Below, in pieces: positions 1 through 64,000 of a stretch of 64,000 nt of DNA. The stretch spans positions 124,001 to 188,000 of the forward strand of contig AP018697.1 of NCBI GenBank assembly GCA_004001285.1, given 5' to 3'. The stretch is from Arthrobacter sp. MN05-02 (GTDB taxonomy: Bacteria; Actinomycetota; Actinomycetes; Actinomycetales; Micrococcaceae). Position 1 is the stretch's first letter. The number at the start of each line of letters is the position of its first letter. The notes beneath the pieces were generated by a model. That model made no database searches and had not been told where the DNA came from. It saw nothing but the letters and a program-made list of their open reading frames with translations. The translations under genes were made by a program, and so were the position numbers.

Positions 1-478
1 CGGCGGTGCTCGAGAGCCCCTCGGGCACGTTCGAGATGAAGATCGCGACCAGCACGGCGGGGTTCACGGCGCCGCCCGCCACGAGTCCGAGCCCGAGGAC
101 CACGGATTCCGGGATGCCGTCGAGCAGCGCCCCGAGCGCGATGGCGTTGCCGCTGCCGGCGGCCTCGCTCTCGGAGGGCTGCCGGCCGCCCGAACGCTTG
201 CGGTGCTGGGCGCCCCGCCGGGCCAGGAGGGCGTTCGCTCCGACGTACACCACTGACCCCACGAGGAAGCCGAGCGCCGTGGGTACCAACCCGCCCGTCT
301 CCTGCGCCTCGCCGACGAGTTCGAAGGCGAGGGCCGAGATCAGCACTCCCGCGCCGAAGGCCATCACGAAGGACACGACCCGCGGCGGCACGTTCCATCT
401 CCAGGCGATGGCCGACCCCACGAGCAGGGCTCCACCGGCGACGGCACCCCAGCCGAAGGCCTGCAGCTCCAGCGGCAC
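1..478 (-). CDS. ZIP-family metal transporter (5' part, runs off window)
   Basis: The minus strand encodes 159 residues of a polytopic membrane protein that leaves the window at base 1. The GTG start at 478 has an AAGGAGG ribosome site five bases upstream (482-488). It shows hydrophobic segments separated by a Lys/Arg/Ser-rich loop (about residues 85-100), which is the usual position of the variable cytoplasmic loop of ZIP transporters. Two ZIP-like motifs follow, DGIPES and NVPEG, corresponding to the metal-binding helices 4 and 5; the first lacks the histidine common in zinc importers, so substrate is uncertain. By family it would move divalent metal across the cytoplasmic membrane. No neighbour informs its role. 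Confidence 0.85.
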   Translation of the reverse strand, partial: MPLELQAFGWGAVAGGALLVGSAIAWRWNVPPRVVSFVMAFGAGVLISALAFELVGEAQETGGLVPTALGFLVGSVVYVGANALLARRGAQHRKRSGGRQPSESEAAGSGNAIALGALLDGIPESVVLGLGLVAGGAVNPAVLVAIFISNVPEGLSSTA

Positions 479-680
479 GGGTGCCTCCTTCCGGTGCACA
501 CGGCACGACGACGAAAAACCTGGCCCAGCCTGACACAGGACGCGGACGGGTGCACGGACGGCCCGGACCGAAGAGGGCATTGACGCGTCGGCTCCGCTCG
601 TCTGCACTGGTAGGAGGAGCAACCCGACGACGGGCCGAATGACCGACGCGGGTCAGCTGCACGAGAGCAGGAGGAATCCC

Positions 681-1304
681 GTGGACGTCGCTGCCATGAC
701 CGGAAGCCTGGCCGCCTGCGCCGTCATGGCGGCCGCCGCCGCCGTGACCGGCTGGCGGATCGACGCGGCCTCCCGCCGTGACGCGGGAGCGGACGACTAT
801 TTCTGGATAGCCTTCGGCGGCATCGTCGTGATCGCGGGTGGGGGCGTCGCGGCGGCGACGATGAGCGGCGCGGGAGCCCTGCTGGCCGTCCTGACCGGGG
901 TCGGTGCCTGCGCTGCGGCCGCGGCCTGGGCCTGGCGCCGGCACGCGCAGCGGGCCCGGGCCGCACGGGAATCGGCGCACTCGGCTGCCTGGGGTGAGCT
1001 GCGCCGCCACGACGCGATCATCCGGCAGTGGGCCGACTACGACGTCGACCCCGCGAAGGCGATCCGGTACCCCGCGATGCACGATCCGGGCCACCCCGCC
1101 GCGCGGCCGGTCGTCCGCGCCCTGCGGGCGGCGGGCGACGAAGGGAACCCGGAGTCGGGCGGCCGGAGGGACGGCCGGGACCTGCAGCGCTATGCGGATG
1201 CGGTGGCGCGGCTGGAGCGCACCTTCGACGCCGCCGAACGGGAACTGGGTGAGCTGGGGACGCGGCGCCCGGCACGCCATCGGGAGGCCTCAGGTCGGTT
1301 TTGA
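681..1304 (+). CDS. Hypothetical membrane-anchored protein
   Basis: A 207-residue protein of unrecognised family. An in-frame ATG exists at 639, but the GTG at 681 has AGGAGG at 669-674 and is preferred. Two hydrophobic stretches (about residues 1-22 and 38-80, Ala/Gly/Val rich) suggest membrane insertion. They are followed by a charged C-terminal half with a probable coiled segment near the end (VARLERTFDAAERELGELG). No catalytic motif is visible. It is transcribed alone, divergent from the ZIP gene. I cannot assign a function. Confidence 0.6.
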   Translation: MDVAAMTGSLAACAVMAAAAAVTGWRIDAASRRDAGADDYFWIAFGGIVVIAGGGVAAATMSGAGALLAVLTGVGACAAAAAWAWRRHAQRARAARESAHSAAWGELRRHDAIIRQWADYDVDPAKAIRYPAMHDPGHPAARPVVRALRAAGDEGNPESGGRRDGRDLQRYADAVARLERTFDAAERELGELGTRRPARHREASGRF

Positions 1305-1424
1305 ATCGTTACATCCCGACCGGTCGCGGACGGCGCTGCGCCACTAGGCTTGAGTTCCAGGGATGAACCACCGGGGTTGCTGTCCATTCGACGGCATGGC
1401 CCACGAGTGAGGAAGGGGGGAGAC

Positions 1425-2696
1425 GTGCGGGTGCTGTCGCGATTCTCAGCGGGCCTGATGGCCGTTTCCCTGCTCGTCGCCGTCGCCCCTGCCGCCCTCG
1501 CGGGTCCTGCGGACGACACCCGGAGCATGATCCCGGACGCCGGCCAGGGTGCAGGGCAGAGCGTCCGCTTCGCCACCTACAACGCAAGCCTCAACCGTTC
1601 GACGCCCGGCGGGCTCGTCCAGGACCTGAGTACGCCCGGCGACACCCAGGCGCGCGCCATCGCCGAGGTGGTGCAGATCAACCGGCCCGACGTGGTCCTC
1701 ATCAATGAGTTCGACTACGCACCGGGCAACAGGGCCGCCGACCTCTTCGACCGGAACTACCTCCGCGTGGGCCAGAACGGCAAGGCTCCCGTGGACTACC
1801 CCTACATGTACACGGCGCCATCCAACACGGGCGTACCCAGCGGTTACGACCTCAATGACGACGGCACGGTCGGCGGACCCGATGACGCCCTCGGCTTCGG
1901 AGCGTTCGAGGGCCAGTACGGCATGGTGATCTACTCGAAGTACCCCATCCAGACCGGAGCGGTGCGGACGTTCCAGGACTTCCTCTGGAAGGACATGCCC
2001 GGAGCCCTGCTCCCCGACAACCCGGCCACCGATGCCCCCGGCGACTGGTACTCCGCGGAGGAACTCGCCGTCCTCCCCCTCTCCAGCAAGTCGCACTGGG
2101 ACGTCCCGGTGAGCGTCGGCGGCAGGACGGTGCACGTCCTCGCCAGCCATCCCACGCCTCCCGTCTTCGACGGACAGGAGGACCGCAACGGCCGGCGCAA
2201 CAGCGACGAGATCCGATTCTGGTCCGACTACGTGACCTCCGGCTCCGGCGCCGCCTACATCTACGACGACGACGGGACCACCGGCGGGCTCAAGCGCGGA
2301 GAACGCTTCGTGATCCTGGGCGACCAGAACAGCGACCCGCTCGACGGCGACTCACGGACCGGTTCGATCGACCAGCTCCTCGGGAACAAGCTGGTGCAGG
2401 ACCCGCTTCCGTCCTCAGAGGGTGCCATCGAGGCGGCGGCGCTCCAGGGCGGCGCGAACGCCGAGCACCGCGGCGACCCCCGGTTCGACACGGCGGACTT
2501 CGAGGACCGCGATGCCGGCAACATCCGGGCCGACTACGTCCTGCCGTCGCGGAACCTGCGGGTCTCGGCGTCGGGGGTGTTCTGGCCGCGGGCGGGCATG
2601 CCCGGTTCGGAGCTGACGGGGATCTTCCCCTTCCCCACGAGCGACCACCGACTGGTCTACGCCGACGTCACCGTGAGCGGGGCACGGCGGAGCTAG
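1425..2696 (+). CDS. Secreted endonuclease/exonuclease/phosphatase family protein
   Basis: A 423-residue exported protein. The GTG at 1425 follows a purine-rich ribosome site (GGAAGGGGGG, 1411-1420) and opens directly into a signal peptide with an AlaLeuAla cleavage site near residue 26; longer upstream frames would bury this signal. The mature part carries the metal-dependent EEP fold signatures: a TYNASLNR start strand, NEFDY with the metal-binding Glu, an SHPT segment, GDQNSDP with the catalytic Asp/Asn, and the C-terminal SDHRLV. Secreted members cleave phosphodiesters in nucleic acid or lipid head groups; which one cannot be told here. It is monocistronic and followed by a hairpin at 2706-2743. 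Confidence 0.88.
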   Translation: MRVLSRFSAGLMAVSLLVAVAPAALAGPADDTRSMIPDAGQGAGQSVRFATYNASLNRSTPGGLVQDLSTPGDTQARAIAEVVQINRPDVVLINEFDYAPGNRAADLFDRNYLRVGQNGKAPVDYPYMYTAPSNTGVPSGYDLNDDGTVGGPDDALGFGAFEGQYGMVIYSKYPIQTGAVRTFQDFLWKDMPGALLPDNPATDAPGDWYSAEELAVLPLSSKSHWDVPVSVGGRTVHVLASHPTPPVFDGQEDRNGRRNSDEIRFWSDYVTSGSGAAYIYDDDGTTGGLKRGERFVILGDQNSDPLDGDSRTGSIDQLLGNKLVQDPLPSSEGAIEAAALQGGANAEHRGDPRFDTADFEDRDAGNIRADYVLPSRNLRVSASGVFWPRAGMPGSELTGIFPFPTSDHRLVYADVTVSGARRS

Positions 2697-2705
2697 GACC
2701 CGGTG

Positions 2706-2743
2706 CCGGGCCGTGAGACCCTTGTCCGGGCGCCACGGCCGGG
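2706..2743 (+). terminator. Probable terminator of the secreted EEP gene
   Basis: Arms CCGGGCCGTG (2706-2715) and CACGGCCGGG (2734-2743) pair at nine of ten positions, starting ten bases after the stop codon of the EEP gene. No U-run follows, as is common in high-GC actinobacteria. The remaining 200 bases before the next gene show nothing else I can support. Confidence 0.45.
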
Positions 2744-2948
2744 TGTACCGTCGATGGCATGAGGACGATTCTCTTCCAGTAATCGAACCGGCTCCTGCCG
2801 AGTTCAGCGCCACTTGTCGATGACACCACTCCAAGGGCGCCCACTGAATCCGTCCGGATCACCAGCACATTCCGCGCACTCCGATGCATGCGCCGTGCCG
2901 TCCCGTTCCGACTGTTCCGCGGGCGCGTGAAACCCAGAAAGGAACACC

Positions 2949-3188
2949 ATGACCAGCACGCCCCAGAACGATCGATCCCGCACGGACGAAGCACCAGCGG
3001 CCGGCACCGACGAGGCCGCCGGTGCCAGGAGCGCCTCCGGGAAGCTGCAGGACGACCCGCGTGCCCGCCTCGCGCTGGCGAGGAAGAACCACGCCGCGAA
3101 TCCGACGGCGTCCTCCGGCGCGGGCCATCTGAAGGCGGCCCATGAGAGCAGCAAGCAGGGGAAGAAGGAGAAGAAGGTGCGCTGGTAG
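2949..3188 (+). CDS. Small hydrophilic protein of unknown function
   Basis: A 79-residue, highly charged protein with a ribosome site AAAGGA (2938-2943) six bases before the ATG. It lacks hydrophobic segments and cysteines. It has an Ala/Asp-rich N-terminus, a middle RLALARKNHAANPTASS, and a basic Lys-rich C-terminus ending in VRW. Its composition suggests a disordered cytosolic protein. Such small polar proteins are common next to stress genes in this group, but no function can be assigned from the sequence. Confidence 0.55.
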   Translation: MTSTPQNDRSRTDEAPAAGTDEAAGARSASGKLQDDPRARLALARKNHAANPTASSGAGHLKAAHESSKQGKKEKKVRW

Positions 3189-3236
3189 GCACCCTGATCC
3201 GCCGACCCGGCGGGGGTCCGGGCCGTTAAAGTGGAG

Positions 3237-3298
3237 CTGGCTCCGAGTTCTGCGTATGGGGGAATCGCAGAAATCGGAGCCAGCGATCTCAGTATACT
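3237..3298 (+). promoter_or_regulatory. 18-bp interrupted palindrome over the promoter of the HTH/7-TM pair
   Basis: The left arm CTGGCTCCGAGTTCTGCG (3237-3254) and right arm CGCAGAAATCGGAGCCAG (3266-3283) match at 17 of 18 positions around an 11-base spacer. A TATACT -10-like hexamer lies at 3293-3298, so the right arm covers the expected -35 region. No T-run follows the palindrome, which argues against a terminator. It starts 48 bases after the preceding small gene and ends about 50 bases before the regulator's start codon. This geometry suits an operator, probably autoregulatory, but that is inference. Confidence 0.55.
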
Positions 3299-3335
3299 TC
3301 GACTCCAGACCGAAATGTCCAATCGAAAGGTGATG

Positions 3336-4070
3336 ATGGCCGTCACAGCCAAGGCGTTCCAGCTGTGGCGTTCCCAGATCGCTCCGCACGACAACGTATC
3401 GGACGTCTGCCGGGTCGCCGGCATCAAACGCTCCACGCTCGCCCAGCAGGTCGTCCGGGGGAAGGTGTCCGTGACGACCGTCGTCGCGATCGCCCGCGGG
3501 TACGGGATCCCGCCCGTGGATGCGCTGGCCGTCTTCGAGGGCTACGAAGACCTGCCCGCCGGCATCCGGCAACCCACCGATGCGGAACTCGTCAGCCAGG
3601 TCAGCCACATCGACATCCTCCGACTGCTCATCGCGCGCAGCGAGGACCGGGGCGGCGCCGGAACGGACCTCGAACTGAACCTCGCACCGTTGCCGCACCG
3701 CAACTCCGTCCGTGCCTGGGTCGAGGCGGTGGACCCGGGTGACCTCCGCCAGCAGCTGGCGGCGAGCACCGGCGTCGCCCGCCAGAATCTCTCGGCCCAG
3801 CTCACCGCGGGCCGGCTCACCCCCGAGATCGCCGTGCAGGCGGCGCGCATCGCGAACGTGTCGCTGGCCAGCGGTCTGGTGGTGACCGGGCTGCTCACGC
3901 CGCAGGAGGGCGGCTGGCCCGAGGAGGGCCGTGCGCGCGCCCTCTGCGCGATGTCCGACCTCGACCTGGTCTTCCTTGCACGCGACCGCCTCGACGTGCT
4001 GGGCAAGCAGATCCGGCGGGCAGAGCTCGACGACGGCAAGGACCGCGCGATGTGGGAGAACCTGGGATGA
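3336..4070 (+). CDS. Cytosolic regulator with two helix-turn-helix-like regions
   Basis: A 244-residue soluble protein. In-frame ATGs occur at 3231, 3315, 3333 and 3336. The last is preferred because GAAAGG at 3325-3330 is five bases upstream, and the first ATG would run translation through the palindrome. Two helix-turn-helix-like segments are visible. One is near residues 20-55 (VCRVAGIKRSTLAQQVVRGK), and the second near residues 130-165 (LAASTGVARQNLSAQLTAGR). Each has the Ala/Gly-x-x-x-Ser/Gln pattern of XRE-type domains. It overlaps the downstream 7-TM gene by ATGA, so the pair is translationally coupled. Regulator plus membrane partner recalls the XRE/MAB_1171c-type pairs of actinobacteria, but the family match is tentative. 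Confidence 0.75.
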   Translation: MAVTAKAFQLWRSQIAPHDNVSDVCRVAGIKRSTLAQQVVRGKVSVTTVVAIARGYGIPPVDALAVFEGYEDLPAGIRQPTDAELVSQVSHIDILRLLIARSEDRGGAGTDLELNLAPLPHRNSVRAWVEAVDPGDLRQQLAASTGVARQNLSAQLTAGRLTPEIAVQAARIANVSLASGLVVTGLLTPQEGGWPEEGRARALCAMSDLDLVFLARDRLDVLGKQIRRAELDDGKDRAMWENLG

Positions 4071-4786
4071 CCGCGACCATCCAGTGGATCGCCCTCTGCC
4101 TCTGTGTCCTGGGGGCCGCCGTCCGGGTCCCCGGCGTGCGGAACGGCCAGGGACGGACCGTGTTCACCGCGCTCGTGCTGCTGACGGTCGCCGTCGGACT
4201 CTCGATCGTTCCCATCTACGAAGCCGCGGACGGCGTCCTGGGCGGGGTGAACATCGCGAACCTCCTGCTGCGGCTGACCCTCTACGCGGTCTTCGTGCTC
4301 CTCGGCGTCCGCACCGCGGCAGCGTTCGGATCGTCTCTCGCCCGGCGCCTGGTCGTGGGCCCGTTCGGGTTGGCGATCCTCGGCCTGACCGTCGCCGCAA
4401 CCCTGTACTTCTTCGTCGCCAGTGAACTGCCCGGCACCTCCACGGGGCTGCACGCCTTCGAGGACCAGGACACGGTCCAGCAGTACGCGGCCGTGGGACG
4501 GCTCTATCCCGGCTATGTGGCGGGGTGCCTGGTCATCCCGGCGGTCGCATCGATGGCGGACCGCCATGCGCGGATCGCCCACCGGATCGCCTGTGCGTTC
4601 CTGGCCTGCGGCTTCTCGCTGGTGGTGGTGTTCGTGCTGCTGAGGCTGACTCCGCTCGAGCTGGGGCCCTGGGACATCGTCCTGCCGTTCTCGGCGATCA
4701 TGTCGACCGTCGTGGGGCTGTTCCTCGTGTGGCTGAGCCACACCCTCAATCGGCGGCGCAGCCAACGGGCGAACAAGCTCGCCTGA
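4067..4786 (+). CDS. Seven-transmembrane protein coupled to the HTH regulator
   Basis: A 239-residue membrane protein whose ATG overlaps the regulator's TGA by four bases. About seven hydrophobic helices are seen (near residues 5-20, 33-53, 64-85, 100-120, 149-165, 175-197 and 205-225), with a polar loop of about 25 residues between helices 4 and 5 and a basic C-terminal tail (LNRRRSQRANK). The topology resembles MAB_1171c-like putative transporters found beside XRE regulators, but no catalytic or transport motif is visible. Strict coupling suggests it supplies the signal, or the export step, for the regulator. The family assignment is tentative. Confidence 0.7.
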   Translation: MTATIQWIALCLCVLGAAVRVPGVRNGQGRTVFTALVLLTVAVGLSIVPIYEAADGVLGGVNIANLLLRLTLYAVFVLLGVRTAAAFGSSLARRLVVGPFGLAILGLTVAATLYFFVASELPGTSTGLHAFEDQDTVQQYAAVGRLYPGYVAGCLVIPAVASMADRHARIAHRIACAFLACGFSLVVVFVLLRLTPLELGPWDIVLPFSAIMSTVVGLFLVWLSHTLNRRRSQRANKLA

Positions 4787-4928
4787 GCCGGCGGGCTCCC
4801 GATATTCGTGCCCACCGTGCAGGAAAGTGACCTGATTGTGTCCTTCCCCCATTCACGTTTTCATGATGGTGTGCAAAAATAATGATTATGTAACTGCCGC
4901 TGTCCGTGGGGGGTCAGCGGATCGTTAT

Positions 4929-4978
4929 CCGGCAGGTAGGTGCGTCCATTAGAACGGGTGGACCCACCTACCCGTCGG
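4929..4978 (+). terminator. Hairpin downstream of the HTH/7-TM operon
   Basis: GGTAGGTGCGTCCA (4935-4948) pairs with TGGACCCACCTACC (4959-4972) at 13 of 14 positions, and outer bases 4929-4933 pair with 4974-4978 allowing one G-U pair. It lies 143 bases after the 7-TM gene. With the next hairpin it separates two convergent operons; the 140 bases between the 7-TM stop codon and this hairpin show no gene. Confidence 0.5.
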
Positions 4979-4998
4979 GAGAGCTGGGGACGCCGCGA

Positions 4999-5036
4999 GG
5001 GCACCATCCGCCATGTATCGACGGCGGATGGTGCCC
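4999..5036 (-). terminator. Terminator of the fructose PTS operon
   Basis: Perfect 14-bp inverted repeat GGGCACCATCCGCC (4999-5012) / GGCGGATGGTGCCC (5023-5036) with a 10-base loop, 27 bases beyond the ptsH stop codon. It would end the fruR-fruK-fruA-ptsH transcript and probably works in both directions. Confidence 0.75.
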
Positions 5037-5062
5037 TTCGTGGTCGTGGGTCCTGCTTCGTC

Positions 5063-5341
5063 CTACTCGGCGTCGTGGTCCGTCTCGATGATCCGGGCCA
5101 GGCTCTCGAGTGCGTCCTCGGCGCCGTCGCCCTCGGCACGCAGCACGATCACGTCGCCGTGCGATGCGCCGAGGCTCATGAGCGAGAGGATGCTCGAGGC
5201 GTCCATCGCCTCCTCGGCCGGTTCACCGTCCATGGCGATGGTGACCTCGAGCGGGAGTTCGCCCGCGGCCTCCGCGAAGATGGAGGCCGGGCGGGCATGC
5301 AGTCCCACACGACTCGCCACGGTTGCCTTGCGTTCTGCCAT
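5063..5341 (-). CDS. ptsH: Phosphocarrier protein HPr
   Basis: A 92-residue cytosolic PTS phosphocarrier. The active-site motif GLHARPA places the phosphorylated histidine at residue 15, as in characterised HPr proteins. The second conserved region (DASSILSLMSLG) covers the regulatory serine site of Firmicutes HPr. HPr receives phosphate from enzyme I and passes it to the IIA domain of sugar transporters. AAAAAGGAG precedes the ATG. The gene is last in the fru operon, 53 bases after fruA, so HPr synthesis is apparently tied to fructose induction. Enzyme I is not in the window. Confidence 0.97.
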   Translation of the reverse strand: MAERKATVASRVGLHARPASIFAEAAGELPLEVTIAMDGEPAEEAMDASSILSLMSLGASHGDVIVLRAEGDGAEDALESLARIIETDHDAE

Positions 5342-5394
5342 GATGTGCTCCTTTTTCGTGGATGGGTTCCCTGTACAGCCAACCGGACCGGGGG

Positions 5395-7509
5395 TCAGGC
5401 CGCAACCGGCTCGGCGACGGCGGTGTTCTTCTTGCCCGAGGCATAGCGCTTGAGCGCGATCACGGCGAGTGCCGAGACGAGCGTGCCGACGACGACGGCG
5501 AGGACGAACATCACGACGTTCCCGATGGCGAAGAAGACGAAGATGCCTCCGTGCGGGGCCTGCGAGGTGACTCCGGTACCCATCACGATCGCCCCGGTGA
5601 CGGCCGATCCGAGCAGGGACGCGGGGATGACACGCAGCGGGTCCGCTGCCGCGAACGGGATGGCCCCCTCCGAGATGAACGCGGCCCCCAGCAGCCAGGC
5701 CGCCTTGCCGTTCTCACGTTCCGCGAGGGTGAACCGACGGCGGTCGAGGGTAGTGGCGAGTGCCATGGCCAGCGGCGGGACCATGCCGGCCGCCATCACT
5801 GCGGCCATGATCTGCCATGGCGCCTGGTTGTCGATGGAGCCGGCGCCCAGGCCGGCGACAGCGAAGGAGTAGGCCACCTTGTTCACGGGACCGCCGAGGT
5901 CCACGGCCATCATGAGTCCGAGGATGACGCCGAGACCCACGGCCGCGGTGCCGGTGAGACCGGAGAGCCAGTTGTTCAGGCCTACCGTGATCGCAGCGAT
6001 GGGTCCGCCGAGCACGAGGAACATCAGGCCCGAGGCCACGATCGACGCCAAGAGCGGGATGATGACCACGGGCATGAGGCTCCGCAGCCAGCGGGGCACG
6101 GAGAGGCGGCCGATCATCATGGCGACGTAGCCGGCGAGCAGGCCGCCGACGATACCGCCGAGGAAGCCCGCTCCCATGAAGCCTGCGACGGCACCGGCGA
6201 CGAACCCGGGCGCGATGCCGGGACGGTCGGCGAGGGCGTACGCGATGTATCCGGCGAGGGCTGGCACCAGGAATCCGAGGGACAGCTGGCCGATCTTGAA
6301 CGCCACCGCACCGAGGTATTCGGCGAGCCCGCCGGCCGGGAGGTTCGCGAGGCTGTTCTCGAGAACCACGGTGTCGGCCGTCTCGGTGATGAGGTAGCCG
6401 CCGAGCAGGAAGCCCAGGGCGATCAGCAGTCCGCCGCCGGCGACGAAGGGGATCATGTAGCTGACGCCGGTGAGCAGCGCGCGTTTGAGGGTGCTGCCGA
6501 TGCTGTCCCGGCCGCCCTCGTCGTCGGTCGGGTCGTCGCCGCCGGCGGTGCCGGCGACCCTGCGGGCATTCGGGTTGCCGGCGGCCGCGAGGGCTTCCTC
6601 GACCATCTCGCCCGGTTCGTCGATGCCCCGCTTGACGGGTGCACTGATGACCGGGAGACCGGCGAAGCGCTGCTTGTCGCGGACGTCGACGTCGACGGCG
6701 AAGATGACCGCGTCGGCTGCTGCGATGACCGAGGGATCCAGGGGGGTGGCGCCCGAGGAGCCCTGCGTCTCGACCTGGAGGTCGACGCCGCGCTCCTTGG
6801 CTGCGGCGACGAGGGAGTCGGCGGCCATGTAGGTGTGCGCGATCCCCGTGGGGCACGCGGTGACCGCGACCAGCCGGCGGGCCCTGGTGTCCGTGGACCG
6901 GCCGGCGTCGACGGCGGGACCGGTGGCGTCCACCCCGGCAGGCGTGGTGCCCAGGGTGGCTGCCGCCTCGTTCGTGCGGGCGCTGTCCGCGGCGGACGGT
7001 CCGCCCGGACCGGCGGCACCTGCCGCATGGGCTCCCGCCCCGGCGGTCGCCGTATCCCCGATGCCGAGGGCTCCGTTGACGAGCGCGACGACGTCGGCGG
7101 GTGTCCGGGCGGCTCGGAGGGATGCGGTGAAGTCCTTCTTGATGAGCGAGCGTGCCAGCTTGGACAGGAGCTTGAGGTGTTCCTGGTCCGCTCCGTCCGG
7201 CGCGGCGATGAAGAAGACGAGGTCCGCGGGACCGTCCTTGGCCCCGAAGTCCACCGCCGGCGCCAGGCGCGCCATGGCGAGCGTCGCCTCCGAGACCGCC
7301 GTGGAACGGCAGTGCGGGATGGCGATGCCGCCCGGCACTCCGGTGGAGGTCTTCTCCTCCCGGGCGAGGGCGTCGGCATACAGGCCGTCCACTTCCGTGG
7401 ACCGCCCCTGTGCGGCGACCTGCTCCGCGAGGTGGCGGATCACCGAGGACCGTTCGGTCCCCAGGTCCTTGTCCAGAGTGACGAGCTCCGGTGTGATGAG
7501 ATCGGACAT
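5395..7509 (-). CDS. fruA: PTS fructose transporter, fused IIA-IIB-IIC
   Basis: A 704-residue membrane permease that phosphorylates fructose at C1 during uptake. The N-terminal IIA domain (about 1-150) has its phosphorylation histidine in IPHCRS (His66). After an Ala/Gly/Thr-rich linker, the IIB domain (about 210-310) carries ACPTGIAHTYMA with the phospho-cysteine near residue 219. The IIC domain (about 335-690) holds the transmembrane helices and sugar site. Domain order and size match fused actinobacterial fructose permeases. Its ATG shares one base with the fruK stop codon (TGATG). The product, fructose 1-phosphate, is the substrate of the preceding fruK. Confidence 0.96.
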   Translation of the reverse strand: MSDLITPELVTLDKDLGTERSSVIRHLAEQVAAQGRSTEVDGLYADALAREEKTSTGVPGGIAIPHCRSTAVSEATLAMARLAPAVDFGAKDGPADLVFFIAAPDGADQEHLKLLSKLARSLIKKDFTASLRAARTPADVVALVNGALGIGDTATAGAGAHAAGAAGPGGPSAADSARTNEAAATLGTTPAGVDATGPAVDAGRSTDTRARRLVAVTACPTGIAHTYMAADSLVAAAKERGVDLQVETQGSSGATPLDPSVIAAADAVIFAVDVDVRDKQRFAGLPVISAPVKRGIDEPGEMVEEALAAAGNPNARRVAGTAGGDDPTDDEGGRDSIGSTLKRALLTGVSYMIPFVAGGGLLIALGFLLGGYLITETADTVVLENSLANLPAGGLAEYLGAVAFKIGQLSLGFLVPALAGYIAYALADRPGIAPGFVAGAVAGFMGAGFLGGIVGGLLAGYVAMMIGRLSVPRWLRSLMPVVIIPLLASIVASGLMFLVLGGPIAAITVGLNNWLSGLTGTAAVGLGVILGLMMAVDLGGPVNKVAYSFAVAGLGAGSIDNQAPWQIMAAVMAAGMVPPLAMALATTLDRRRFTLAERENGKAAWLLGAAFISEGAIPFAAADPLRVIPASLLGSAVTGAIVMGTGVTSQAPHGGIFVFFAIGNVVMFVLAVVVGTLVSALAVIALKRYASGKKNTAVAEPVAA

Positions 7510-8531
7510 CAGAATTCCTCCTGTGCTTCCGGACCGGCATTGGAGCCGACGGCGCTTGGTTCGATCACGGGCAGCGTGACCATGAGTGGAGTGACCGCGA
7601 CGGCGGCCGGCGTTGTCTGGTCGAGCGATGGAACGGTGGAGCCCGGTAGGGATGCGGCCGCCGATCCGTGGGCAACGGCCTGGCGCAGGCAGTTCTCCGG
7701 GAGTTCGCCTGCGCTGTGCGCCAGCAGGTATCCGGCCAGGGCGGAATCTCCCGCGCCGACCGTGGAACGCGCCGTGACCGGCGGGTGCACGGCGTGCCAG
7801 GCCCCCGCGTTCGTCACGAGCAGGGCGCCCTTGGAACCAAGGGTCGCCAGTACCGCTCCAACCCCCGCGGTGATGAGCACCGCGCAGGCCTTCGCGGCCA
7901 ATTCATGATCCAGTTCCAGCTCGTCACCCGAGCCGATGCCCGTCAGCTCGCTGAGCTCCTCGGCGTTGGGCTTGAGCAGGTCCGGTGCCGGAACCCCCGC
8001 GGCGGCCTCGATCAGGGGTTCGCCCGACGAGTCGATCGCGACTCGGGGTGCCGACGGCCCGTACGCCTCCCGCACCGCGGCGGTGAGCCGCGTGTAGAAG
8101 GTCGGCGGTACGCCCGGCGGCAGGGATCCGGCGAGGACCAGCCAGTCCGCTCCGTCGCTCTCGGCCACGACGACCGCGAGCAGCTCCTCGATCTGTGCCG
8201 GGGTGAGCTCGGGGCCGGGCTCGTTGATCTTCGTCGTCGTGCCGTCGGGTTCGGTGATCGCCGTGTTGGTGCGGAGGCCCGCACCGATCGGCAGATTGCG
8301 GAAGGGGACGGAGACACCGCGCAGGCCGGCCAGGACGGCGTCGTCGTCGTCGCCCGGAAGGACGGCCAGCGTGGTGACGCCGGACATGGCCAGGGCGCGG
8401 CTGACGTTCACGCCCTTGCCGCCGGCCTCCTGCACCACGTGGGTGGCGCGCTGGACGGCTCCGCGGGTCAGGGGTGCGCCGAGTTCCACGGTGCGGTCGA
8501 TGCTGGGATTCGCGGTGAGGGTCAGGATCAC
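7509..8531 (-). CDS. fruK: 1-phosphofructokinase
   Basis: A 340-residue PfkB-family kinase that converts fructose 1-phosphate to fructose 1,6-bisphosphate with ATP. Visible signatures are the N-terminal LTLTANPSIDRTVE, the PfkB box GGKGVNVSRAL, KPNAEEL, and the C-terminal TVGAGDSALAGYL with the catalytic Asp. The GTG at 8531 overlaps the regulator's stop (GTGA), which fixes the start and couples translation. Residues after about 300 extend past the usual PfkB end and are Pro/Ser-rich, ending in GPEAQEEF. Confidence 0.96.
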   Translation of the reverse strand: MILTLTANPSIDRTVELGAPLTRGAVQRATHVVQEAGGKGVNVSRALAMSGVTTLAVLPGDDDDAVLAGLRGVSVPFRNLPIGAGLRTNTAITEPDGTTTKINEPGPELTPAQIEELLAVVVAESDGADWLVLAGSLPPGVPPTFYTRLTAAVREAYGPSAPRVAIDSSGEPLIEAAAGVPAPDLLKPNAEELSELTGIGSGDELELDHELAAKACAVLITAGVGAVLATLGSKGALLVTNAGAWHAVHPPVTARSTVGAGDSALAGYLLAHSAGELPENCLRQAVAHGSAAASLPGSTVPSLDQTTPAAVAVTPLMVTLPVIEPSAVGSNAGPEAQEEF

Positions 8532-9295
8532 GCGACGATCACCTCCACATCGGAATCGGCGAGTGCATCCGCCAGGGTTCCCCGGGGTGCGCGGTCGGTG
8601 ATGAGTGCATCGATATCCTCCAGGTAGGCGAAGCTGATCAGGGATTCCTCGCTGAACTTCGACGAATCGGCCAGGAGCACTACGCGGCGTGCCGAGCGCA
8701 CGATCGAGGTCTTCACCGCCGCTTCGTCGACATCGGGCGTGCTGAGGCCGAAGCCCGCCGTGATGCCGTTCGCCCCGATGAAGGCGACGTCGGACCGCAG
8801 GCGGGCGAAGTGTGCGACGGTGCTGCTTCCCACGGCTGCGCTGGTCAGGGCTCGTACGCGTCCGCCCACGAGTTCGACGCTCAGACCCGCGCTGGAGACC
8901 AGTGCGGCGATGGGGACGGAATGGGTGACAACCGCCAGCCCGGGCCGCGCCTCGTCGACGAGCAGTTCCGCCAGGGCACCCGTGGTGCTGCCGGCGTCGA
9001 GCACGACGGCCCCCGTCGCAGGAGCCATGGCGAGCGCGGCCTCGGCGATGCGTCTCTTCTCGGGGGAGTGCTGGGCGGCCCGGCTCGACAGGCTCGGCTC
9101 GTTGGTGGTGGCGCCGCCGCCGGCGATCGCGCCGCCGTGGACCCGCCGGAGCACGCCGTCGTTCTCCAGGAGTGCGAGGTCCCTGCGGACCGTCTCCTTG
9201 GTGATGCCGAACCGCGAGGACAGACCCGCCACGGTGACGCGGCCGTCGGCGGAGACGAGGTTGCTGATCTGGCGATAGCGCTCTTCCGCGAACAT
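8528..9295 (-). CDS. fruR: DeoR/GlpR-family repressor of the fructose operon
   Basis: A 255-residue regulator. The N-terminal winged helix (about residues 5-55) has the DeoR signature SSRFGITKETVRRDLALLE. The C-terminal sugar-phosphate sensor domain includes the conserved DAGSTTGALAELL and a late ADSSKF segment. DeoR-type FruR proteins generally respond to fructose 1-phosphate or fructose 1,6-bisphosphate; here this is inferred from position, as the first gene of its own operon with GTGA overlap into fruK. It most likely represses from the repeats at 9341-9380. Confidence 0.9.
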   Translation of the reverse strand: MFAEERYRQISNLVSADGRVTVAGLSSRFGITKETVRRDLALLENDGVLRRVHGGAIAGGGATTNEPSLSSRAAQHSPEKRRIAEAALAMAPATGAVVLDAGSTTGALAELLVDEARPGLAVVTHSVPIAALVSSAGLSVELVGGRVRALTSAAVGSSTVAHFARLRSDVAFIGANGITAGFGLSTPDVDEAAVKTSIVRSARRVVLLADSSKFSEESLISFAYLEDIDALITDRAPRGTLADALADSDVEVIVA

Positions 9296-9340
9296 GAGGA
9301 CTCCGTCGTCTTCCGCTGGGACCTCGTCCCGGCGTGTGGC

Positions 9341-9388
9341 TTTGTGTTGGTTTGAGTGACTCTATCTTTGGTTGGGTGAGGAGGTCAA
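9341..9388 (-). promoter_or_regulatory. fru operon promoter with operator-like direct repeats
   Basis: Reading the minus strand, TTGACC (9388-9383) and TAGAGT (9364-9359) are separated by 18 bases, a good -35/-10 pair. Two related T/G-rich stretches read on the plus strand, TTTGTGTTGGTTTGAGTG (9341-9358) and TTTGGTTGGGTG (9367-9378), flank the -10. They resemble the T/G-rich direct-repeat sites bound by DeoR-family proteins. Transcription would start near 9352, giving a leader of about 57 bases. Confidence 0.6.
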
Positions 9389-9959
9389 GGGTTTCTCGAG
9401 CCGCCCAAAAGCAAACACAGATTAGGGGCCGATCGGCGGTCCGTGCGAGCCGTGTGTCATACGGTGCTGCGCTGATGGCGGTGACCATCGCCCCACCCGG
9501 AAGCGACCAACGGGGCCGGCGTTCCGCCGCCGAGGCGGGAGCCGCCGGCGACACCGTCCTGAATGGCGAAAGCAGGAATTGCACTCGGTGCAATAAAAGA
9601 AATCAGAAACCGATTCGCATTTGAAACTCCACCGGATCGGCTTCGCCGACAGGGGCCGGAATTTCCCGGCCGTTTCCCTCCGACCGGTGGTCGACGGGGT
9701 GCTCCGATCGTCATCGTTCTGCGCCTGGAAGCCCGGAATGCCGGGGATCTCGCCAGCGCGGACCCTGCTCGCGGACTCGGCATCGGTTTCGCAAAGATTC
9801 ACGCGGGGGTCTTGATAAGCCGGATTAATGAGGTGCTAGGATTGCACCCTAAGCATGCTGATGAAGTACAGTTGGAAAAAGTTGCACCCCGGTGCATCGG
9901 AACATTGGCCAGTCGCGCCGTCCTCGGACGGACGGCTGAAATCACTCAAGGAGCATCTT
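9389..9959. other. 570-bp intergenic region with repeated TTGCAC/GTGCAA palindromes
   Basis: No convincing gene is present; the short open frames here lack ribosome sites and actinobacterial codon bias. Two palindromes occur: TTGCACTCGGTGCAA (9579-9593, perfect six-base arms) and TTGCACCCCGGTGCA (9882-9896). A third related inverted pair is GGTGC (9832-9836) / GCACC (9844-9848). The local sequence around 9590-9620 and 9820-9900 is noticeably richer in A/T than the genes. These may be operators for the following GlsB/YeaQ gene. A TAAGCATGCT at 9850-9859 weakly resembles the AAGCCTRCTT motif found elsewhere. Confidence 0.4.
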
Positions 9960-10229
9960 ATGAGTTTCATCGGTTTTCTTATTCTCGGCCTCATCGCAGG
10001 CGCCCTCGCCAAGCTGATCATGCCCGGCAAGCAGGGCGGCGGCATCATCATGACGCTGATCCTCGGCGTGATCGGTGCCTTCCTCGGCGGCTGGATCGGT
10101 GGCAGCCTCCTCGGCGTGGACCTCGGCGGCACGTTCTCGCTGATGTCCATCCTCTTCGCCGTCATCGGTGCGCTGATCGTGCTCGTCATCTACGGCCTCG
10201 TCACCGGACGCCGCGGCTCGCGCGTCTAG
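9960..10229 (+). CDS. GlsB/YeaQ/YmgE-family stress response membrane protein
   Basis: An 89-residue, strongly hydrophobic protein with three membrane segments. Gly-rich repeats typical of the family are visible: LIAGALAKLIMPGKQGGG, then VIGAFLGGWIGG, and a last helix ending in the basic tail GRRGSRV. AAGGAG (9948-9953) precedes the ATG at 9960; an upstream in-frame ATG at 9855 would add a non-hydrophobic, unconserved stretch. Members are small transglycosylase-associated/stress proteins of the cytoplasmic membrane with unknown biochemical role. Monocistronic, closed by a hairpin at 10266. Confidence 0.88.
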   Translation: MSFIGFLILGLIAGALAKLIMPGKQGGGIIMTLILGVIGAFLGGWIGGSLLGVDLGGTFSLMSILFAVIGALIVLVIYGLVTGRRGSRV

Positions 10230-10265
10230 CAGGCAGCATCAGCTGAACCTCGGGGGAACGGCTGC

Positions 10266-10300
10266 CGAAGGGCGTCACCGTACAGCGGTGGCGCCCTTCG
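10266..10300 (+). terminator. Terminator after the GlsB/YeaQ gene
   Basis: CGAAGGGCGTCACCG (10266-10280) pairs with CGGTGGCGCCCTTCG (10286-10300) along 15 positions with one G-U pair and a five-base loop. Confidence 0.75.
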
Positions 10301-10422
10301 CCTGTCTGATCCTGTCGGCGTGGCACTGCCGGACGGAGCGATGCCAGGAGCAGAAAGTCCACCGACAGTGCCTGTGCCCACCTACACTCGACTCGCATCC
10401 ACCCAGCCGCGGAAGGACCATC

Positions 10423-11208
10423 ATGTTTGGCCGGAACAAGGAGAACCCAGCCGTCAAGGCTGCCAACGGGACGCTGTTCGACAAGGACGGCAACCCGAAG
10501 CCCGCGATCCTGCGCGGGATCGAACGCGCCCTGGACGTCCAGCGGCCTCTGATCCTCTCCAACCTCGACCGGCTCCGCCGTCGTCACCCCGACGCCGCAC
10601 CGACGGAACTGGCCCGCCTGCTCGAGCGCGACTACCTGAGGGCGACGACGGCCGCGGGCGCTGCCGTCGGGGCGACAGCGGCCGTCCCCGCCGTCGGGAC
10701 CCTGGCCTCCCTCGGACTCTCGGCAGCCGCGACCGTCGGCTTCCTCGAGGCCACGGCACTGTATGCCGAGTCCATCGCCGAACTGCACGGGGTCAAGACC
10801 GACGATCCGGAGCGCTCGCGCGCGATGGTCATGGCGATCCTGATGGGCGAGGAGGGCACGGCGCTGATGCGTTCCATCCTCGGTGCGTCCGCGGGACAGG
10901 GGGCCCCCCAGTACTGGGGGCAGCTGGTCAACAAGTCCGCACCGACCTCGCTCGTCAAGACGGTTACCGGGTCCATCCGTCGGCGCTTCCTCAAGAAGTT
11001 CCTCGCCAAGCAGGGCGGATTCATGCTCGGACGCGCCCTGCCCTTCGGCGCTGGGGCCGTGATCGGCGGTACCGGCAACCACCTCATGGGCAAGGCCGTC
11101 ATCCGCACCACCCGCGAGGCCTTCGGTCCGTTGCCGCAGACCATCCCGGGCGAGCTGGCCGATGTGCTGCAGTTGCCCCGGCAGGGAGGCGACCAGAAGC
11201 GGGCCTGA
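10423..11208 (+). CDS. Hypothetical protein with a glycine/alanine-rich hydrophobic core
   Basis: A 261-residue protein. The ATG at 10423 has GGAAGGA (10411-10417); upstream in-frame ATGs lack a ribosome site. The N-terminal 80 residues are charged and helical (ENPAVKAANGTLFDKDGNPKP begins the conserved-looking part). They are followed by a long Ala/Gly/Thr hydrophobic stretch (about 70-115) that could span or associate with the membrane, and a second near 195-220 (FGAGAVIGG). No catalytic motif is evident. It resembles uncharacterised actinobacterial proteins; I cannot name a family with confidence. Confidence 0.65.
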   Translation: MFGRNKENPAVKAANGTLFDKDGNPKPAILRGIERALDVQRPLILSNLDRLRRRHPDAAPTELARLLERDYLRATTAAGAAVGATAAVPAVGTLASLGLSAAATVGFLEATALYAESIAELHGVKTDDPERSRAMVMAILMGEEGTALMRSILGASAGQGAPQYWGQLVNKSAPTSLVKTVTGSIRRRFLKKFLAKQGGFMLGRALPFGAGAVIGGTGNHLMGKAVIRTTREAFGPLPQTIPGELADVLQLPRQGGDQKRA

Positions 11209-11264
11209 TCGCGGCATCCCGTCGCGGTGCATTCCGGGGGGTGCGGGCCGGCAGCCGGATGGGC

Positions 11265-12524
11265 CTACCCGAAGATCGCGTGGGCGATGGCGAAGATGAG
11301 CAGGCCCGCCAGCGAACCGACCACCGTGCCGTTGATGCGGATGAACTGCAGGTCCTTCCCGACCTGCAGTTCGATCTTCCGCGAGGTCTCCTCCGCGTCC
11401 CAGCGCCCCACCGTCTCCGAGATGACACCGGCGATCTCGCTGCGGTAGGTGCGCACGGCATAGGAGGCGCCGTCCGCGACCCAGCGGTTCACCTTCCCCG
11501 CCAGTTCGGCGTCGTTCGCCAGGCGCGAGCCGAAGTCGCGCACTGCCGCCTTGAAGTTCGACGTCAGCTCGCTGTCCGGGTCGTTCACGGCCTCGAGGAG
11601 GGCGTTCTTGATGGTCGCCCAGGTGCGGGCCGTCAGGTCGCGGACGCGGGGGTCGTCGAGCAGCTGGCCCTTGATCTCCTCGGCCTTGGCGATCGTCTCG
11701 GGTTTGTGCTGCAGATCCTGTGCGAGGTCGCGGAGGTACTTGTCGATCGCGAGGCGGACGTCGTGCTGCTGGTCGTCCTGCACCGCCCGGATGAACTTGG
11801 AGAGTTCCGCGTGCACGCGGTCCCCGACGACGCCGTCGACCAGGCGCGGCACCCAGGTGGGGGAACGCTGCGCGACCACCCGCGTCACCACGGCGTAGTT
11901 CGCGTCCACCCAGTCGCCGGCGCGGTCCACCAGCAGGTCCACGAGGCGGTGGTGGTGTCCCTCGGCGAAGATGCGTTCCGCGATGCTGCCGATGGGCGGT
12001 CCCCATGGTGGCTCGAGCAGATGCCTGCGGACCATGGACTCGATCACGCCCTGGACGGCGTCGTCGTCGAGGACGGTGAACATCCCCCGGATGAGGGCCG
12101 CGCCCTCGACGGCCACGCGGTCGGCGCTTTCGGGCTTCTCCAGCCAGGTGCCGGCCTTCTGGGCTATCCGGGCGGAATCGAGCTTGGCGCGCACCACGTC
12201 CTCGGAGAGGAAGTTCTCCTCGACGAACTGGCCGAGTGACTCGCCGATCTGGTCCTTCTTCCGCGGGATGATCGCGGTATGGGGGATCTTCAGCCCCAGC
12301 GGGTGCTTGAACAGGGCCGTGACGGCGAACCAGTCGGCCAGGGCACCCACCATGCCGCCCTCGGCCGCGGCCCGGACGTACTGGAGCCAGGGATAGGCGT
12401 CCTGCAGGGCGAAGGCCACCACGAAGATGACGGCCATGACCGCCAGCAACCCGGTCGCCAGGAGCTTCATGCGTCGGAGGGCGGCCGCCCGCTCCGTGTC
12501 GGTGCCGGTCATCTGAGCATTCAC
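11265..12524 (-). CDS. DUF445 family membrane protein
   Basis: A 419-residue protein with one N-terminal membrane helix pair (about 22-60, including the conserved AAAEGGMVGALADWFAVTALF), a long helical cytoplasmic region, and a C-terminal helix (VGSLAGLLIFAIAHAIFG). This is the layout of the DUF445/YjiN-YheB family, whose function is unknown. Two starts are possible. The GTG at 12524 is chosen because a TAGACT hexamer (12537-12532, minus) lies seven bases upstream, as expected for a leaderless mRNA. An ATG at 12512 has GGGAG 13 bases away. Convergent with the upstream hypothetical gene. Confidence 0.88.
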   Translation of the reverse strand: MNAQMTGTDTERAAALRRMKLLATGLLAVMAVIFVVAFALQDAYPWLQYVRAAAEGGMVGALADWFAVTALFKHPLGLKIPHTAIIPRKKDQIGESLGQFVEENFLSEDVVRAKLDSARIAQKAGTWLEKPESADRVAVEGAALIRGMFTVLDDDAVQGVIESMVRRHLLEPPWGPPIGSIAERIFAEGHHHRLVDLLVDRAGDWVDANYAVVTRVVAQRSPTWVPRLVDGVVGDRVHAELSKFIRAVQDDQQHDVRLAIDKYLRDLAQDLQHKPETIAKAEEIKGQLLDDPRVRDLTARTWATIKNALLEAVNDPDSELTSNFKAAVRDFGSRLANDAELAGKVNRWVADGASYAVRTYRSEIAGVISETVGRWDAEETSRKIELQVGKDLQFIRINGTVVGSLAGLLIFAIAHAIFG

Positions 12525-12642
12525 GCTCCCGAGTCTATCGAGGCCGTCCCGGCGGGCACCGCGGTCCCCGCATCCGTGGTGCACCGATCCGGTGGTCCCG
12601 TACCGTGTTAGGGACACCACCGACGACTCGAAGGGACGGTCC

Positions 12643-13509
12643 GTGCCTCCTGTGATCTTCGCCCACCGCGGCAGTAGCGGCACCTACGCGGAGCACACGA
12701 GAGCCGCCTATCTGCAGGCTCTCGCGGACGGCGCCGACGGCGTGGAGTGCGATGTGCACCTGAGCCAGGACGGCCAGCTGGTGTGCATCCACGACACCAC
12801 GCTGGATCGCACCACGAGCGGCTCGGGCGACGTCGCCGACTTCACCCTCGAGGAACTGCGCCGGCTCGATGCCTTCTCCTGGAAGGGGGCGAGCGTCCCT
12901 GCGGAGTTCGGTGACGAGACCGACCAGTTCCTCTCCTTCGCGGACCTGCTGCTCCTGCTGCGCCGTGCGGGCCGCCCGATCCGGCTCGCCGTCGAACTGA
13001 AGCATCCGAGTCCGTTCGGACTGCGGCTGGAGGAAGCTCTGATCGCCTTCCTCATGGACGAGGGCTGGGACCCGGAATCCTCGATGCTCGGCAGCATCGA
13101 GGTCAGCTTCATGAGCTTCAATCCCGACTCCATGCGGCAGCTGGCGGAATCGGTGCCCCATCACCTGTTGTGCCAGCTCGTCTCCGACATCCGGCCGAAG
13201 GAGGTCCGTGACGCGTTGCGTCTCGGTTCGATCGCCGAGGGGGCCCTGATCAACCTGCTGCACAGGGCACTGAAGGAGGGCGAGGCGCTGATCGACCACC
13301 AGGAGGTCGGGATGGCCGGCCCGGGCATGAGATACATCCGTGCCCACACCGAGCGGGTGCGCCGCTGGATCCAGGAGGGTGTGATCGTGAGGGCATGGAC
13401 GGTCAACAGGGTCGAGGATGCCCTGTTCCTCGCCGAGCTGGGCGTGCAGGAGATGACCACCGACTACCCGGCGCGGATACGCTCCGCTTTCCGGAGCAAC
13501 GGCGAGTAA
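12643..13509 (+). CDS. Glycerophosphodiester phosphodiesterase
   Basis: A 288-residue GDPD-family enzyme that hydrolyses glycerophosphodiesters to glycerol 3-phosphate and an alcohol. The GTG at 12643 has AAGGGA at 12631-12636. It shows the family's N-terminal FAHRGSSGTYAEHT, where His-Arg and the later Glu coordinate metal, then GVECDVHLSQDGQLVCIHD with the metal-binding Glu/Asp and catalytic His, AVELKHP, and the C-terminal AWTVN. There is no signal peptide, so it is probably cytosolic. It is followed 36 bases later by the GH15 gene on the same strand. Confidence 0.93.
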   Translation: MPPVIFAHRGSSGTYAEHTRAAYLQALADGADGVECDVHLSQDGQLVCIHDTTLDRTTSGSGDVADFTLEELRRLDAFSWKGASVPAEFGDETDQFLSFADLLLLLRRAGRPIRLAVELKHPSPFGLRLEEALIAFLMDEGWDPESSMLGSIEVSFMSFNPDSMRQLAESVPHHLLCQLVSDIRPKEVRDALRLGSIAEGALINLLHRALKEGEALIDHQEVGMAGPGMRYIRAHTERVRRWIQEGVIVRAWTVNRVEDALFLAELGVQEMTTDYPARIRSAFRSNGE

Positions 13510-13545
13510 TAACCCCACCCCGGGGCGCTGTGGTTGAGTGGGGGG

Positions 13546-15360
13546 ATGCAATCACCGATCGAGGATTACGCACTCGTCTCCGACCTCCACACCGGTGCGC
13601 TCATCTCCCGCGACGGCAGCGTGGACTGGCTCTGCCTGCCCCGGTTCGACTCCGAATCGGTGTTCGCCGCGATGCTCGGCACCCCGGAGCACGGCCGCTG
13701 GCTCGTGGCACCCTCGTCCGCCGGGGCGGAGGTGGTGGAGCGCAGCTACATCTCCTCGACCTTCGTCCTCCAGACCCACTGGAAGACGCCCGAGGGTGAG
13801 GTGCTGGTCACCGATTTCATGCCGGTCACGGACCGCCGGGCCAACCTCGTGCGGCGCGTCCAGGGCCTCCGCGGCACGGTGACGATGCGCCAGGAACTGG
13901 AGATCCGCTTCGGGTACGGCGATATCGTCCCGTGGGTCAGCCAGGGGACGGACGACGGCGTCCCGGTGCTCCTGGCCATCGCCGGGCCCGACGCACTGCT
14001 GCTGCGGGGACCGCGGCTCCGGGCCTCGGACCATCGCCATGAGGGCACGTTCGACGTGGCCGAGGGCGACGTCGTCGACCTCGAACTCGTCTGGTACCCT
14101 TCCCACCGCGACAAGCCGCCCGCCCGCGATGTCGATGACGCCCTCGACAGCACCATCAGCTACTGGCGCGCGTGGGGCGCGAGCTACCCGAACGACGGCG
14201 AGTACGCCGACGCCGTGCAGCGCTCGCTCCTCGTGCTGCGCGCGCTCACGCACGAGGACACCGGCGGCATCGTTGCCGCTCCGACGACGTCGCTGCCCGA
14301 GCAGTTCGGCGGCTCCCGCAACTGGGACTACCGCTTCTGCTGGCTCCGCGATGCGGCGCTCACCCTCGAGGCCATGATGACGCACGGCTACGCGGAGGAG
14401 GCCCTGGGCTGGCGCAACTGGCTGCTGAGGGCGGTGGCGGGAGACCCCGAGGACCTGCAGATCATGTACGGGCTGGCCGGTGAACGGTACCTGCCGGAAC
14501 GCGAGCTCGACCACCTGCCGGGCTACGCCGACTCGGCTCCCGTGCGCGTGGGAAACGGCGCGGTGAAGCAGTACCAGGCCGACGTGGTCGGCGAGGTCAT
14601 GGTGGCGCTGGAGAAACTGCGCGGGCACGGCACCACGGAGGACAGCTTCTCCTGGCCGCTGCAGCGCGCACTCCTGGGTTTCGCCGAGAAGCACCTCCAC
14701 GACCGCGACCACGGCATCTGGGAGATGCGCGGAGATCAGCAGTACTTCACGCATTCACGCGTGATGATGTGGGCGGCGTTCGACTGCGCCGTGCGCGCCG
14801 TGCGTGACCACGGGCTGAGCGGACCGCAGGAGAGGTGGACGGCGATCCGGGACGAACTGCGCGCGGAGATCCTGGAGCGGGGCTTCCGCGCCGACCTGAA
14901 CTCCTTCACCCAGGTGTACGGCGGCACGGAGGTGGACGCCTCGCTGCTGCAGTTGCCGCAGGTGGGGTTCCTCGAGTACGACGATCCGGCCATGCTCGGT
15001 ACCGTGGCGCGCATCGAACAGGACCTGCTGAACGGGCAGGGCCTGCTGCTGCGCTACCGGACGCACAACTCCGACGACGGCCTGGAACCGGGCGAGCACC
15101 CGTTCCTCGCCTGCTCCTTCTGGCTCGTCGAGCAGTACGCGCACAGCGGCAGGCTGGGCGAGGCGAAGCAGCTCATGGACCAGCTGGTCGGCTACTCGAA
15201 CGAGCTCGGCCTGCTGTCCGAGGAGTACGACGCCGTGCACGACCGCATGGCCGGCAACTTCCCGCAGGCCTTCTCGCACCTCGCCCTCGTACGGGCGGCC
15301 GACGCCCTGCAGATGGCCGGCGGCGAGGCCGGGTCCCACGAGTCGATGGCCCGGGAGTAG
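13546..15360 (+). CDS. Glycoside hydrolase family 15 (glucoamylase/trehalase type)
   Basis: A 604-residue cytosolic GH15 protein. The beta-sandwich N-terminus starts at IEDYALVSDLHTGALISRDGSVDWLCLPRFDS, a classic GH15 opening (quoted in part). The (alpha/alpha)6 barrel begins near residue 235 with GGIVAAPTTSLPE and RNWDYRFCWLRDAALTLEA. The second catalytic carboxylate lies in EHPFLACSFWLVEQY. Actinobacterial cytosolic members hydrolyse trehalose or alpha-glucans; the substrate cannot be fixed here. The ATG at 13546 sits behind a G-run (GTGGGGGG); an ATG four codons earlier is less well placed. Confidence 0.93.
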   Translation: MQSPIEDYALVSDLHTGALISRDGSVDWLCLPRFDSESVFAAMLGTPEHGRWLVAPSSAGAEVVERSYISSTFVLQTHWKTPEGEVLVTDFMPVTDRRANLVRRVQGLRGTVTMRQELEIRFGYGDIVPWVSQGTDDGVPVLLAIAGPDALLLRGPRLRASDHRHEGTFDVAEGDVVDLELVWYPSHRDKPPARDVDDALDSTISYWRAWGASYPNDGEYADAVQRSLLVLRALTHEDTGGIVAAPTTSLPEQFGGSRNWDYRFCWLRDAALTLEAMMTHGYAEEALGWRNWLLRAVAGDPEDLQIMYGLAGERYLPERELDHLPGYADSAPVRVGNGAVKQYQADVVGEVMVALEKLRGHGTTEDSFSWPLQRALLGFAEKHLHDRDHGIWEMRGDQQYFTHSRVMMWAAFDCAVRAVRDHGLSGPQERWTAIRDELRAEILERGFRADLNSFTQVYGGTEVDASLLQLPQVGFLEYDDPAMLGTVARIEQDLLNGQGLLLRYRTHNSDDGLEPGEHPFLACSFWLVEQYAHSGRLGEAKQLMDQLVGYSNELGLLSEEYDAVHDRMAGNFPQAFSHLALVRAADALQMAGGEAGSHESMARE

Positions 15361-15396
15361 CCCAGACCATCGACCGCGGTTCGTCGTCGTCCCGGA

Positions 15397-16587
15397 TCAG
15401 ACCGAGACGCCCTGCGGCTTCAGGACCACCTTGATGGCCCCGTCGGTCTTCTTCTGGAAGTTCCGGTAGGCGGCCGGCGCCTCGTCGATCGAGACCTCGT
15501 GCGTCATGAGGTCGGTGACGCCCAGCGGATCCGAGGACTCCTCGACGATGGGCAGGAGCTCGTCCGTCCAGCGGCGCACGTTGCACTGGCCCATGCGGAA
15601 CTGGATCTGCTTGTCGAACATGCTTAGCATCGGCATGGGTGTGGCCGACCCGCCGTAGACACCGCTGAGAGACACCGTGCCACCGCGCCGGACGGCGTCG
15701 ATCGCCGAGTGCAGGACGGCCACGCGGTCACTGCCCCCGGTCTCCATGACCTTCTGCGCCAGCTTGTCGGGGAGGATCCCGACGGCGTTCTGAGCGAAGG
15801 CCCCGACGGGTGAGCCGTGGGCCTCCATGCCCACGGCGTCCACGATGGCGTCCGGGCCGCGACCGTTGGTCATGCTGCGCAGCTCCTCCGCCGTGTCCTT
15901 CGTGAAGTCGACGGTCTCGATGCCGTGGCGCTTGGCCATCGCACGGCGTTCGGGGACCGGTTCGACGGCGATCACGCGGTGGCCGAGGTACTTGCCGATG
16001 CGGCCGGCGAACTGCCCCACGGGACCGAGTCCGTACACGGCGAGCACGCCGTCCTTCGGGACGTCCGCGTACTGCACGCCCTGCCAGGCGGTGGGGAGGA
16101 TGTCCGAGAGGTAGAGGTAGCGCTCGTCGGGCAGGTCTTGTCCGACCTTGACGGGTCCGTAGTCGGCGAACGGCACGCGCAGGTATTCGGCCTGCCCGCC
16201 CGGGACCGACCCGTAGAGTTCCGAGAACCCGAACAGTGCGGCTCCCGAACCCGCCGAGTGCACCTGCGTGGTCTCGCACTGCGACTGCAGGCCCCGCGTG
16301 CACATGAAGCAGTAGCCGCAGGAGATGTTGAACGGCACCACCACGCGGTCACCGACCTTGAGGTTGGTGACGCCCGCGCCGACCTCCTCGACGATGCCCA
16401 TGGGCTCGTGCCCGAGGACGTCCCCCTTGTGCATGTACGGGCCGAGGACCTCGTAGAGGTGGAGGTCCGAGCCGCAGATCGCCGTCGAGGTGATCCTGAT
16501 GATCGCGTCCGTGGGCTCCTGGATCGTGGGGTCGGGGACGTTCTCCACGCTGACGTTGCGCTTGCCCTGCCATGTCACTGCCTTCAT
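15397..16587 (-). CDS. Zinc-dependent alcohol dehydrogenase (formaldehyde dehydrogenase-like)
   Basis: A 396-residue medium-chain dehydrogenase. Catalytic zinc ligands are in AICGSDLHLYE and GHEPMGIVEEVG. The structural zinc loop is CGYCFMCTRGLQSQC with four cysteines. The Rossmann motif is YGLGPVGQFAGRIG. The long loop and MGQCNVRRWTDELL near the C-terminus resemble the glutathione-independent formaldehyde dehydrogenase group. AGGAGGAGC precedes the ATG. The palindromic motif at 16601-16616 adjoins this ribosome site, suggesting stress-linked control. It is the only gene of its transcript. Confidence 0.93.
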   Translation of the reverse strand: MKAVTWQGKRNVSVENVPDPTIQEPTDAIIRITSTAICGSDLHLYEVLGPYMHKGDVLGHEPMGIVEEVGAGVTNLKVGDRVVVPFNISCGYCFMCTRGLQSQCETTQVHSAGSGAALFGFSELYGSVPGGQAEYLRVPFADYGPVKVGQDLPDERYLYLSDILPTAWQGVQYADVPKDGVLAVYGLGPVGQFAGRIGKYLGHRVIAVEPVPERRAMAKRHGIETVDFTKDTAEELRSMTNGRGPDAIVDAVGMEAHGSPVGAFAQNAVGILPDKLAQKVMETGGSDRVAVLHSAIDAVRRGGTVSLSGVYGGSATPMPMLSMFDKQIQFRMGQCNVRRWTDELLPIVEESSDPLGVTDLMTHEVSIDEAPAAYRNFQKKTDGAIKVVLKPQGVSV

Positions 16588-16600
16588 AGCGCTCCTCCTG

Positions 16601-16616
16601 GGTAGTAAGTAGGCTT
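16601..16616 (-). promoter_or_regulatory. AAGCCTRCTT palindromic motif, copy 1
   Basis: The minus strand reads AAGCCTACTTACTACC, directly before the alcohol dehydrogenase ribosome site. The same core occurs at 31716-31733 and 56041-56056, upstream of two stress-type genes. Confidence 0.4.
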
Positions 16617-16684
16617 TCCTTTCCTACTCTGCACCCGTTCGACACGAATGGGAAGCCGGTCCGCCCGTCACCTAGCCTTGACGA

Positions 16685-17467
16685 GTGGTGCTCTTCCAAT
16701 CCCCCGCGGTGCGCGTCGCCCTGTCCGTGGCCATCGCGACCGGGCTCTACGGACTCTCGTTCGGCGCCTTGTCCGTGGCCGCGGGTCTCGATCTCCTGCA
16801 GACCATGGCGCTGAGCCTGCTGCTGTTCAGCGGCGGCTCCCAGTTCGCCTTCATCGGCGTGATCGCCGGCGGGGGGAGCGGGATCTCGGCGATGTCCGCG
16901 GCGGCCCTGCTCGGGATCCGCAACGGGGTGTACGGGATGCAGGTCAACGTGCTGCTGCGTCCCTCGCGCTGGCGGAGACTGGCGGCGGCACACGTCACCA
17001 TCGACGAGTCCGTGGCCACGGCCACGGGCCAGACCGATCCGGCCGAGCAGCGCCGCGGCTTCTGGGCGGCGGGTATCGGCGTCTTCGTGCTGTGGAACCT
17101 GTTCACCCTCGGGGGTGCGCTCGCGGGCAACGCCATGGGTGATCCTGCCCGGTGGGGGCTCGACGGCGCGGCGGTCGCCGCCTTCCTCGGCCTGCTCTGG
17201 CCCCGGATCCGGGCCCGGGAGCCGGCGGCGATCGCCGTCGTCTGCGCCGTGGTGACGCTCCTCGCCGTCCCGTTCGTTCCACCCGGCGTCCCGATCCTGA
17301 TCGCGGCCGTCATGGCTGCGGTCCTGGGACTCGCGGGTCTCGGACCGGCGACCGAGGGCCTGGGGCCCGACGTCGAGCCCTACCCCTCCGGGTCGGGCGG
17401 CGACGCGACGGCCCCGGGGTCGGGGGCCCCGGGGAGACGCACCCGTGGCCGCGGAGCCGGCGCATGA
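16685..17467 (+). CDS. azlC: AzlC family branched-chain amino acid exporter, large subunit
   Basis: A 260-residue integral membrane protein with the AzlC hallmark LYGLSFGALSVAAGL, LFSGGSQFAFIGV and AALLGIRNGVYGM. With AzlD it forms a two-component exporter for branched-chain amino acids or related hydrophobic compounds. The C-terminal 45 residues are an extra Gly/Pro/Ser/Arg-rich tail not expected in the family. The GTG at 16685 has no ribosome site but a TAGCCT hexamer six bases upstream (16673-16678), suggesting a leaderless transcript. Its stop overlaps azlD by ATGA. Confidence 0.93.
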   Translation: MVLFQSPAVRVALSVAIATGLYGLSFGALSVAAGLDLLQTMALSLLLFSGGSQFAFIGVIAGGGSGISAMSAAALLGIRNGVYGMQVNVLLRPSRWRRLAAAHVTIDESVATATGQTDPAEQRRGFWAAGIGVFVLWNLFTLGGALAGNAMGDPARWGLDGAAVAAFLGLLWPRIRAREPAAIAVVCAVVTLLAVPFVPPGVPILIAAVMAAVLGLAGLGPATEGLGPDVEPYPSGSGGDATAPGSGAPGRRTRGRGAGA

Positions 17468-17775
17468 GCCTCTGGGGGTGGATCCTGCTGGCGTGCGCGA
17501 TCTCGATCGCCACGAAGTTCGTGGGGTTCCTGGTACCGGCGAAGCTGCTCGACGATCCGCGGATGCTGCGGGTCGCGGGGTCGCTGACGATCGGCCTGCT
17601 CGCCGCCCTGACGGCCGTGAACACCTTCGCATCGGGGCAGGCGCTCGTGGTCGATGCGCGGATCGCTGCGCTGGCCGCCGCTGCGCTCGCACTCTGGTTG
17701 CGCGCGCCGTTCCTCGTGGTGGTGGCGGTCGGGGCGCTGGCCGCCGGGCTCGCACGGCTGCTGGGGGCGGCGTAG
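17464..17775 (+). CDS. azlD: AzlD family branched-chain amino acid exporter, small subunit
   Basis: A 103-residue protein of about three to four membrane helices (LLACAISIATKFVGFLVPAK, then the SLTIGLLAALTAVN helix, and a C-terminal VVVAVGALAAGLARLL). Size and position directly after azlC with a 4-bp overlap identify the AzlD partner. It would insert beside AzlC in the cytoplasmic membrane. Confidence 0.92.
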   Translation: MSLWGWILLACAISIATKFVGFLVPAKLLDDPRMLRVAGSLTIGLLAALTAVNTFASGQALVVDARIAALAAAALALWLRAPFLVVVAVGALAAGLARLLGAA

Positions 17776-17814
17776 GGCCCGGAGCGCCGGCCCGGTCGTC
17801 GTCCGCCCACCGAA

Positions 17815-17872
17815 GAGCCCCGTTCAATGGGCAGGGCTCGATCATGCCCACTGATCGAGCCCCTTCAGTGGG
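17815..17872. terminator. Set of mutually exclusive hairpins between convergent azlD and ynfA
   Basis: Three inverted repeats overlap: GAGCCC (17815-17820)/GGGCTC (17834-17839); GGCTCGATCA (17835-17844)/TGATCGAGCC (17852-17861), perfect ten-base arms; and CCCACTGA (17847-17854)/TCAGTGGG (17865-17872). Only one or two can form at once. The middle one is the strongest and probably a bidirectional terminator. Confidence 0.55.
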
Positions 17873-17916
17873 CTCGACGCGGGAGCGCGCGGCTTCGTCC
17901 TCCGCCCGAGCCCGGG

Positions 17917-18255
17917 TCAGGCCGCCGGGCGCGGCACGAACATGATCAGCGCGACACCGACGAGGCAGACCGCCGAACCGAGGAGGTCCCAGCGGTCGGG
18001 CCGGAATCCGTCGACGAGCACGCCCCACGCCAGCGATCCCGCCACGAAGACGCCGCCGTAGGCCGCGAGGATCCGCCCGAAGTTCGGATCCGGCTGCAGT
18101 GTCGCCACGAACCCGTACGCGCCGAGCGCCAGCATGCCGAGCCCGGCCCACCACAGCGGCCTGCCTTCACGGACGGCCTGCCAGATGAGCCACGCCCCGC
18201 CGATCTCGGCCGCCGCGGCCAGCACGAACAGGAGGGTGATGCGCAGGATGGTCAT
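17917..18255 (-). CDS. YnfA/UPF0060 family small membrane protein
   Basis: A 112-residue protein with four transmembrane helices and the family's conserved segments: [54 protein letters not shown] and [19 protein letters not shown]. YnfA proteins resemble small multidrug resistance exporters but their substrate is not generally established. GGAG lies just upstream of the ATG. The gene is alone, with about 130 bases to ackA that contain only a tandem 12-mer at 18349-18372. Confidence 0.93.
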
Positions 18256-18383
18256 GGCTCCAGTGTGCCGGAGAGCCGTGGCGGGCGCCCGTCGGCAGGT
18301 GGGACCCGATGACCACGCGTGCCCGCCATCGGCCCGACGTCCGACGACGGGTTCGGCCGCGGGTTCGGCCGCGGGCGGGAACG

Positions 18384-19499
18384 CTAGGACCCGCCGACGA
18401 CGCCGGCGGTCGCCTCCGCGATCGCTGCTTCCTCGTTCGTCGGCACCACGAGGACGGGGAAGGCCGACGACGCCGTGCTGATGACGCGGGCCTGCCTGCT
18501 GCGCTCGCCGTTCCTGGCCTCGTCCAGCTCGAGGCCGAGGGCCCCGAGCTTCGAGACGACGGCGCTGCGGAAGGCTCCGGCGTTCTCGCCGATGCCCGCC
18601 GTGAAGACGAGTGCCTGGGCGCCGCCGACCGCCACGTGGTAGCCGCCGACGTACTTCGCGAGGCGGTAGGAGGCCACCTCGATCGCGAGCTGCGCCCGAT
18701 GCTCGCCCGCGTCCGCCGCATCCGCCACCGAGCGCATGTCATTGGTGCCCGCCAGCCCCTTCAGGCCGCTGTTGCGGTTCAGGAGGGTGTCGAGGTCCTG
18801 CTCGGTGTACCCCTCCCGCAGGAGGAACAGCAGGATGGACGGGTCGATGTCGCCGGACCGCGTCCCCATCACCAGGCCCTCGAGGGGCGTGAAGCCCATG
18901 GAGGTGTCGATGCTCTCGCCGTCGCGCACGGCCGTGACGGAGGCACCGTTGCCGAGGTGGGCGATCACGCCGGTGAAGGCGTCGGTGCCGAGGAGTTCCG
19001 CCGCACCACGCGCGACGTAGGCGTGCGACGTCCCGTGGAAGCCGTAGCGGCGGATGCCGAACCGCCGGTACAGCTCGTCGGGGACGGCGTAGCGCCAGGC
19101 GTGCTCGGGCAGGGTGCGGTGGAACGCCGTGTCGAAGACGGCCACCTGCGGCATGTCCGGCCACTTCTCGGTGATGGCCCGGATGCCGGTGACGGCCGCG
19201 GGATTGTGCAGGGGGGCCAGCGGGTTGAGGCGCTCGATCGCGCGCGTGATCTCGTTGTCGATGAGCACCGGCTCGCTGAAGCGTTCACCGCCGTGCACCA
19301 CGCGGTGTCCTACGGCGTCGATCCCGCGATCGCCGAGTGCGGCCGCCACCTCGCCGTCCACGCGGTCGAGGGCGGCTGCGTGGTCGGGCACCTCGGCCTC
19401 GCCGATGCGCTCCACCAGGCCTTCCGCCAGGACGTCGTCGCCCTCGCGCACCTGGTACTTGAGCGAGGACGAGCCGGAATTGATGACGAGGATGATCAT
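18384..19499 (-). CDS. ackA: Acetate kinase
   Basis: A 371-residue ASKHA-fold kinase that interconverts acetyl phosphate and acetate with ATP. Signatures are the N-terminal [23 protein letters not shown], the catalytic region [27 protein letters not shown], and FTAGIGENA near the C-terminus. The length is slightly below the usual 400. It follows pta by about 40 bases on the same strand, the standard pta-ackA overflow operon. Because pta is frameshifted in this sequence, polar effects would matter if that shift were real. Confidence 0.97.
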
Positions 19500-19539
19500 G
19501 GTGTCCTGTCTGGGAGGCGGGGATTCGGGAGGCGGCGGA

Positions 19540-21622
19540 TCAGGGGGCGGCGGGCTGCTGGGCCTGCACGGCGGTGATGGCGACCGTGTTCACGATGTCC
19601 TCCACGGTGCAGCCGCGCGAGAGGTCGTTGACGGGTTTGCGCAGGCCCTGCAGGACGGGCCCGACGGCGACGGCGCCCGCGGACTGCTGGACGGCCTTGT
19701 AGGTGTTGTTGCCGGTATTGAGGTCCGGGAAGATGAACACCGTCGCCTGCCCGGCGACCGTGGATCCGGGCAGTTTCGAGGCCGCGACGGAGGCGTCGAC
19801 CGCGGCGTCGTACTGGATGGGGCCTTCCACGGCGAGGTCGGGCCGCTGCTGCCGCACGAGTTCGGTGGCGCGCCGCACCTCGTCCACGGCGCCGCCGCTG
19901 CCGGATTCGCCCGTCGAGTAGGAGAGCATCGCGACCCGGGGCTCCACGCCGAACTGGGCCGCCGTCTCGGCGGAGGCGACCGCGATGTCCGCGAGCTGCT
20001 CCTCGTCGGGGTCCGGGTTCACCGCGCAGTCCCCGTATACGAGCACGCGGTCCTGCAGCAGCATGAGGAACACGGAGGAGACGATCTTCACGCCGTCCTT
20101 CGTCTTGACGAATTCGAGGGCCGGCCGGATGGTGTTCGCCGTCGTATGCGCGGCGCCGGAGACCATGCCGTCCACCCGCCCCAGCTGGACCATCATCGTC
20201 CCGAAATATGCCCCTTCGAGCATGCGTTCGCGGGCCTGGTCGACGGAGACGTTCTTGTGGGCGCGGAGCCGGGCGTATTCGGTGGCGAATTCCTCGCGCA
20301 GCGGCGAGGTCGCCGGGTCGACCAGGGTGAGGCCGGTCAGGTCGATGCCCTGGCCCGACGCCAGTTCGCGGATGCGCGCCTCCGGGCCGAGGATCGTGAG
20401 GTCGCAGACGTCCCGGCGCCGGAGGATCTCGGCGGCCTTGAGCACGCGTACGTCCTCGCCCTCGGGGAGCACGATATGCCTCCGCTCGGACCGGGCGCGC
20501 TGGATGAGCTCGTGCAGGAAGCGCAGCGGCGTCATGCTGACGGGCCGGGGGAGTTCGAGCCGCTCCAGCAGTTCGTTCTCGTCCACCTGCCGCGCCCACG
20601 CGCCGAGCGCGGCGGCCGCCTTGCGGCGCAGTCCGCTCGCGATCTCGCCCCGGACCTCGCTGACGCGCCGGGCGGCGGTGTAGGTGTCGTCGTCGAGCGC
20701 GAAGACGGGGAACGGTGCCTGTGCGAGGAGGGCGAGGATATTGGGATCCGGTGCGAGCCCGCCGGTCAGGAACAGGGCGGAGGGCACCGGGAACTCGGGG
20801 GAGAACGACGACGCCAGGGTCGCCACGAGCACGTCCGCGCGGTCGCCGGGCACGATCACCAGGGCGCCGTCCCGGAGGAGGTGCAGGAAGTTGCCGACGT
20901 TCATGGCCGCCACCCGGATGCTCGTGACGTCGCGCTCGAGGTTCGAGTTGCCGGCGATCTGCCGGGCGCCCAGCTCCGCGGAGACCTCGGAGACCGTGGG
21001 CTGGGAGATCTCGGCGAGCTCTGGGACCACGTAGACGGGGGCGGCCCGAGCGGCCGGGCCGCACCTGCTCGCTGATGGCGGTGACGGCGTCGTCGGCGGC
21101 GCGGTTGACCATCATCGCGAGGAGCGACACCTTGGCCGCGTCGAGTTCGCGGCGGGCGACGTCGACGGCGTCGGCAGCCTCCTCGACGGACATGCCCTTG
21201 GCGCTGACGACGGCGAGCACCATGGCGCCGAGGTTGTTGGCCAGGCGCGCGTTGAGGTCGAACTCGACGGCCGCGTCGTTGCCGGAGAGGTCCGTACCCT
21301 CGACGATCACGACATCGCACTCCGCGGCGATCTCGCTGTAGATCGCGACGCAGCGGGCATCGATCTCGGCGCGGTCTCCCGCGACCAGCAGGGCGCGGGC
21401 CTCCGCCCGGGTGAGGCCGCCGCGGGCACGGCTGTCCGGGAGGTCGAAGGCCCTCTGCATGAGCCGTACCATCGGGTCCGCGGCGGGGTCGCCGCCCTCC
21501 ACGATGGGCCGGAAGAACCCGACGCGGTCAGCGTGCCGGTGCAGCATGTCGGCCAGGCCCAGGGAGATCAGGGATTTGCCGGAGCCGTTGGTCATGGCGC
21601 TCACATATATTCCGCGGGTCAT
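19540..21622 (-). pseudogene. pta: Phosphate acetyltransferase, long form, interrupted by one frameshift
   Basis: Read across one shift the product is about 694 residues, the normal size of a three-domain Pta. The N-terminus has a P-loop (AMTNGSGKSLISLG), the middle is DRTGG-like, and the C-terminal PTA domain has LPEGEDVRVLKAAE, GMVSGAAHTTANT and FPDLNTGNNTYK. It converts acetyl-CoA and phosphate to acetyl phosphate. The frame changes at a run of five Gs on the plus strand (21037-21041). With four Gs the reading becomes RPGRSGRPVYVVPELAE without loss. No stop occurs at once in the first frame. I think this is a sequencing artefact and the gene is functional. Confidence 0.88.
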
Positions 21623-21764
21623 GGGCCCAGTCTTGCAGGGTCCCCGAACACCCGCCATAACGGGTGTCACGTCGCCGGGGTGTGCTTCCGCCGTCGGACG
21701 CCAGGATGGCGGCGACGGGTGGTCGGCGTCGGGGCCCGTTCCCGCGCAGGAGTCCCGTCGGCCC

Positions 21765-21811
21765 TTGACCTGCGGGGGAGACCGGACGTAACGTACAACC
21801 ACATGGTTGTA
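21765..21811 (+). promoter_or_regulatory. arsR-like promoter with operator centred on the start codon
   Basis: TTGACC (21765-21770) and TAACGT (21789-21794) are separated by 18 bases. A perfect palindrome TACAACCA-CA-TGGTTGTA (21794-21811) follows, with the ATG at 21803 inside it. Transcription would begin at or next to the ATG, giving a leaderless message. The palindrome has the form of the ACAAC-type operators of ArsR-family regulators paired with SRPBCC proteins. No ribosome site is correctly spaced. Confidence 0.7.
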
Positions 21812-22152
21812 GAAAGCATCAGCGAGGACGAGGTGGACCGCCTGTTCCAGGCGCTCGCCGACGCGACCCGGCGGAACATCGTGGCGCGCGCGTCCTGGTC
21901 GCCGAGTATTCGGTATCCGGCCTGGCCGAGCTGTACGACATGAGTTTCGCGGCAGTGCAGAAACACGTGGCCGTCCTCGAGCGGGCCTCCCTCGTCACCA
22001 AGGAGAAACGCGGACGGGAGCAGATCGTGCGGGGAGAGATGGGCGGCGTGCAGAACGCGCGGCGCCTGCTCGACGACTACGAGAGGATCTGGCGTCGACG
22101 CGTCGACCGGATCACGGACATCCTCGCCGAGGATGCCGAGGATGAGCACTAG
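21803..22152 (+). pseudogene. ArsR-family winged-helix regulator, frameshifted
   Basis: The N-terminal frame reads VESISEDEVDRLFQALADA followed by TRRNIVAR, and the second frame from about 21891 gives RVLVAEYSVSGLAELYDMSF, AAVQKHVAVLERASLVTK and a basic C-terminus to 22152. Joined, this is a complete regulator of about 115 residues with the standard HTH (LAELYDMSFAAVQKHVAVLE). The break lies in a GC dinucleotide run, GCGCGCGCG at 21884-21892; removing one two-base unit gives IVARVLVAEYS. It lacks the metal cysteines of ArsR itself. It probably represses itself and the following SRPBCC gene, 12 bases downstream. Confidence 0.85.
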
Positions 22153-22164
22153 GAAGGCAGCATC

Positions 22165-22665
22165 ATGACCGTCATCAGTACCGAGAAGGACACCGAGGCG
22201 CTCCACTTCCGCCTCGTCGCCGAGTTCGACGCCGGCGTCGAACGCGTGTGGCGGATCTGGGCGGATCCGACGCAGCTGCAGCGCTGGTGGGGCCCGCCCA
22301 CCTGGCCGGCCACCTTCGACACCTACGAGTTCGAAGCAGGCGGGCGTGCCGCCTATTTCATGACCGGACCCGACGGCGAGAAGGCGCGGGGGTGGTGGCG
22401 GATCACCGCCGTCGAGCCTCCCCGCCTGCTCACCTTCGTGGATGGGTTCGCGGACGAGAACGGCGACCCCGTGCCGGATCTGGGCGAGACGACGGCGACC
22501 GTCACGCTGGAGGATCTCGGCGGACGCACGCGCATGACCATGACCACTGCGTTCGAGTCCGTGGAGCAGCTCGAACAAATGGTCGAGATGGGCATGGAGG
22601 ACGACGGGCTCCGCGAGGCACTCGGCCAGGTCGACGCGCTCCTCGCGGAGGACGTCCGGGTCTGA
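22165..22665 (+). CDS. SRPBCC/AHSA1-domain protein
   Basis: A 166-residue START-like fold protein of the activator-of-Hsp90-ATPase-homologue group. The N-terminal strand FRLVAEFDAGVERVWRIWAD leads to PTQLQRWWGPPTWPATF, the conserved W-W-G-P motif of the family, and the C-terminal helix follows YE/TTAFESVEQLEQMVEMGM. AGGAAGG precedes the ATG. It is cotranscribed with the ArsR-like gene, a pairing found throughout actinobacteria; such proteins bind hydrophobic ligands, but ligand and role are unknown. Confidence 0.93.
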   Translation: MTVISTEKDTEALHFRLVAEFDAGVERVWRIWADPTQLQRWWGPPTWPATFDTYEFEAGGRAAYFMTGPDGEKARGWWRITAVEPPRLLTFVDGFADENGDPVPDLGETTATVTLEDLGGRTRMTMTTAFESVEQLEQMVEMGMEDDGLREALGQVDALLAEDVRV

Positions 22666-22732
22666 CGGCCTTCCGGCTGCCGACACCCGGGACGCCATCC
22701 GCCAGCAGCGCGGAGGGTGCGGAGACACCGAG

Positions 22733-22765
22733 GCGCCGCCGTTCCCCCTCAGGGGGCGACGGCGC
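22733..22765. terminator. Bidirectional terminator between SRPBCC and desaturase genes
   Basis: GCGCCGCCGTTCCCCCT pairs with AGGGGGCGACGGCGC around a short loop, with one mispair and a small bulge. It lies between convergent genes, 68 bases after the SRPBCC stop and 12 bases from the desaturase stop. Confidence 0.65.
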
Positions 22766-22776
22766 TTCCGTGCGCT

Positions 22777-23922
22777 CTAGGCCGTGGCGGTCTTCGGCTT
22801 CCGGTTGGGCAGGGCGAGCCGGAAGATCTTCGCCCAGGTGGAACCGACCTGCTTGGGCAGGGGGCCCGTGGTGTAGGGCAGGCCGTAGCGGGTGCAGATC
22901 TCCCGGACCTTGACCGCGACCTCGGCGTACCGGTTGGACGGCAGGTCGGGGAAGCAGTGGTGCTCGATCTGGTGGGACAGGTTGCCCGACATGAGGTGCA
23001 TGAATCTGGAGCCGGAGATGTTCGCCGAGCCGATCATCTGGCGGACGTACCAGTCGCCGCGCGTCTCGCCGTCGACCTCCTCCTCCGTGAAGGTGTCCGT
23101 GCCGTCGGGGAAGTGGCCGCAGAAGATGATCGCGTGAGCCCAGAAGTTGCGGATGGCGTTGGCGGCGAGCGTCCCGTACAGGGCCTGCTTGCCGGATCCG
23201 GTCAGCATGGCGACGGCGGGAGTGGCGGCGTAGTCCTTGGAGAACTGCTTGAGGACCTTGACGCCCACGGCCTTGAGGTCGCGGTTCATGGCCTCCTTGG
23301 ACTTCAGGCCCTCCTTGTACTCGGGGATCTCCAGGTCGTAGAGGGCGATGCCCCATTCGAAGACCGGTGCCAGGACGGCGTTGTAGAGGGGATTGCCGAG
23401 GTTGAAGGGGCGCCACGGCTGGTCGGGGTCCATGCGGAGGAGGTTGTATCCGATGTCCCGGTCCTTGCCGATGACGTTGGTCCAGCGGTGGTGCAGGTCG
23501 TTGTGCGTGTGCTGCCAGGAGCGTGCCGGGGTGACGAAGTCCCACTCCCACGTGGTCGAGTGGATGTCGGGATCGCGCATCCAGTCCCACTGGCCGTGCA
23601 GCACGTTGTGGCCGATCTCCATGTTCTCGAGGATCTTGGCGATGCTCAGCATCGCCGTGCCCGCGAACCAGGCGGGCTTGTACTTGCCGAACAGGAGGGC
23701 GCCGCGGCCGGCGAACTCCAGGCTCCGCTGCACCTTGATGACGCGGCGGATGTAGGCGGCGTCGGTCGCGCCGCGCTTGGCGAGGATCTCGTCGCGGACG
23801 GCGTCGAGTTCGCGCCCGAGGGCCTCGACCTGCTCGTCGGAGAGGTGCTTGGCGGCGTCGGGGCGGACCAGGGGGTGGCCCGAGGCGGCAAGGGCGCCGG
23901 GGCGGGTGAGCGTGGTGGTCAT
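22777..23922 (-). CDS. Membrane fatty acid (acyl-CoA/acyl-lipid) desaturase
   Basis: A 381-residue di-iron desaturase. The three histidine boxes are HNVLHG (near residue 105), HTHNDLHH (near 140) and HQIEHH (near 315). They bind the two irons that oxidise an acyl chain with O2. Hydrophobic segments surround the boxes. It introduces a double bond into membrane acyl chains and needs electrons from a reductase. The next gene upstream in the transcript, 20 bases away, is that reductase. The arrangement matches the DesA3-oxidoreductase pair known from mycobacteria. Confidence 0.95.
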   Translation of the reverse strand: MTTTLTRPGALAASGHPLVRPDAAKHLSDEQVEALGRELDAVRDEILAKRGATDAAYIRRVIKVQRSLEFAGRGALLFGKYKPAWFAGTAMLSIAKILENMEIGHNVLHGQWDWMRDPDIHSTTWEWDFVTPARSWQHTHNDLHHRWTNVIGKDRDIGYNLLRMDPDQPWRPFNLGNPLYNAVLAPVFEWGIALYDLEIPEYKEGLKSKEAMNRDLKAVGVKVLKQFSKDYAATPAVAMLTGSGKQALYGTLAANAIRNFWAHAIIFCGHFPDGTDTFTEEEVDGETRGDWYVRQMIGSANISGSRFMHLMSGNLSHQIEHHCFPDLPSNRYAEVAVKVREICTRYGLPYTTGPLPKQVGSTWAKIFRLALPNRKPKTATA

Positions 23923-23942
23923 GGGGACTCCTCTGGTGGGGA

Positions 23943-25055
23943 TTAAAGGTCGAGGTTCACGGGCCCGGCGGCTGCCGAGACGCAGGTCTGGATGAGCTGG
24001 CCGGGGGCGTTGTGCAGTTCACCGGTGCGCAGGTCCCGGACCTGTCCGGCCCGCAGCGGGATGAGGCAGCTGTGGCAGATGCCCATGCGGCAGCCGCTCG
24101 GCATGAGGATGCCGGCATCCTCGCCGATGTCGAGCAGCGGGGTGTCGCCGTCGGCCTGGACCTCGCGGTCCGACTGCTCGAAGGTGACGAGCCCGCCGTC
24201 GTGCCCAGCACCCGCCGTGAGGTTGGTGCTGAAGCGCTCGATGGTCAGGGTGGCGGTGCCGGCGGCCGCCGCTTCGGCCCCCGCCGTGACGCTCGGCACC
24301 GTCCGGGCCTGTTCGAGCGCCGCTTCGCGCTGCCACAGGTCCTCGGCGTCGTTCAGGAAGCCTTCGGGGCCGCAGGCGTAGGCGGCACGTGAGCGCCAGT
24401 CGGGGCAGAGCTCGGCGATGGTCCTGGCGGTGAATTCGAGCCTTCCGCGGGCGCTCGTGAACCAGTGCCGGACGGAGAGGTTGGGGAACTGGTCCGCCAG
24501 TTCGTCCAGCTCCTCGCGGAACACGCTCTTCTCCGGGGTGCTGTTGGAGTTGATGAGCACGACGTCGGCGTCCGGCCGGCGCGGGATCAGTGTCCGGATC
24601 ATGGACATCACCGGAGTGATGCCGCTGCCCGCCGTGAGCATGAGCAGGGACCGGGGATGCTCGGGAAGGACGAAGTCCCCCTGGGGTGGGGCGAGGAACA
24701 GGACATCGCCCGGCTTGGTGTCGCGGACCAGCACGTGGGACACCGAGCCCGCATCCTTCACCGTGATGGCGGGATCGTGCCCGGCGGCATTGCTCAGCGA
24801 GTAGGAGCGCCACTGACGGACGCCGTCGAGTTCCACGCCGATGCGCGCCCACTGGCCGGCCTGGTGGGCATGCCAGCCGTTGCCGGGGCGGAAGTGGATG
24901 GTGGCCGAATCCTCGGTCTCGCGCACCACCCGGGTGACGACACCGCGGAGCTGGCGGGACGAGTACACCGGGTTGAACAACGCCAGGAAGTCTTCCGGTG
25001 TGAGGGGGGTGGTCAGCGCGGATGCAGCACGCGCCAGCTTCTTGAGCCGGATCAT
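23943..25055 (-). CDS. Flavin/2Fe-2S oxidoreductase serving the desaturase
   Basis: A 370-residue ferredoxin-NADP-reductase-type protein with a C-terminal plant-type ferredoxin domain. The flavin-binding WRSYSLSNAAG, the NAD(P)-binding LTAGSGITPVMSMI and AYACGPEGFL are visible. The 2Fe-2S cysteines are in SGCRMGICHSC and the later QTCVSA. It passes electrons from NAD(P)H through FAD and the cluster to the desaturase. The ATG at 25055 (MIRLKKLAR) is preferred; an in-frame ATG at 25103 would overlap the divergent regulatory palindrome. Confidence 0.93.
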   Translation of the reverse strand: MIRLKKLARAASALTTPLTPEDFLALFNPVYSSRQLRGVVTRVVRETEDSATIHFRPGNGWHAHQAGQWARIGVELDGVRQWRSYSLSNAAGHDPAITVKDAGSVSHVLVRDTKPGDVLFLAPPQGDFVLPEHPRSLLMLTAGSGITPVMSMIRTLIPRRPDADVVLINSNSTPEKSVFREELDELADQFPNLSVRHWFTSARGRLEFTARTIAELCPDWRSRAAYACGPEGFLNDAEDLWQREAALEQARTVPSVTAGAEAAAAGTATLTIERFSTNLTAGAGHDGGLVTFEQSDREVQADGDTPLLDIGEDAGILMPSGCRMGICHSCLIPLRAGQVRDLRTGELHNAPGQLIQTCVSAAAGPVNLDL

Positions 25056-25084
25056 CTCACTAACGATATAGCCTCTCCCGCTAA

Positions 25085-25123
25085 AAATCTTCACCCTTGG
25101 CATACAGTTGAGCGAGAAGATTT
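25085..25123. promoter_or_regulatory. Divergent operator candidate between reductase and PucR genes
   Basis: AAATCTTC (25085-25092) and GAAGATTT (25116-25123) form perfect eight-base arms 23 bases apart, and weaker similarity extends the arms to 13 bases. It sits in the 83-base gap between the divergent desaturase/reductase operon and the PucR regulator, as expected for a regulator controlling both. Confidence 0.5.
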
Positions 25124-25138
25124 ATCGCTGTGCAATAG

Positions 25139-26353
25139 ATGGGGGTCGTTCACGTGGGTTCTGACGAGGTCTCGGTCGCTCCGCCCGAACCGCCGTGGCT
25201 GGCTCTTCCCCCCGATGTGAGCGACCGGCTGCGTCCCCTGACACCCGATCTGGTGGAGGCCATCATCCAGGCGGTGCCCCAGCTGGTCCCGGCCTACGCT
25301 CGGCCGATCGAGGGCGGCTTCGGGCGCGGACTGCGCCTGGGTGTGGCGGTCGCCCTGGAGCGGTTCCTCGAGTTGCCCGGCACGAGGCTGCCCGCCCTGT
25401 CCGACCAGAGCCGCCAGCTGGTGGCGGGCCTCGGCCGCGGCGAATTCCGGCAGGGACGCAGCATGGATTCGTTGCTGGGCGCGTATCGGATGGGGGCGCG
25501 CGTGACGTTCCGGGAGATGTCGCGCCGATCCATGGAGGAGGGCCTGGGCTCCGCCGTCGTGGTGGACCTCGGTGAATCGATCATGGCGTACATCGACGAG
25601 CTCTCCGCCGTGAGTGCCGAGGCCTACGCCTTCGAGCAGTCCGAACGGGCCGGCGCGGTCGACCGGCGTCGTGCCGAGCTGCTGGAACTGCTGCTGCTGG
25701 GGCAGGCGGACGAGACGGCGCTGCGGCAGGCGGCATCGCTCGCCGACTGGGCGGTACCCGCTCAGCTCGCCGTCGTCACCCTGCCCCTCGAGCGGGCGCA
25801 GGGACTGCGCCAGCGGCTGGGCCCGGGGGCGATCGTCATCGAACGCGAGACCGACGCCGTCGCCCTGGTCCCCGAGCGGGGGCCGGCCAGCCGCGCCGAA
25901 CTCGAGCGTGTGCTGGCGGGCAGGAGCGCGGCGGTCGGGCCGGCGGGCGGGATCCTGCAGGTCGCGGAATCACTGCGCCTGGCGGTCCTCGCCGCGTCCA
26001 TGCTGCCGCCCCGTGAGGGCGAGGGCGATCCGCCGGTCTGGGCCGACGAGCACCTGACGGAGGTGGTGCTCGCCGCGGAGCCCTCGGCGATCGGCGAACT
26101 GGCCCGGCGGCGGCTCGCGCCACTGGCCGGACTGCCCGCGAACCAGCGGGAGAAGCTGGAGGAGACGCTGCTGGCCTGGCTGCGGCACTGGGGGCAGCGC
26201 GCCCCGATCGCCGACGAGCTCGGGATCCATGCCCAGACCGTCGGCTACCGCGTGCTGCAACTGCGCGAGCTGTTCGGCGATGACCTCAGGGACCCGAAGG
26301 CGCGCTTCGAGCTCGAGATCGCGCTGCGCAGCGACCGGAAGGTGCCCGTCTAG
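25139..26353 (+). CDS. PucR-family helix-turn-helix transcriptional regulator
   Basis: A 404-residue cytosolic regulator. Residues 1-150 form a helical N-terminal sensor region, the middle resembles the GGDEF-like region of PucR proteins, and the C-terminus is the PucR HTH: LLAWLRHWGQRAPIADELG, IHAQTVGYRVLQLRELFGDD and an ARFELEIALR tail. The start is uncertain: ATG at 25139 or GTG at 25154, neither with a good ribosome site. Divergence from the desaturase operon suggests it controls membrane lipid desaturation, by inference. Its stop codon overlaps the convergent alkA-like stop. Confidence 0.88.
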   Translation: MGVVHVGSDEVSVAPPEPPWLALPPDVSDRLRPLTPDLVEAIIQAVPQLVPAYARPIEGGFGRGLRLGVAVALERFLELPGTRLPALSDQSRQLVAGLGRGEFRQGRSMDSLLGAYRMGARVTFREMSRRSMEEGLGSAVVVDLGESIMAYIDELSAVSAEAYAFEQSERAGAVDRRRAELLELLLLGQADETALRQAASLADWAVPAQLAVVTLPLERAQGLRQRLGPGAIVIERETDAVALVPERGPASRAELERVLAGRSAAVGPAGGILQVAESLRLAVLAASMLPPREGEGDPPVWADEHLTEVVLAAEPSAIGELARRRLAPLAGLPANQREKLEETLLAWLRHWGQRAPIADELGIHAQTVGYRVLQLRELFGDDLRDPKARFELEIALRSDRKVPV

Positions 26354-27213
26354 TCCTCGCTGTAGGTGGCGGACGTCCAGAGGTGGAACAGGGCGTAGGC
26401 GCGGTAGGGGCGCCATGCTTCGGAGCGGCGTCCGGCGTCCCGGATGCCCGGGATGCCCATCGCGCGCCGTGCCACGAGGTCGCCCGGCGTGAAGGCGTCC
26501 GGGTCGCGGAGGACGCGCACGGCGAGGTAGTCGGCGGACCAGGGGCCGATGCCCGGGATGGCGAGCAGCTCCCTGCGCAGGGCGGCGTGATCGCCGTCGG
26601 CGTCGAGGGACAGGCCGTCGGCGACGGCGCGTGCCACGTTCTGCAGGGTCGCGGCCCGCGTGCGGGTCACCCCGACGGCGGCCCGCAGTTCCCCGGCGGG
26701 TGCCCCGGCGAGGGCCCGCGGGGACGGAAAGAGCGTGAGCCCTGCGGACGACGCCGTGCCGTAGGCTGCCGCCAGCCTTCCCCCGAACGTCGCACCCGCG
26801 GCGACGGACACCTGCTGCCCGAGGACCGTCATGATCGCCGCCTCGAACGCCTCCGGATAACCGACCGCCCGGAGGCCCGGGCGCCTGCGCACGAGCGGGC
26901 CGAGCAGCGGATCGCTGTCGAGGGCCCGGACGACGGCGTCCGTGTCCGTGTCGAGGTCCAGCCACCTGCGGGTGGTGCGCACGAGGTGTGCGAACTCGAC
27001 GTCGTCGTCGGTGTCCGCGGTGAGCTCGACGTCGTCGGGCCGCACGGTGACCGTCACGCTGCGCGGGCCGCCGGGTGTGGCGAGCAGGCGGGTGTGCGAC
27101 CGGCCCGCCCGGTCCGTGACCTCGCAGCCGGGGATGGCGTGGTTGGCGAGGATCGCGGCCATCGGCCCGGCGTCGAGGGCGCCGTTCGGGGTGAGGACCG
27201 CGGTGCGGCTCAC
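26350..27213 (-). CDS. DNA-3-methyladenine glycosylase II (AlkA-like)
   Basis: A 287-residue base-excision repair glycosylase that removes alkylated purines. The N-terminal 100 residues are AlkA-N-like. The HhH-GPD part contains AAIMTVLGQQVSVAAG, the hairpin LLAIPGIGPWSADYLAVRVL, and DAFTPGDLVARRAMG with the catalytic Asp. The ending EAWRPYRAYALFHLWTS matches the AlkA C-terminus. No Ada-type N-terminus is fused. The GTG at 27213 overlaps the upstream SDR stop by GTGA, so the two are cotranscribed. Confidence 0.92.
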   Translation of the reverse strand: MSRTAVLTPNGALDAGPMAAILANHAIPGCEVTDRAGRSHTRLLATPGGPRSVTVTVRPDDVELTADTDDDVEFAHLVRTTRRWLDLDTDTDAVVRALDSDPLLGPLVRRRPGLRAVGYPEAFEAAIMTVLGQQVSVAAGATFGGRLAAAYGTASSAGLTLFPSPRALAGAPAGELRAAVGVTRTRAATLQNVARAVADGLSLDADGDHAALRRELLAIPGIGPWSADYLAVRVLRDPDAFTPGDLVARRAMGIPGIRDAGRRSEAWRPYRAYALFHLWTSATYSED

Positions 27214-28010
27214 GGGAGGATGGCGTCCACGTAGCCGCCGTCCACGCGGACCGCGGCACCCGTGGTGGCCGAGGCGAGCGGCGACGCGAGGTAGGCGACC
27301 AGGTTGGCGATCTCCTGCGGCTCGATGAGGCGCTCCAGCAGCGACTGCGGGCGGTGGTCCTTCATGAACTGCCGCTGGGCGTCCTCCCACCCGAGGTCCT
27401 TGTCCACGAGCTGGTACACGAAGTCCTCGACGCCGCCGGTGTGCGTGGGGCCCGCGACGACCGAGTTCACCGTGACGCCCGTCCCGCTCGCCTCCTTCGC
27501 GAACCCGCGCGAGACGCCCAGCAGCGCCGTCTTCGAGACGCCGTAGTGGATCATCTCCGCGGGGATGGCGACGGCGGAATCGCTGGCGATGTACTGGATG
27601 CGACCCCAGCCGGCCGCTGTCATCCCCGGCAGGTAGGACCGCGTGAGGCGGACGGCGGTGAGCACGTTGACCTCGAAGTAGCGGCGCCATTCGGCGTCGT
27701 CGATCTCCAGTGCCGGCCGGGCACCGAAGATGCCGAGGTTGTTGATCAGGATGTCCACGGCGGGGAGGACGCCGAGCACCGCCGTGACGCCGTCATTCGT
27801 GGTGACGTCCGCGGCGACGGCGACGAGATCCGCCTCGGGCACGTCCCGGCGGATCCCCTCGATGGCGCGGGCGACGCTGCGGTTGCTGCGGCCGTTGACG
27901 CCCACCCGGGCGCCGGCTGCGGCGAGGGTGGCGGCGATCGCCAGGCCGATCCCCTGCGTGGATCCGGTGACGAGGGCGGTCTTTCCGCTGAGGTCGAGTG
28001 CCAATGCCAT
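27210..28010 (-). CDS. Short-chain dehydrogenase/reductase
   Basis: A 266-residue classical SDR. The cofactor motif is TGSTQGIGLAIA, NNLG replaces the usual NNAG, and the catalytic triad lies in YIASDSA (Ser) and YGVSKTALLG (Tyr, Lys). AGGAGC precedes the ATG at 28010. The substrate is unknown. It is the promoter-proximal gene of a two-gene unit with the AlkA-like glycosylase. A role in detoxifying reactive carbonyls would fit beside a repair enzyme, but that is a guess. Confidence 0.92.
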   Translation of the reverse strand: MALALDLSGKTALVTGSTQGIGLAIAATLAAAGARVGVNGRSNRSVARAIEGIRRDVPEADLVAVAADVTTNDGVTAVLGVLPAVDILINNLGIFGARPALEIDDAEWRRYFEVNVLTAVRLTRSYLPGMTAAGWGRIQYIASDSAVAIPAEMIHYGVSKTALLGVSRGFAKEASGTGVTVNSVVAGPTHTGGVEDFVYQLVDKDLGWEDAQRQFMKDHRPQSLLERLIEPQEIANLVAYLASPLASATTGAAVRVDGGYVDAILP

Positions 28011-28174
28011 GGAAGCTCCTGGGGCGTTCGGGACGGGGGCCGGTCCCACCCTACGACGGGTGCGCGGACGGCAGCCGCACCGCGTCCCGTCCACGTATCA
28101 CGTCCGGGTCGCCACGTCACATCGGGATCCGATTCGACGTGCCGTCGACGGATGGAGAAAACTACCAGTCGCAG

Positions 28175-28197
28175 CCGGTATATTGCACCCGGTATAT
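28175..28197 (+). repeat. Direct repeat upstream of the DUF4193 gene
   Basis: CCGGTATAT occurs twice (28175-28183, 28189-28197) with a 14-base period, in an unusually A/T-rich promoter region about 80 bases before the DUF4193 start. It includes TATATT, a plausible -10. Confidence 0.45.
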
Positions 28198-28273
28198 GGA
28201 ATACTTCCGCCTCCTCCGAGGTTGAGAGTGGCATCTGGGCGTACTTCCCGCCCACAGAAGGAGATCTACCCCC

Positions 28274-28579
28274 ATGGCAACCGATTACGACGAACCACGC
28301 GTTCGCCCGGAAGACCAGCCCGCCAACGAGTCCCTCGAGGCGATCCAGGCACAGCGCAGCGCGACAACGCAGACGGCGTTGATCGATGTCGAGGACGGCG
28401 AGACCGCCGAAGGCATCGACCTCCCCGGGGCCGACCTCTCGCACGAGGAACTCCTCATCCAGGTCATCCCGCAGCAGGAGGACGAGTTCACCTGCATGTC
28501 CTGCTTCCTGGTGCACCACCGCAGCCAGCTTGCGCGCGAGAAGAACGGCGACAAGTTCTGCACGGAGTGCGAGGGCTGA
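28274..28579 (+). CDS. DUF4193 domain-containing zinc-ribbon-like protein
   Basis: A 101-residue acidic protein. The N-terminus is polar and probably disordered; the C-terminus has FTCMSCFLVHHRSQL and FCTECEG, two CxxC pairs that would bind one zinc. AGAAGGAG precedes the ATG. DUF4193 proteins are restricted to actinobacteria, are well conserved, and have no established function. The gene stands alone with a direct-repeat promoter and a strong terminator, which suggests high independent expression. Confidence 0.94.
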   Translation: MATDYDEPRVRPEDQPANESLEAIQAQRSATTQTALIDVEDGETAEGIDLPGADLSHEELLIQVIPQQEDEFTCMSCFLVHHRSQLAREKNGDKFCTECEG

Positions 28580-28599
28580 CAGCACCTCCGGACGTACGG

Positions 28600-28627
28600 A
28601 AGCCCCCGGCCACCCGGCCGGGGGCTT
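28600..28627 (+). terminator. Rho-independent terminator of the DUF4193 gene
   Basis: AAGCCCCCGGCC (28600-28611) / GGCCGGGGGCTT (28616-28627), perfect 12-bp stem with a four-base loop and followed by TCCTCGTT. Confidence 0.85.
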
Positions 28628-28684
28628 TCCTCGTTCCTGCGGGTCCGTACTCGTCCGGCCGTCCGGCCACAGTACGGTGGTGGC

Positions 28685-29323
28685 ATGAATCCCACGCACG
28701 TCCTGGTCCTGCCCGGAGGCGGCTACACCATGCTGTCCGACAACGAGGGTGAGGTGGTCGCCGAGCGGCTCCGCTCCTTCGGCCTGTCCGCCGGCGTCTT
28801 CGACTATCCCGTCGGGACCCGCCATCCCGCGCCGCTCGACGCCGTCCGCGCCGAGATCCGACGCCTGCGGGCAGCGGGCGTCGATCGGCTGGCGCTCCTC
28901 GGGTTCTCCGCCGGCGGACACCTCGCGGGACTTGCCGCCCTCACACCTGCCGGAGCCGACGAGCGTGTCGATGCCGCCGTGCTCTGCTACCCGGTGGTGT
29001 CCATGGAGCTCGCCACGCATCGCGGCTCCCAGGACGAGCTGCTCGGGCCCGACGCGGGGGCCGAGGTGCGGCGGGCCACGTCCCTCGACCGCCTCGTCAC
29101 GCCCGATGCCCCGCCCTTCTTCGTCTGGCACACCGCCGAGGACGAGGCCGTCCCCGTGCAGCATGCCTACCTGCTGGCCCAGGCGCTCGCCGCCCACGCC
29201 GTCCCCCATGCCCTGCACGTCTTCGCCGAGGGGGAACACGGCCTCGGGCTGGCCGAGGGATGTGGCGCCACGGAACAGTGGAGCCGGCTGGCGGGCGACT
29301 GGCTCCTGGCCCGGGGCTGGTGA
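28685..29323 (+). CDS. Alpha/beta-hydrolase (dienelactone hydrolase/esterase-like)
   Basis: A 212-residue cytosolic hydrolase. The nucleophile elbow is LGFSAGGH with Ser75. The acid residue lies in WHTAEDEAVP and the histidine in AEGEHGLGL, a complete triad. The oxyanion region is LPGGGY. Its short length and early GGGY resemble acetyl-xylan esterase or BD-FAE-like proteins, but the substrate is open. No ribosome site is visible; TACGGT at 28673-28678 lies six bases before the ATG, suggesting a leaderless message. It is followed by the AEC carrier on the same strand. Confidence 0.88.
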   Translation: MNPTHVLVLPGGGYTMLSDNEGEVVAERLRSFGLSAGVFDYPVGTRHPAPLDAVRAEIRRLRAAGVDRLALLGFSAGGHLAGLAALTPAGADERVDAAVLCYPVVSMELATHRGSQDELLGPDAGAEVRRATSLDRLVTPDAPPFFVWHTAEDEAVPVQHAYLLAQALAAHAVPHALHVFAEGEHGLGLAEGCGATEQWSRLAGDWLLARGW

Positions 29324-29354
29324 CGGTCCGGCCCCTGCCGGCGGGCGCGATCGG

Positions 29355-30281
29355 GTGATCGCGCAGACCGTCGTGGCGCTCGGTCCGGTGATCGGCCTGA
29401 TCGCCCTCGGCTACGTTCTTCGTTCCCGCGCCTTCTTGGCGCAGGCGTTCTGGCCTCCGGCCGAGCGCCTGTGCTACTTCATCCTGCTGCCGGCACTGTT
29501 CATCAGCGGTACGGCGACCGCGGACCTCGCGGGCCTGCCGATCGCCCTGATGGCGCCGGTCCTCGCCGGGCCGGTGGTCCTGACGGCCCTGGGGCTCGTC
29601 GTCGCCCAGCGCCGGCTGGACCTCGACGGACCGGCCTTCACCTCCGTGCTGCAGGGCAGCATCCGTTTCAACAACTACCTCGGTCTCTCGATCGCCCTCG
29701 CCCTGTTCGGATCCGATGGCGTCGCGCTCGCCGCCATCGCGAACACCATCCTCGTCCCGCTCGTCAACATCCTCTGCACGCTCGCCTTCGCGCGCTACGG
29801 GGCGGAGCGGCTGACCGTGGGCGGCACCGTCAGGAGCATCGCCACCAATCCGCTGATCCTCGGCTGCGGCATCGGCATCCTGCTGAACGCCGCGGGCATC
29901 GGCCTGCCGCCGGGCGTCGGCGGGTTCCTGCGGACCCTGGGGAGTGCATCCCTGCCGCTGGGACTCCTGTGCGTGGGAGCGGCGCTCGAACTCCGGAGCA
30001 TGGGCCGGAACCTCCGGGCCGTGGCCCTGGCCACCGTGGTGAAGTTCACGGTACTGCCGGGGCTCGGGATCGCCGGGTGCCTGCTGCTGGGACTGACCGG
30101 TCAGCCCGCGGCGACGGTGATCCTCTTCCTCTCCCTGCCCACGGCGTCCTCCGCCTACGTCATGGCGCGGGCCCTGGGCGGTGACGCACGCCTGATGGCT
30201 TCCACCATCACGCTGCAGACGGTGGCCGGGGTGCTCTACCTGCCGGTGGTGTTCCTGGTCATCCGGGTGCTGACCGGCTGA
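29355..30281 (+). CDS. AEC family (auxin efflux carrier-like) transporter
   Basis: A 308-residue membrane protein with about ten helices. The family pattern is visible in VVALGPVIGLIALGYVLR at the start, RFNNYLGLSIALALFG, the NPLILGCGIGILLN helix and LPTASSAYVMARALGGD near the end. AEC members move organic anions or small solutes across the cytoplasmic membrane. The GTG at 29355 is 31 bases after the hydrolase stop. Linkage to the hydrolase suggests its product could be exported or imported, without proof. Confidence 0.9.
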   Translation: MIAQTVVALGPVIGLIALGYVLRSRAFLAQAFWPPAERLCYFILLPALFISGTATADLAGLPIALMAPVLAGPVVLTALGLVVAQRRLDLDGPAFTSVLQGSIRFNNYLGLSIALALFGSDGVALAAIANTILVPLVNILCTLAFARYGAERLTVGGTVRSIATNPLILGCGIGILLNAAGIGLPPGVGGFLRTLGSASLPLGLLCVGAALELRSMGRNLRAVALATVVKFTVLPGLGIAGCLLLGLTGQPAATVILFLSLPTASSAYVMARALGGDARLMASTITLQTVAGVLYLPVVFLVIRVLTG

Positions 30282-30420
30282 GGGCGCGCGCCGAACTGCT
30301 CCTCGAGCTCCTGGAGGTCGGGGTCGCAGTCCCTGTCCGAAACCCCGGAACGTCCTGCGGTAGGCCGCCGGGCTCACCCAGAGGGCTTTCTGGACGTGGT
30401 GCCGCAGCAGGCCCGGCACC
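30282..30420 (-). pseudogene. Remnant of an AraC-family regulator C-terminus
   Basis: The minus strand reads LLRHHVQKALWVSPAAYRRT followed by FRG, the characteristic last HTH helix and tail of GlxA/AraC-type regulators. After a +1 shift at a four-base C run (plus strand 30345-30348 region) it continues DCDPDLQELEEQFGARPQP. No N-terminal part exists because the LtrA gene ends at 30454. The fragment lies between convergent genes and is almost certainly a decayed remnant. Confidence 0.5.
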
Positions 30421-30453
30421 CGGTGGGAACGGGCCGCTCGATGAAACGTGTTG

Positions 30454-31647
30454 CTACCGGGCGCGGACCCGGCTGCGTGTCTCGGCGTACAGGGAGCTCT
30501 CCACCGCGACGAGCACGGCGGCCACTCCGACCGCCAGCGCCAGCGCTGCCAGGGGGGCGAGCTGCGCGGCGACCGGCAGCAGCAGGAGCAGCGCGCCGGC
30601 GCCGCCGAGCCGCCATTTCTTCCAGCCGCCGCCCACGCGGCGCCAGAAGGAGGCGCTGCCCAGCAGGTAGAGAGCCGTGCCGCCGAAGAGCGCGAACGCG
30701 CCGAGGACACCGAATCCCTCCGTCTCCTCGACGTGCGCGAGGACGTCCTCGACGCCGAGCGCCGACAGCACGATGCCCGCGACGAGCGGCAGGTGCAGGT
30801 AGGTGTAGGCGTCGACGGCGGCAGCGGCGCGTGCACCGCCGCGCAGCGCTGCGAAGCGGTGTTCGGCCGCGATGGCGGTGACATCGAAGTGGAGCCACCA
30901 CAGGCAGATGGACAGGCCGACGCCGGCGAGGGCTCCGAGCAGGATGGGCACACTGACGGGCTCCGCCGAGGCGCCTACGCCGATGGCCACGATGGACTCG
31001 CCGAGGGCCAGGATCACCACGAGACCGTAGCGTTCCGTCCAGTGCGCCGCCGAGTGCACCCGCCAGTTGCCGCGCGTGGAGGTGAGATAGGTCAGGGCGA
31101 CGTCGAGGCCCAGCCCCGCGAGCCAGAACCACGTCTGGGCCGGCCCGCCGATCAGTGCGCCCATGACGATGAGCGTGGACCCCGACGCCATCGCGACCGA
31201 CGTCTTGGCGACCTGCCGCTGGAGCGGCTTGTCCTCCATGGCCGCGTATGCGTACAGCACCAGGTGCAGGACGCGCACGACGACGTAGGAGAGGGCCAGG
31301 ACGAGGGGCCCGCTGAGGCCGCCCTCGAGGTCGGTGAAGGCCTCCGGGATGGCGAGGGACGCGATGAACATGGCCACCATGACGGCGGACAGGCCGAGGC
31401 GCATGATGCCCTCGTCCACGTGCGTCTGGTTCGCGAGCCACGAGTAGCAGACCCAGGACCACCACAGCATGCCGAGGATGATCATGCCCTGCAGGATTCC
31501 GGGGAAGGAGTGCTCATGCGCCATGAAGCCGGTGACCTGCGTGAAGGCGAACACGAAGACGAGGTCGAAGAACAGCTCGAAGGTGGTGACGCGGTGCGAT
31601 TCGTCGGAGACGCGCGCCGCGCGGAAGGTCCTCGGCAGGAGTGGCAT
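30454..31647 (-). CDS. ltrA: Low temperature requirement protein A (LtrA)
   Basis: A 397-residue membrane protein with about ten helices and the LtrA family signatures TFELFFDLVFVFAFTQVTGF, MLWWSWVCYSWLAN, HWTERYGLVVILALGESIVA (partly) and ILLGALAGVGL. LtrA was first linked to growth of Listeria at low temperature; its biochemical role is unknown. The ATG at 31647 lacks a ribosome site, but TATCCT lies six bases upstream on the minus strand (31659-31654), fitting a leaderless mRNA. Monocistronic. Confidence 0.92.
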   Translation of the reverse strand: MPLLPRTFRAARVSDESHRVTTFELFFDLVFVFAFTQVTGFMAHEHSFPGILQGMIILGMLWWSWVCYSWLANQTHVDEGIMRLGLSAVMVAMFIASLAIPEAFTDLEGGLSGPLVLALSYVVVRVLHLVLYAYAAMEDKPLQRQVAKTSVAMASGSTLIVMGALIGGPAQTWFWLAGLGLDVALTYLTSTRGNWRVHSAAHWTERYGLVVILALGESIVAIGVGASAEPVSVPILLGALAGVGLSICLWWLHFDVTAIAAEHRFAALRGGARAAAAVDAYTYLHLPLVAGIVLSALGVEDVLAHVEETEGFGVLGAFALFGGTALYLLGSASFWRRVGGGWKKWRLGGAGALLLLLPVAAQLAPLAALALAVGVAAVLVAVESSLYAETRSRVRAR

Positions 31648-31715
31648 GGGGAAAGGATAGAACCGTATCGGCCGATTCCGGAGCGGCCGGCGCGGCGGGG
31701 TTCCCGGCGCACGGG

Positions 31716-31733
31716 TAGTAAGCCTGCTTGCTA
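31716..31733 (+). promoter_or_regulatory. AAGCCTRCTT palindromic motif, copy 2
   Basis: TAGTAAGCCTGCTTGCTA, a near-perfect palindrome (TAGTAAGC / GCTTGCTA, seven of eight), 55 bases before the PRC-barrel/DUF2382 start and well placed for promoter control. Confidence 0.5.
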
Positions 31734-31788
31734 TCGCCCCGGGTGAGACCTACGGTGAAGGGGACCAAACCTCCTCGAAAGGGCCGTC

Positions 31789-32601
31789 ATGATCTCGCTT
31801 GAACAGATGAAGGACTCGATGAACGCCGGCGCCAACGTGCTGAGCGAGGACGGCGCCGTACTCGGCCCCATGGGCCAGCTCTACGTCGACGACGTCACGG
31901 GGGAGCCCAGCTGGGTCACCATCGCCACGCACACGACGGGCAACCCCGAGTCCTTCGCGCCGCTGCAGGGCGCGACCCTCGACGGCCGCGACGTCCGCCT
32001 CCCCTATCCGCATGCCAAGGTCTACGACTCCCCGAAGATGTCCCAGGACGGCCATCTCAGCCCCGAGGAGGAGCAGCATCTGCTCCGGTACTACGGGCTG
32101 ATGGCCGCGAAGGACGACGACGTCGTGGCGGACCCGGCTCCGGGTGACGCCGCTCCGGCCCGCACGCAGTCCTCGCGCCCCGAGGGCGACTACGTCATGA
32201 CGCGCTCGGAGGAACAGCTCCGCGTCGGCACGGAGATCCGCGAGACGGAGCGTGTGCGGCTCGTCAAGCGCGTGGTCACCGAGGAGGTGACCATGACGGT
32301 GCAGATCCGCCGCGAGGAACTCGTCGTCGAGCGCGTGCCCGTCCGGGACGGGAAGCCGTTCTACGACGACGGCGAGGGCTCCTTCACCGACGCCGAACGG
32401 GAGCGCCTCTATTCCGCCGTCGAGACCGCCTTCAACGGTGACACCACCGAAGTGGTCCTGTACGAGGAGCGGCCGCGTGTCGAGGTCGACGTCGTGCCGA
32501 TCGAGCGCGTCCGGGTCCGTCGCGACGTGCACACGCACGACGAGGCCGTCAGCGGCCAGGTGCGCCGGGAGGTCATCGAGACCGAGCGGGTCGAGCTCTA
32601 G
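31789..32601 (+). CDS. PRC-barrel and DUF2382 domain protein
   Basis: A 270-residue soluble protein. Residues 1-75 form a PRC-barrel-like domain (GAVLGPMGQLYVDDVTGEPSW, quoted in part). After a Pro/Ala/Asp linker, residues 135-270 form a DUF2382 domain with its repeated beta-strand pattern (ETERVRLVKRVVTEEVTM; EELVVERVPVRD; RVRVRRDVHTHDEAVSGQVR). Both domains are common in stress-associated proteins of actinobacteria and cyanobacteria; activity is unknown. AAAGGG precedes the ATG. A palindromic motif shared with two other loci lies upstream. Confidence 0.93.
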   Translation: MISLEQMKDSMNAGANVLSEDGAVLGPMGQLYVDDVTGEPSWVTIATHTTGNPESFAPLQGATLDGRDVRLPYPHAKVYDSPKMSQDGHLSPEEEQHLLRYYGLMAAKDDDVVADPAPGDAAPARTQSSRPEGDYVMTRSEEQLRVGTEIRETERVRLVKRVVTEEVTMTVQIRREELVVERVPVRDGKPFYDDGEGSFTDAERERLYSAVETAFNGDTTEVVLYEERPRVEVDVVPIERVRVRRDVHTHDEAVSGQVRREVIETERVEL

Positions 32602-32603
32602 CC

Positions 32604-33002
32604 TCAGTACTCCCGCGACGACAGGATGCAGAACTCGTTGCCGTCGGGGTCGGCGAGGACTTCCCAGCTCACGTCCGGACCCTGCCCGACGTCGGTGCGC
32701 CGCGCTCCGAGGCTGAGCAGCCGCTCGATCTCGGCGGCGCGGTCCTGGCTGGTGTGCGGCGCGAAGTCGAGGTGCAGCCGGTTCTTCCCCTGCTTCTCGT
32801 GCGTCACGGGTACGAACACGAGGCCCGGCGGCACCTGCTCGAACGACAGCTTCGGACCGAGTTCCCGGGCCCACGGCGGTACGAGCACGGCTTCGTCGTC
32901 GGTCTCGATCAGGACCTCCCACCCGAGGGCTCCTGCCCACCAGTGCGCGAGGGCGCGGTGGTCGGTGGACTCGAGGACGGTGGAGTACCAGCGCAGTGTC
33001 AT
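32604..33002 (-). CDS. VOC-family (glyoxalase/bleomycin resistance-like) protein
   Basis: A 132-residue vicinal-oxygen-chelate fold protein. The N-terminal STVLESTDHRALAHWWAGAL and the C-terminal VLADPDGNEFCILSSREY match the DUF/VOC subgroup often annotated glyoxalase-like; RLHLDFAP has the usual metal-side His. It follows the siderophore permease on the same strand by 74 bases, and may be transcribed with it or alone. The substrate is unknown. Confidence 0.9.
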   Translation of the reverse strand: MTLRWYSTVLESTDHRALAHWWAGALGWEVLIETDDEAVLVPPWARELGPKLSFEQVPPGLVFVPVTHEKQGKNRLHLDFAPHTSQDRAAEIERLLSLGARRTDVGQGPDVSWEVLADPDGNEFCILSSREY

Positions 33003-33076
33003 GCGCTGATTCTGCTCCGTCGGGGATCCGGCAGCACGGATTTCCGGACAGGGAGAGTCCGCATCGGGTGCGGTTC

Positions 33077-35170
33077 CTACCCGCCGGAACGGCTCCGGAA
33101 CAGCAGGTGGACGAAGTACGGCGCCCCGAGCAGCGCGGTGAGGAGACCCGCCGGCAGCTGTGCCGGGGCGATCGCGGTGCGTCCGATGAGGTCGCCCAGG
33201 CACACGAGGACCGCCCCGAGGAGCATCGCCGTCGGGATGATCAGCCGGTGGGACGCGCCCACGAGGGCGCGCGCGGCATGCGGCGCCACGAGGCCCACGA
33301 AACCGATCACGCCGATCCCCGCCACGGACGACGCCGTGAGCAGCACCGCCACTGCCAGCAGGATCACCCGGGCCCGCGGCACCCTCAGGCCGAGCAGGCG
33401 CGGCGTGTCCTCGTCGAGTGCCAGCAGATCCTGCGTGCGGTGGTTGGCGGCGAGGACGGGCAGGCCGATCAGCAGGGCCACGACAAGGGGGACGAGGTGC
33501 TGCAGCGACCGGCCGTAGGTGGACCCCGACAGCCAGGTCAGTGCCTTCGACTCGTTCCACGGATCGGTGAGGACGATCAGCAGCGTGATGACGGCGGTGG
33601 CCGCGGCGGAGACGCCGATGCCGATGAGCACCAGCCGGTCCGCCTGCATGCCGCCGCGGAAGGACAGCCCGAACACGATCAGGGAGACGACGGCGGCACC
33701 GACGCCGGCCGCCGCACCGATGGTCCAGAAGCCGGCCAGCGGCACGAACGTGAGAACGAGGACGGCACCCACGCCGGCGCCGCCCGAGACGCCGATGATG
33801 GCGGGTTCCGCGAGCGGATTCCGGGTCACGGCCTGGATGGCGGTGCCGGCGAGTGCCAGGGATGCGCCGGCGAGCAGGGCTGCACCGACACGGGGCGCCC
33901 TGGTGTCCAGCACGCTGGACACCACCGGGCCGGCCCGGCCGGTTCCCCAGTTGATGATGTCGCCGAGGAGCAGTTTGGCGTCGCCCAGCAGCAGGCCGGC
34001 GACGGCGACGGCGACGAACAGGACCGCGAGGACCACGAGGACGGCCGTGCTGCGTGCCGTCCCGATGGTGCGCAGGGAGACGGAGCGGGCGTCCCGCGTG
34101 GGGCCGTCGGAGCGCATCCGGTGGGCGAGGGCGACGAGGAAGAGGGCCCCGAAGATCGTCGTGACGACGCCCGTGGGGACTTCGACGGCGCTCTCGGGCC
34201 CCACGGCGGCGCGCAGCAGCACGTCGGCGCCGAGGACGAGGAAGACGCCCAGGGCCGCCGCCGCAGGGATCAGCGCGATGTGCCGGTGGAGGCCGGGGAC
34301 GTGCGGGGCGGCGAGCCGCACGACGGCGGGGGCCGCGAGTCCCACGAAGCCGATGGGTCCGGCGACGGTCACGGCCGCTGCCGAGAGGAGGACGGCGAGG
34401 ACGACCGCGAGGACCTGCGTCCCGCGCACGTTGATGCCCAGCACGCGGGCCTGGTCGTCGCCGAGGGTCAGCAGGTCCAGGGACCGGGACTTCAGGAGCA
34501 GGACGAGGAGGGCGGCCCCGGCCAGCGGGGCGAGCAGGGTGAACTTCTCGAGGCCGCTCTGGCCGAGCGATCCGGCGCCCCAGGCGAAGAGGCCGCGCGT
34601 CTCCTGCGAGAAGAGCAGCAGGAGGGTGCTGGTCAGGGCATGGAACGCGAGGGCGATGGCGGAACCGGCCAGGACCAGGCGGACGCTGGAGGACTGCCCG
34701 GCGCCGGAGAGCGCCAGGACCAGGGCGGCCGCACCGAGGCCGCCGAGGAACGCGACGCCGACGGACCCGAGCAGCGGCACCTGCAGGCCGAGGGCGGCGA
34801 CCGAGACGATCGCGAGGTGCGCACCCGCGTTCACCGCCAGGGTGTCGGGGGAGGCGAGCGCGTTGCGCGAGACGGACTGCAGGACGGCTCCGGCCGCGCC
34901 GAGGGCCGCTCCGACGAGCAGGCCCGCAGCCAGGCGGGGGATGCGGATCGCGGCGACGACGGCACCGGTGGTGCCGTCGTCGTCCCCCAGGAGCAGGCCG
35001 AGGATGTCCGCGGCATCGACGCTCGAGGTGCCCTGCGTGAGGTGCACGAGGGCGAGGAGCACGGTGGCCGCCGCGAGGAGGCCGCCGGCGAGGACCAGGC
35101 GCACTCCGGGACGCGGACCGTCGGCCCGGCTCGGGAGCGGCGCGGGCCTGGTCAGGATCGCCGGCGGCAC
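33077..35170 (-). CDS. Fused FecCD-family iron-siderophore permease (two copies in one chain)
   Basis: A 697-residue membrane protein made of two homologous FecCD permease halves, about 1-345 and 360-697. Each half holds a copy of the family motif (LQSVSRNALASPDTLAVNAG; IQAVTRNPLAEPAIIGVSGG) and a GFVGL/APH segment (AGPIGFVGLAAPAVVR; GVIGFVGLVAPHAARAL). One chain therefore supplies both transmembrane subunits, as in FhuB. The GTG at 35170 is six bases after the binding-protein stop. With the upstream ATPase and lipoprotein it makes a complete importer. Confidence 0.95.
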   Translation of the reverse strand: MPPAILTRPAPLPSRADGPRPGVRLVLAGGLLAAATVLLALVHLTQGTSSVDAADILGLLLGDDDGTTGAVVAAIRIPRLAAGLLVGAALGAAGAVLQSVSRNALASPDTLAVNAGAHLAIVSVAALGLQVPLLGSVGVAFLGGLGAAALVLALSGAGQSSSVRLVLAGSAIALAFHALTSTLLLLFSQETRGLFAWGAGSLGQSGLEKFTLLAPLAGAALLVLLLKSRSLDLLTLGDDQARVLGINVRGTQVLAVVLAVLLSAAAVTVAGPIGFVGLAAPAVVRLAAPHVPGLHRHIALIPAAAALGVFLVLGADVLLRAAVGPESAVEVPTGVVTTIFGALFLVALAHRMRSDGPTRDARSVSLRTIGTARSTAVLVVLAVLFVAVAVAGLLLGDAKLLLGDIINWGTGRAGPVVSSVLDTRAPRVGAALLAGASLALAGTAIQAVTRNPLAEPAIIGVSGGAGVGAVLVLTFVPLAGFWTIGAAAGVGAAVVSLIVFGLSFRGGMQADRLVLIGIGVSAAATAVITLLIVLTDPWNESKALTWLSGSTYGRSLQHLVPLVVALLIGLPVLAANHRTQDLLALDEDTPRLLGLRVPRARVILLAVAVLLTASSVAGIGVIGFVGLVAPHAARALVGASHRLIIPTAMLLGAVLVCLGDLIGRTAIAPAQLPAGLLTALLGAPYFVHLLFRSRSGG

Positions 35171-35175
35171 GGGGG

Positions 35176-36183
35176 CTACTCCGCGGCCTGGGCGGTGGCG
35201 GCCTCGACCGCTGCGTCCACGAACTGCTCCATGGAGCTGGGACCGCCGAAGGTCCACAGGGCGTCGGGGAAGCGCGTCACGTTCCCGGCCTCGACGAACG
35301 GCAGGGACTTCCACACCGCGTTGTCCGCGAGCTCGTCCTGGTAGGGGTCGCCGAAGGCGTCGTTGGCGATGTACCAGAAGGCGGTGTCCTCCGGTAGTGC
35401 GGTGAGGCCTTCGACGTCGGTCTGCGCCAGTCCGTAGGCGGGATCCCCCTCGAGGGTCCAGGCGCCGGCCAGTCCGAGCTGCTCGAACACGCTGCCCACG
35501 AGCGAGCTCTCCGTGAAGGGGCGGATCGAGACGCTGCCGGCGTCGGTGTAGGCATCGGAGAAGGCGACGGGGGTGCCTGCGGCACCGGCGTCCTCGATGG
35601 CGGCCCTGCCCTCGGCGACCTTGGCCTCGAACGAGGACCTCAGCTCGGCGGCCGAGTCCTCGGTCCCGGTGACCGTGGCGATCAGGTCGAGGTTCTCGAA
35701 CATCTGGCCGATGTTGTCGGTGGCGTCGCCGCCGGGGATCACGACGACGGGGACGGTCTTCTCGATCTGTTCGATCGCGCCCTCGACGAGCTGGTCGGTG
35801 ACGATGACGACGTCGGGCGTGAGGGACACGAGGGTGTCGATACTGGGCTCGCCGCGCACTCCGACGTCGGTCACGGTGTCGTCCAGCGCCTCGGCGCTGA
35901 CCCACTGGGCGTAGCCTTCGACGTCCGCGGCGCCGACGGGCATGACGCCGAGGGCCACCAGGTTCTCCATGGCGTTCCACTCCGTCGCGACCACCCGCTC
36001 GGCCGGGCCGTCGAGGGTGATCTCCTTGCCGCGGGCGTCGGTGACCGTGATGGTGTCCCCTTCCGCGGCGTCCCCGGAGGGGGCGCTGCCGGCGGCCTCC
36101 TCGGTGGTGCCGCATGCGGTCAGGGAGAGCAGGGCCACCGCTGCGAGGGCAGCGAGGATCTTCGGTTGTGTCATCGGTTTCAT
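35176..36183 (-). CDS. Iron-siderophore ABC transporter substrate-binding lipoprotein
   Basis: A 335-residue periplasmic-binding-type protein (class III). The signal peptide ends in LSLTAC, a lipobox, so it is anchored outside the membrane. RVVATEWNAMENLVALGVMP and TPDVVIVTD are typical of the FecB/FepB/FhuD family. An alternative ATG three codons later (36174) is also possible. It delivers ferric siderophore to the fused permease encoded next. Located between ATPase and permease genes. Confidence 0.94.
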   Translation of the reverse strand: MKPMTQPKILAALAAVALLSLTACGTTEEAAGSAPSGDAAEGDTITVTDARGKEITLDGPAERVVATEWNAMENLVALGVMPVGAADVEGYAQWVSAEALDDTVTDVGVRGEPSIDTLVSLTPDVVIVTDQLVEGAIEQIEKTVPVVVIPGGDATDNIGQMFENLDLIATVTGTEDSAAELRSSFEAKVAEGRAAIEDAGAAGTPVAFSDAYTDAGSVSIRPFTESSLVGSVFEQLGLAGAWTLEGDPAYGLAQTDVEGLTALPEDTAFWYIANDAFGDPYQDELADNAVWKSLPFVEAGNVTRFPDALWTFGGPSSMEQFVDAAVEAATAQAAE

Positions 36184-36216
36184 TTCTCTCGGTGGCGCGA
36201 GCTGCGCCGTGGGGGA

Positions 36217-37053
36217 TCAGGAAGCGGAGAGGGCGGCGGTGCTCGGTGTGTTGTGTCGTCCGACGGCGCGCGTGTGCACCGCGCCGTCGCGGACGGTGAC
36301 GTCCACGCGGACGCCGTAGGCGCGGGACAGGTTCTCGGCGGTGAGGACGTCCACGGGGGTGCCCTGCGCCATCACGGCACCGTTCTCGAGCAGCACCACG
36401 TGGTCCGCGATGGCTGCGGCCTGATCGAGGTCGTGGAGGACGACGCCGACGGTCACGCCGTGGTCGGTCGCCAGGTCGCGGACCACATCGAGGATCTCCA
36501 CCTGGTAGCGCAGGTCGAGGTAGGTGGTGGGTTCGTCGAGGAGCAGCACGCCGGTGTCCTGGGCGAGACAGCTGGCCAGCCAGACACGCTGGATCTGGCC
36601 GCCGGAGAGCGCGGCCACGGGGCGGTCGGCGAGTTCGGCGGTGCGGGTGAGGGCGAGGGCTTTCTCGACGGCCGCGGTGCCTTGGGGGTCCTGGCCGGTC
36701 CAGCGGCTGCGGTGCGGATGGCGGCCGAAGGCGACGACCTCCCGGACGGTGAGGCCGCCGGGGACGAGCCGGCTCTGGGCGAGCAGGGTGATGGTGCGCG
36801 CGAACGCCCTGGGGGAGAGGGCGAGGAGATCGGCGCCGTCGTCGAGCGTCACCGATCCGGTGTCGGGTGCGTGCAGGCGCGCGATGGTGCGCAGGAGGGT
36901 GGACTTGCCGCTGCCGTTGGGGCCGATGAGCGCGGTGACCGTGCCGGGCTCCAGGTCGAAGGAGACGGCCCCGATGACGCGCCGGCTCCCGTAGGAGATG
37001 GCAAGCTCCGAGACGGAGAGCAGTGGCGCGGCGGGGGGATCATCGAGGGGCAC
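36217..37053 (-). CDS. Iron-siderophore ABC transporter ATP-binding protein
   Basis: A 278-residue ATPase. Walker A is GPNGSGKSTLL, the signature is LSGGQIQRVWLA, Walker B is VLLLDEPTTYLD, and the H-loop is VLHDLDQA, all FepC/FhuC-like. The GTG at 37053 lies directly after the DtxR-type box. First gene of the iron uptake operon (ATPase, binding protein, fused permease). Confidence 0.95.
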   Translation of the reverse strand: MPLDDPPAAPLLSVSELAISYGSRRVIGAVSFDLEPGTVTALIGPNGSGKSTLLRTIARLHAPDTGSVTLDDGADLLALSPRAFARTITLLAQSRLVPGGLTVREVVAFGRHPHRSRWTGQDPQGTAAVEKALALTRTAELADRPVAALSGGQIQRVWLASCLAQDTGVLLLDEPTTYLDLRYQVEILDVVRDLATDHGVTVGVVLHDLDQAAAIADHVVLLENGAVMAQGTPVDVLTAENLSRAYGVRVDVTVRDGAVHTRAVGRHNTPSTAALSAS

Positions 37054-37060
37054 GACCTCA

Positions 37061-37078
37061 GGTTAGGTTCTCCTAACC
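37061..37078 (-). promoter_or_regulatory. DtxR/IdeR-type iron box
   Basis: GGTTAGGTTCTCCTAACC is a perfect inverted repeat (GGTTAGG / CCTAACC, four-base spacer) and closely fits the DtxR/IdeR consensus TTAGGTTAGGCTAACCTAA. It begins seven bases before the ATPase start codon and would silence the uptake operon when iron is plentiful. Confidence 0.8.
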
Positions 37079-37153
37079 AGGAGTGCAAGAAATAACGTCA
37101 CACGGGCGTGTGCTAATTCGGCTGCTGCCGTTCCCGTCGGGGTCGTAGCGGCC

Positions 37154-37378
37154 TCAGGTGCTGCCCGGCTGGAGCGCGTCGACGGCGTCCAGGACAGCGA
37201 GCGCCGGCAGGTCGGCCACGGCGGCGACGACGGCCAGTGACTCCCCGCTGCTGATCGCCGACGCGACGGCGACCTGGAGCTCCGCCGGTGGGAACGGATC
37301 CACGACGGGATGCGCGCCGGTGGCGGGATTGCTGGATCGCACTGCTGCGACAACCCGTTCCAGGTGGTCCGAACCCAT
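37154..37378 (-). CDS. Small hypothetical protein
   Basis: A 74-residue protein starting at the ATG at 37378 with GGGAG seven bases upstream. It has an N-terminal helix (DHLERVVAAVRSS), then an Ala/Val-rich segment (VASAISSGESLAVVAAVADL) and ends in LQPGST. No family is recognised. It lies upstream of the iron uptake operon on the same strand; the iron box is 76 bases downstream of its stop. Confidence 0.5.
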   Translation of the reverse strand: MGSDHLERVVAAVRSSNPATGAHPVVDPFPPAELQVAVASAISSGESLAVVAAVADLPALAVLDAVDALQPGST

Positions 37379-37520
37379 GATGTCTCCCGTCGCGTCGTTG
37401 CACTTCAGTCTCACCCTCGTGCACCAGCCTGGGAAATCGCAGCACAGCAGCTGGTAGCACTTGCGGGCAGGCACAGGAGTGTGCGGACGGCGCTCGCCTC
37501 CGCTCCGGCAGCCTTCGCGA

Positions 37521-37715
37521 CTAGGGACGGATGTCCGGCGGCATGGCACAGGCCGCGTCACCCGGGAGGAGCCACGCATAGTGCCATTCCCCCTCCGCAT
37601 CCGTTGCGCGTCCCGGCCGCTCTCCTCCGCCCGGCCGGCTCCGGAGTCGTGCCCACCAGCCGGTCGGAGTGTCCCGGTCGGCGGTGCCGCCCGTGCCGGG
37701 GAAGGCCGTGGTCAT
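37521..37715 (-). CDS. Small ORF coupled to the allophanate hydrolase gene
   Basis: A 64-residue frame whose ATG overlaps the allophanate hydrolase stop (ATGA), identified once that gene's second frameshift is corrected. It is Gly/Arg/Pro rich with WHYAWLLPGDAACAMPPDIRP near the C-terminus (partly quoted). The overlap is the only strong evidence for translation. It would be the last gene of the guanidine/urea operon. Confidence 0.4.
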   Translation of the reverse strand: MTTAFPGTGGTADRDTPTGWWARLRSRPGGGERPGRATDAEGEWHYAWLLPGDAACAMPPDIRP

Positions 37716-39564
37716 CGCTGCTTCGCCTCCACGTACCGGCCGCGGGAGAGACCCGCCACGAGGAAGCCGCGGAGGGCGCCGTGGCTCTGCCGCCCCGAGG
37801 TCTCCCGCTCCGGATCCGGCGGAGGAGGAGCCGTCACGGCGAGCCAGTCCCCGAAGGAGGTGATGTCCTCCCCCGCCCGCTGCGGCGACGGCGTCGCAGG
37901 CGAACCCGACGGCGGTCGCCCCGTCGGACAGGACGACGGACCCGAGCAGCATGGGTTCGGGCAGCGCCACCAGGAAACGGCCGAGGGCCGCTTCGGACAG
38001 GATCCAGCGTTCGGCCACGAGTTCGGCGCCGTCGTCCGACCGGTACACGCCGGGCTTCGGCGGCTGCGTGTCCAGCGCCACCATGCGGTAGCGCGCGGCC
38101 GTGCGCACCGGACCGTCCCAGAAGGCCCCGAGGTCCTCGAGCTGGGAGGCGAGCACCTGGCCGCGGCGGTGCGCTCCGACGACGACGAGCGGGACGCCGG
38201 CCGCTCCCGCCGCGAGCGGCCACGGCTGCCCGACGGCGTCCGGGCGGACGGCAGCCCCGTCCGCGAAGAGTGCCGGAGGGGCAGGAGGGAGTTCGATCCG
38301 GCGGGCGATGTCCGCGACGACGGCGTCGTCGAAGGTGCGCCCGACCACGGTCACACCGAACTGCGCCCCGTCCACCTCACCGGCCGGTACGGCCACGGCG
38401 CACATGTCGAACAGGTTGCAGAAGTTCGTGTACGTCCCCATGCGTGAGTTGACGCCCACCGGGTCCGCAGCGACCTCGGCGAGGAGGGGATGCAGCGGGG
38501 CGGTGGGCACGAGGAGGGCGTCGAATCCCCTCGAGCTGCGCGAGCGCCACCCGCTCGAGATCGGCCAGCCGGGCGGTGTCCGCGACGTACCGGTGGGCGG
38601 CGAGGGTACCCGCGCGGGTGATGATGCCGGCGACGGTGGGGTCGAGCTCGGCGGGATTGCCGTCCTGGCCGGCGCCGTCGACGAACGCACCCACGGCGGC
38701 ATGGCGCTCCGCCACGAGGGCGCCGTCGTAGAGGAGGCGGGCTGCCTGGAGGAATGCGTCGATCGGAAGAGCCTGGACCTCGACGCCGGTTGCCTCGAGC
38801 CGGGCGACCTGGCGGCCGAATTCGGCAGCCCAGGCAGGGGACAGCTCGGGCAGGTCTGCGGGATAGGCGACGCGCGGCCGGTCCGGTGCCGCGAGGCGGA
38901 CGTCGGCGGGCCACGCGCGGGCGTCCCCCGCCATCACGCCCATGGCCCGCTCCGCCGTCGGCAGGTCCCGCGCCAGGATGGTGACGGCATCCCAGGAACG
39001 GCAGGCGGGCACCACGCCGTCGGTGGGGACGACATGGAGCGTTGGCTTGATGCCCACGATGCCCTGCAGCCCGGCCGGGACGCGCCCCGAACCGGCGGTG
39101 TCGGTGCCGATGGCGATGTCGGCCAGCCCGAGGGCGACCGCGACGGCCGAGCCGGAGCTGGACCCGCCGGAGATGTACTCCGGGCGCCGGGAGTCGCGGA
39201 CCGCGCCGTAGGGGCTGCGCGTTCCCACGAGCCCCGTGGCGAACTGGTCGAGGTTGGTGGAGCCGAGCACGACGGCGCCAGCGGCCCGCAGGCGGCGCAC
39301 TGCTTCGGCGTCCTCCCCGGGGAGGTAGGCGAAGCCCGGGCAGGCCGCGGTGGTGGGGACACCCGCCACGTCCACGTTGTTCTTCACGGCGAGTACCAGT
39401 CCCGCCAGGGGGAGCTCCTCACCGCCGCTGACCCGCGCATCGACGTCCGCCGCTTCGGCGAGGAGGTCCTCCGCCGTCCGGACGGTCACCCAGATCTCGG
39501 GACGGTCGACCGCATCGATCGCCGCCAGGGCGGCGCGTACCCGATCCGTTGCCAGGGCGCTCAT
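37712..39564 (-). pseudogene. atzF: Allophanate hydrolase, interrupted by two frameshifts
   Basis: Read across both shifts the product is about 617 residues. The amidase part has LAVKNNVDVAG (catalytic Lys) and GGSSSGSAVAVALG (Ser pair), and the C-terminal domain ends in SFGDWLAVTAPP. It splits allophanate to CO2 and two ammonia. The first shift is at a C run at 38527-38530 (minus GAGGGGATTC; one G less gives EGFDALLVPTAPLHP). The second is at 37870-37874 (minus GGGCGGGGGAGG; one G less gives GGEDITSFGDWL). Its ATG overlaps the carboxylase stop (ATGA). Both shifts look like homopolymer errors. Confidence 0.88.
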
Positions 39565-42500
39565 GCGGCCACCTCTTCTGTTGCGCGGGGTCCGGGATCC
39601 TGGCCCGGTTCGGGTTCCGGTGCGGGGGAGGCGCCCAGGACGACGAGTGCCTCGCCGGCGACGACCTGGGACCCCGCGAGGGGGAGGACCTGCAGCACCG
39701 TGCCGTCGCAGGGCGCGCTGAGGACGGTCTCCATCTTCATGGCCTCGAGCGAGACGAGGGGCTGCCCCTCCGAGACGGTGTCGCCGGGTGCCACATCCAC
39801 CTTCCACACGCTGGCCGCGAAGGGCGCGGAGACCAGGGCGGCGCCGTCGGGCACCACGAGCTCCTCGGTGTCGGGAACGACGGCGGCCGCGGCGTCGGCG
39901 CGGTCGAACTCACCGGCGTCGGCCCACGCCTGGCGTTCGACGGCGAAGGCGGCGGACTGCCGGCTGCGGAACTCGGCGATGGACCCGCTGTTGTCGGCGA
40001 GGAAGCGCTCGTGCTCGGCGAGGGAGAACGTGCCCTCCTCGATCTCGACGCCGCGCCCCCGCCCTGCCGCCATGTCGGCGCGCAGGTCCAGCAGCTCCTC
40101 CGGGCTGACCGGGTACCAGGAGATGCGATCGAAGAACCGCAGCAGCCAGGGCGACCCCGACTCGAACGGTGCGGAGTCGGCGTAGCGTGACCAGACCTGC
40201 GTGGTGCGGCCCACGAACTGGTAGCCGCCCGGTCCCTCCATGCCGTAGATGCACAGATAGGCGCCACCGATCCCCACGGCGTTCTCCGGCGTCCACGTCC
40301 TCGCGGGGTTGTACTTGGTGGTGACGAGGCGGTGCCGCGGATCGAGCGGCGTCGCGACCGGCGCCCCGAGGTATACGTCGCCCAGGCCGAGGACCAGGTA
40401 CTCGGCGTCGAACACGGTGTCGAAGACGTCGTTCACGGAGTCCAGCCCGTTGATGCGCCGGATGAACTCGATGTTCCACGGGCACCAGGGGGCGTCGTCG
40501 CGCACGCCCGCCATGTACCGCTCGATCGCCTCACGCGTGGCCGGGTCGTCCCAGGACAGCGGCAGGCGCACCGAGCGGCTGGGCACCACGAGGTCCGAAC
40601 TGGCCGGCAGGGAACTCTCGATGTCCTGCGCCACCTGCAGCAGGCGGCGGGTGGACAGGACGGAGGGATCCACCTTGATCTGCAGGCTGCGGATGCCCGG
40701 GGTCAGGTCGACGACGCCGGGAAGGCGCAGGTGCTCGACGGCCTGGTGGAGGGCGTGCACGCGGGCCCGGAGGCCGAGGTCCAGGACCATGTCGCCGTAC
40801 TCGACGAGGAGGTTGTCGTCACCGGAGCGCCGGTAGGTCACGGCGGGCCTGCCCGGTTCCTCGGCGCTGCGTGCCAGCACGCCGTCGTCGCCGTCCCCGC
40901 CGCGGAGCAGCTGCCGGTGCAGGGACGCACTCTCCGTCATCAGCGGTTCCGGGGCATCCGGCAGGATCAGCTGGCGGCCCGGGCCGAGATCCTGCAGGAA
41001 CGGTGCCTGGGCGGCCCGGACGGGCACGAAGCGCACGGTGTCGCCCGGGCGGAGCTGCCCGAGCTTCCAGCGGTCGGCCGTCACGACGGTCACGGGGCAC
41101 ACGAACCCGCCGAGGCTGGGACCGTCCGGGCCGAGGAGGATCGGCGTGTCCCCGGTGAAATCCAGCGCACCGACGGAGTACGCGGTGTCGTGGATGTTGG
41201 ACGGGTGCAGGCCCGCTTCGCCGCCGTCGTTCCGCGACCAGCGGGGCTTGGGCCCGATGAGCCGGACTCCGGTCCGGGCGGAGTTGAAGTGCACCTCGTA
41301 GTCGGTGGTGAAGAGCTCGTCGATGTCCTCCCGCTGGAAGAACTCGGGTGCGCCGTGCGGGCCCTCGACGACGGTGAGCTCCCATCGGGACGTGAGGGTG
41401 GGCCGCGCGTCGAGCGGTACCGGGGCGCCGGTGGGCTCACCGGTGCGCGTGTTCGTGTGCACGTCCGCCCGCACCGTCCGCAGCACGTCGCCGGTGCGGA
41501 GGACGCGCCCGGCATGTCCGCCGAACTGGCCGAGGGTGAACGTGGACGCGCTGCCGAGGTACAGCGGGATGTCGAGGCCGCCGGCGAACAGGACGTAGCC
41601 CCGCAGGCCCGCTCCCTCAGCCGTCCCGACGTCGAGCGTGCCGCCGGCGGGAACCGTGACCGGCTCCCAGGCCGGTGCCTCGACACCGTCCACCGTGACG
41701 CGGACGTCCGCGCCGGTGACGCAGAGGGTGGTGTCGTGCGAGAAGGTCAGGCTGGGCCCGGTCATGGTGAATTCGAGGCCGGGTGCACCCTCCGGGTTGC
41801 CGAGCGCCTGGTTGCCGAACCGGAAGGAGAGGTCATCCATCGGACCGCTCGGGGGGACACCCACCTGCCACAGCTCGGTGCGGCCCGGCCAGTCCTGCAC
41901 GCTGGTCTGGAGGCCGGGACGCTCGACCGTGATGCGCGGCTCGGGGTCGCCCACCGAGTCGAGGGTGCTGGTGGAATGCCCTGCCGCGCGGACGACGTCG
42001 AGGGTGCTGACGGCGCGGAGCATGCCGAGATTGGTCTCGATGCCGTCGATCCGCGTGCCGGTGAGGGCGCCCGCGAGCCGGTCGAAGGCCTCGTCGCGGG
42101 TGGCGCCGGAGGTGATGATCTTGGCCAGGAGCGGATCGTAGTTCGTGGAGACCTCGCTGCCGGTCTCGGCCCAGGTGTCCACGCGGACGTGCTCCGCGTC
42201 GGGGTACGCGGCGTTCGTGATCGTGCCGGCACTGGGCTGGAAGCCCCGTGCGGGGTCCTCCGCGTAGACCCGGGCCTCGACGGCGGAGCCGGAGACCGGG
42301 AGGCTGTCGGGGACGCCGGCGAGGACGCCCGCGGCGTCGGGTCCGCCCTGTGCGAGGCGGAGCATCCACTCGACGAGGTCGACGCCGGTCACGGACTCCG
42401 TGACGGGGTGCTCGACCTGCAGGCGTGCGTTGACCTCGAGGAAGGAGGCCTCCTGGCGCGCGGGGTCGTAGACGAATTCCACGGTGCCGGCGGAGCGGTA

Positions 42501-43304
42501 GCCCAGCGACGCACAGAGCGCCCGCGAACTGCGGTGCAGTTCCTCGCGGAGGACGTCCGGCAGGTCCGGCGCGGGGGCTTCCTCGAGGACCTTCTGGTGG
42601 CGGCGCTGCAGCGAGCAGTCACGGTCGCCGAGGCTGACCACGCGACCCTCGCCGTCGCCGAAGACCTGGACCTCCACATGGCGGGCGTCCTCCACGTAGC
42701 GCTCGGCGAAGACACCGGCCGTGCCGAAGCTCGCCCCGGCGAGGCGGGCCACGCGCGGGAAGCTCTCCGCGAGCTCCTCCTCGGTGCGGCACACGGTCAT
42801 CCCGATGCCGCCTCCGCCGCCGGTCGCCTTGAGCATGAGCGGATAGCCGATGGACGCCCCGGCCGCCAGGGCGTCGTCCACGTCGTCGAGGAGCCCCGAG
42901 CCGGCGATCATGGGGACGCCGGCGGCGGCTGCTGCGTCGCGGGCGGTGTGCTTGGTACCGAAGATCTGCAGCTGCTCGGGCGTGGGGCCGACGAAGACGA
43001 GCCCCGCCGCCTCGACGGCCGCCGCGAAGTCGGCGTCCTCGGAGAGGAACCCGTAGCCGGGGTGGATGGCGCCGGCACCCGTGGAGGCCGCGGCGGCGAG
43101 CAGGGCATCGACGCGGAGGTAGGAGTCCTTGGCCGGGGCGGGGCCGAGCAGGACCGCCTCGTCGGCCAGCCGGACGTGGCGGGCGCCGCGGTCCGCCTCG
43201 GAGAACACGGCGACGGTGCGCAGCCCCAGCGTCCGGGCGGACTCGATGATGCGGCAGGCGATCTCTCCGCGGTTGGCGACGAGCAGGGTGTCGAAGCGGT
43301 TCAT
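39561..43304 (-). CDS. Biotin-dependent urea/guanidine carboxylase
   Basis: A 1247-residue multidomain enzyme. Residues 1-450 are a biotin carboxylase with ATP-grasp loop KATGGGGGIGM and EVNARLQVEHPVTE. About 480-790 is a KipA/CT-A-B-like carboxyltransferase half (VQDWPGRTELWQVGVPPSGP), followed by a KipI/CT-C-D half. The biotinyl domain has EAMKMET with the biotinylated Lys near 1187. Such enzymes were named urea carboxylases, but those beside two DUF1989 proteins act on guanidine. Biotin protein ligase is not in the window. ATG overlaps the preceding stop by four bases. Confidence 0.94.
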   Translation of the reverse strand: MNRFDTLLVANRGEIACRIIESARTLGLRTVAVFSEADRGARHVRLADEAVLLGPAPAKDSYLRVDALLAAAASTGAGAIHPGYGFLSEDADFAAAVEAAGLVFVGPTPEQLQIFGTKHTARDAAAAAGVPMIAGSGLLDDVDDALAAGASIGYPLMLKATGGGGGIGMTVCRTEEELAESFPRVARLAGASFGTAGVFAERYVEDARHVEVQVFGDGEGRVVSLGDRDCSLQRRHQKVLEEAPAPDLPDVLREELHRSSRALCASLGYRSAGTVEFVYDPARQEASFLEVNARLQVEHPVTESVTGVDLVEWMLRLAQGGPDAAGVLAGVPDSLPVSGSAVEARVYAEDPARGFQPSAGTITNAAYPDAEHVRVDTWAETGSEVSTNYDPLLAKIITSGATRDEAFDRLAGALTGTRIDGIETNLGMLRAVSTLDVVRAAGHSTSTLDSVGDPEPRITVERPGLQTSVQDWPGRTELWQVGVPPSGPMDDLSFRFGNQALGNPEGAPGLEFTMTGPSLTFSHDTTLCVTGADVRVTVDGVEAPAWEPVTVPAGGTLDVGTAEGAGLRGYVLFAGGLDIPLYLGSASTFTLGQFGGHAGRVLRTGDVLRTVRADVHTNTRTGEPTGAPVPLDARPTLTSRWELTVVEGPHGAPEFFQREDIDELFTTDYEVHFNSARTGVRLIGPKPRWSRNDGGEAGLHPSNIHDTAYSVGALDFTGDTPILLGPDGPSLGGFVCPVTVVTADRWKLGQLRPGDTVRFVPVRAAQAPFLQDLGPGRQLILPDAPEPLMTESASLHRQLLRGGDGDDGVLARSAEEPGRPAVTYRRSGDDNLLVEYGDMVLDLGLRARVHALHQAVEHLRLPGVVDLTPGIRSLQIKVDPSVLSTRRLLQVAQDIESSLPASSDLVVPSRSVRLPLSWDDPATREAIERYMAGVRDDAPWCPWNIEFIRRINGLDSVNDVFDTVFDAEYLVLGLGDVYLGAPVATPLDPRHRLVTTKYNPARTWTPENAVGIGGAYLCIYGMEGPGGYQFVGRTTQVWSRYADSAPFESGSPWLLRFFDRISWYPVSPEELLDLRADMAAGRGRGVEIEEGTFSLAEHERFLADNSGSIAEFRSRQSAAFAVERQAWADAGEFDRADAAAAVVPDTEELVVPDGAALVSAPFAASVWKVDVAPGDTVSEGQPLVSLEAMKMETVLSAPCDGTVLQVLPLAGSQVVAGEALVVLGASPAPEPEPGQDPGPRATEEVAA

Positions 43305-43975
43305 GCGGCGTCCTCCGGGCGTGTGACGATCATGCGGACGGGCGTGGGGTCGAAGCCGTTGCAGGGGTTGTTGACCTGCGGGCAGTTCGAGACGAGCACC
43401 AGGGTGTCCACCTCGGCGCGGAGGGCCACGCGCTTGCCGGGAGCGGAGAGGCCGTCGACGATCCCGAGGGCGCCGTCGGGGTCGACGGGGACGTTCATGA
43501 ACCAGTTGATGTTGGAGACGAGGTCGCGCTTGCCGAGCCCCAAGCGGGAGCCCTCGATCAGGAAGTTCTCCACGCAGGCGTGCTGCTCGCGGGTGTGCTG
43601 GCCATAGCGGAGCGTGTTGGACTCCTGCGAGCAGGCGCCGCCGATGGTGTCGTGGACGCCCACCTCGTCGGCGACGACGCTCATGAGGGCGAGGCCGGTG
43701 TCGGCGCGGAGCACCGATCCGGTGGTGAGGACGATGGAGCGCTGCTGCGCGATGGTGACGGGCGCCGAGTACCGGACGGCGGTGTCCTCGGCGGCGTAGA
43801 GCAGGCAGTCGACCGCCTGGTTGCCGTCGAGGTCCACGATGGTGAGGACGTCCCCCGCGGCGACGACGGCGGACCACGGCCCGCGTGCCTCGACGTGCTC
43901 GTCGAGGACGACGGCGCCGGGGACGAGTGCCGCGTCGGTGGCCGTGTCGGCGGCCGGCTGGATGGTGGTGGTCAT
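43301..43975 (-). CDS. DUF1989 protein (urea carboxylase-associated protein 2; carboxyguanidine deiminase subunit)
   Basis: A 224-residue DUF1989 protein with the family's conserved cysteine/histidine region: NQAVDCLLYAAED, GACSQESNTLRYG, and LVSNINWFMNVPVDPDG. With its paralogue upstream it matches the paired subunits of carboxyguanidine deiminase, which removes ammonia from carboxyguanidine to give allophanate. The established work is on other bacteria; here the role rests on synteny. ATGA overlaps link it to genes on both sides. Confidence 0.9.
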   Translation of the reverse strand: MTTTIQPAADTATDAALVPGAVVLDEHVEARGPWSAVVAAGDVLTIVDLDGNQAVDCLLYAAEDTAVRYSAPVTIAQQRSIVLTTGSVLRADTGLALMSVVADEVGVHDTIGGACSQESNTLRYGQHTREQHACVENFLIEGSRLGLGKRDLVSNINWFMNVPVDPDGALGIVDGLSAPGKRVALRAEVDTLVLVSNCPQVNNPCNGFDPTPVRMIVTRPEDAA

Positions 43976-44847
43976 CGGGTGCTCCTTGCGGCGAGGTCGT
44001 GCTCGGTGTTGTCCAGTGCCTGCAGGTGTTCGGGCGCCAGCGGTCCGACCAGGCTGCCTGCGGCCAGTGCGGCGAGGTCCTCGGGAGCCCGCCAGGCGGC
44101 GAGGTCGACGGCGGTGCCCGTGAACCCGGCGCGCGGGTCCAGGGGATGTGCGGTGTTGGCCAGCACGACGACGGCGTCCACCTGCAGCAGCAGGTCGATG
44201 TGGGCGCCGGCGCCGGCGCCGCCGGTGAAGCGGATGCCACCGTCGGCGTCGACGTGGATGCCCTTGAAGAGGGTGAGCGACGGGGCGACGTCCCGGGGAC
44301 CGAGGCCGTTCTTCAGTGCCCCGAGGGTCAGCAGCTCGCGTGCTGCCGGTGAGGCGCTGTGCGCCGTCCCGGCTCCGTACCGAGTGGTGTTGCCCGCCAG
44401 GGTGGTGGCACCGGTCAGGGCGTCGTGGTGGCCCGAGGTGTCCTCGACGATCGTGGCCAGCACGCGCCCGGCGTCGGACAGGAGGGGGTGCCCGGTCCCG
44501 GGGTAGGCCTGCCACGGCACCTTGACGGTGTCGGCGGCATTGAAGCGTTCGTGCGGCGCTCCGGCCCGGTACAGGAGGGTGTGCACGCAGGCGTCGCCCG
44601 TGTCGGTGAGCCGCAGGCGGGTCCCGCGGGCCAGCTGCAGGGTGGTGTAGCGGCCGAAGGCCAGCGTCTCGGACCAGACCAGGCGGCCGGCGGCGCCGTC
44701 GGGCAGTGCGGCCGTCACCCGGGAGGGGGCGGTGGACACCGGGACGTGGCGCATGGTGTCCGCGGTGCGGCCGTGCTGGTCCCTTGCGTGCGCGCGGGCT
44801 CCGGCCGTGGTGGCCGTGGTGGCCGGGGCGTCGGTGGTCTGTGTCAT
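43972..44847 (-). CDS. DUF1989 protein (urea carboxylase-associated protein 1; carboxyguanidine deiminase subunit)
   Basis: A 291-residue paralogue of the next gene, with about 50 extra N-terminal, Ala/Thr-rich residues. RLRLTDTGDACVHTLLYRAG, NTTRYGAG and APSLTLFKGIHVDADGGI are family features. It should form the heteromeric deiminase with the 224-residue protein. It overlaps that gene by ATGA and follows the permease by about 60 bases. Confidence 0.9.
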   Translation of the reverse strand: MTQTTDAPATTATTAGARAHARDQHGRTADTMRHVPVSTAPSRVTAALPDGAAGRLVWSETLAFGRYTTLQLARGTRLRLTDTGDACVHTLLYRAGAPHERFNAADTVKVPWQAYPGTGHPLLSDAGRVLATIVEDTSGHHDALTGATTLAGNTTRYGAGTAHSASPAARELLTLGALKNGLGPRDVAPSLTLFKGIHVDADGGIRFTGGAGAGAHIDLLLQVDAVVVLANTAHPLDPRAGFTGTAVDLAAWRAPEDLAALAAGSLVGPLAPEHLQALDNTEHDLAARSTR

Positions 44848-44907
44848 GTCGATCCTTGTCGGTGCAGGTCGGCAGCCGCCGGGCGGCTGATGCGTGCGAA
44901 CGGAGTG

Positions 44908-46404
44908 CTAGGAGGCCCTGGCTGCGATGCTCCGGCGGATCCACAGACCTCCGAGCAGCACGACGGCGACCATGAGCGGGGCGGAGTAGAGGAGGATCCC
45001 GTTCTCGCCGGCGGGGTCGTAGACCTCCGGGCGGGGCCAGGCGAGGTTGACCACCATGACGGCGCCGTAGAGGACGGCGAGCACGTTCACCGGCAGGCCC
45101 CAGCGGCCCAGGGAGAACAGGCCCGCGGGCATCGTCTGCCCGACGCGGTCCCAGTCGCCGCGCAGCCGGTTGATCAGCTGCGGGACGGTGACCAGCAGGT
45201 AGGCGATGTACACCATGACGATGCAGACGCTGGTGAGCGTGGTGAAGAGGGCCGCGTTGCCGACGTTGATGGCCAGGACGCCGACGGCGAGGGCGCCGAT
45301 GAAGATGGACGGCCACATGGGCGTGCCACGGCGGGGGTGGACGGTGGAGAGCAGCGACGAGGCGGGGAGCGTGCCGTCGCGTGCCATCGAGAACACCAGG
45401 CGCGAGCCGGCGGTCTGGATGGCGAGGGTGCAGACGAAGATGGCGATGGCGACGTCGACGAGCAGGACCTTGCCCCAGAAGGTGCCGAGGACCGCCGTCA
45501 GGACGTAGGGGAGTCCCTCGGTGGCCAGCCGGCCGTCGTCGAGGCTCGGCGCCGCCATGAGGGCCGTGATGATCATGAGGGCCCCGCCGACCCCCGAGAT
45601 CGCCAGTGCCGAGATGATGGTCCGGGGTGCGGTGCGCCGCGGGTCCCGGTTCTCCTCCGAGAGTTCGCCGGCGGAGTTGAAGCCCACCATGACGTACGCG
45701 GCCATGAGGCCGGAGACGAGGAACGCCCCCACGGCGCCGAGGTCCGAGCCCTGCAGCACCGTGGTGTCCATCACGACGTCGGGCCCGCGCTGCGCCGCGG
45801 TGATCAGGGCGAGGACGACGGCGATGACGCCGACGATCTCGCAGGTCACGCCGACCGAGTTGACGTGGGCCATGAGCCGGACGCCCATCGCGTTGATGAC
45901 GGTGGTGGCCACCAGCAGGATGGCACCCAGGACGACGGCGTTCGCCGCGCCCGTGACGGTGTTGAGGGCGGGGTCGCCGCCGACGAGCTGGAATCCGCTC
46001 CAGAGCTGGGGCAGCACCACCTGCAGGGCGATGGCCGCGGCGGCTGCCGTGACCACCTGGGCGATCGCCATGAACCAGCCGGCGAACCAGCCCACCGTCT
46101 CACCGCCCACGCGCCGTGCCCACTGGTAGACCGCGCCGGACAGCGGATAGCGGGCGGCGAGTTCGGCGAAGTTCAGGGCGACGAGCAGCTGGCCTACGAG
46201 GACGATCGGCCAGGTCCAGAAGAACGCGGGGCCGGCGAACGAGTACCCGAAGGCGAAGAGCTGGAAGATCGTGGTGAGGATGGAGACGAAGGAGAAGCCT
46301 GCCGCGAAGGACGCGTAGCGGCCGAGCTTGCGGTGCAGGGAGGGCTCGTAGCCGAGGGCGGTGAGGTCTGCGTCGTCCGTGGGGGTCGCGGTGGGAATCG
46401 TCAT
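44908..46404 (-). CDS. APC-superfamily permease of the guanidine/urea operon
   Basis: A 498-residue transporter with twelve probable helices. ALGYEPSLHRKLGRYASFAAGFS opens it (partly quoted), and SEENRDPRRTAPRTI is the APC loop. It is the first gene of the operon with the two DUF1989 proteins, carboxylase and allophanate hydrolase, so it probably imports guanidine or a guanidine-bearing amino acid. Family alone gives only amine/amino acid transport. A promoter and operator-like repeat lie upstream. Confidence 0.92.
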   Translation of the reverse strand: MTIPTATPTDDADLTALGYEPSLHRKLGRYASFAAGFSFVSILTTIFQLFAFGYSFAGPAFFWTWPIVLVGQLLVALNFAELAARYPLSGAVYQWARRVGGETVGWFAGWFMAIAQVVTAAAAAIALQVVLPQLWSGFQLVGGDPALNTVTGAANAVVLGAILLVATTVINAMGVRLMAHVNSVGVTCEIVGVIAVVLALITAAQRGPDVVMDTTVLQGSDLGAVGAFLVSGLMAAYVMVGFNSAGELSEENRDPRRTAPRTIISALAISGVGGALMIITALMAAPSLDDGRLATEGLPYVLTAVLGTFWGKVLLVDVAIAIFVCTLAIQTAGSRLVFSMARDGTLPASSLLSTVHPRRGTPMWPSIFIGALAVGVLAINVGNAALFTTLTSVCIVMVYIAYLLVTVPQLINRLRGDWDRVGQTMPAGLFSLGRWGLPVNVLAVLYGAVMVVNLAWPRPEVYDPAGENGILLYSAPLMVAVVLLGGLWIRRSIAARAS

Positions 46405-46456
46405 CGGAGTCTCCGGTGTGGGAACGGGATGGATGCCGGCAGGTGGGGAGTCGCTG

Positions 46457-46544
46457 CGTAATACCGGTCACTTGATAGTTTTCCAATCCGAGGTCCCGCT
46501 CGGGTTTCAGCCCTGTAAAAGCCTGATGAGCGACGTGTTACCGG
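46457..46544 (-). promoter_or_regulatory. Promoter and repeated operator-like sites upstream of the permease
   Basis: On the minus strand TTGGAA (46486-46481) and TATTAC (46463-46458) are 17 bases apart. CGTAATACCGG (46457-46467) overlaps this -10, and CGTGTTACCGG (46534-46544) repeats it in the same orientation toward tetR. The 209-base gap between the permease and the divergent TetR gene would let TetR control both. No guanidine-I riboswitch is recognisable. Confidence 0.45.
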
Positions 46545-46613
46545 GATGTTTCAGGGTTCCGGGCAGGCGGAACGGCGCGGAAACCGGTCTCACCGGGTGC
46601 AAGAATGTGAGGC

Positions 46614-47309
46614 GTGACCCTCATCGGACCGGGACGTCCCCGCACGCGACAATCGACCCGACCAGGAGCCACGGCCCGCGAGGAGATCCTCGACGCGGCA
46701 GCCGAACTCTTCACCACCCAGGGCTACGCCACCACCTCCACGCGGGCCATCGCCGACGCCGTCGGGATCCGCCAGTCCTCGCTCTACCACCACTTCGCCA
46801 CGAAGGACGACATCCTCGAGGACCTGCTGGCCGGGACGGTCGCGGACGGGCTGGCGTTCGCCCGGGCAGTGGCCGCCACGGACGACGCGACGGACGGAGT
46901 GCCTCCCGCCTCACGGCTCCACGCGGTGGCATTCTTCGACGGAACGCAGCTGTGCGGCGGACGCTGGAACATCGGGGTCCTCTACCACCTGCCGGAGGCG
47001 CGGGGCGAGCGCTTCCAGGCGTTCCTGGCGGATCGGGAGGAGCTGCGGCGCCTGTACCGGCGGCTGGGAGCGGCCGCCGTGCCAGCGCCCCTGTGGCCCG
47101 AGGATCCCGGGCACCACGGAGAGCTGGCCTTCCGCCTCGTCGAATCCCTCGTGAGCCTCCGGGCGGACGGTCAGGTGACCCCGGGGTCACCGCTGCAGGT
47201 AGCCGACGCCGCCATGGTGCTGTGCGGTGCCGGCAGCGATCTCGGGACGATCCGGGAGCAGAGCCTCGCCCTCATCGCGCGGCTCGGGCGCGTGGTGCCG
47301 GCGCCCTAG
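46614..47309 (+). CDS. TetR-family transcriptional regulator
   Basis: A 231-residue regulator. The N-terminal TetR HTH is EEILDAAAELFTTQGYATTSTRAIADAVGI (partly quoted) with RQSSLYHHFATKDDILEDLL. The C-terminal ligand domain has no recognisable motif. It is divergent from the guanidine/urea operon and is its likely repressor. The GTG at 46614 has no clear ribosome site. Its stop overlaps that of the convergent SDR gene. Confidence 0.88.
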   Translation: MTLIGPGRPRTRQSTRPGATAREEILDAAAELFTTQGYATTSTRAIADAVGIRQSSLYHHFATKDDILEDLLAGTVADGLAFARAVAATDDATDGVPPASRLHAVAFFDGTQLCGGRWNIGVLYHLPEARGERFQAFLADREELRRLYRRLGAAAVPAPLWPEDPGHHGELAFRLVESLVSLRADGQVTPGSPLQVADAAMVLCGAGSDLGTIREQSLALIARLGRVVPAP

Positions 47310-48190
47310 GATGCGAGCGCCTTTCCGTCCGTGTCGAGATAGTCGCGCCAGGACCGCTTCGGAATCCAGCCGAGCATCCTCTGCGCCTTCGCGCTGGAGA
47401 TGCCCGAGGCGTCCTTCCGGTCCAGCTCGCGCAGCTCGATGGCGTCACCGTAGTACTTCGCGAGCGACTCGGCGAAGTCGTGCCCGCCGACGTTGTCCGG
47501 CGATGCGATGTAGAAGACCTCGTGGCCGGGAAGTTCGGATCCGGTCGCGAGCACGATGGCGTCGGCGAGGTCGTAGGCGTCGATGTAGCTCCACAGGTTG
47601 GGGCTCAGCACCGAGGTGTCGCGCACCTGCGGACCGAGGTTGGTCTCGTAGTTCCCCTCGTACTGCACCCAGCAGGGCCGGATGGAGATGCAGCGGATGT
47701 CCGACCGCGCGACGGCGGCGTCCATCAGCTGCTCGCCGAAGTGCTTGGAGAGGGCGTACGGGTCCTGCGGGTGGATCGGGTGCTCCTCGTCGACGGGAGC
47801 GTAGTCGGGCAGGAAGTCCCGCTCCGGGAAGAAGAATCCGGGCACGGTCTCGCTCGAGATGTAGACGAAGCGCTTGACGCCGAACCGGATGGCCGCCTCG
47901 AGCACGTTGAAGGTGGCCATGAGGTTGGTCTGGAAGACGACGTGCGGTGGGTGGCCGGTCGGCTCGGGGATCGCGGCGACGTGCACCACGGCCTCCGCCC
48001 CATGGACGACGGCGTACGCCTGGCCGGCGTCGGTGAGGTCCGCCATCGTGTACTTCGGCGTGCCTTCGGGCTTCCGTTCGTACCCGGGGCGCGTCAGGTC
48101 GGTGGTCCTGACCTCGTGGCCGGCGGCGATCATCGCCTGCGTCACGGCGCGGCCCACCTTTCCGTGGGCACCGGTGATGAGGACCTTCAT
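47306..48190 (-). CDS. NAD(P)-dependent extended SDR (epimerase/dehydratase-like)
   Basis: A 294-residue extended SDR. Cofactor motif TGAHGKVGRAV, AAIPEPTGHP, catalytic Ser in ISSETVP and YALSKHFGEQL with Tyr-Lys. The C-terminal sugar-binding part is YIDAYDLADAIVLA. The family includes uronate dehydrogenases and nucleotide-sugar epimerases; which reaction is open. It is the last gene of the GntR-Cache-SDR unit (ATGA overlap), which diverges from the N-demethylase operon. Confidence 0.9.
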   Translation of the reverse strand: MKVLITGAHGKVGRAVTQAMIAAGHEVRTTDLTRPGYERKPEGTPKYTMADLTDAGQAYAVVHGAEAVVHVAAIPEPTGHPPHVVFQTNLMATFNVLEAAIRFGVKRFVYISSETVPGFFFPERDFLPDYAPVDEEHPIHPQDPYALSKHFGEQLMDAAVARSDIRCISIRPCWVQYEGNYETNLGPQVRDTSVLSPNLWSYIDAYDLADAIVLATGSELPGHEVFYIASPDNVGGHDFAESLAKYYGDAIELRELDRKDASGISSAKAQRMLGWIPKRSWRDYLDTDGKALAS

Positions 48191-48969
48191 GAGTGCTCTC
48201 CTTGGGGTAGGTCGCTGTCAGCCGATGTAGCGGACGTCCGGTCCTGCGCCGGGGCGGGCGGGACGCCCTGGCGGCGGCTCAGCAGTGAGAAGCCGAGATG
48301 CGGCACCTCGATCGGGATCATGTCGCTGCCGGCCGGCGTGGAGCGGATCCTCTCACCGACCAGGTACGCGCCCGAGTTCCCGACGACCACGCGGCCGCTC
48401 GCGTTGATCAGGGCGGCGTCTCCCGGGATGGCCCGGAGGACGGGCATGAAGATCTCCTCGAGGGTCCGGATCCTGATGTCGCAGCCGGCCACTCCTGCGA
48501 ACGTCCCGCCGAGCTGGATGGGCGCCGAGTGGGTGAGGATGTATTCGTCCAGCCCCAGGTAGTCGACGTAGGGGCCCCACGAGGTCTGCTCCCCGGTACG
48601 GCTGGCCGAGGCGAAGAAGGGCATGTTCTGGTAGTCGTAGAACCGTTCTCCCCCCGGCGTCAGGTCGAACTCCAGTTTCTCGACGGTGTCCTGGCGTCGG
48701 ATCCACCACTCGAGGCCGCCGTCGTTGCCCTGGATGGCCTCCGCCGAGAAGATCACGCCAGCTCCGACGACGAAGGGGTGGGCTGCCAGGAAGTCGCCGG
48801 CCAGACCCTCGAGGTGTGCGACGTCGCCGGGTGTCAAATTGAAGGGCCGTGTCCGGTCGGTCCACAGCGCCGCCGTCCGTGCGGCGAAGGCATGGACGTC
48901 CACGCCGAGCGCGTTCATCCACGCGGCGATCTCTGCTGCTGCCGTTCGGGCAGGGGCATTGGCGGTCAT
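48187..48969 (-). CDS. Cytosolic Cache-domain ligand-binding protein
   Basis: A 260-residue soluble protein with a PDC/dCache-like core: FVVGAGVIFSAE, then RFYDYQNMPFFASAS, TSWGPYVDYLGLDEYILTHS and APIQLGGTFAGVAGCDI. This is the pattern of Cache domains that sense amino acids and amines. Unlike almost all Cache sensors it has no signal peptide, membrane helix or output domain. AGGAG precedes the ATG at 48969. It overlaps the GntR stop and the SDR start by ATGA, so all three are coupled. Confidence 0.85.
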   Translation of the reverse strand: MTANAPARTAAAEIAAWMNALGVDVHAFAARTAALWTDRTRPFNLTPGDVAHLEGLAGDFLAAHPFVVGAGVIFSAEAIQGNDGGLEWWIRRQDTVEKLEFDLTPGGERFYDYQNMPFFASASRTGEQTSWGPYVDYLGLDEYILTHSAPIQLGGTFAGVAGCDIRIRTLEEIFMPVLRAIPGDAALINASGRVVVGNSGAYLVGERIRSTPAGSDMIPIEVPHLGFSLLSRRQGVPPAPAQDRTSATSADSDLPQGEHS

Positions 48970-49727
48970 GGGCGCTCCTGCCGGCTCGTGGGATACCCGA
49001 GGGACAGTTTGGTGTCCACCAGATGATGGATGTCGTGCCGGATGTGCTCCAGCACCAGTCGCTGGGCGTGCTCGGATGCATCGTCCGCGATGGCCCGGGC
49101 CAGTGCGAGGTGCTCGGCCGCGACCCGCTCCGGATCGCGGGTCGACGGCAGGGGCGCCCACAGGGCCTGGACGATCTCGGCCTGCAGCCGGATCTCCGCG
49201 TTCGTCAGCCGCGGCGACTGCGCCAGGACCGCCAGCTCGATGTGGAACCGGCTGTCGGCACGTGCCCGCGCTTCCGGTGTGTCCGACAGGACGAGACCCC
49301 GGGCGAGTTCCAGGAGCCTGCCCACCTCGTGGGGTTCGGCACGTTCGCAGGCGAGTCTCACGGTCGCGGCGGCGATCGCCGCGTGCTCGTCGCCGACATC
49401 ACGGATCTCGGCGATGGAGGTCTCCTGGAACCACGTCCTCATCGCCTCCTCGGAGGTGAAGGGCTGCCGGAGGATGAACGTCCCACCGCTGCGTCCCCGG
49501 CGGGTGGCGACGATGCCCTGCTGCCGGAGGTCGGACAGTGCTTCCCGGAGAGTGGACGGTGCCACGCCGAACATCTCCGACAGGGCGGTCTCCGGGGGAA
49601 GCCGTTCGCCGACCTTCAGCAGTCCCAGGGAGATCGCCTTGGAGATCCTGTTCACGATGGCTCCGGAGCGCTCGGTCTCCGGCAGCGATCGGTAGACATG
49701 GGCCTGGAAAGCGGTGGTGGGGGCCAA
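48966..49727 (-). CDS. GntR/FadR-family transcriptional regulator
   Basis: A 253-residue regulator. The winged helix includes LPPETALSEMFGVAPSTLRE and ALSDLRQQGIVATRRGRSGG. The C-terminal FCD-type domain has FHIELAVLAQSPRL and HIRHDIHHLVD with metal-binding histidines. The TTG at 49727 has GGAG seven bases upstream; an in-frame ATG at 49817 would add a non-conserved stretch. It is divergent from the N-demethylase operon and probably binds the AAACTATAGTTT palindrome. Confidence 0.88.
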   Translation of the reverse strand: MAPTTAFQAHVYRSLPETERSGAIVNRISKAISLGLLKVGERLPPETALSEMFGVAPSTLREALSDLRQQGIVATRRGRSGGTFILRQPFTSEEAMRTWFQETSIAEIRDVGDEHAAIAAATVRLACERAEPHEVGRLLELARGLVLSDTPEARARADSRFHIELAVLAQSPRLTNAEIRLQAEIVQALWAPLPSTRDPERVAAEHLALARAIADDASEHAQRLVLEHIRHDIHHLVDTKLSLGYPTSRQERP

Positions 49728-49886
49728 GAAGGGACTCCAAGCAGTGGAAGGACAGCACCAACTGTAGCGGGCGCGGACCGGAAGGATCGACGGGCGCACG
49801 AAATCCGACGGAAACATAGGTTATGCCATGGTGGTCCCTCCCTTGCTGCCGCGTAGGGCCTGCGGGACAGCTTCTTCTGCCGGCCG

Positions 49887-49917
49887 TTGCGGTTTAAAAC
49901 ATTTGAAACTATAGTTT
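49887..49917 (+). promoter_or_regulatory. N-demethylase operon promoter with palindromic operator
   Basis: TTGCGG (49887-49892) and TATAGT (49910-49915) are 17 bases apart. A perfect 12-bp palindrome AAACTATAGTTT (49906-49917) covers the -10. Binding by the divergently encoded GntR protein would block transcription of the permease operon. Confidence 0.65.
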
Positions 49918-49972
49918 TTGCGACGTGGCCCAGCTCACATGAGCTTCCGGTGGCCCGAAGAGAAGGAATCCG

Positions 49973-51526
49973 ATGCGTGTAGAAAGTACGGAACCGCCCA
50001 GCGAGTCGATCGCCGACCAGGACGCTGAGCACCTCGCCAGCCTCGGCTACTCCTACGAGCGGCAGTTCAAGCGGGAGATGACGTTCTGGGGGAACGTCTC
50101 GCTGGGGTTCACCTACCTGTCGCCGGTCGTCGCCGTGTACTCGCTGTTCGCGGCGTCGCTGGGTGTCGCCGGACCGCCGATGTTCTGGTCCCTCGTGATC
50201 GTCGGCATCGGACAGCTCCTCGTCGCCACGGTCTTCGGGGAGGTCGTCGCGGCATACCCGGTGGCCGGCGGGGTCTACCCCTGGTCCCGGAGGCTGTGGG
50301 GCCGCAAATGGGGCTGGATGAACGGCTGGGTCTACCTGGTGGCGCTCCTGACCACCATCGCCAGCGTCGCCTACGGGGCAGGGCCCTTCCTCAGCACCCT
50401 CGTGGGGATGGCGAACACCGTCGATTCCGTCATCATCTCGGGCCTCGTGGTCATCGCGCTGGCCACCGTCCTGAACCTCGGTGGAACCAGGGTCCTGAAC
50501 ACCGTGGCGATGATCGGCCTCCTGGCGGAACTCGGCGGCGCACTGGCCGTGGGGAGCTGGCTGCTGCTGACGGCCCGCCACCATGACCTCGGCGTCCTGT
50601 TCCAGTCCTTCGGAGCAGGGGAGGGCAGCAACTACTTCGTGGCGTTCGCTGCCGCAGGCCTGATCGGCATCTTCCAGTACTACGGCTTCGAAGCCTGCGG
50701 CGACGTGGCGGAGGAAGTCCCCAACCCCGGCCGCACCATCCCCAAGGCCATGAGGATGACCATCTACATCGGTGGCTTCGCCGCGATGTTCGTCTGCCTG
50801 TCCCTGATCCTCGCCGTCCCCGACTTCGCCGCCGTGATCTCCGGCGCCGATACGGACCCCGTCGGCAACATCCTCCTCGCCGCCTTCGGGCCGATCGGTT
50901 TCAAGGTCGTCCTCGCCGTCGTCCTGGTCTCCTTCCTCTCCTGCGTGCTGAGCCTGCAGGCCGCCACCTCACGTCTTGCCTACTCGATGGCCCGCGACGG
51001 AATCCTCCCGGCCAGCAGGCTGCTGAGCACCTTCAGCGAGACGCGCCACGTCCCCCCGTACGCCCTGCTCCTCGCCGGACTGGTACCCGCCGTCATCGTC
51101 ATCGGCTCGAAGGTCTCCAGCGACGCCCTGACCGTGATCATCTCCTTCGCGGCCATGGGCATGTACATGGGGTTCCAGATGGTGGTCCTCGCCTCGCTGC
51201 GGGCGCGCCTTCTCGGCTGGAAGCCCAACGGTGCCTTCCAGCTCGGCGCCTGGGGCATCCCCGTGAACATCGCGGCCCTCGTCTGGGGCGTGCTCGGCAT
51301 GGTGAACATGGCCTGGCCCCGGACTCCCGAGGACGGCTGGTTCGCCAACTACGTGGTCCTGATCTCCGCGGTCACCGTCGTCGTGCTCGGCCTCATCTAC
51401 ATGGCGTGGAAGAAGCCGTACCTCAAGGGCGACGCTCCGGCAGCCGATGCCGTGCCGTCCGCCCCGTCCGCCCTGTCCGCCGACCGCGTCGCCGTCCCGG
51501 CGGCCGCGCCGAAAGGCCGGGGGTGA
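49973..51526 (+). CDS. APC-superfamily permease of the N-demethylase operon
   Basis: A 517-residue transporter with twelve probable helices. The N-terminal LASLGYSYERQFKREMTFWG resembles amino-acid/amine APC members, and EEVPNPGRTIPKAM is the conserved loop. The C-terminal tail is Ala/Pro-rich. AAGGAATCCG precedes the ATG. As first gene of the demethylase operon it probably imports the methylated amine or amino acid. It differs clearly from the permease at 44908-46404. Confidence 0.93.
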   Translation: MRVESTEPPSESIADQDAEHLASLGYSYERQFKREMTFWGNVSLGFTYLSPVVAVYSLFAASLGVAGPPMFWSLVIVGIGQLLVATVFGEVVAAYPVAGGVYPWSRRLWGRKWGWMNGWVYLVALLTTIASVAYGAGPFLSTLVGMANTVDSVIISGLVVIALATVLNLGGTRVLNTVAMIGLLAELGGALAVGSWLLLTARHHDLGVLFQSFGAGEGSNYFVAFAAAGLIGIFQYYGFEACGDVAEEVPNPGRTIPKAMRMTIYIGGFAAMFVCLSLILAVPDFAAVISGADTDPVGNILLAAFGPIGFKVVLAVVLVSFLSCVLSLQAATSRLAYSMARDGILPASRLLSTFSETRHVPPYALLLAGLVPAVIVIGSKVSSDALTVIISFAAMGMYMGFQMVVLASLRARLLGWKPNGAFQLGAWGIPVNIAALVWGVLGMVNMAWPRTPEDGWFANYVVLISAVTVVVLGLIYMAWKKPYLKGDAPAADAVPSAPSALSADRVAVPAAAPKGRG

Positions 51527-51533
51527 CCGGGCC

Positions 51534-52139
51534 GTGCTGATCACCGGTATCAAGAGCCGTCCCGTCTACGACGAGCTGACGCCCATGGCGACAGGCTCGA
51601 ACCACGTCGCCGCCGCCCAGGGCAGCGGCGGAGGACCGCTGGTCCGCCTGCTCGGGGAGATGGACCCGGCACAGCTGGCGGCGACCACCGTCCTGTACTC
51701 GATCGAGTCGTTCACGGGCAAGAACCACCTGGCGGACCTCCAGGCGTTCCCGGTGCGCGAGCTCCTGGTGTTCCCGAGCAACGCGGAGGCCGTGCGGGGC
51801 CTCGACGTCCTCCTCGCGACGGCGGGAATGGGAACCCGGCTGTACCTGGCCGGGTCGGAGGGGTTCATCGGCACGTCCATGCAGGTGGCCACCTCGTACG
51901 GCATGAACACGGACGAGGTGCTGCGTGAGCACGCGGGCTCGTTCGTGCGGCGGGTGTGGTGTGCACACTGCGGCCACTATTCCGAGAACGTGTCGCGACG
52001 GGTGTTCCGGTGCCCTGGCTGCGAGCGCGACCTGGTGGTCCGGGACCACTACTCCCGGAGGCTCGCCGCCTTCAAGGGAGTGAAAGCAGACGGTGAAGTA
52101 CCCGGCGAACTGCCGGACGACGAGGAGCTGGACACATGA
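51534..52139 (+). CDS. dmmA: DmmA-family subunit of an oxidative N-demethylase
   Basis: A 201-residue protein of the dimethylamine monooxygenase DmmA family. The C-terminus holds a zinc ribbon, WCAHCGHYSENV and FRCPGCERDL, with four cysteines. The N-terminus has TKN/SFTGKNHLADLQAFPV and a central hydrophobic segment (LDVLLATAGMGTRLYLAG). Known heterotrimeric dimethylamine monooxygenases combine this subunit with a flavin/2Fe-2S reductase and a DUF3445 heme subunit; all three are here. The GTG at 51534 is eight bases after the permease stop and overlaps the next gene by ATGA. Confidence 0.88.
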   Translation: MLITGIKSRPVYDELTPMATGSNHVAAAQGSGGGPLVRLLGEMDPAQLAATTVLYSIESFTGKNHLADLQAFPVRELLVFPSNAEAVRGLDVLLATAGMGTRLYLAGSEGFIGTSMQVATSYGMNTDEVLREHAGSFVRRVWCAHCGHYSENVSRRVFRCPGCERDLVVRDHYSRRLAAFKGVKADGEVPGELPDDEELDT

Positions 52140-53107
52140 GCGAGGCACAGAACGGGGCCCTGCGGCTGAAGGTCGACCGCATCGAAGCGGTGACCCCGGA
52201 GATCAACCGGTACACCTTCTCGGCGGCGGACGGATCGTGGCTCCCGCCCTTCTCCGGGGGGAGCCACGTCAGGGTCCTCATCGAGTTCGACGGCGAGACA
52301 CGGCGCAACGCCTACTCGCTCATGAGTTCGCCCTACGACACGAGCCGCTACCAGATTGCTGTCCGCCGCGTCGATGAGGGCAAGCTCGGCTCGGTCACGA
52401 TGCATCGGAACGTCCGCGAGGGCGACATCCTGTCCGTCACCACGCCGGCCAACCTCTTCCCCCTGTCCAAGCACGCCCGGCACCATGTCTTCATCGCCGG
52501 TGGTGTCGGGGTCACCCCGATCTACTCGCAGCTCGACGAACTGAGCGTCAAGGGTGGCTCCTTCGAACTGCACCTGGCTGTGCGCGGCCCCGAGCACGCC
52601 GCCTTCGGCCACGAACTGCAGGAACTCTACGGAGACAGGGTCCGGCTGTACGGCGCAGGTGAGGGGTCCCGGCTGAATGCGTCCGAGATCCTCGCCGGCC
52701 GCCCGCTCGGCACCCACGCCTACGTCTGCGGGCCCTCCCGCATGGTCGACGACGTCATCGGGGCGGCCCACGCCCACGGCTGGACCGACTCGAACATCCA
52801 CTTCGAGCGGTTCGAGGACCTCGGGTCCACCGGCGATCCCTTCTCCGTCACGCTGGCCCGGTCCGGAGCGGTGATCGACGTGTCCCCCGAGCAGTCGCTG
52901 CTGGAGGCGGTCGAGGAGGCCGGCCACAAGCTGCCCTACCTCTGCCGGGGCGGCGCCTGCGGCGAATGCGAGACCGAGGTCCTGGAGATCGAAGGGACTC
53001 TCGACCACCGGGACGACTGGCTCTCGGATTCGGACCGCTGCACGAACAAGCTCATCATGCCCTGCGTCTCGCGGGCCACCTGCACGAAACTCGTCATCAA
53101 TGCTTAA
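52136..53107 (+). CDS. Reductase subunit (PDR/VanB-type, FMN and 2Fe-2S) of the N-demethylase
   Basis: A 323-residue flavin oxidoreductase fused to a C-terminal plant-type ferredoxin. RRNAYSLMSSPYD is the flavin motif, AGGVGVTPIYSQL the NAD(P)H motif and AYVCGPSRM the second. The 2Fe-2S ligands are LCRGGACGECE and a later CVSRAT. It passes electrons from NAD(P)H to the heme subunit encoded next. ATGA overlap with the DmmA-like gene and an 11-base gap to the next. Confidence 0.93.
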   Translation: MSEAQNGALRLKVDRIEAVTPEINRYTFSAADGSWLPPFSGGSHVRVLIEFDGETRRNAYSLMSSPYDTSRYQIAVRRVDEGKLGSVTMHRNVREGDILSVTTPANLFPLSKHARHHVFIAGGVGVTPIYSQLDELSVKGGSFELHLAVRGPEHAAFGHELQELYGDRVRLYGAGEGSRLNASEILAGRPLGTHAYVCGPSRMVDDVIGAAHAHGWTDSNIHFERFEDLGSTGDPFSVTLARSGAVIDVSPEQSLLEAVEEAGHKLPYLCRGGACGECETEVLEIEGTLDHRDDWLSDSDRCTNKLIMPCVSRATCTKLVINA

Positions 53108-53118
53108 GGAGCACTCCT

Positions 53119-54214
53119 GTGACTGCGATTCCTAGGACGGCCGGCTTCACCCCGGACGAGACCTACACCCCGGAGGGTGGCTACCGGTTCTCGAACTCCC
53201 GGGAGGGGGTCCGCAACCTCCCGTTCCCGTTCCCGGACGACGAGTACGCGTACTCGATGAACCTGGAACCGCACGTCCCGGCCGGGACGGGCGCCCTGCG
53301 GTCCGCGTTCGACATCGACGAGCACTACGTGTCCGAGTGCGCCCACCGCGACCAGATGCTGCGCGACATGCCGGGCGTCCACTACCTCGCGCTGCCGCAC
53401 ATGATGGAAGCGCAGTGGGATCTGCTGGAGCTCATCTTCGAGTCCTACGCCAAGGACTTCCCGGAGCATTTCACGCTCACCAAGAGCGGCAACGAGTGGC
53501 GGTGGCAGAACCGGCTCCTCGGGATCGACGACTCGTTCACCTTCGGTGATCCTGCCACCCTGCCCATGGACCCGATGGAGTACGCGACGCGGCAGGCGCA
53601 GGGCGAGTTCGTGGTCCTCGAGGAGAAGGACAACACGCTCGTCATCGGCGCCGGCATGACGACCCAGCGGGCCGACTACTCGCTGCAGTTCAACATGGGC
53701 ATGAGCTTCTTCGAATTCCACGGACCCGTGCCCAAGCTGCACGAGATGGGCATTCTGGACCGCGCCCTGAAGTTCCTGCTCCGGATGAAGCCCGGACACC
53801 CCGTCCGACGCGTCAACTGGTCCCTGACCGTCAACCCTCGCCTCGAGACCTCCGTGGAGACGCTCCCGGACTGGGCTCCGGACCGGGCGACAGTCACGCC
53901 CGAGAATGCCGGGGGAGATGGTGTACCTGCGGATCGAACTGCAGCCACTGCACCGCCTGCCCCGGTCCAACGCCATCGTGTTCCCGGTCCGTACGTATCT
54001 GGTCAGCCTGGCCGAACTGGTGGAGCATGCTCCGGACTGGGCGAAGCGGATGCACCGGGCGCTCGCCTCGCTGGACCCCGAGCTCGTCGACTACAAGGGC
54101 TTCCACCGCTACCACGCGGCCGCCGTCGAGTGGCTCTCCCAGCACGACGACGGTGCCCCCCTCGCCACGGGCTACCCCTGGATCGAGGGCGGCATTCAGC
54201 CCGGCGACAGCTGA
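53119..54214 (+). pseudogene. Heme-dependent oxidative N-demethylase alpha subunit (DUF3445), frameshifted
   Basis: Read across one shift the product is 364 residues of the DUF3445 family, which binds heme in a PAS-like fold and demethylates amines with O2. FDIDEHYVSECAHRDQMLRD and MSFFEFHGPVPKLHEM are in the first frame; EMVYLRIELQPLHRLPRSNA and TYLVSLAELVEHAP in the second. The break is a five-G run at 53911-53915; four Gs give ENAGEMVYLRIE. The GTG at 53119 has AAGGAG (53106-53111). It is followed by a very strong terminator. The enzyme is probably intact in the organism. Confidence 0.88.
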
Positions 54215-54238
54215 GCCCGGAGGCGATTCCTCCTCCCC

Positions 54239-54280
54239 ACGACGACGGGGTGCCCGCTGCTGCGGGCACCCCGTCGTCGT
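54239..54280 (+). terminator. Strong terminator of the N-demethylase operon
   Basis: ACGACGACGGGGTGCCCGC (54239-54257) / GCGGGCACCCCGTCGTCGT (54262-54280), perfect 19-bp stem with a TGCT loop. It resembles the stems at 56124-56157 and 61516-61565. The 150 bases after it contain only a short unassigned frame. Confidence 0.9.
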
Positions 54281-54438
54281 CCCCGCTCCGCCCGGATAGG
54301 ACCCTGCCCGGACGGTTCAGGCCTCGGGAAGCGCCGCGAGGGTCTTCTTCGTGTCGTCGTACCACCGTGGAATCGAACGCGACCCGTGGCTTGCCGAGGT
54401 GGTACCAGGCGGCGGGTGACTCGCCTCTTGGCAGGCGG

Positions 54439-55330
54439 TCAGCCGAGGATGGACAGGGCCCGGGGGACGCTCTCGATGGTGATGTCCGTGGCGGCGTCGA
54501 CGGATTTGACCTCGCCGTCGAGCTGGTAGGGCATGGGCTTGAGGGTCGAGAACCGGTACTGGCTGTAGCTCGGCTGGTCGCCCAGCCCCCTTCGTCGTCG
54601 CCCGCAGCGCGGTGAGCAGGATCCGCCACTTGGCCATGTGCGGGAAGGTGATGACCTCGAACTTCCCGTCGGTGGGCTGGTCGCCGGCCTCGCTCAGGGT
54701 CGCGTACTTGGCCATCTGCGAGATGTTGGCGAACACCAGGCTGTCGAAGGCGCGACGCTTGCCGTCGCTCTGACGGATCTCGAAAGGTTTGAACTTGCGG
54801 AAGGTGCGCGCCACGGAGAACATCTCCTTGATGGCGCCCTTGCTGCCCTTCTCGAGGTCGATCGCCACGACGGGTGTCAGCCCGAAACCGATATAGGAGT
54901 GGGCGTACACCGCGTCCGTGCCCGCCGGGCCGATGCTGATGCGCAGCACGTCGATCCGGCGTACCCGGCCCTCGAGAATGGCTTCAGCCAGTGGCTTGCG
55001 CCCCGTGACGCGGCTGTGGTCGTTCGCGTTGCCGGCGGCCAGCACCGCGCAGACGGCGTCGTCGCTGCCACTGGACATCACTCCGTTGACGACCTCGTTG
55101 TAGCCGCCGTCACCGCTGACCGAGACGACCAGGGCGTTGCCGGCCGAGGCCGCGTCCCGCGCGAGGTCGATCGCGTGCCCGGCGTGTTCCGTGGGCTGCA
55201 GGACGACCTTCGTGTCCGGCAGGGCCGGCACGAGTTCGCCGGACAGCTCTTCGGCGAGCGCGGGGGCGTCTCCGGTGCTGTTCGGGTTGAAGATGATGGT
55301 GATCGTGTCGAACCTGCGCGGCGACTCCAT
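54439..55330 (-). pseudogene. Diacylglycerol/lipid kinase family protein, frameshifted
   Basis: Read across one shift the product is 296 residues with the DAGK catalytic fold: TIIFNPNSTGD (nucleotide loop), VSVSGDGGYNEVVNGVM (GGDGT-like) and LAAGNANDHSR. It phosphorylates diacylglycerol, sphingosine or related lipids at the membrane face. The break is at a C run on the plus strand (54586-54590); with one base less the minus strand reads TTKGLGDQPSYSQYRFSTLK and ends ESVPRALSILG at 54439. AAAGGC precedes the ATG at 55330. Confidence 0.86.
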
Positions 55331-55364
55331 GGTTCTGCCTTTCGAGAATTCGATGGGACGCCAG

Positions 55365-55393
55365 GGGCCCCGGGCTGCACGAGTCCGGGGCCC
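55365..55393 (-). terminator. Hairpin after the DUF4383 gene
   Basis: GGGCCCCGG (55365-55373) / CCGGGGCCC (55385-55393), perfect nine-base stem with an 11-base loop, 41 bases beyond the DUF4383 stop and 35 bases before the kinase start. Confidence 0.6.
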
Positions 55394-55434
55394 ACTGACG
55401 TTCCTCCTGTCCTGCGGAATGCAGGTGGGAGGGA

Positions 55435-55893
55435 TCAGGCGCGTGCGGTGGTCCGCTTGTGGTCGCGGGTGAGCAGCAGTGCCAGGGCGATCATGCCGAC
55501 CCCGAGGAAGAAGTGGAGCCAGTTGTCCGCACCGTTGAGGGGTACGAAGTTGCCGGCGGAGTTCTGGTCGATGACCAGCCCGTAGATCCACAGCACGAGG
55601 TAGATGATGCCGCCGTACAGCAGGTAGGAGCGGGCGCCGCTGATGGTGCGGGCCATCGCGATCCCGGCCACGCCGAACAGCAGGTGGACGATGTTGTGCA
55701 GGATCGACACCTGGAACAGGCCGAGGAGCAGGGCCCCGGACTCGTGGCCCGCGAAGCTGAGCTCGTCGTACTGGCTGGTGATGCCCGGGATGAACCCGAG
55801 GAGCCCGACGAGCAGGAACACCGCGCCGACGGCGAGTGCTGCTTTCTGAACGTTGGTGCGGGTGCCCGCGCGGGGCGTGTCTGCGGTGGTCAT
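55435..55893 (-). CDS. DUF4383 domain-containing membrane protein
   Basis: A 152-residue protein with four membrane helices (about 20-38, 52-85, 95-112 and 125-142). LHNIVHLLFGVAGIAMA is the family signature and DNWLHFFLGVGMIAL the repeat of it. The function is unknown; such genes are often stress-associated in actinobacteria. GGGAGAA precedes the ATG. The AAGCCTRCTT motif lies 148 bases upstream. Confidence 0.93.
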   Translation of the reverse strand: MTTADTPRAGTRTNVQKAALAVGAVFLLVGLLGFIPGITSQYDELSFAGHESGALLLGLFQVSILHNIVHLLFGVAGIAMARTISGARSYLLYGGIIYLVLWIYGLVIDQNSAGNFVPLNGADNWLHFFLGVGMIALALLLTRDHKRTTARA

Positions 55894-56040
55894 GGTGTGT
55901 TCTCCCAGTTGGTGCGAGTGATGCCGCTGCGCTTCCGGTCGCTCCGGGTGGCGCGGCGGAGAGTCGTGGACGATGAGACCTGCCGGGACGACGGCGGGTC
56001 CCGTCCTGGAGGGACGCCGTCGCTGATCGGCCCCAGCACG

Positions 56041-56056
56041 GTAAGCCTACTTGGTA
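56041..56056 (+). promoter_or_regulatory. AAGCCTRCTT palindromic motif, copy 3
   Basis: GTAAGCCTACTTGGTA, upstream of the DUF4383 gene (minus strand). It shares its ten-base core with the copies at 16601 and 31716. The rest of 55894-56123 shows no gene. Confidence 0.45.
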
Positions 56057-56123
56057 TTTCCGGCGGCGTGAACTGCAGCACCGGGCGGCTTGCCGAATGT
56101 CCTCGGGGGCGGGGATGGCAACG

Positions 56124-56157
56124 ACGACGGGACGCCCGCTGCTGCGGACGCCCCGTC
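56124..56157 (-). terminator. Terminator of the GH30 gene
   Basis: CGACGGGACGCCCGC pairs with GCGGACGCCCCGTCG at 13 of 15 positions around a TGCT loop, 25 bases beyond the GH30 stop. It looks like a diverged copy of the hairpin at 54239-54280. Confidence 0.65.
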
Positions 56158-56182
56158 GGTCGATCAGGTTGGTCAGGGAGTA

Positions 56183-59100
56183 CTACTTCGTCAGGTCCAC
56201 CCGGTAGGTGCTCGTCGCCGACCCGTCCTCGCTCGTCACCGTGACCACCGCGGTCCGGCTGGAGCCCGAGGGCTGCGTCACGGACACCGTCGCGTACGGG
56301 TCTGCCGGGACGGCGGACACGGACGGGACCTTGCCCCGCGACGACACCGAGTAGCTGGTGACCGCGGGATCGAAACCGGCCACCGGGGTGCCGCCCACGC
56401 TGATGGAGGCGAGGTTCGCATCCGACGACTCCGCGGGAACGGCGCCGAGGATCTCGATCTCGCTGACCACCATGTGGGTCTGCGAGCGGGCCGTCATCAC
56501 CACGCGGATGGTCGACGCCGTGACGCCGTCCAGCGGCAGGGTCACCGCGGGGGCGGGCGAGCCGGCCGGGACGCCGACCGGACTGCCGGCGTCGGTCCAC
56601 GCACCATTCGCGCCCTGAACCTGCAGTTGCAGGGTCTGCGCGTAGCTGTCCGAGGACCCGTCGCGGAAGAAGTGCACGACGACGCCGCCGAGGGTCTGCG
56701 CCTCGGGCAGCGTCACGGTGAGGGTGTCGGCGGCGTTCTTGGTGCCGGAGCGCCAGTTGGACCACGCCTTGTCGCGGGTGTCGCCGTTGAACAGGCCGGC
56801 CGTGCCGTAGCCCGGCTCGGTGAACGTGGCGCTCGCGGTGGTGCCGCCGTCGTCGGCCACGTTGTCCAGCGTGCCCGCGGTGACCTGCATGCGGACAGTC
56901 GCCGGCAGCGTGCTGCCGTTCGCGGCGTCGGCCGATCCGGTCAGTTCGTAGACGCCGGGTGCGGTGTAGCCGACCGGGGCGTTCCACGTGACCGGACGCT
57001 CGGCCGTGCCGCCCTGGCTGCCGACGGCGGTCACGGTGGCGGGCAGCTCGGGCAGCCCGTTCACCACGGCCTTGGCGCGGGCGGGTTGCGTCGAGACGAG
57101 GGTGTCCACGGTGACCGTGAGTTCCACGGGGAACTGCGTGCCGGTGACGTCGGTCGCGGTGCCCTTGACCTTCACGGTGCCGGGCTTCTTCCAGCGGTTG
57201 TCGTTCGGGATCTTCCACTCGACGGGGATCGCACCGCGTGCGCCGTCGCGGTACACCGGCGTGACGGTCTCCGGCAGCACCGGTGCCGTGCCGGGGACGG
57301 TGAACGCCGTGGCGTCCTGGACGGAGAGCACGGTCTCGTCGATCAGCGTCCAGCGCTGGTTGGCGCCCGAGTTCGCGAGATAGAGGGTCACGGGTGCACC
57401 CTCGGCCGTCTTCCCGCCGCCCACTTCGAGCAGCAGGCCGGTCTCGGCGTTCACGAACGTGTACGTGCCGTCGCCGGTGGTCGAGGCGATCCATGCGGCG
57501 CGCGGGTCCGTTCCCGCGGGAGCGACGACGGCGGCGCCGCCCTCGTCGGCGAGCTGCGAGGCGCCGTCGAGTGTGGTGATCGAGTAGCGCTCGCGGTTGC
57601 TGTTGTCCTCGCCCAGGCTCGTGAAGCGGAACAGCTGGCTCGCGTCCGCGGAGTCGCTCGCGCTGATGACGGCGGTGGTACCCGTCGGCTCGATCGACTT
57701 GCCGCTCTGCACGCCCTGCAGCCGGTACACGTGGCCGTCCTGGAGGGCGGCCGCGTCCTCCGCGACGCCGGAGACGCCGTCGACCACGAAGGTGGTGACG
57801 GACTCGGCGGGTGCGGTGAGGACGGCGGAGCTGCCCTCGATCGCGACCGGTGCGCCCTCGACGAGTGCACCGTTGACGTCACTGACCACGGGGGTCACGG
57901 TGGCGCCGGGTGCGACGGACGCGAACTTCGAGAAGTCGAGGACCACGGGCTTCGCGTCGGTGGACTCGTTGATGTGGACCACGGTGGCGCCGGTCCCGGT
58001 GATGGCGGCGGTGGTGTCGTCGTCGTCCACCTGCACCAGGCGGTCGCCGGGCTGGATGTAGTGCGTGTAGTTCCGCACGGTGTTGAACTTAGTGTTCGTG
58101 TAGATGGGGCAGCTCTCGAGCGTGTCCGCGTCGGTGCAGTCGAAGGGCATCTGGATGCTGCCCCAGTTGGCGCCGGCGGCGCTCTCGCCGCCGGGCTTCA
58201 TGTTGTCGTAGTCCTCGACGGGCTGCCAGAACACCCAGGCGCTGGGTTCGAGCTCGCGGAGGTCGTCCGTGATGCGCTTGGCCATGCCGAGGCCCGGTTC
58301 CATGCTGGTGAAGCTCTGGCCGTTGCCCCAGGAACCCTCGACCTCGCTCATCCACAGGGGCTTGTCCTCGCCCTTGGCGATGTCCCTCACCGTGGTGCGC
58401 TGGCCGGTGCCGTAGGTGTGCACGTTGAGCTGGTCCACGAGGTCGCGGACCTCCGCCGGGTAGCTGTTCCAGTTGGTGGCGAAGATGCCGGGGTTGGTCT
58501 CGTCCATCGCGGAGATCGTCGCGTCCGTGCTGGCGGCGTCGAGCTTCGGGGCAAGGTTCTTCAGGACCTGCTGCTGGAGCTGAGGGCCGATGTGCGCGCC
58601 CTCCTGGCGTCCGCCGACGGGCTGTCCGCTCGCGTCGAGGCGGGTGCTCCAGTAGTTGGTGTTCGGCTCGTTGAACGGGTCGAGCGTGTCCACGGTGATG
58701 CCGTGGGCGTCCTCGAGTTCCTCGACCACGCGGACCAAATAGGAGGTGAAGTCGTCGATGCTCTCGGTCTTCAGCTGGTCCTTGTTCGCGTCGAATCCGC
58801 CGGAGACGTAGCCGCTGACGGTCTGGAACCAGGGCGGCGAGTTGCTGAAAGCCTCCCAGTGAGTGATGTCCTGCTTGATGCGGTCGATCCACCAGCGCTG
58901 CGTGGCATCCGCCTCGAGGTTCCAGTCGGCGGGGTCCTCGGGGTCGAACCAGTCGGTGTCCTCCCGCGTGGTGCCCTCGGGTGCGTTCCACCAGCCCTCG
59001 ACGGCGCCGCCCGGGCGCAGGTAGTCCTTCACATCGGGGGCGTTGCCGCCGCCGATGTTGTACCGGGCGATGTTGAGGTTCAGGCCCTCGGGGCCGAACA

Positions 59101-59368
59101 CCAGCTCCGCGAGGCGGTTCCGGATCTCGTCGGGGTAGTCGCCGGTCGCGTTCGCAAACCAGACGAGGCTGGTGCCCCAACCCTCGAACTCCTCCCCCTG
59201 GTAGGAGGGGTCGGGGGTGAGGGTGAGGGCGCCCTCCGGTACCGCCGGCGGTGCGGGCGGAGCCGGGGGCGCGGCCTGCGCCGCACCCCCGATCAGGGAG
59301 GCGGATGCCAGGACGGCGGCCACCCCCGTGGCTGCGGCCTGGGTGGCGCGCCTGGATCGATTCGTCAT
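56183..59368 (-). CDS. Secreted multidomain glycoside hydrolase family 30 (galactanase-like)
   Basis: A 1061-residue exported enzyme. The ATG at 59368 (AGGAA upstream) starts a signal peptide ending near residue 33. The GH30 barrel has DPFNEPNTNYW (acid/base Glu) and MSEVEGSW (nucleophile Glu). Then come a ricin-B-like carbohydrate-binding region (about 490-640), two Ig-like domains with IPVEWK/PVTWNAP motifs, an F5/8-type C-like sugar-binding domain and a cadherin-like C-terminus. This resembles endo-beta-1,6-galactanases. With the adjacent GH42 and ABC transporter it points to use of arabinogalactan-type side chains. Confidence 0.92.
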   Translation of the reverse strand: MTNRSRRATQAAATGVAAVLASASLIGGAAQAAPPAPPAPPAVPEGALTLTPDPSYQGEEFEGWGTSLVWFANATGDYPDEIRNRLAELVFGPEGLNLNIARYNIGGGNAPDVKDYLRPGGAVEGWWNAPEGTTREDTDWFDPEDPADWNLEADATQRWWIDRIKQDITHWEAFSNSPPWFQTVSGYVSGGFDANKDQLKTESIDDFTSYLVRVVEELEDAHGITVDTLDPFNEPNTNYWSTRLDASGQPVGGRQEGAHIGPQLQQQVLKNLAPKLDAASTDATISAMDETNPGIFATNWNSYPAEVRDLVDQLNVHTYGTGQRTTVRDIAKGEDKPLWMSEVEGSWGNGQSFTSMEPGLGMAKRITDDLRELEPSAWVFWQPVEDYDNMKPGGESAAGANWGSIQMPFDCTDADTLESCPIYTNTKFNTVRNYTHYIQPGDRLVQVDDDDTTAAITGTGATVVHINESTDAKPVVLDFSKFASVAPGATVTPVVSDVNGALVEGAPVAIEGSSAVLTAPAESVTTFVVDGVSGVAEDAAALQDGHVYRLQGVQSGKSIEPTGTTAVISASDSADASQLFRFTSLGEDNSNRERYSITTLDGASQLADEGGAAVVAPAGTDPRAAWIASTTGDGTYTFVNAETGLLLEVGGGKTAEGAPVTLYLANSGANQRWTLIDETVLSVQDATAFTVPGTAPVLPETVTPVYRDGARGAIPVEWKIPNDNRWKKPGTVKVKGTATDVTGTQFPVELTVTVDTLVSTQPARAKAVVNGLPELPATVTAVGSQGGTAERPVTWNAPVGYTAPGVYELTGSADAANGSTLPATVRMQVTAGTLDNVADDGGTTASATFTEPGYGTAGLFNGDTRDKAWSNWRSGTKNAADTLTVTLPEAQTLGGVVVHFFRDGSSDSYAQTLQLQVQGANGAWTDAGSPVGVPAGSPAPAVTLPLDGVTASTIRVVMTARSQTHMVVSEIEILGAVPAESSDANLASISVGGTPVAGFDPAVTSYSVSSRGKVPSVSAVPADPYATVSVTQPSGSSRTAVVTVTSEDGSATSTYRVDLTK

Positions 59369-59412
59369 TGAACGTGTTCCTTCCAGCAAGGGTGTGTACT
59401 GCGGTGATGGTC

Positions 59413-61464
59413 CTAGGTGGTGCGCGAGACCTTCCTCGTGAGGACGGCGACGGAGCGGGGAGCCAGCTTGGACTCCTCGCCCGTGAGGGTGTCGCCGTCG
59501 ACGCCGGTGATGTCCACCGGCTCGTCGGTGCGGTTGATGAGGAAGACGTAGTCGGCGTCGTCACCGGCGCGCAGCACCTGCTCGACGGCGCCGCGCAGCT
59601 CGGCGGGCAGCTCGCTGGTGATCCCTGCGCGGGCGGCGAGGTCCGCGAGGACGGGCGCCAGTCCCGCGGCACCGAGGCGCGCACCGACGTAGGCGGCACT
59701 GCCGGAACCCGGTTCGGAGGAGACGGCGTTGCGCGTCACGGCCGCATCCCCGGCGTGCTCACCGGTCGTGTACCGGGTGAGGACCTCGACGCCGTCGGCG
59801 CGCGGCAGGACGCGGTCGGCCCAGAGCGTCGCGGTGGTGCCGTTGTCCAGGTGCACCTCGTCGCCGTCGAGCAGGGGGCCGAACTCGTCGATGCGCACGC
59901 CGAGCAGGTCCGCGAGGGCTCCGGGGTAGCCGCCGAGCCAGATGTGGTCGTTCTCGTCGGTGATGCCGCTGAAGTAGCTCGCCACGAGGTGCCCGCCGTT
60001 GCCCACGTACTCCTCGAGGCGTGCCTTCAGCGCGGCCGGGACGGTGTGCAGGATGGGCGCGACGACGAGGCCGTAGCCGGCGAGGTCGGTCGCGGCGGGG
60101 ACGACGTCGGCGCGGATGCCGAGGGCCAGGAACGCCGAGTACCAGTCCAGGGCCTCCTGCTTGTAGCGCAGGCGGTCGGACGGGTGGGAGTCCTGCTCGC
60201 AGGCCCACCAGGAATCCCAGTCGAACAGGATGGCGGCGGGGGCTGCGCTGCGGCGGGACCCGACGACGTCCGAGAGTTCGCCGAGTTCGCGGCCGAGGGC
60301 GACGACGTCGCGGAAGATCGGGCTGTCCTCGCCGGCGTGGGGGACCATCGCGGAGTGGAACTTCTCGGCGCCGGCCTTGGACTGCCGCCACTGGAAGAAG
60401 CAGACGGCATCCGCGCCGTGGGCCACGTGGGTGAGGGAGTCCCGCCGCAGGGCGCCTGACTTCTTCGGGGTGTTGACGGGCTGCCAGTTCACCGCGCTCG
60501 TGGAGTGCTCCATGAGGAACCACGGCTTGCCGCCGGCGATGTTGCCGGTGAGGTTCGCGGAGAAGGAGAGCTCGTCGACGGCCTGCGGGCCGGGCACGAA
60601 GTAGTGGTCGTTGGCGACGAAGTCCAGCTCGGCGGCCCAGTCGGCGTAGTCCATGCCCTTGGTCTCGCCCATGACCATGAAGTTGGTGGTGATGGGGATC
60701 TCCGGGGTGATGCTGCGCAGGATGTCTCGCTCGGCGCGCAGGTACTGCTTGAGGGCGTCGGAGGAGAAGCGCTTGAAGTCCAGCTGCTGCGTGGGGTTGG
60801 GGTGCGAGGCGGCCTGGCGCGGGGGCAGGATCTGCTCGAAGCGCGTGTAGCGCTGGGACCAGAAGTCGGTGCCCCAGGCGTCGTTGAGGGCGTCGATGCT
60901 TTCGTAGCGGTCGGTGAGCCAGGTGCGGAAGGCGCGGGCGGCGTCGTCGGAGTAGTCGTAGATGTTGTGGCAGCCGAGCTCGTTGGAGATGTGCCAGGCG
61001 CACACGGCGGGGTGGTCCTTGTACCGCTCGGCCATCGCGGCGACGAGCTTCAGGGCGTGCTCGCGGAAGACGGGGCTGGTGGGGCGCCAGTGCTGGCGCG
61101 CACCGGGCCAGAGGGTGCCGCCGTCCTGGGTGACCGGGAGGATCTCGGGGTGCTCGGTGGCGAGCCACGGCGGCGGGGAGGCGGTCGCGGTGGCGAGGTC
61201 GACCGCGATGCCGTTGGCGTGCAGGAGGTCGATGACCTCGTCCAGCCACGCGAAGTTCCAGGTGTCCCGCTCGGGCTGCAGGCGCGCCCAGGAGAAGATC
61301 GCGAGCGACACCACGTTGACGCCGGCCTCGCGCATGAGGCGCACGTCCTCGTCCCACGTCTCGCGCGGCCACTGCTCGGGGTTGTAGTCGGCGCCGAAGG
61401 CCATGCGCCGGCGGTTCGGCTCGGACGGCCAGCGCAGCCAGCGGTGGGACGTGGGGTTGGACAC
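59413..61464 (-). CDS. Glycoside hydrolase family 42 beta-galactosidase
   Basis: A 683-residue cytosolic enzyme. GADYNPEQWPRETWDEDVRL (partly quoted) opens the barrel, WHISNELGCHN carries the acid/base Glu, and FLMEHSTSAVNW the nucleophile Glu. A trimerisation domain and beta-domain follow. It releases galactose from galacto-oligosaccharides brought in by the transporter encoded next. The GTG at 61464 has AAGGAG. It lies between the GH30 and binding-protein genes, and the hairpin at 61516 may partly separate its transcript. Confidence 0.96.
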   Translation of the reverse strand: MSNPTSHRWLRWPSEPNRRRMAFGADYNPEQWPRETWDEDVRLMREAGVNVVSLAIFSWARLQPERDTWNFAWLDEVIDLLHANGIAVDLATATASPPPWLATEHPEILPVTQDGGTLWPGARQHWRPTSPVFREHALKLVAAMAERYKDHPAVCAWHISNELGCHNIYDYSDDAARAFRTWLTDRYESIDALNDAWGTDFWSQRYTRFEQILPPRQAASHPNPTQQLDFKRFSSDALKQYLRAERDILRSITPEIPITTNFMVMGETKGMDYADWAAELDFVANDHYFVPGPQAVDELSFSANLTGNIAGGKPWFLMEHSTSAVNWQPVNTPKKSGALRRDSLTHVAHGADAVCFFQWRQSKAGAEKFHSAMVPHAGEDSPIFRDVVALGRELGELSDVVGSRRSAAPAAILFDWDSWWACEQDSHPSDRLRYKQEALDWYSAFLALGIRADVVPAATDLAGYGLVVAPILHTVPAALKARLEEYVGNGGHLVASYFSGITDENDHIWLGGYPGALADLLGVRIDEFGPLLDGDEVHLDNGTTATLWADRVLPRADGVEVLTRYTTGEHAGDAAVTRNAVSSEPGSGSAAYVGARLGAAGLAPVLADLAARAGITSELPAELRGAVEQVLRAGDDADYVFLINRTDEPVDITGVDGDTLTGEESKLAPRSVAVLTRKVSRTT

Positions 61465-61515
61465 GGGACAGCTCCTTGGGGTGTTTCTCGAGGCGTGTGG
61501 CGCGCGGGTGGTGCT

Positions 61516-61565
61516 CCCGCCGTCGTCGTGCCCGGTTCCGGACGGAAGGGGACGACGACGGCGGG
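61516..61565 (-). terminator. Attenuator/terminator hairpin between the sugar-binding protein and GH42 genes
   Basis: CCCGCCGTCGTCGT (61516-61529) / ACGACGACGGCGGG (61552-61565), perfect 14-bp outer stem; the inner bases also pair (CCC/GGG and TTCCG/CGGAA). Such a hairpin within an operon would let the binding protein be made in excess over the enzymes downstream. Confidence 0.7.
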
Positions 61566-61632
61566 TACAGCCGGAAGTGGAACGGACCGGGCGGATGCGC
61601 GCGAGCTCCCGCCCGGTCCGGGTTCGGTGGTA

Positions 61633-62982
61633 CTACTCCGAGACGGTGAAGCCCTGCTCGGTGCCGTACTTGATGCTCGCGTCCTGCCAGCTCTTCAGCC
61701 CGTCCTTGAGGGGGGTGTCCGAGACGTAGGCCTGGCCCACGGTGTCGTTGAAGATGCTGTTCGCGTAGACCTGGAAGGGCAGGTAGGACCAGCCCTCGGG
61801 GACGTTTTGCGCGGACTCGGCGAAGATCTCGTTGGCCTTCTGGCCGCCGAAGTACTCGAACTCGGAGTTCAGGAACTCGTCGGACTCGAGGGCAGCCGAC
61901 GTAGCGGGGAACGCGCCGCCGTCGATGCGGGTCTGGACGCCGTCGCCCACGTTGGCGTAGTCGAGGAAGGCGTACGCGAGGGCGCCCTGCTCGCTGGCGG
62001 CCGGGATGGTCAGCGAACTGCCACCGTTCTCGGCGCTCGCCGTGCCGCCCTCTTCCCACTGGGGGAGCGGTGCCGCACGCCACTTGCCGGCGGCCGCGGG
62101 GACGCCGGAGGTGAAGTTGCCGGGCATCCAGGCGCCGGTGGCGAGGGTGGCGATGGTGCCGGTGCCGAGGCCCTGGTACCACTCGTCGCTCCAGGAGCTG
62201 ATGGGGGCCAGGAGGTCCTCGTCGAGGAGCTGCTGCCAGGTCTCGGCGAACTTGGTGGAGCCCTCGTCGGAGAAGTCGACCTTCACGTCGGTGCCGTCCA
62301 CCGTGTACGGCTGCCCGCCGGCCTGCCAGATGAGGCTGGTGGCGAAGCCGGCGTCGCCCGTGTCATTGGCGATGTACACGTCGGGGTCCGCCTCGTGGAG
62401 CGTGCGGGCCGCCTCGACGTACTCCTCCCACGTGGTGGGGACCTCGACACCGTACTTCTCGAAGACCTCGGTGTTGTAGAACAGGGCCATGGGGCCGGAG
62501 TCCATGGGGAGGCCGTAGATGCCCTCGTTCGCCTGGACGGAACTCCACGGGCCGGGGCTGAAGGTGTCCTGCAGGTCACCGGCGCCGTAGCCGCTGAGAT
62601 CTTGGACGGATTCGGCGAGGGCGAACTGGGGGAGCGCGTAGTACTCGATCTGGGCGACGTCGGGCACGCCCGAGCCGGCGGCGATCGCGTTCTGCAGCGC
62701 CGTGTACTGGTCGTTGCCGGTGCCGGCGTTCACGAGGTCGATGTTCACGTTCGGGTGCTCGGCCTCGAAGTCCTCGACGACCTTCTCCAGCGTGGGCTCC
62801 CAGGCCCAGACGGTGAGGTCGCCACCCTTGTCGAGGGCCGCCTGGACGTCGTCGGCGCTGACCTCTGCGGGTGCTGCGCCGCCGGCGTCGTTCCCGCCGC
62901 CACCGCAGGCGGTGAGGGCGAGGGCTGCCGCGAGGGCCAGTGCCGAACCGCGCAGCACCGCCGGGGAGATTTTGCTCTTCAT
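61633..62982 (-). CDS. Extracellular sugar-binding lipoprotein of an ABC importer
   Basis: A 449-residue family 1 solute-binding protein. The signal peptide ends in LALTACGGG, a lipobox. The mature part has the family signatures LTVWAWEPTLEKVVEDFE, GSGVPDVAQIEYYALPQF and YGLPMDSGPMALFYNTEVF. AAAGGAACCCC precedes the ATG at 62982; an in-frame ATG at 63048 would run into the permease gene. It probably binds galacto-oligosaccharides, judged from its neighbours. Confidence 0.95.
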   Translation of the reverse strand: MKSKISPAVLRGSALALAAALALTACGGGGNDAGGAAPAEVSADDVQAALDKGGDLTVWAWEPTLEKVVEDFEAEHPNVNIDLVNAGTGNDQYTALQNAIAAGSGVPDVAQIEYYALPQFALAESVQDLSGYGAGDLQDTFSPGPWSSVQANEGIYGLPMDSGPMALFYNTEVFEKYGVEVPTTWEEYVEAARTLHEADPDVYIANDTGDAGFATSLIWQAGGQPYTVDGTDVKVDFSDEGSTKFAETWQQLLDEDLLAPISSWSDEWYQGLGTGTIATLATGAWMPGNFTSGVPAAAGKWRAAPLPQWEEGGTASAENGGSSLTIPAASEQGALAYAFLDYANVGDGVQTRIDGGAFPATSAALESDEFLNSEFEYFGGQKANEIFAESAQNVPEGWSYLPFQVYANSIFNDTVGQAYVSDTPLKDGLKSWQDASIKYGTEQGFTVSE

Positions 62983-63031
62983 GGGGTTCCTTTTCACTTC
63001 ATCGTTCACAAAAGGGGTTTTCGGAAGGGTC

Positions 63032-63976
63032 TTACTCTTTGACGGCACCGGCGCTGAGGCCGGACTGCCAGTAGCGCTGCAGCAGCAGGAATGCTGCGAT
63101 CAGCGGGAGGATGGTGAGGAGGGAGCCGGTGATGACGAGGTTGAAGATGGCCTCGCCGCCGGCTGTCGAGGCCTGCGCGTTCCAGGCGTTCAGGCCCAGG
63201 GTCAGCGGGTACCAGGCGGGGTCCTTGAGCATGATCAGCGGCAGGAAGTAGTTGTTCCACGTGGCCACCATGGTGAACAGCAGCACCGTGACGATGCCCG
63301 GGCCCAGTAGCGGCAGGCAGATCTGGAAGAACGTGCGGAACTCGCCGGCGCCGTCCATGCGGGCCGATTCCAGCAGCTCGGTGGGGATGGCCTCGGAGGC
63401 GAACGTCCACATCAGGTACAGGCCGAACGGCGAGATCAGCGACGGGATGATCACCGACCACGGGGTGTTGGTCAGGCCCATCTCGCTGAACATCAAAAAG
63501 GTGGGGACCGCCAGGGCGGTACCGGGGACGGCGACCGCGCCGATGACGACGGCGAACACGGCCTTCTTGCCCGGGAAGCTGAACTTCGCGAGGGCGTACC
63601 CGCCGAGGACGGCGAGGAACGTGGCCCCGCCGGCGCCCAGCACCACGTACAGCACGGTGTTCAGGAACCAGCGGCCGAAGATGCCGTCGTCGTAGGCGAG
63701 GGTGTCGCCGATGTTGCCGAAGAGGGCGAAGTCGCCCGAGAACCAGAGGCCGAACGAGGTGAAGAGGTCGGCCTGGGTCTTGGACGAGTTGATGAACAGC
63801 CAGACCAGCGGGATGAGGCTGTAGACCAGGACGATCCCGGTGAGGACGGTCAACAGGACGCTGCGCTTCGGATTGTCCACGCCGCGGCGCGTGCTCTTCA
63901 TGCGCACGTAGCCGGGCTTCGTCCTCTGCCTGGTCCTGTGCTTGTCCGTGCGGGTGGGTTCGACGGCGACGCTCAT
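63032..63976 (-). CDS. Carbohydrate ABC transporter permease (MalG-like)
   Basis: A 314-residue permease with six helices after a basic N-terminal tail of about 35 residues. The EAA loop EAIPTELLESARMDGAGEF contacts the ATPase, and ends in the LPLLGPG segment. It is the second permease of a CUT1 importer; the first permease should lie just beyond base 64000. The ATPase, as in most actinobacteria, is not encoded in this window and may be a shared MsiK-type protein. Confidence 0.95.
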   Translation of the reverse strand: MSVAVEPTRTDKHRTRQRTKPGYVRMKSTRRGVDNPKRSVLLTVLTGIVLVYSLIPLVWLFINSSKTQADLFTSFGLWFSGDFALFGNIGDTLAYDDGIFGRWFLNTVLYVVLGAGGATFLAVLGGYALAKFSFPGKKAVFAVVIGAVAVPGTALAVPTFLMFSEMGLTNTPWSVIIPSLISPFGLYLMWTFASEAIPTELLESARMDGAGEFRTFFQICLPLLGPGIVTVLLFTMVATWNNYFLPLIMLKDPAWYPLTLGLNAWNAQASTAGGEAIFNLVITGSLLTILPLIAAFLLLQRYWQSGLSAGAVKE

Positions 63977-64000
63977 GGTCAGCTTTCCTTCCGCATGCCG

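Follow-up and report, generated by a model that had tools for sequence, protein, structure and literature searches.

The window, the whole 64-kb stretch of DNA that was analysed, contains a locus of seven genes, all of which were found where a preliminary description had placed them and each of which matches a known family. On the reverse strand lie genes for a GntR/FadR-type (FCD) regulator (48966..49727, or to 49817, the start being either TTG at 49727 or ATG at 49817), for a stand-alone double-Cache (dCache) protein (48187..48969; PF22673 above and PF02743 below cut-off), which overlaps the GntR gene by 4 bases, and for an SDR resembling NAD-dependent epimerases and uronate dehydrogenases (47306..48190; PF01370), which overlaps the Cache stop, again by 4 bases. 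On the forward strand are genes for an APC-superfamily permease (49973..51526; PF13520), a DmmA-like subunit of an oxidative N-demethylase (51534..52139; PF22290, PF22289 and NF041259, all above cut-off), an FAD/2Fe-2S reductase subunit (52136..53107; PF00970, PF00175 and PF00111, all above cut-offs) and the haem-dependent oxidative N-demethylase alpha subunit, which is spread over two frames (53119..54214; PF11927). The two transcripts had been described as facing each other, whereas the GntR-Cache-SDR genes in fact diverge from the permease-DmmA-reductase-alpha genes. Nor does the SDR appear to be a component of the system, as had been supposed: among the best 80 of 101 Cache loci it lies beside Cache only in A. 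agilis UMCV2 (L098), and its homologues in five other genomes (87-90% identical) are located away from Cache. On this comparative evidence the core therefore comprises six genes and the SDR is a lineage-specific passenger or addition. A scan of 44-58.5 kb for promoters and terminators returned no promoter-like and one terminator-like element, no excess over shuffles, and no tRNA was found within the 64-kb window. Two putative operators can be placed between the divergent transcripts, the perfect palindrome AAACTATAGTTT on the permease side (49906..49917) and AAACATAGGTTA on the GntR side (49812..49823), the latter a conserved block in an alignment of 11 intergenic regions. The palindrome is present with at most one mismatch in 10 of 16 cases (the window, L098 and 14 loci in relatives with the window's own type of N-demethylase, hereafter own-type loci) and with 2-6 mismatches in L100, L101, L103, L167, L170 and L177; no close match was found in the other neighbourhood classes, where the best has 2 mismatches (L151) and all remaining have at least 3.

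The forward-strand genes had been read as encoding a three-subunit oxidative N-demethylase and a dedicated permease, and the family matches bear this out. Both pieces of alpha score above the PF11927 cut-off, and profile matches place the DmmA and FAD/2Fe-2S reductase genes next to it. When compared with the PDB, the alpha profile matches one sequence at E ≤0.01, that of the haem-dependent oxidative N-demethylase 5lte/5lth/5lti (E 4e-139). Identity to the 5lte chain is 52-54% for the 14 own-type alphas, over the matched segment of 323-335 residues, and 43-47% for 17 alphas from divergent N-demethylases. The window has the identical set of three components as DmmABC of Ruegeria and Methylocella (PDB 5lte), but its regulator and permease differ, its host is without the methylamine outlets searched for, and none of dmmD, the glutamine-synthetase gene and the methylglutamate genes was seen next to the enzyme. 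According to the Results of PMC5520151, E. coli needs no more than dmmABC to turn dimethylamine into methylamine. The window enzyme is probably a secondary-amine N-demethylase, with dimethylamine the foremost candidate and other N-methyl amines possible.

The GntR and Cache genes form a conserved pair. The loci sampled were the best 80 of 101 from a profile built mainly on one family and are therefore biased to near relatives; in 79 of these 80, GntR precedes Cache on the same strand. Some gene starts were placed by script and may be wrong, but as called, the two genes overlap by 4 bases in 53 of the 79, are fused in L163 and are separated by 667 bases in L142, the others being at most 200 bases apart; in L088 and L093 GntR and Cache are likewise in one frame. 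Operons of this type are known in part. A 2023 preprint (PMC10104139) describes, in the portion drawn on here, stand-alone dCache_1AM proteins of Actinobacteria, Arthrobacter being named, that are encoded together with a transcription factor in operons of two genes, so the earlier statement that no such system had been described holds only in part. As in the window, the Arthrobacter and Mycobacterium operons of that preprint have a stand-alone Cache beside a transcription-factor gene, and its Figure 4 legend includes GntR. In the same portion no ligand or catabolic genes are given for the actinobacterial proteins, whereas the present loci tie the pair to two amine monooxygenase systems that are unrelated to each other. 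It is this tie of GntR-Cache to enzymes, together with the exchange of those enzymes, that is new; a literature search joining cache domain, GntR family and amine found no published work.

The surroundings of the best 80 of 101 Cache loci consist of an own-type N-demethylase in 14, a P450 cluster in 34 and a methylotrophy island in 21, with 11 unassigned (8 on stretches shorter than 12 kb; L098, L115 and L147 longer). The P450 class (B) is defined by a P450 or glutamine-synthetase-like match, P450 being present in 33 of 34 and the stretch of L123 ending first, and has a P450-ferredoxin-glutamine-synthetase-like cluster that resembles pip/mor cyclic secondary-amine catabolism. Specifically, the annotated locus L080 contains P450, ferredoxin, reductase and a glutamine-synthetase-like gene, and in more distant class-B loci ferredoxin or reductase was matched in only some. 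The P450 loci of the GntR-Cache family resemble the pip/mor system for piperidine, pyrrolidine and morpholine in GntR, P450, ferredoxin, ferredoxin reductase and the glutamine-synthetase-like gene, whereas the window has the haem-PAS demethylase in place of the P450 and lacks gamma-glutamyl genes. PipR is itself a FadR-like GntR protein, as stated in a passage of PMC2018728 (the pipRA paper, PMC93808, as cited there and in PMC9477822). The island class (C) is defined by a divergent demethylase or by an HPS, PHI, Cu-oxidase or trimethylamine-monooxygenase match; one or more of the latter four are matched in 20 of the 21 islands and the divergent N-demethylase in 17, and one representative each of the island trimethylamine monooxygenase, HPS, PHI and primary-amine oxidase scores above its curated cut-off. 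The Cache query also retrieved loci (L120, L132 and L135) from the strains of the Gram-positive methylotrophy clusters (Arthrobacter 35W, MA-N2 and Mycobacterium 141; PMC5023230). L120 has GntR-Cache and a divergent N-demethylase plus RuMP genes and an amine oxidase, and the window is without the last two.

Several observations connect the regulator family with more than one enzyme. A P450 query of four mycobacterial genomes, chosen for already having a Cache locus, gave 7 matches, five at 63-67% identity and two at 34%, and all five of the former have a GntR-Cache pair within ~5 kb. The window permease is 83-85% identical to permeases from six Arthrobacter P450 clusters. In a GntR tree of 69 rows (the 11 unassigned loci and the fused L163 being left out, and long branches flagged as meeting at L162), the own-type rows form two starred groups at separate places among P450-linked regulators and the island rows fall in one starred group, with 3 enzyme-class changes needed against a shuffled mean of 30. 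L167, L170 and L177 have an alpha 81-87% identical to that of A. ruber and a GntR just 46-48% identical to that of the window. As read from these comparisons, two unrelated monooxygenases, the P450 and the haem-PAS demethylase, are exchanged on one regulator family. In other soil bacteria the pair is often found next to a quite different enzyme for similar compounds, a clue to what the sensor detects.

The Cache protein had been suggested to be an intracellular sensor or carrier, and its features are in keeping with the former role. No hydrophobic leader was seen on inspection by eye, and the predicted model aligns with dCache structures over almost its full length, which gives it a double Cache fold. 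The pocket was mapped by HMM alignment to PctA and PctB with residues taken from a part of PMC10104139, the PctD-to-PctA numbering being our own transfer rather than an alignment of PctD. Core pocket residues are present (an aromatic pair, a hydrophobic and Ser/Thr pair, and Asp) and the Arg of amino-acid receptors is absent, the PctA Arg position being occupied by M, L, I or A in all 22 rows and by Q in L149. F119, Y134, D136, T146 and D164 are invariant across 40 rows, and the invariant W88/W89 are candidates, by spacing only, for the PctD-type Trp155. We infer that the stand-alone Cache acts as an amine sensor inside the cell.

We propose, as the reading that we moderately favour, that the locus serves the inducible uptake and demethylation of a small secondary amine, likeliest dimethylamine or another N-methyl alkylamine, with GntR and Cache as a split regulator. 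The permease would import the amine. The FAD/2Fe-2S reductase would take electrons from NAD(P)H and hand them on through DmmA to the haem-PAS alpha subunit, where oxidation of an N-methyl group would yield formaldehyde plus a primary amine. Together, GntR and soluble Cache would form a split one-component regulator, a sensor-repressor, in which GntR occupies the divergent promoter region and Cache, on binding the amine in the cell, alters the grip of GntR on DNA.

Comparison across loci favours secondary amines as the substrate class, and for this enzyme family dimethylamine is the substrate that has been tested. The earlier remark that the usual methylamine genes are absent holds genome-wide for the genes searched: in the strain's own genome, which is 96.4% complete, Cu amine oxidase and SoxD were not found, no glutamine synthetase scored above the TIGR03105 cut-off, and hexulose-phosphate synthase was limited to a 22-bit partial match. 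Since these methylamine routes are missing, we also weighed the earlier suggestion of a larger substrate, an N-methylated amine or amino acid such as sarcosine or an N-methyl omega-amino acid. Its demethylated product would feed into ordinary amino-acid metabolism, with the rest of the mechanism unchanged; we consider such a substrate rather unlikely. It would suit a permease of an amino-acid superfamily and the contrast with L076, an N-demethylase locus with a glutamine synthetase above the cut-off of TIGR03105 (565 bits), which we take to be the group holding GmaS. Three of the 14 own-type loci (L104, L106 and L108) have a succinate-semialdehyde-dehydrogenase-like gene past alpha and on its strand, but in L104 the gene is ~340 bases off and none is matched near the remaining 11, and the closeness of the enzyme to the crystallised family member and the missing Arg in Cache also speak against a larger substrate. 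A link to guanidine or urea (N-methylguanidines), suggested by the adjoining urea-carboxylase cluster at 37.5-46.4 kb, was rejected: that cluster has no match in the sequence covered for 14 of 14 own-type loci, and UMCV2 is without it beside the SDR.

The window alpha is not a single open frame. Two frames, corresponding to residues 1-265 and 265-362 of A. ruber alpha, join at ~53,910-53,913, and the adjoining diacylglycerol-kinase-like gene and an allophanate hydrolase are each likewise spread over two frames, as they might be if the locus were decaying in this strain and the enzyme were dead. We regard such decay as improbable, as identity of the protein to A. ruber alpha remains at 89% and 94% on the two sides, UMCV2 is in one frame across the break point, just 2 of the 17 UMCV2 gene calls with a window match shift frame (those covering alpha and the kinase), and breaks across unrelated genes fit assembly indel errors. 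Because alpha is in one frame throughout in relatives and the neighbouring gene is broken too, an assembly error is likely. Loss of the enzyme in UMCV2 was rejected, as the permease match there stops at a run of N and part of alpha lies elsewhere in the same record, also bordered by a run of N. It is very improbable that the soluble Cache instead carries the amine or acts as an accessory to the enzyme, with GntR sensing the ligand through its own FCD domain, for although such domains of GntR proteins often bind small metabolites and the window GntR has one, Cache tracks GntR and no single enzyme over three kinds of surroundings, and one-frame GntR-Cache genes exist.

The essence of the split regulator that we propose is that a sensor domain found mostly outside the cell, 78% of Cache domains being extracellular according to a passage of PMC4822843, would act for a GntR regulator as a ligand-binding half encoded apart from it, which, if true, would clearly exemplify the reuse of a sensor. 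The surroundings described here also offer testable ligands and targets, namely secondary amines and their monooxygenases, for proteins given none in the portion of PMC10104139 considered. It is possible, and to us nearly as likely as not, that GntR and the stand-alone Cache form a general two-protein intracellular sensor of secondary amines in Actinobacteria, repeatedly given non-homologous monooxygenases, as the three changes on the GntR tree suggest. Having two unrelated monooxygenases exchanged within a single regulator family provides a marker with which operons for amine breakdown can be sought; if the pair is such a general sensor, it would flag operons of this kind that are still undiscovered and predict what they act on.

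The GntR-Cache pair in the window belongs to a linkage that is conserved far beyond this locus. Genomes were scanned with a Cache profile, and the top 80 of 101 confirmed loci were retained; in 79 of these GntR lies upstream of Cache on the same strand, overlapping it by 4 bases in 53; the genes are fused in L163 and 667 bases apart in L142, other non-overlapping pairs are separated by at most 200 bases, and only L147 has no GntR match beside Cache. Natural fusions, with GntR and Cache as one open frame, are seen at L163:9077-10588, L088:9664-11133 and the very divergent L093:3721-5169. The neighbors of these same 80 loci fall into four classes, an N-demethylase of the window's own type (14), a P450 cluster (34), a methylotrophy island (21) and unassigned (11). 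In the 20.7-kb stretch of L115, GntR-Cache is present but no enzyme of any of the three kinds was found, which counts against a fixed partnership.

The seven gene positions of the preliminary description were confirmed by gene calls in the window and family matches. GntR, Cache and SDR run leftward, joined by 4-base overlaps, and the permease, DmmA, reductase and alpha subunit genes run rightward. The genome is 3.64 Mb and 96.4% complete, and the closest named match to its Cache is from Arthrobacter agilis UMCV2 (97% identical), in a scan that possibly excluded records very near the window's own. An alignment of 11 own-type intergenic regions contains two conserved blocks, AAACTATAGTTT (49906-49917), intact or with a single mismatch in 10 of 16 regions, and AAACATAGGTTA (49812-49823). 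These are candidate operators, one for each direction, and their conservation may stem in part from relatedness alone. GntR could start at 49727 or 49817, and we favor the inner start (49727) because a conserved site occupies 49812-49823.

The SDR, previously regarded as part of the system, falls outside the core: it lies beside Cache only in UMCV2 among the best 80 of 101 loci, and five other genomes among the 197 in the survey carry 87-90% identical copies elsewhere. Directly adjoining the demethylase locus is a urea-carboxylase-type cluster (37521-46404; TIGR02712 above cut-off, UAAP1/UAAP2, a TIGR03428 permease and an allophanate hydrolase in two overlapping frames). In UMCV2 siderophore-type ABC genes immediately follow the SDR, which implies a ~9.8-kb insertion or deletion between close relatives.

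Built on an alignment of 40 rows, the AlphaFold2 model of the Cache protein (pLDDT 88.9) is a double Cache domain as judged by structural match over residues 1-241. Its top four Foldseek matches are the amine receptors 3lib, McpX, McpU and PctD, followed by the GABA receptor PctC, and the structural Z scores of a Leptospira receptor (20.1), amine receptors (20.0) and the amino-acid receptor CtaA (19.4) amount to a tie. The position of the PctA arginine, which we take to have a carboxylate role, is M, L, I or A in 22 of 22 Cache rows and Q in L149. According to the available portions of PMC10104139, dimethylamine binding to the 3lib domain was measured at 0.53 uM, and in Arthrobacter, Mycobacterium and others a stand-alone dCache_1AM protein and a transcription factor make up two-gene operons, which is the closest prior description of the GntR-Cache pair in the sources consulted; a term search of the paper's text connected these proteins with no catabolic enzyme.

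A profile of the alpha subunit, built from 14 relatives and the two window pieces, has a single PDB match with an E-value no higher than 0.01: 5lte, the haem-dependent oxidative N-demethylase. The 14 own-type alphas from named genomes share 52-54% identity with it, and 17 divergent alphas 43-47%. Such a divergent alpha lies near methylotrophy genes at L120:16896-17891 and 16 similar loci, including that of Arthrobacter sp. 35W; the part of PMC5023230 consulted reports that no additional dimethylamine monooxygenase candidate was found in that strain. In the window the PF11927 match is in two pieces whose frames meet near 53,910. PF11927 is present in 24 of 197 genomes; in 22 of them a single-frame match spans most of the model, and the other two are the window's genome and one whose match lies at a contig end. 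The UMCV2 alpha is a single frame across the break. The next gene, diacylglycerol-kinase-like by eye (54317-55330), also has a frame change, near 54,550, its UMCV2 homologue being in one frame, and the allophanate hydrolase of the urea-carboxylase-type cluster is likewise in two frames. Assembly indels are favored over decay as the probable cause. The UMCV2 demethylase locus is itself split at runs of N, with halves far apart in the record (L098:7721-7973; L183:11642-11883), which suggests a scaffolding error.

Dimethylamine as the substrate is supported by the tested activity of the N-demethylase family: Ruegeria DmmABC in E. coli converts it 1:1 to methylamine, as excerpts of PMC5520151 state. 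The preliminary description preferred a larger N-methylated amine or amino acid. At the thresholds used, the window's own genome lacks a Cu amine oxidase, SoxD, a TIGR03105-grade glutamine synthetase, a hexulose-phosphate synthase and a P450 of the P450-cluster kind, and the lack of methylamine-route genes leaves the product without a recognized outlet, which counts against dimethylamine. Own-type hosts differ (Cu amine oxidase in 4/9 searched, SoxD in 5/9, a strong hexulose-phosphate synthase match in 3/9, all three in UMCV2), and L076, from a member of the Micrococcaceae and encoding another kind of N-demethylase, has a TIGR03105-grade enzyme. For these reasons we retain the larger substrate, though as an unlikely alternative to dimethylamine. 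A zinc alcohol dehydrogenase (15397-16587), more than 30 kb from the demethylase, has glutathione-independent formaldehyde dehydrogenase as its best curated hit (161.6 bits, under the 636.95 cut-off).

The annotated P450 cluster of L080 contains a permease, P450, ferredoxin, ferredoxin reductase, glutamine-synthetase-like, solute-binding-like and two C26 peptidase-like genes, and a succinate-semialdehyde-dehydrogenase match lies in the retrieved stretch of 8 of the 34 P450-cluster loci (best 80 of 101). The family-3 solute-binding-like protein of these operons (L080:11929-12654) has no hydrophobic leader by eye and may be a second case of an extracellular-type binding domain working intracellularly. 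In the sections of PMC9477822 and PMC2018728 consulted, the pip/mor systems for cyclic secondary amines likewise combine a P450 and ferredoxin partners, and PipR belongs to the FadR-like GntR proteins. In four mycobacterial genomes, picked for already having a Cache locus, GntR-Cache lies within ~5 kb of all five P450 matches at 63-67% identity (two 34% matches stand outside this count). For the islands, trimethylamine monooxygenase, hexulose-phosphate synthase, phosphohexuloisomerase and primary-amine oxidase were each checked with one representative, and all four score above their curated cut-offs.

Enzymes have been exchanged on this regulator family. In a GntR tree of 69 proteins (the window and 68 classified loci), all island rows group together, whereas the own-type rows fall into two starred groups, each nested in a different main half and surrounded by P450 rows, so that three changes of neighbor class are needed in all; the tree is midpoint-rooted and gives no direction of exchange. 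Specifically, the alphas of L167, L170 and L177 (Galactobacter, a MAG and Herbiconiux) are 81-87% identical to that of A. ruber, and their GntR and Cache are 46-48% and 37-39% identical to those of the window, so that nearly one and the same enzyme has been joined to two branches of this regulator family. The window permease shares 83-85% identity with the permeases of six Arthrobacter P450 clusters, whose GntR and Cache are 56-62% and 45-49% identical to the window's. This likeness of permeases suggests that own-type and P450 loci would take up related compounds, namely secondary amines.
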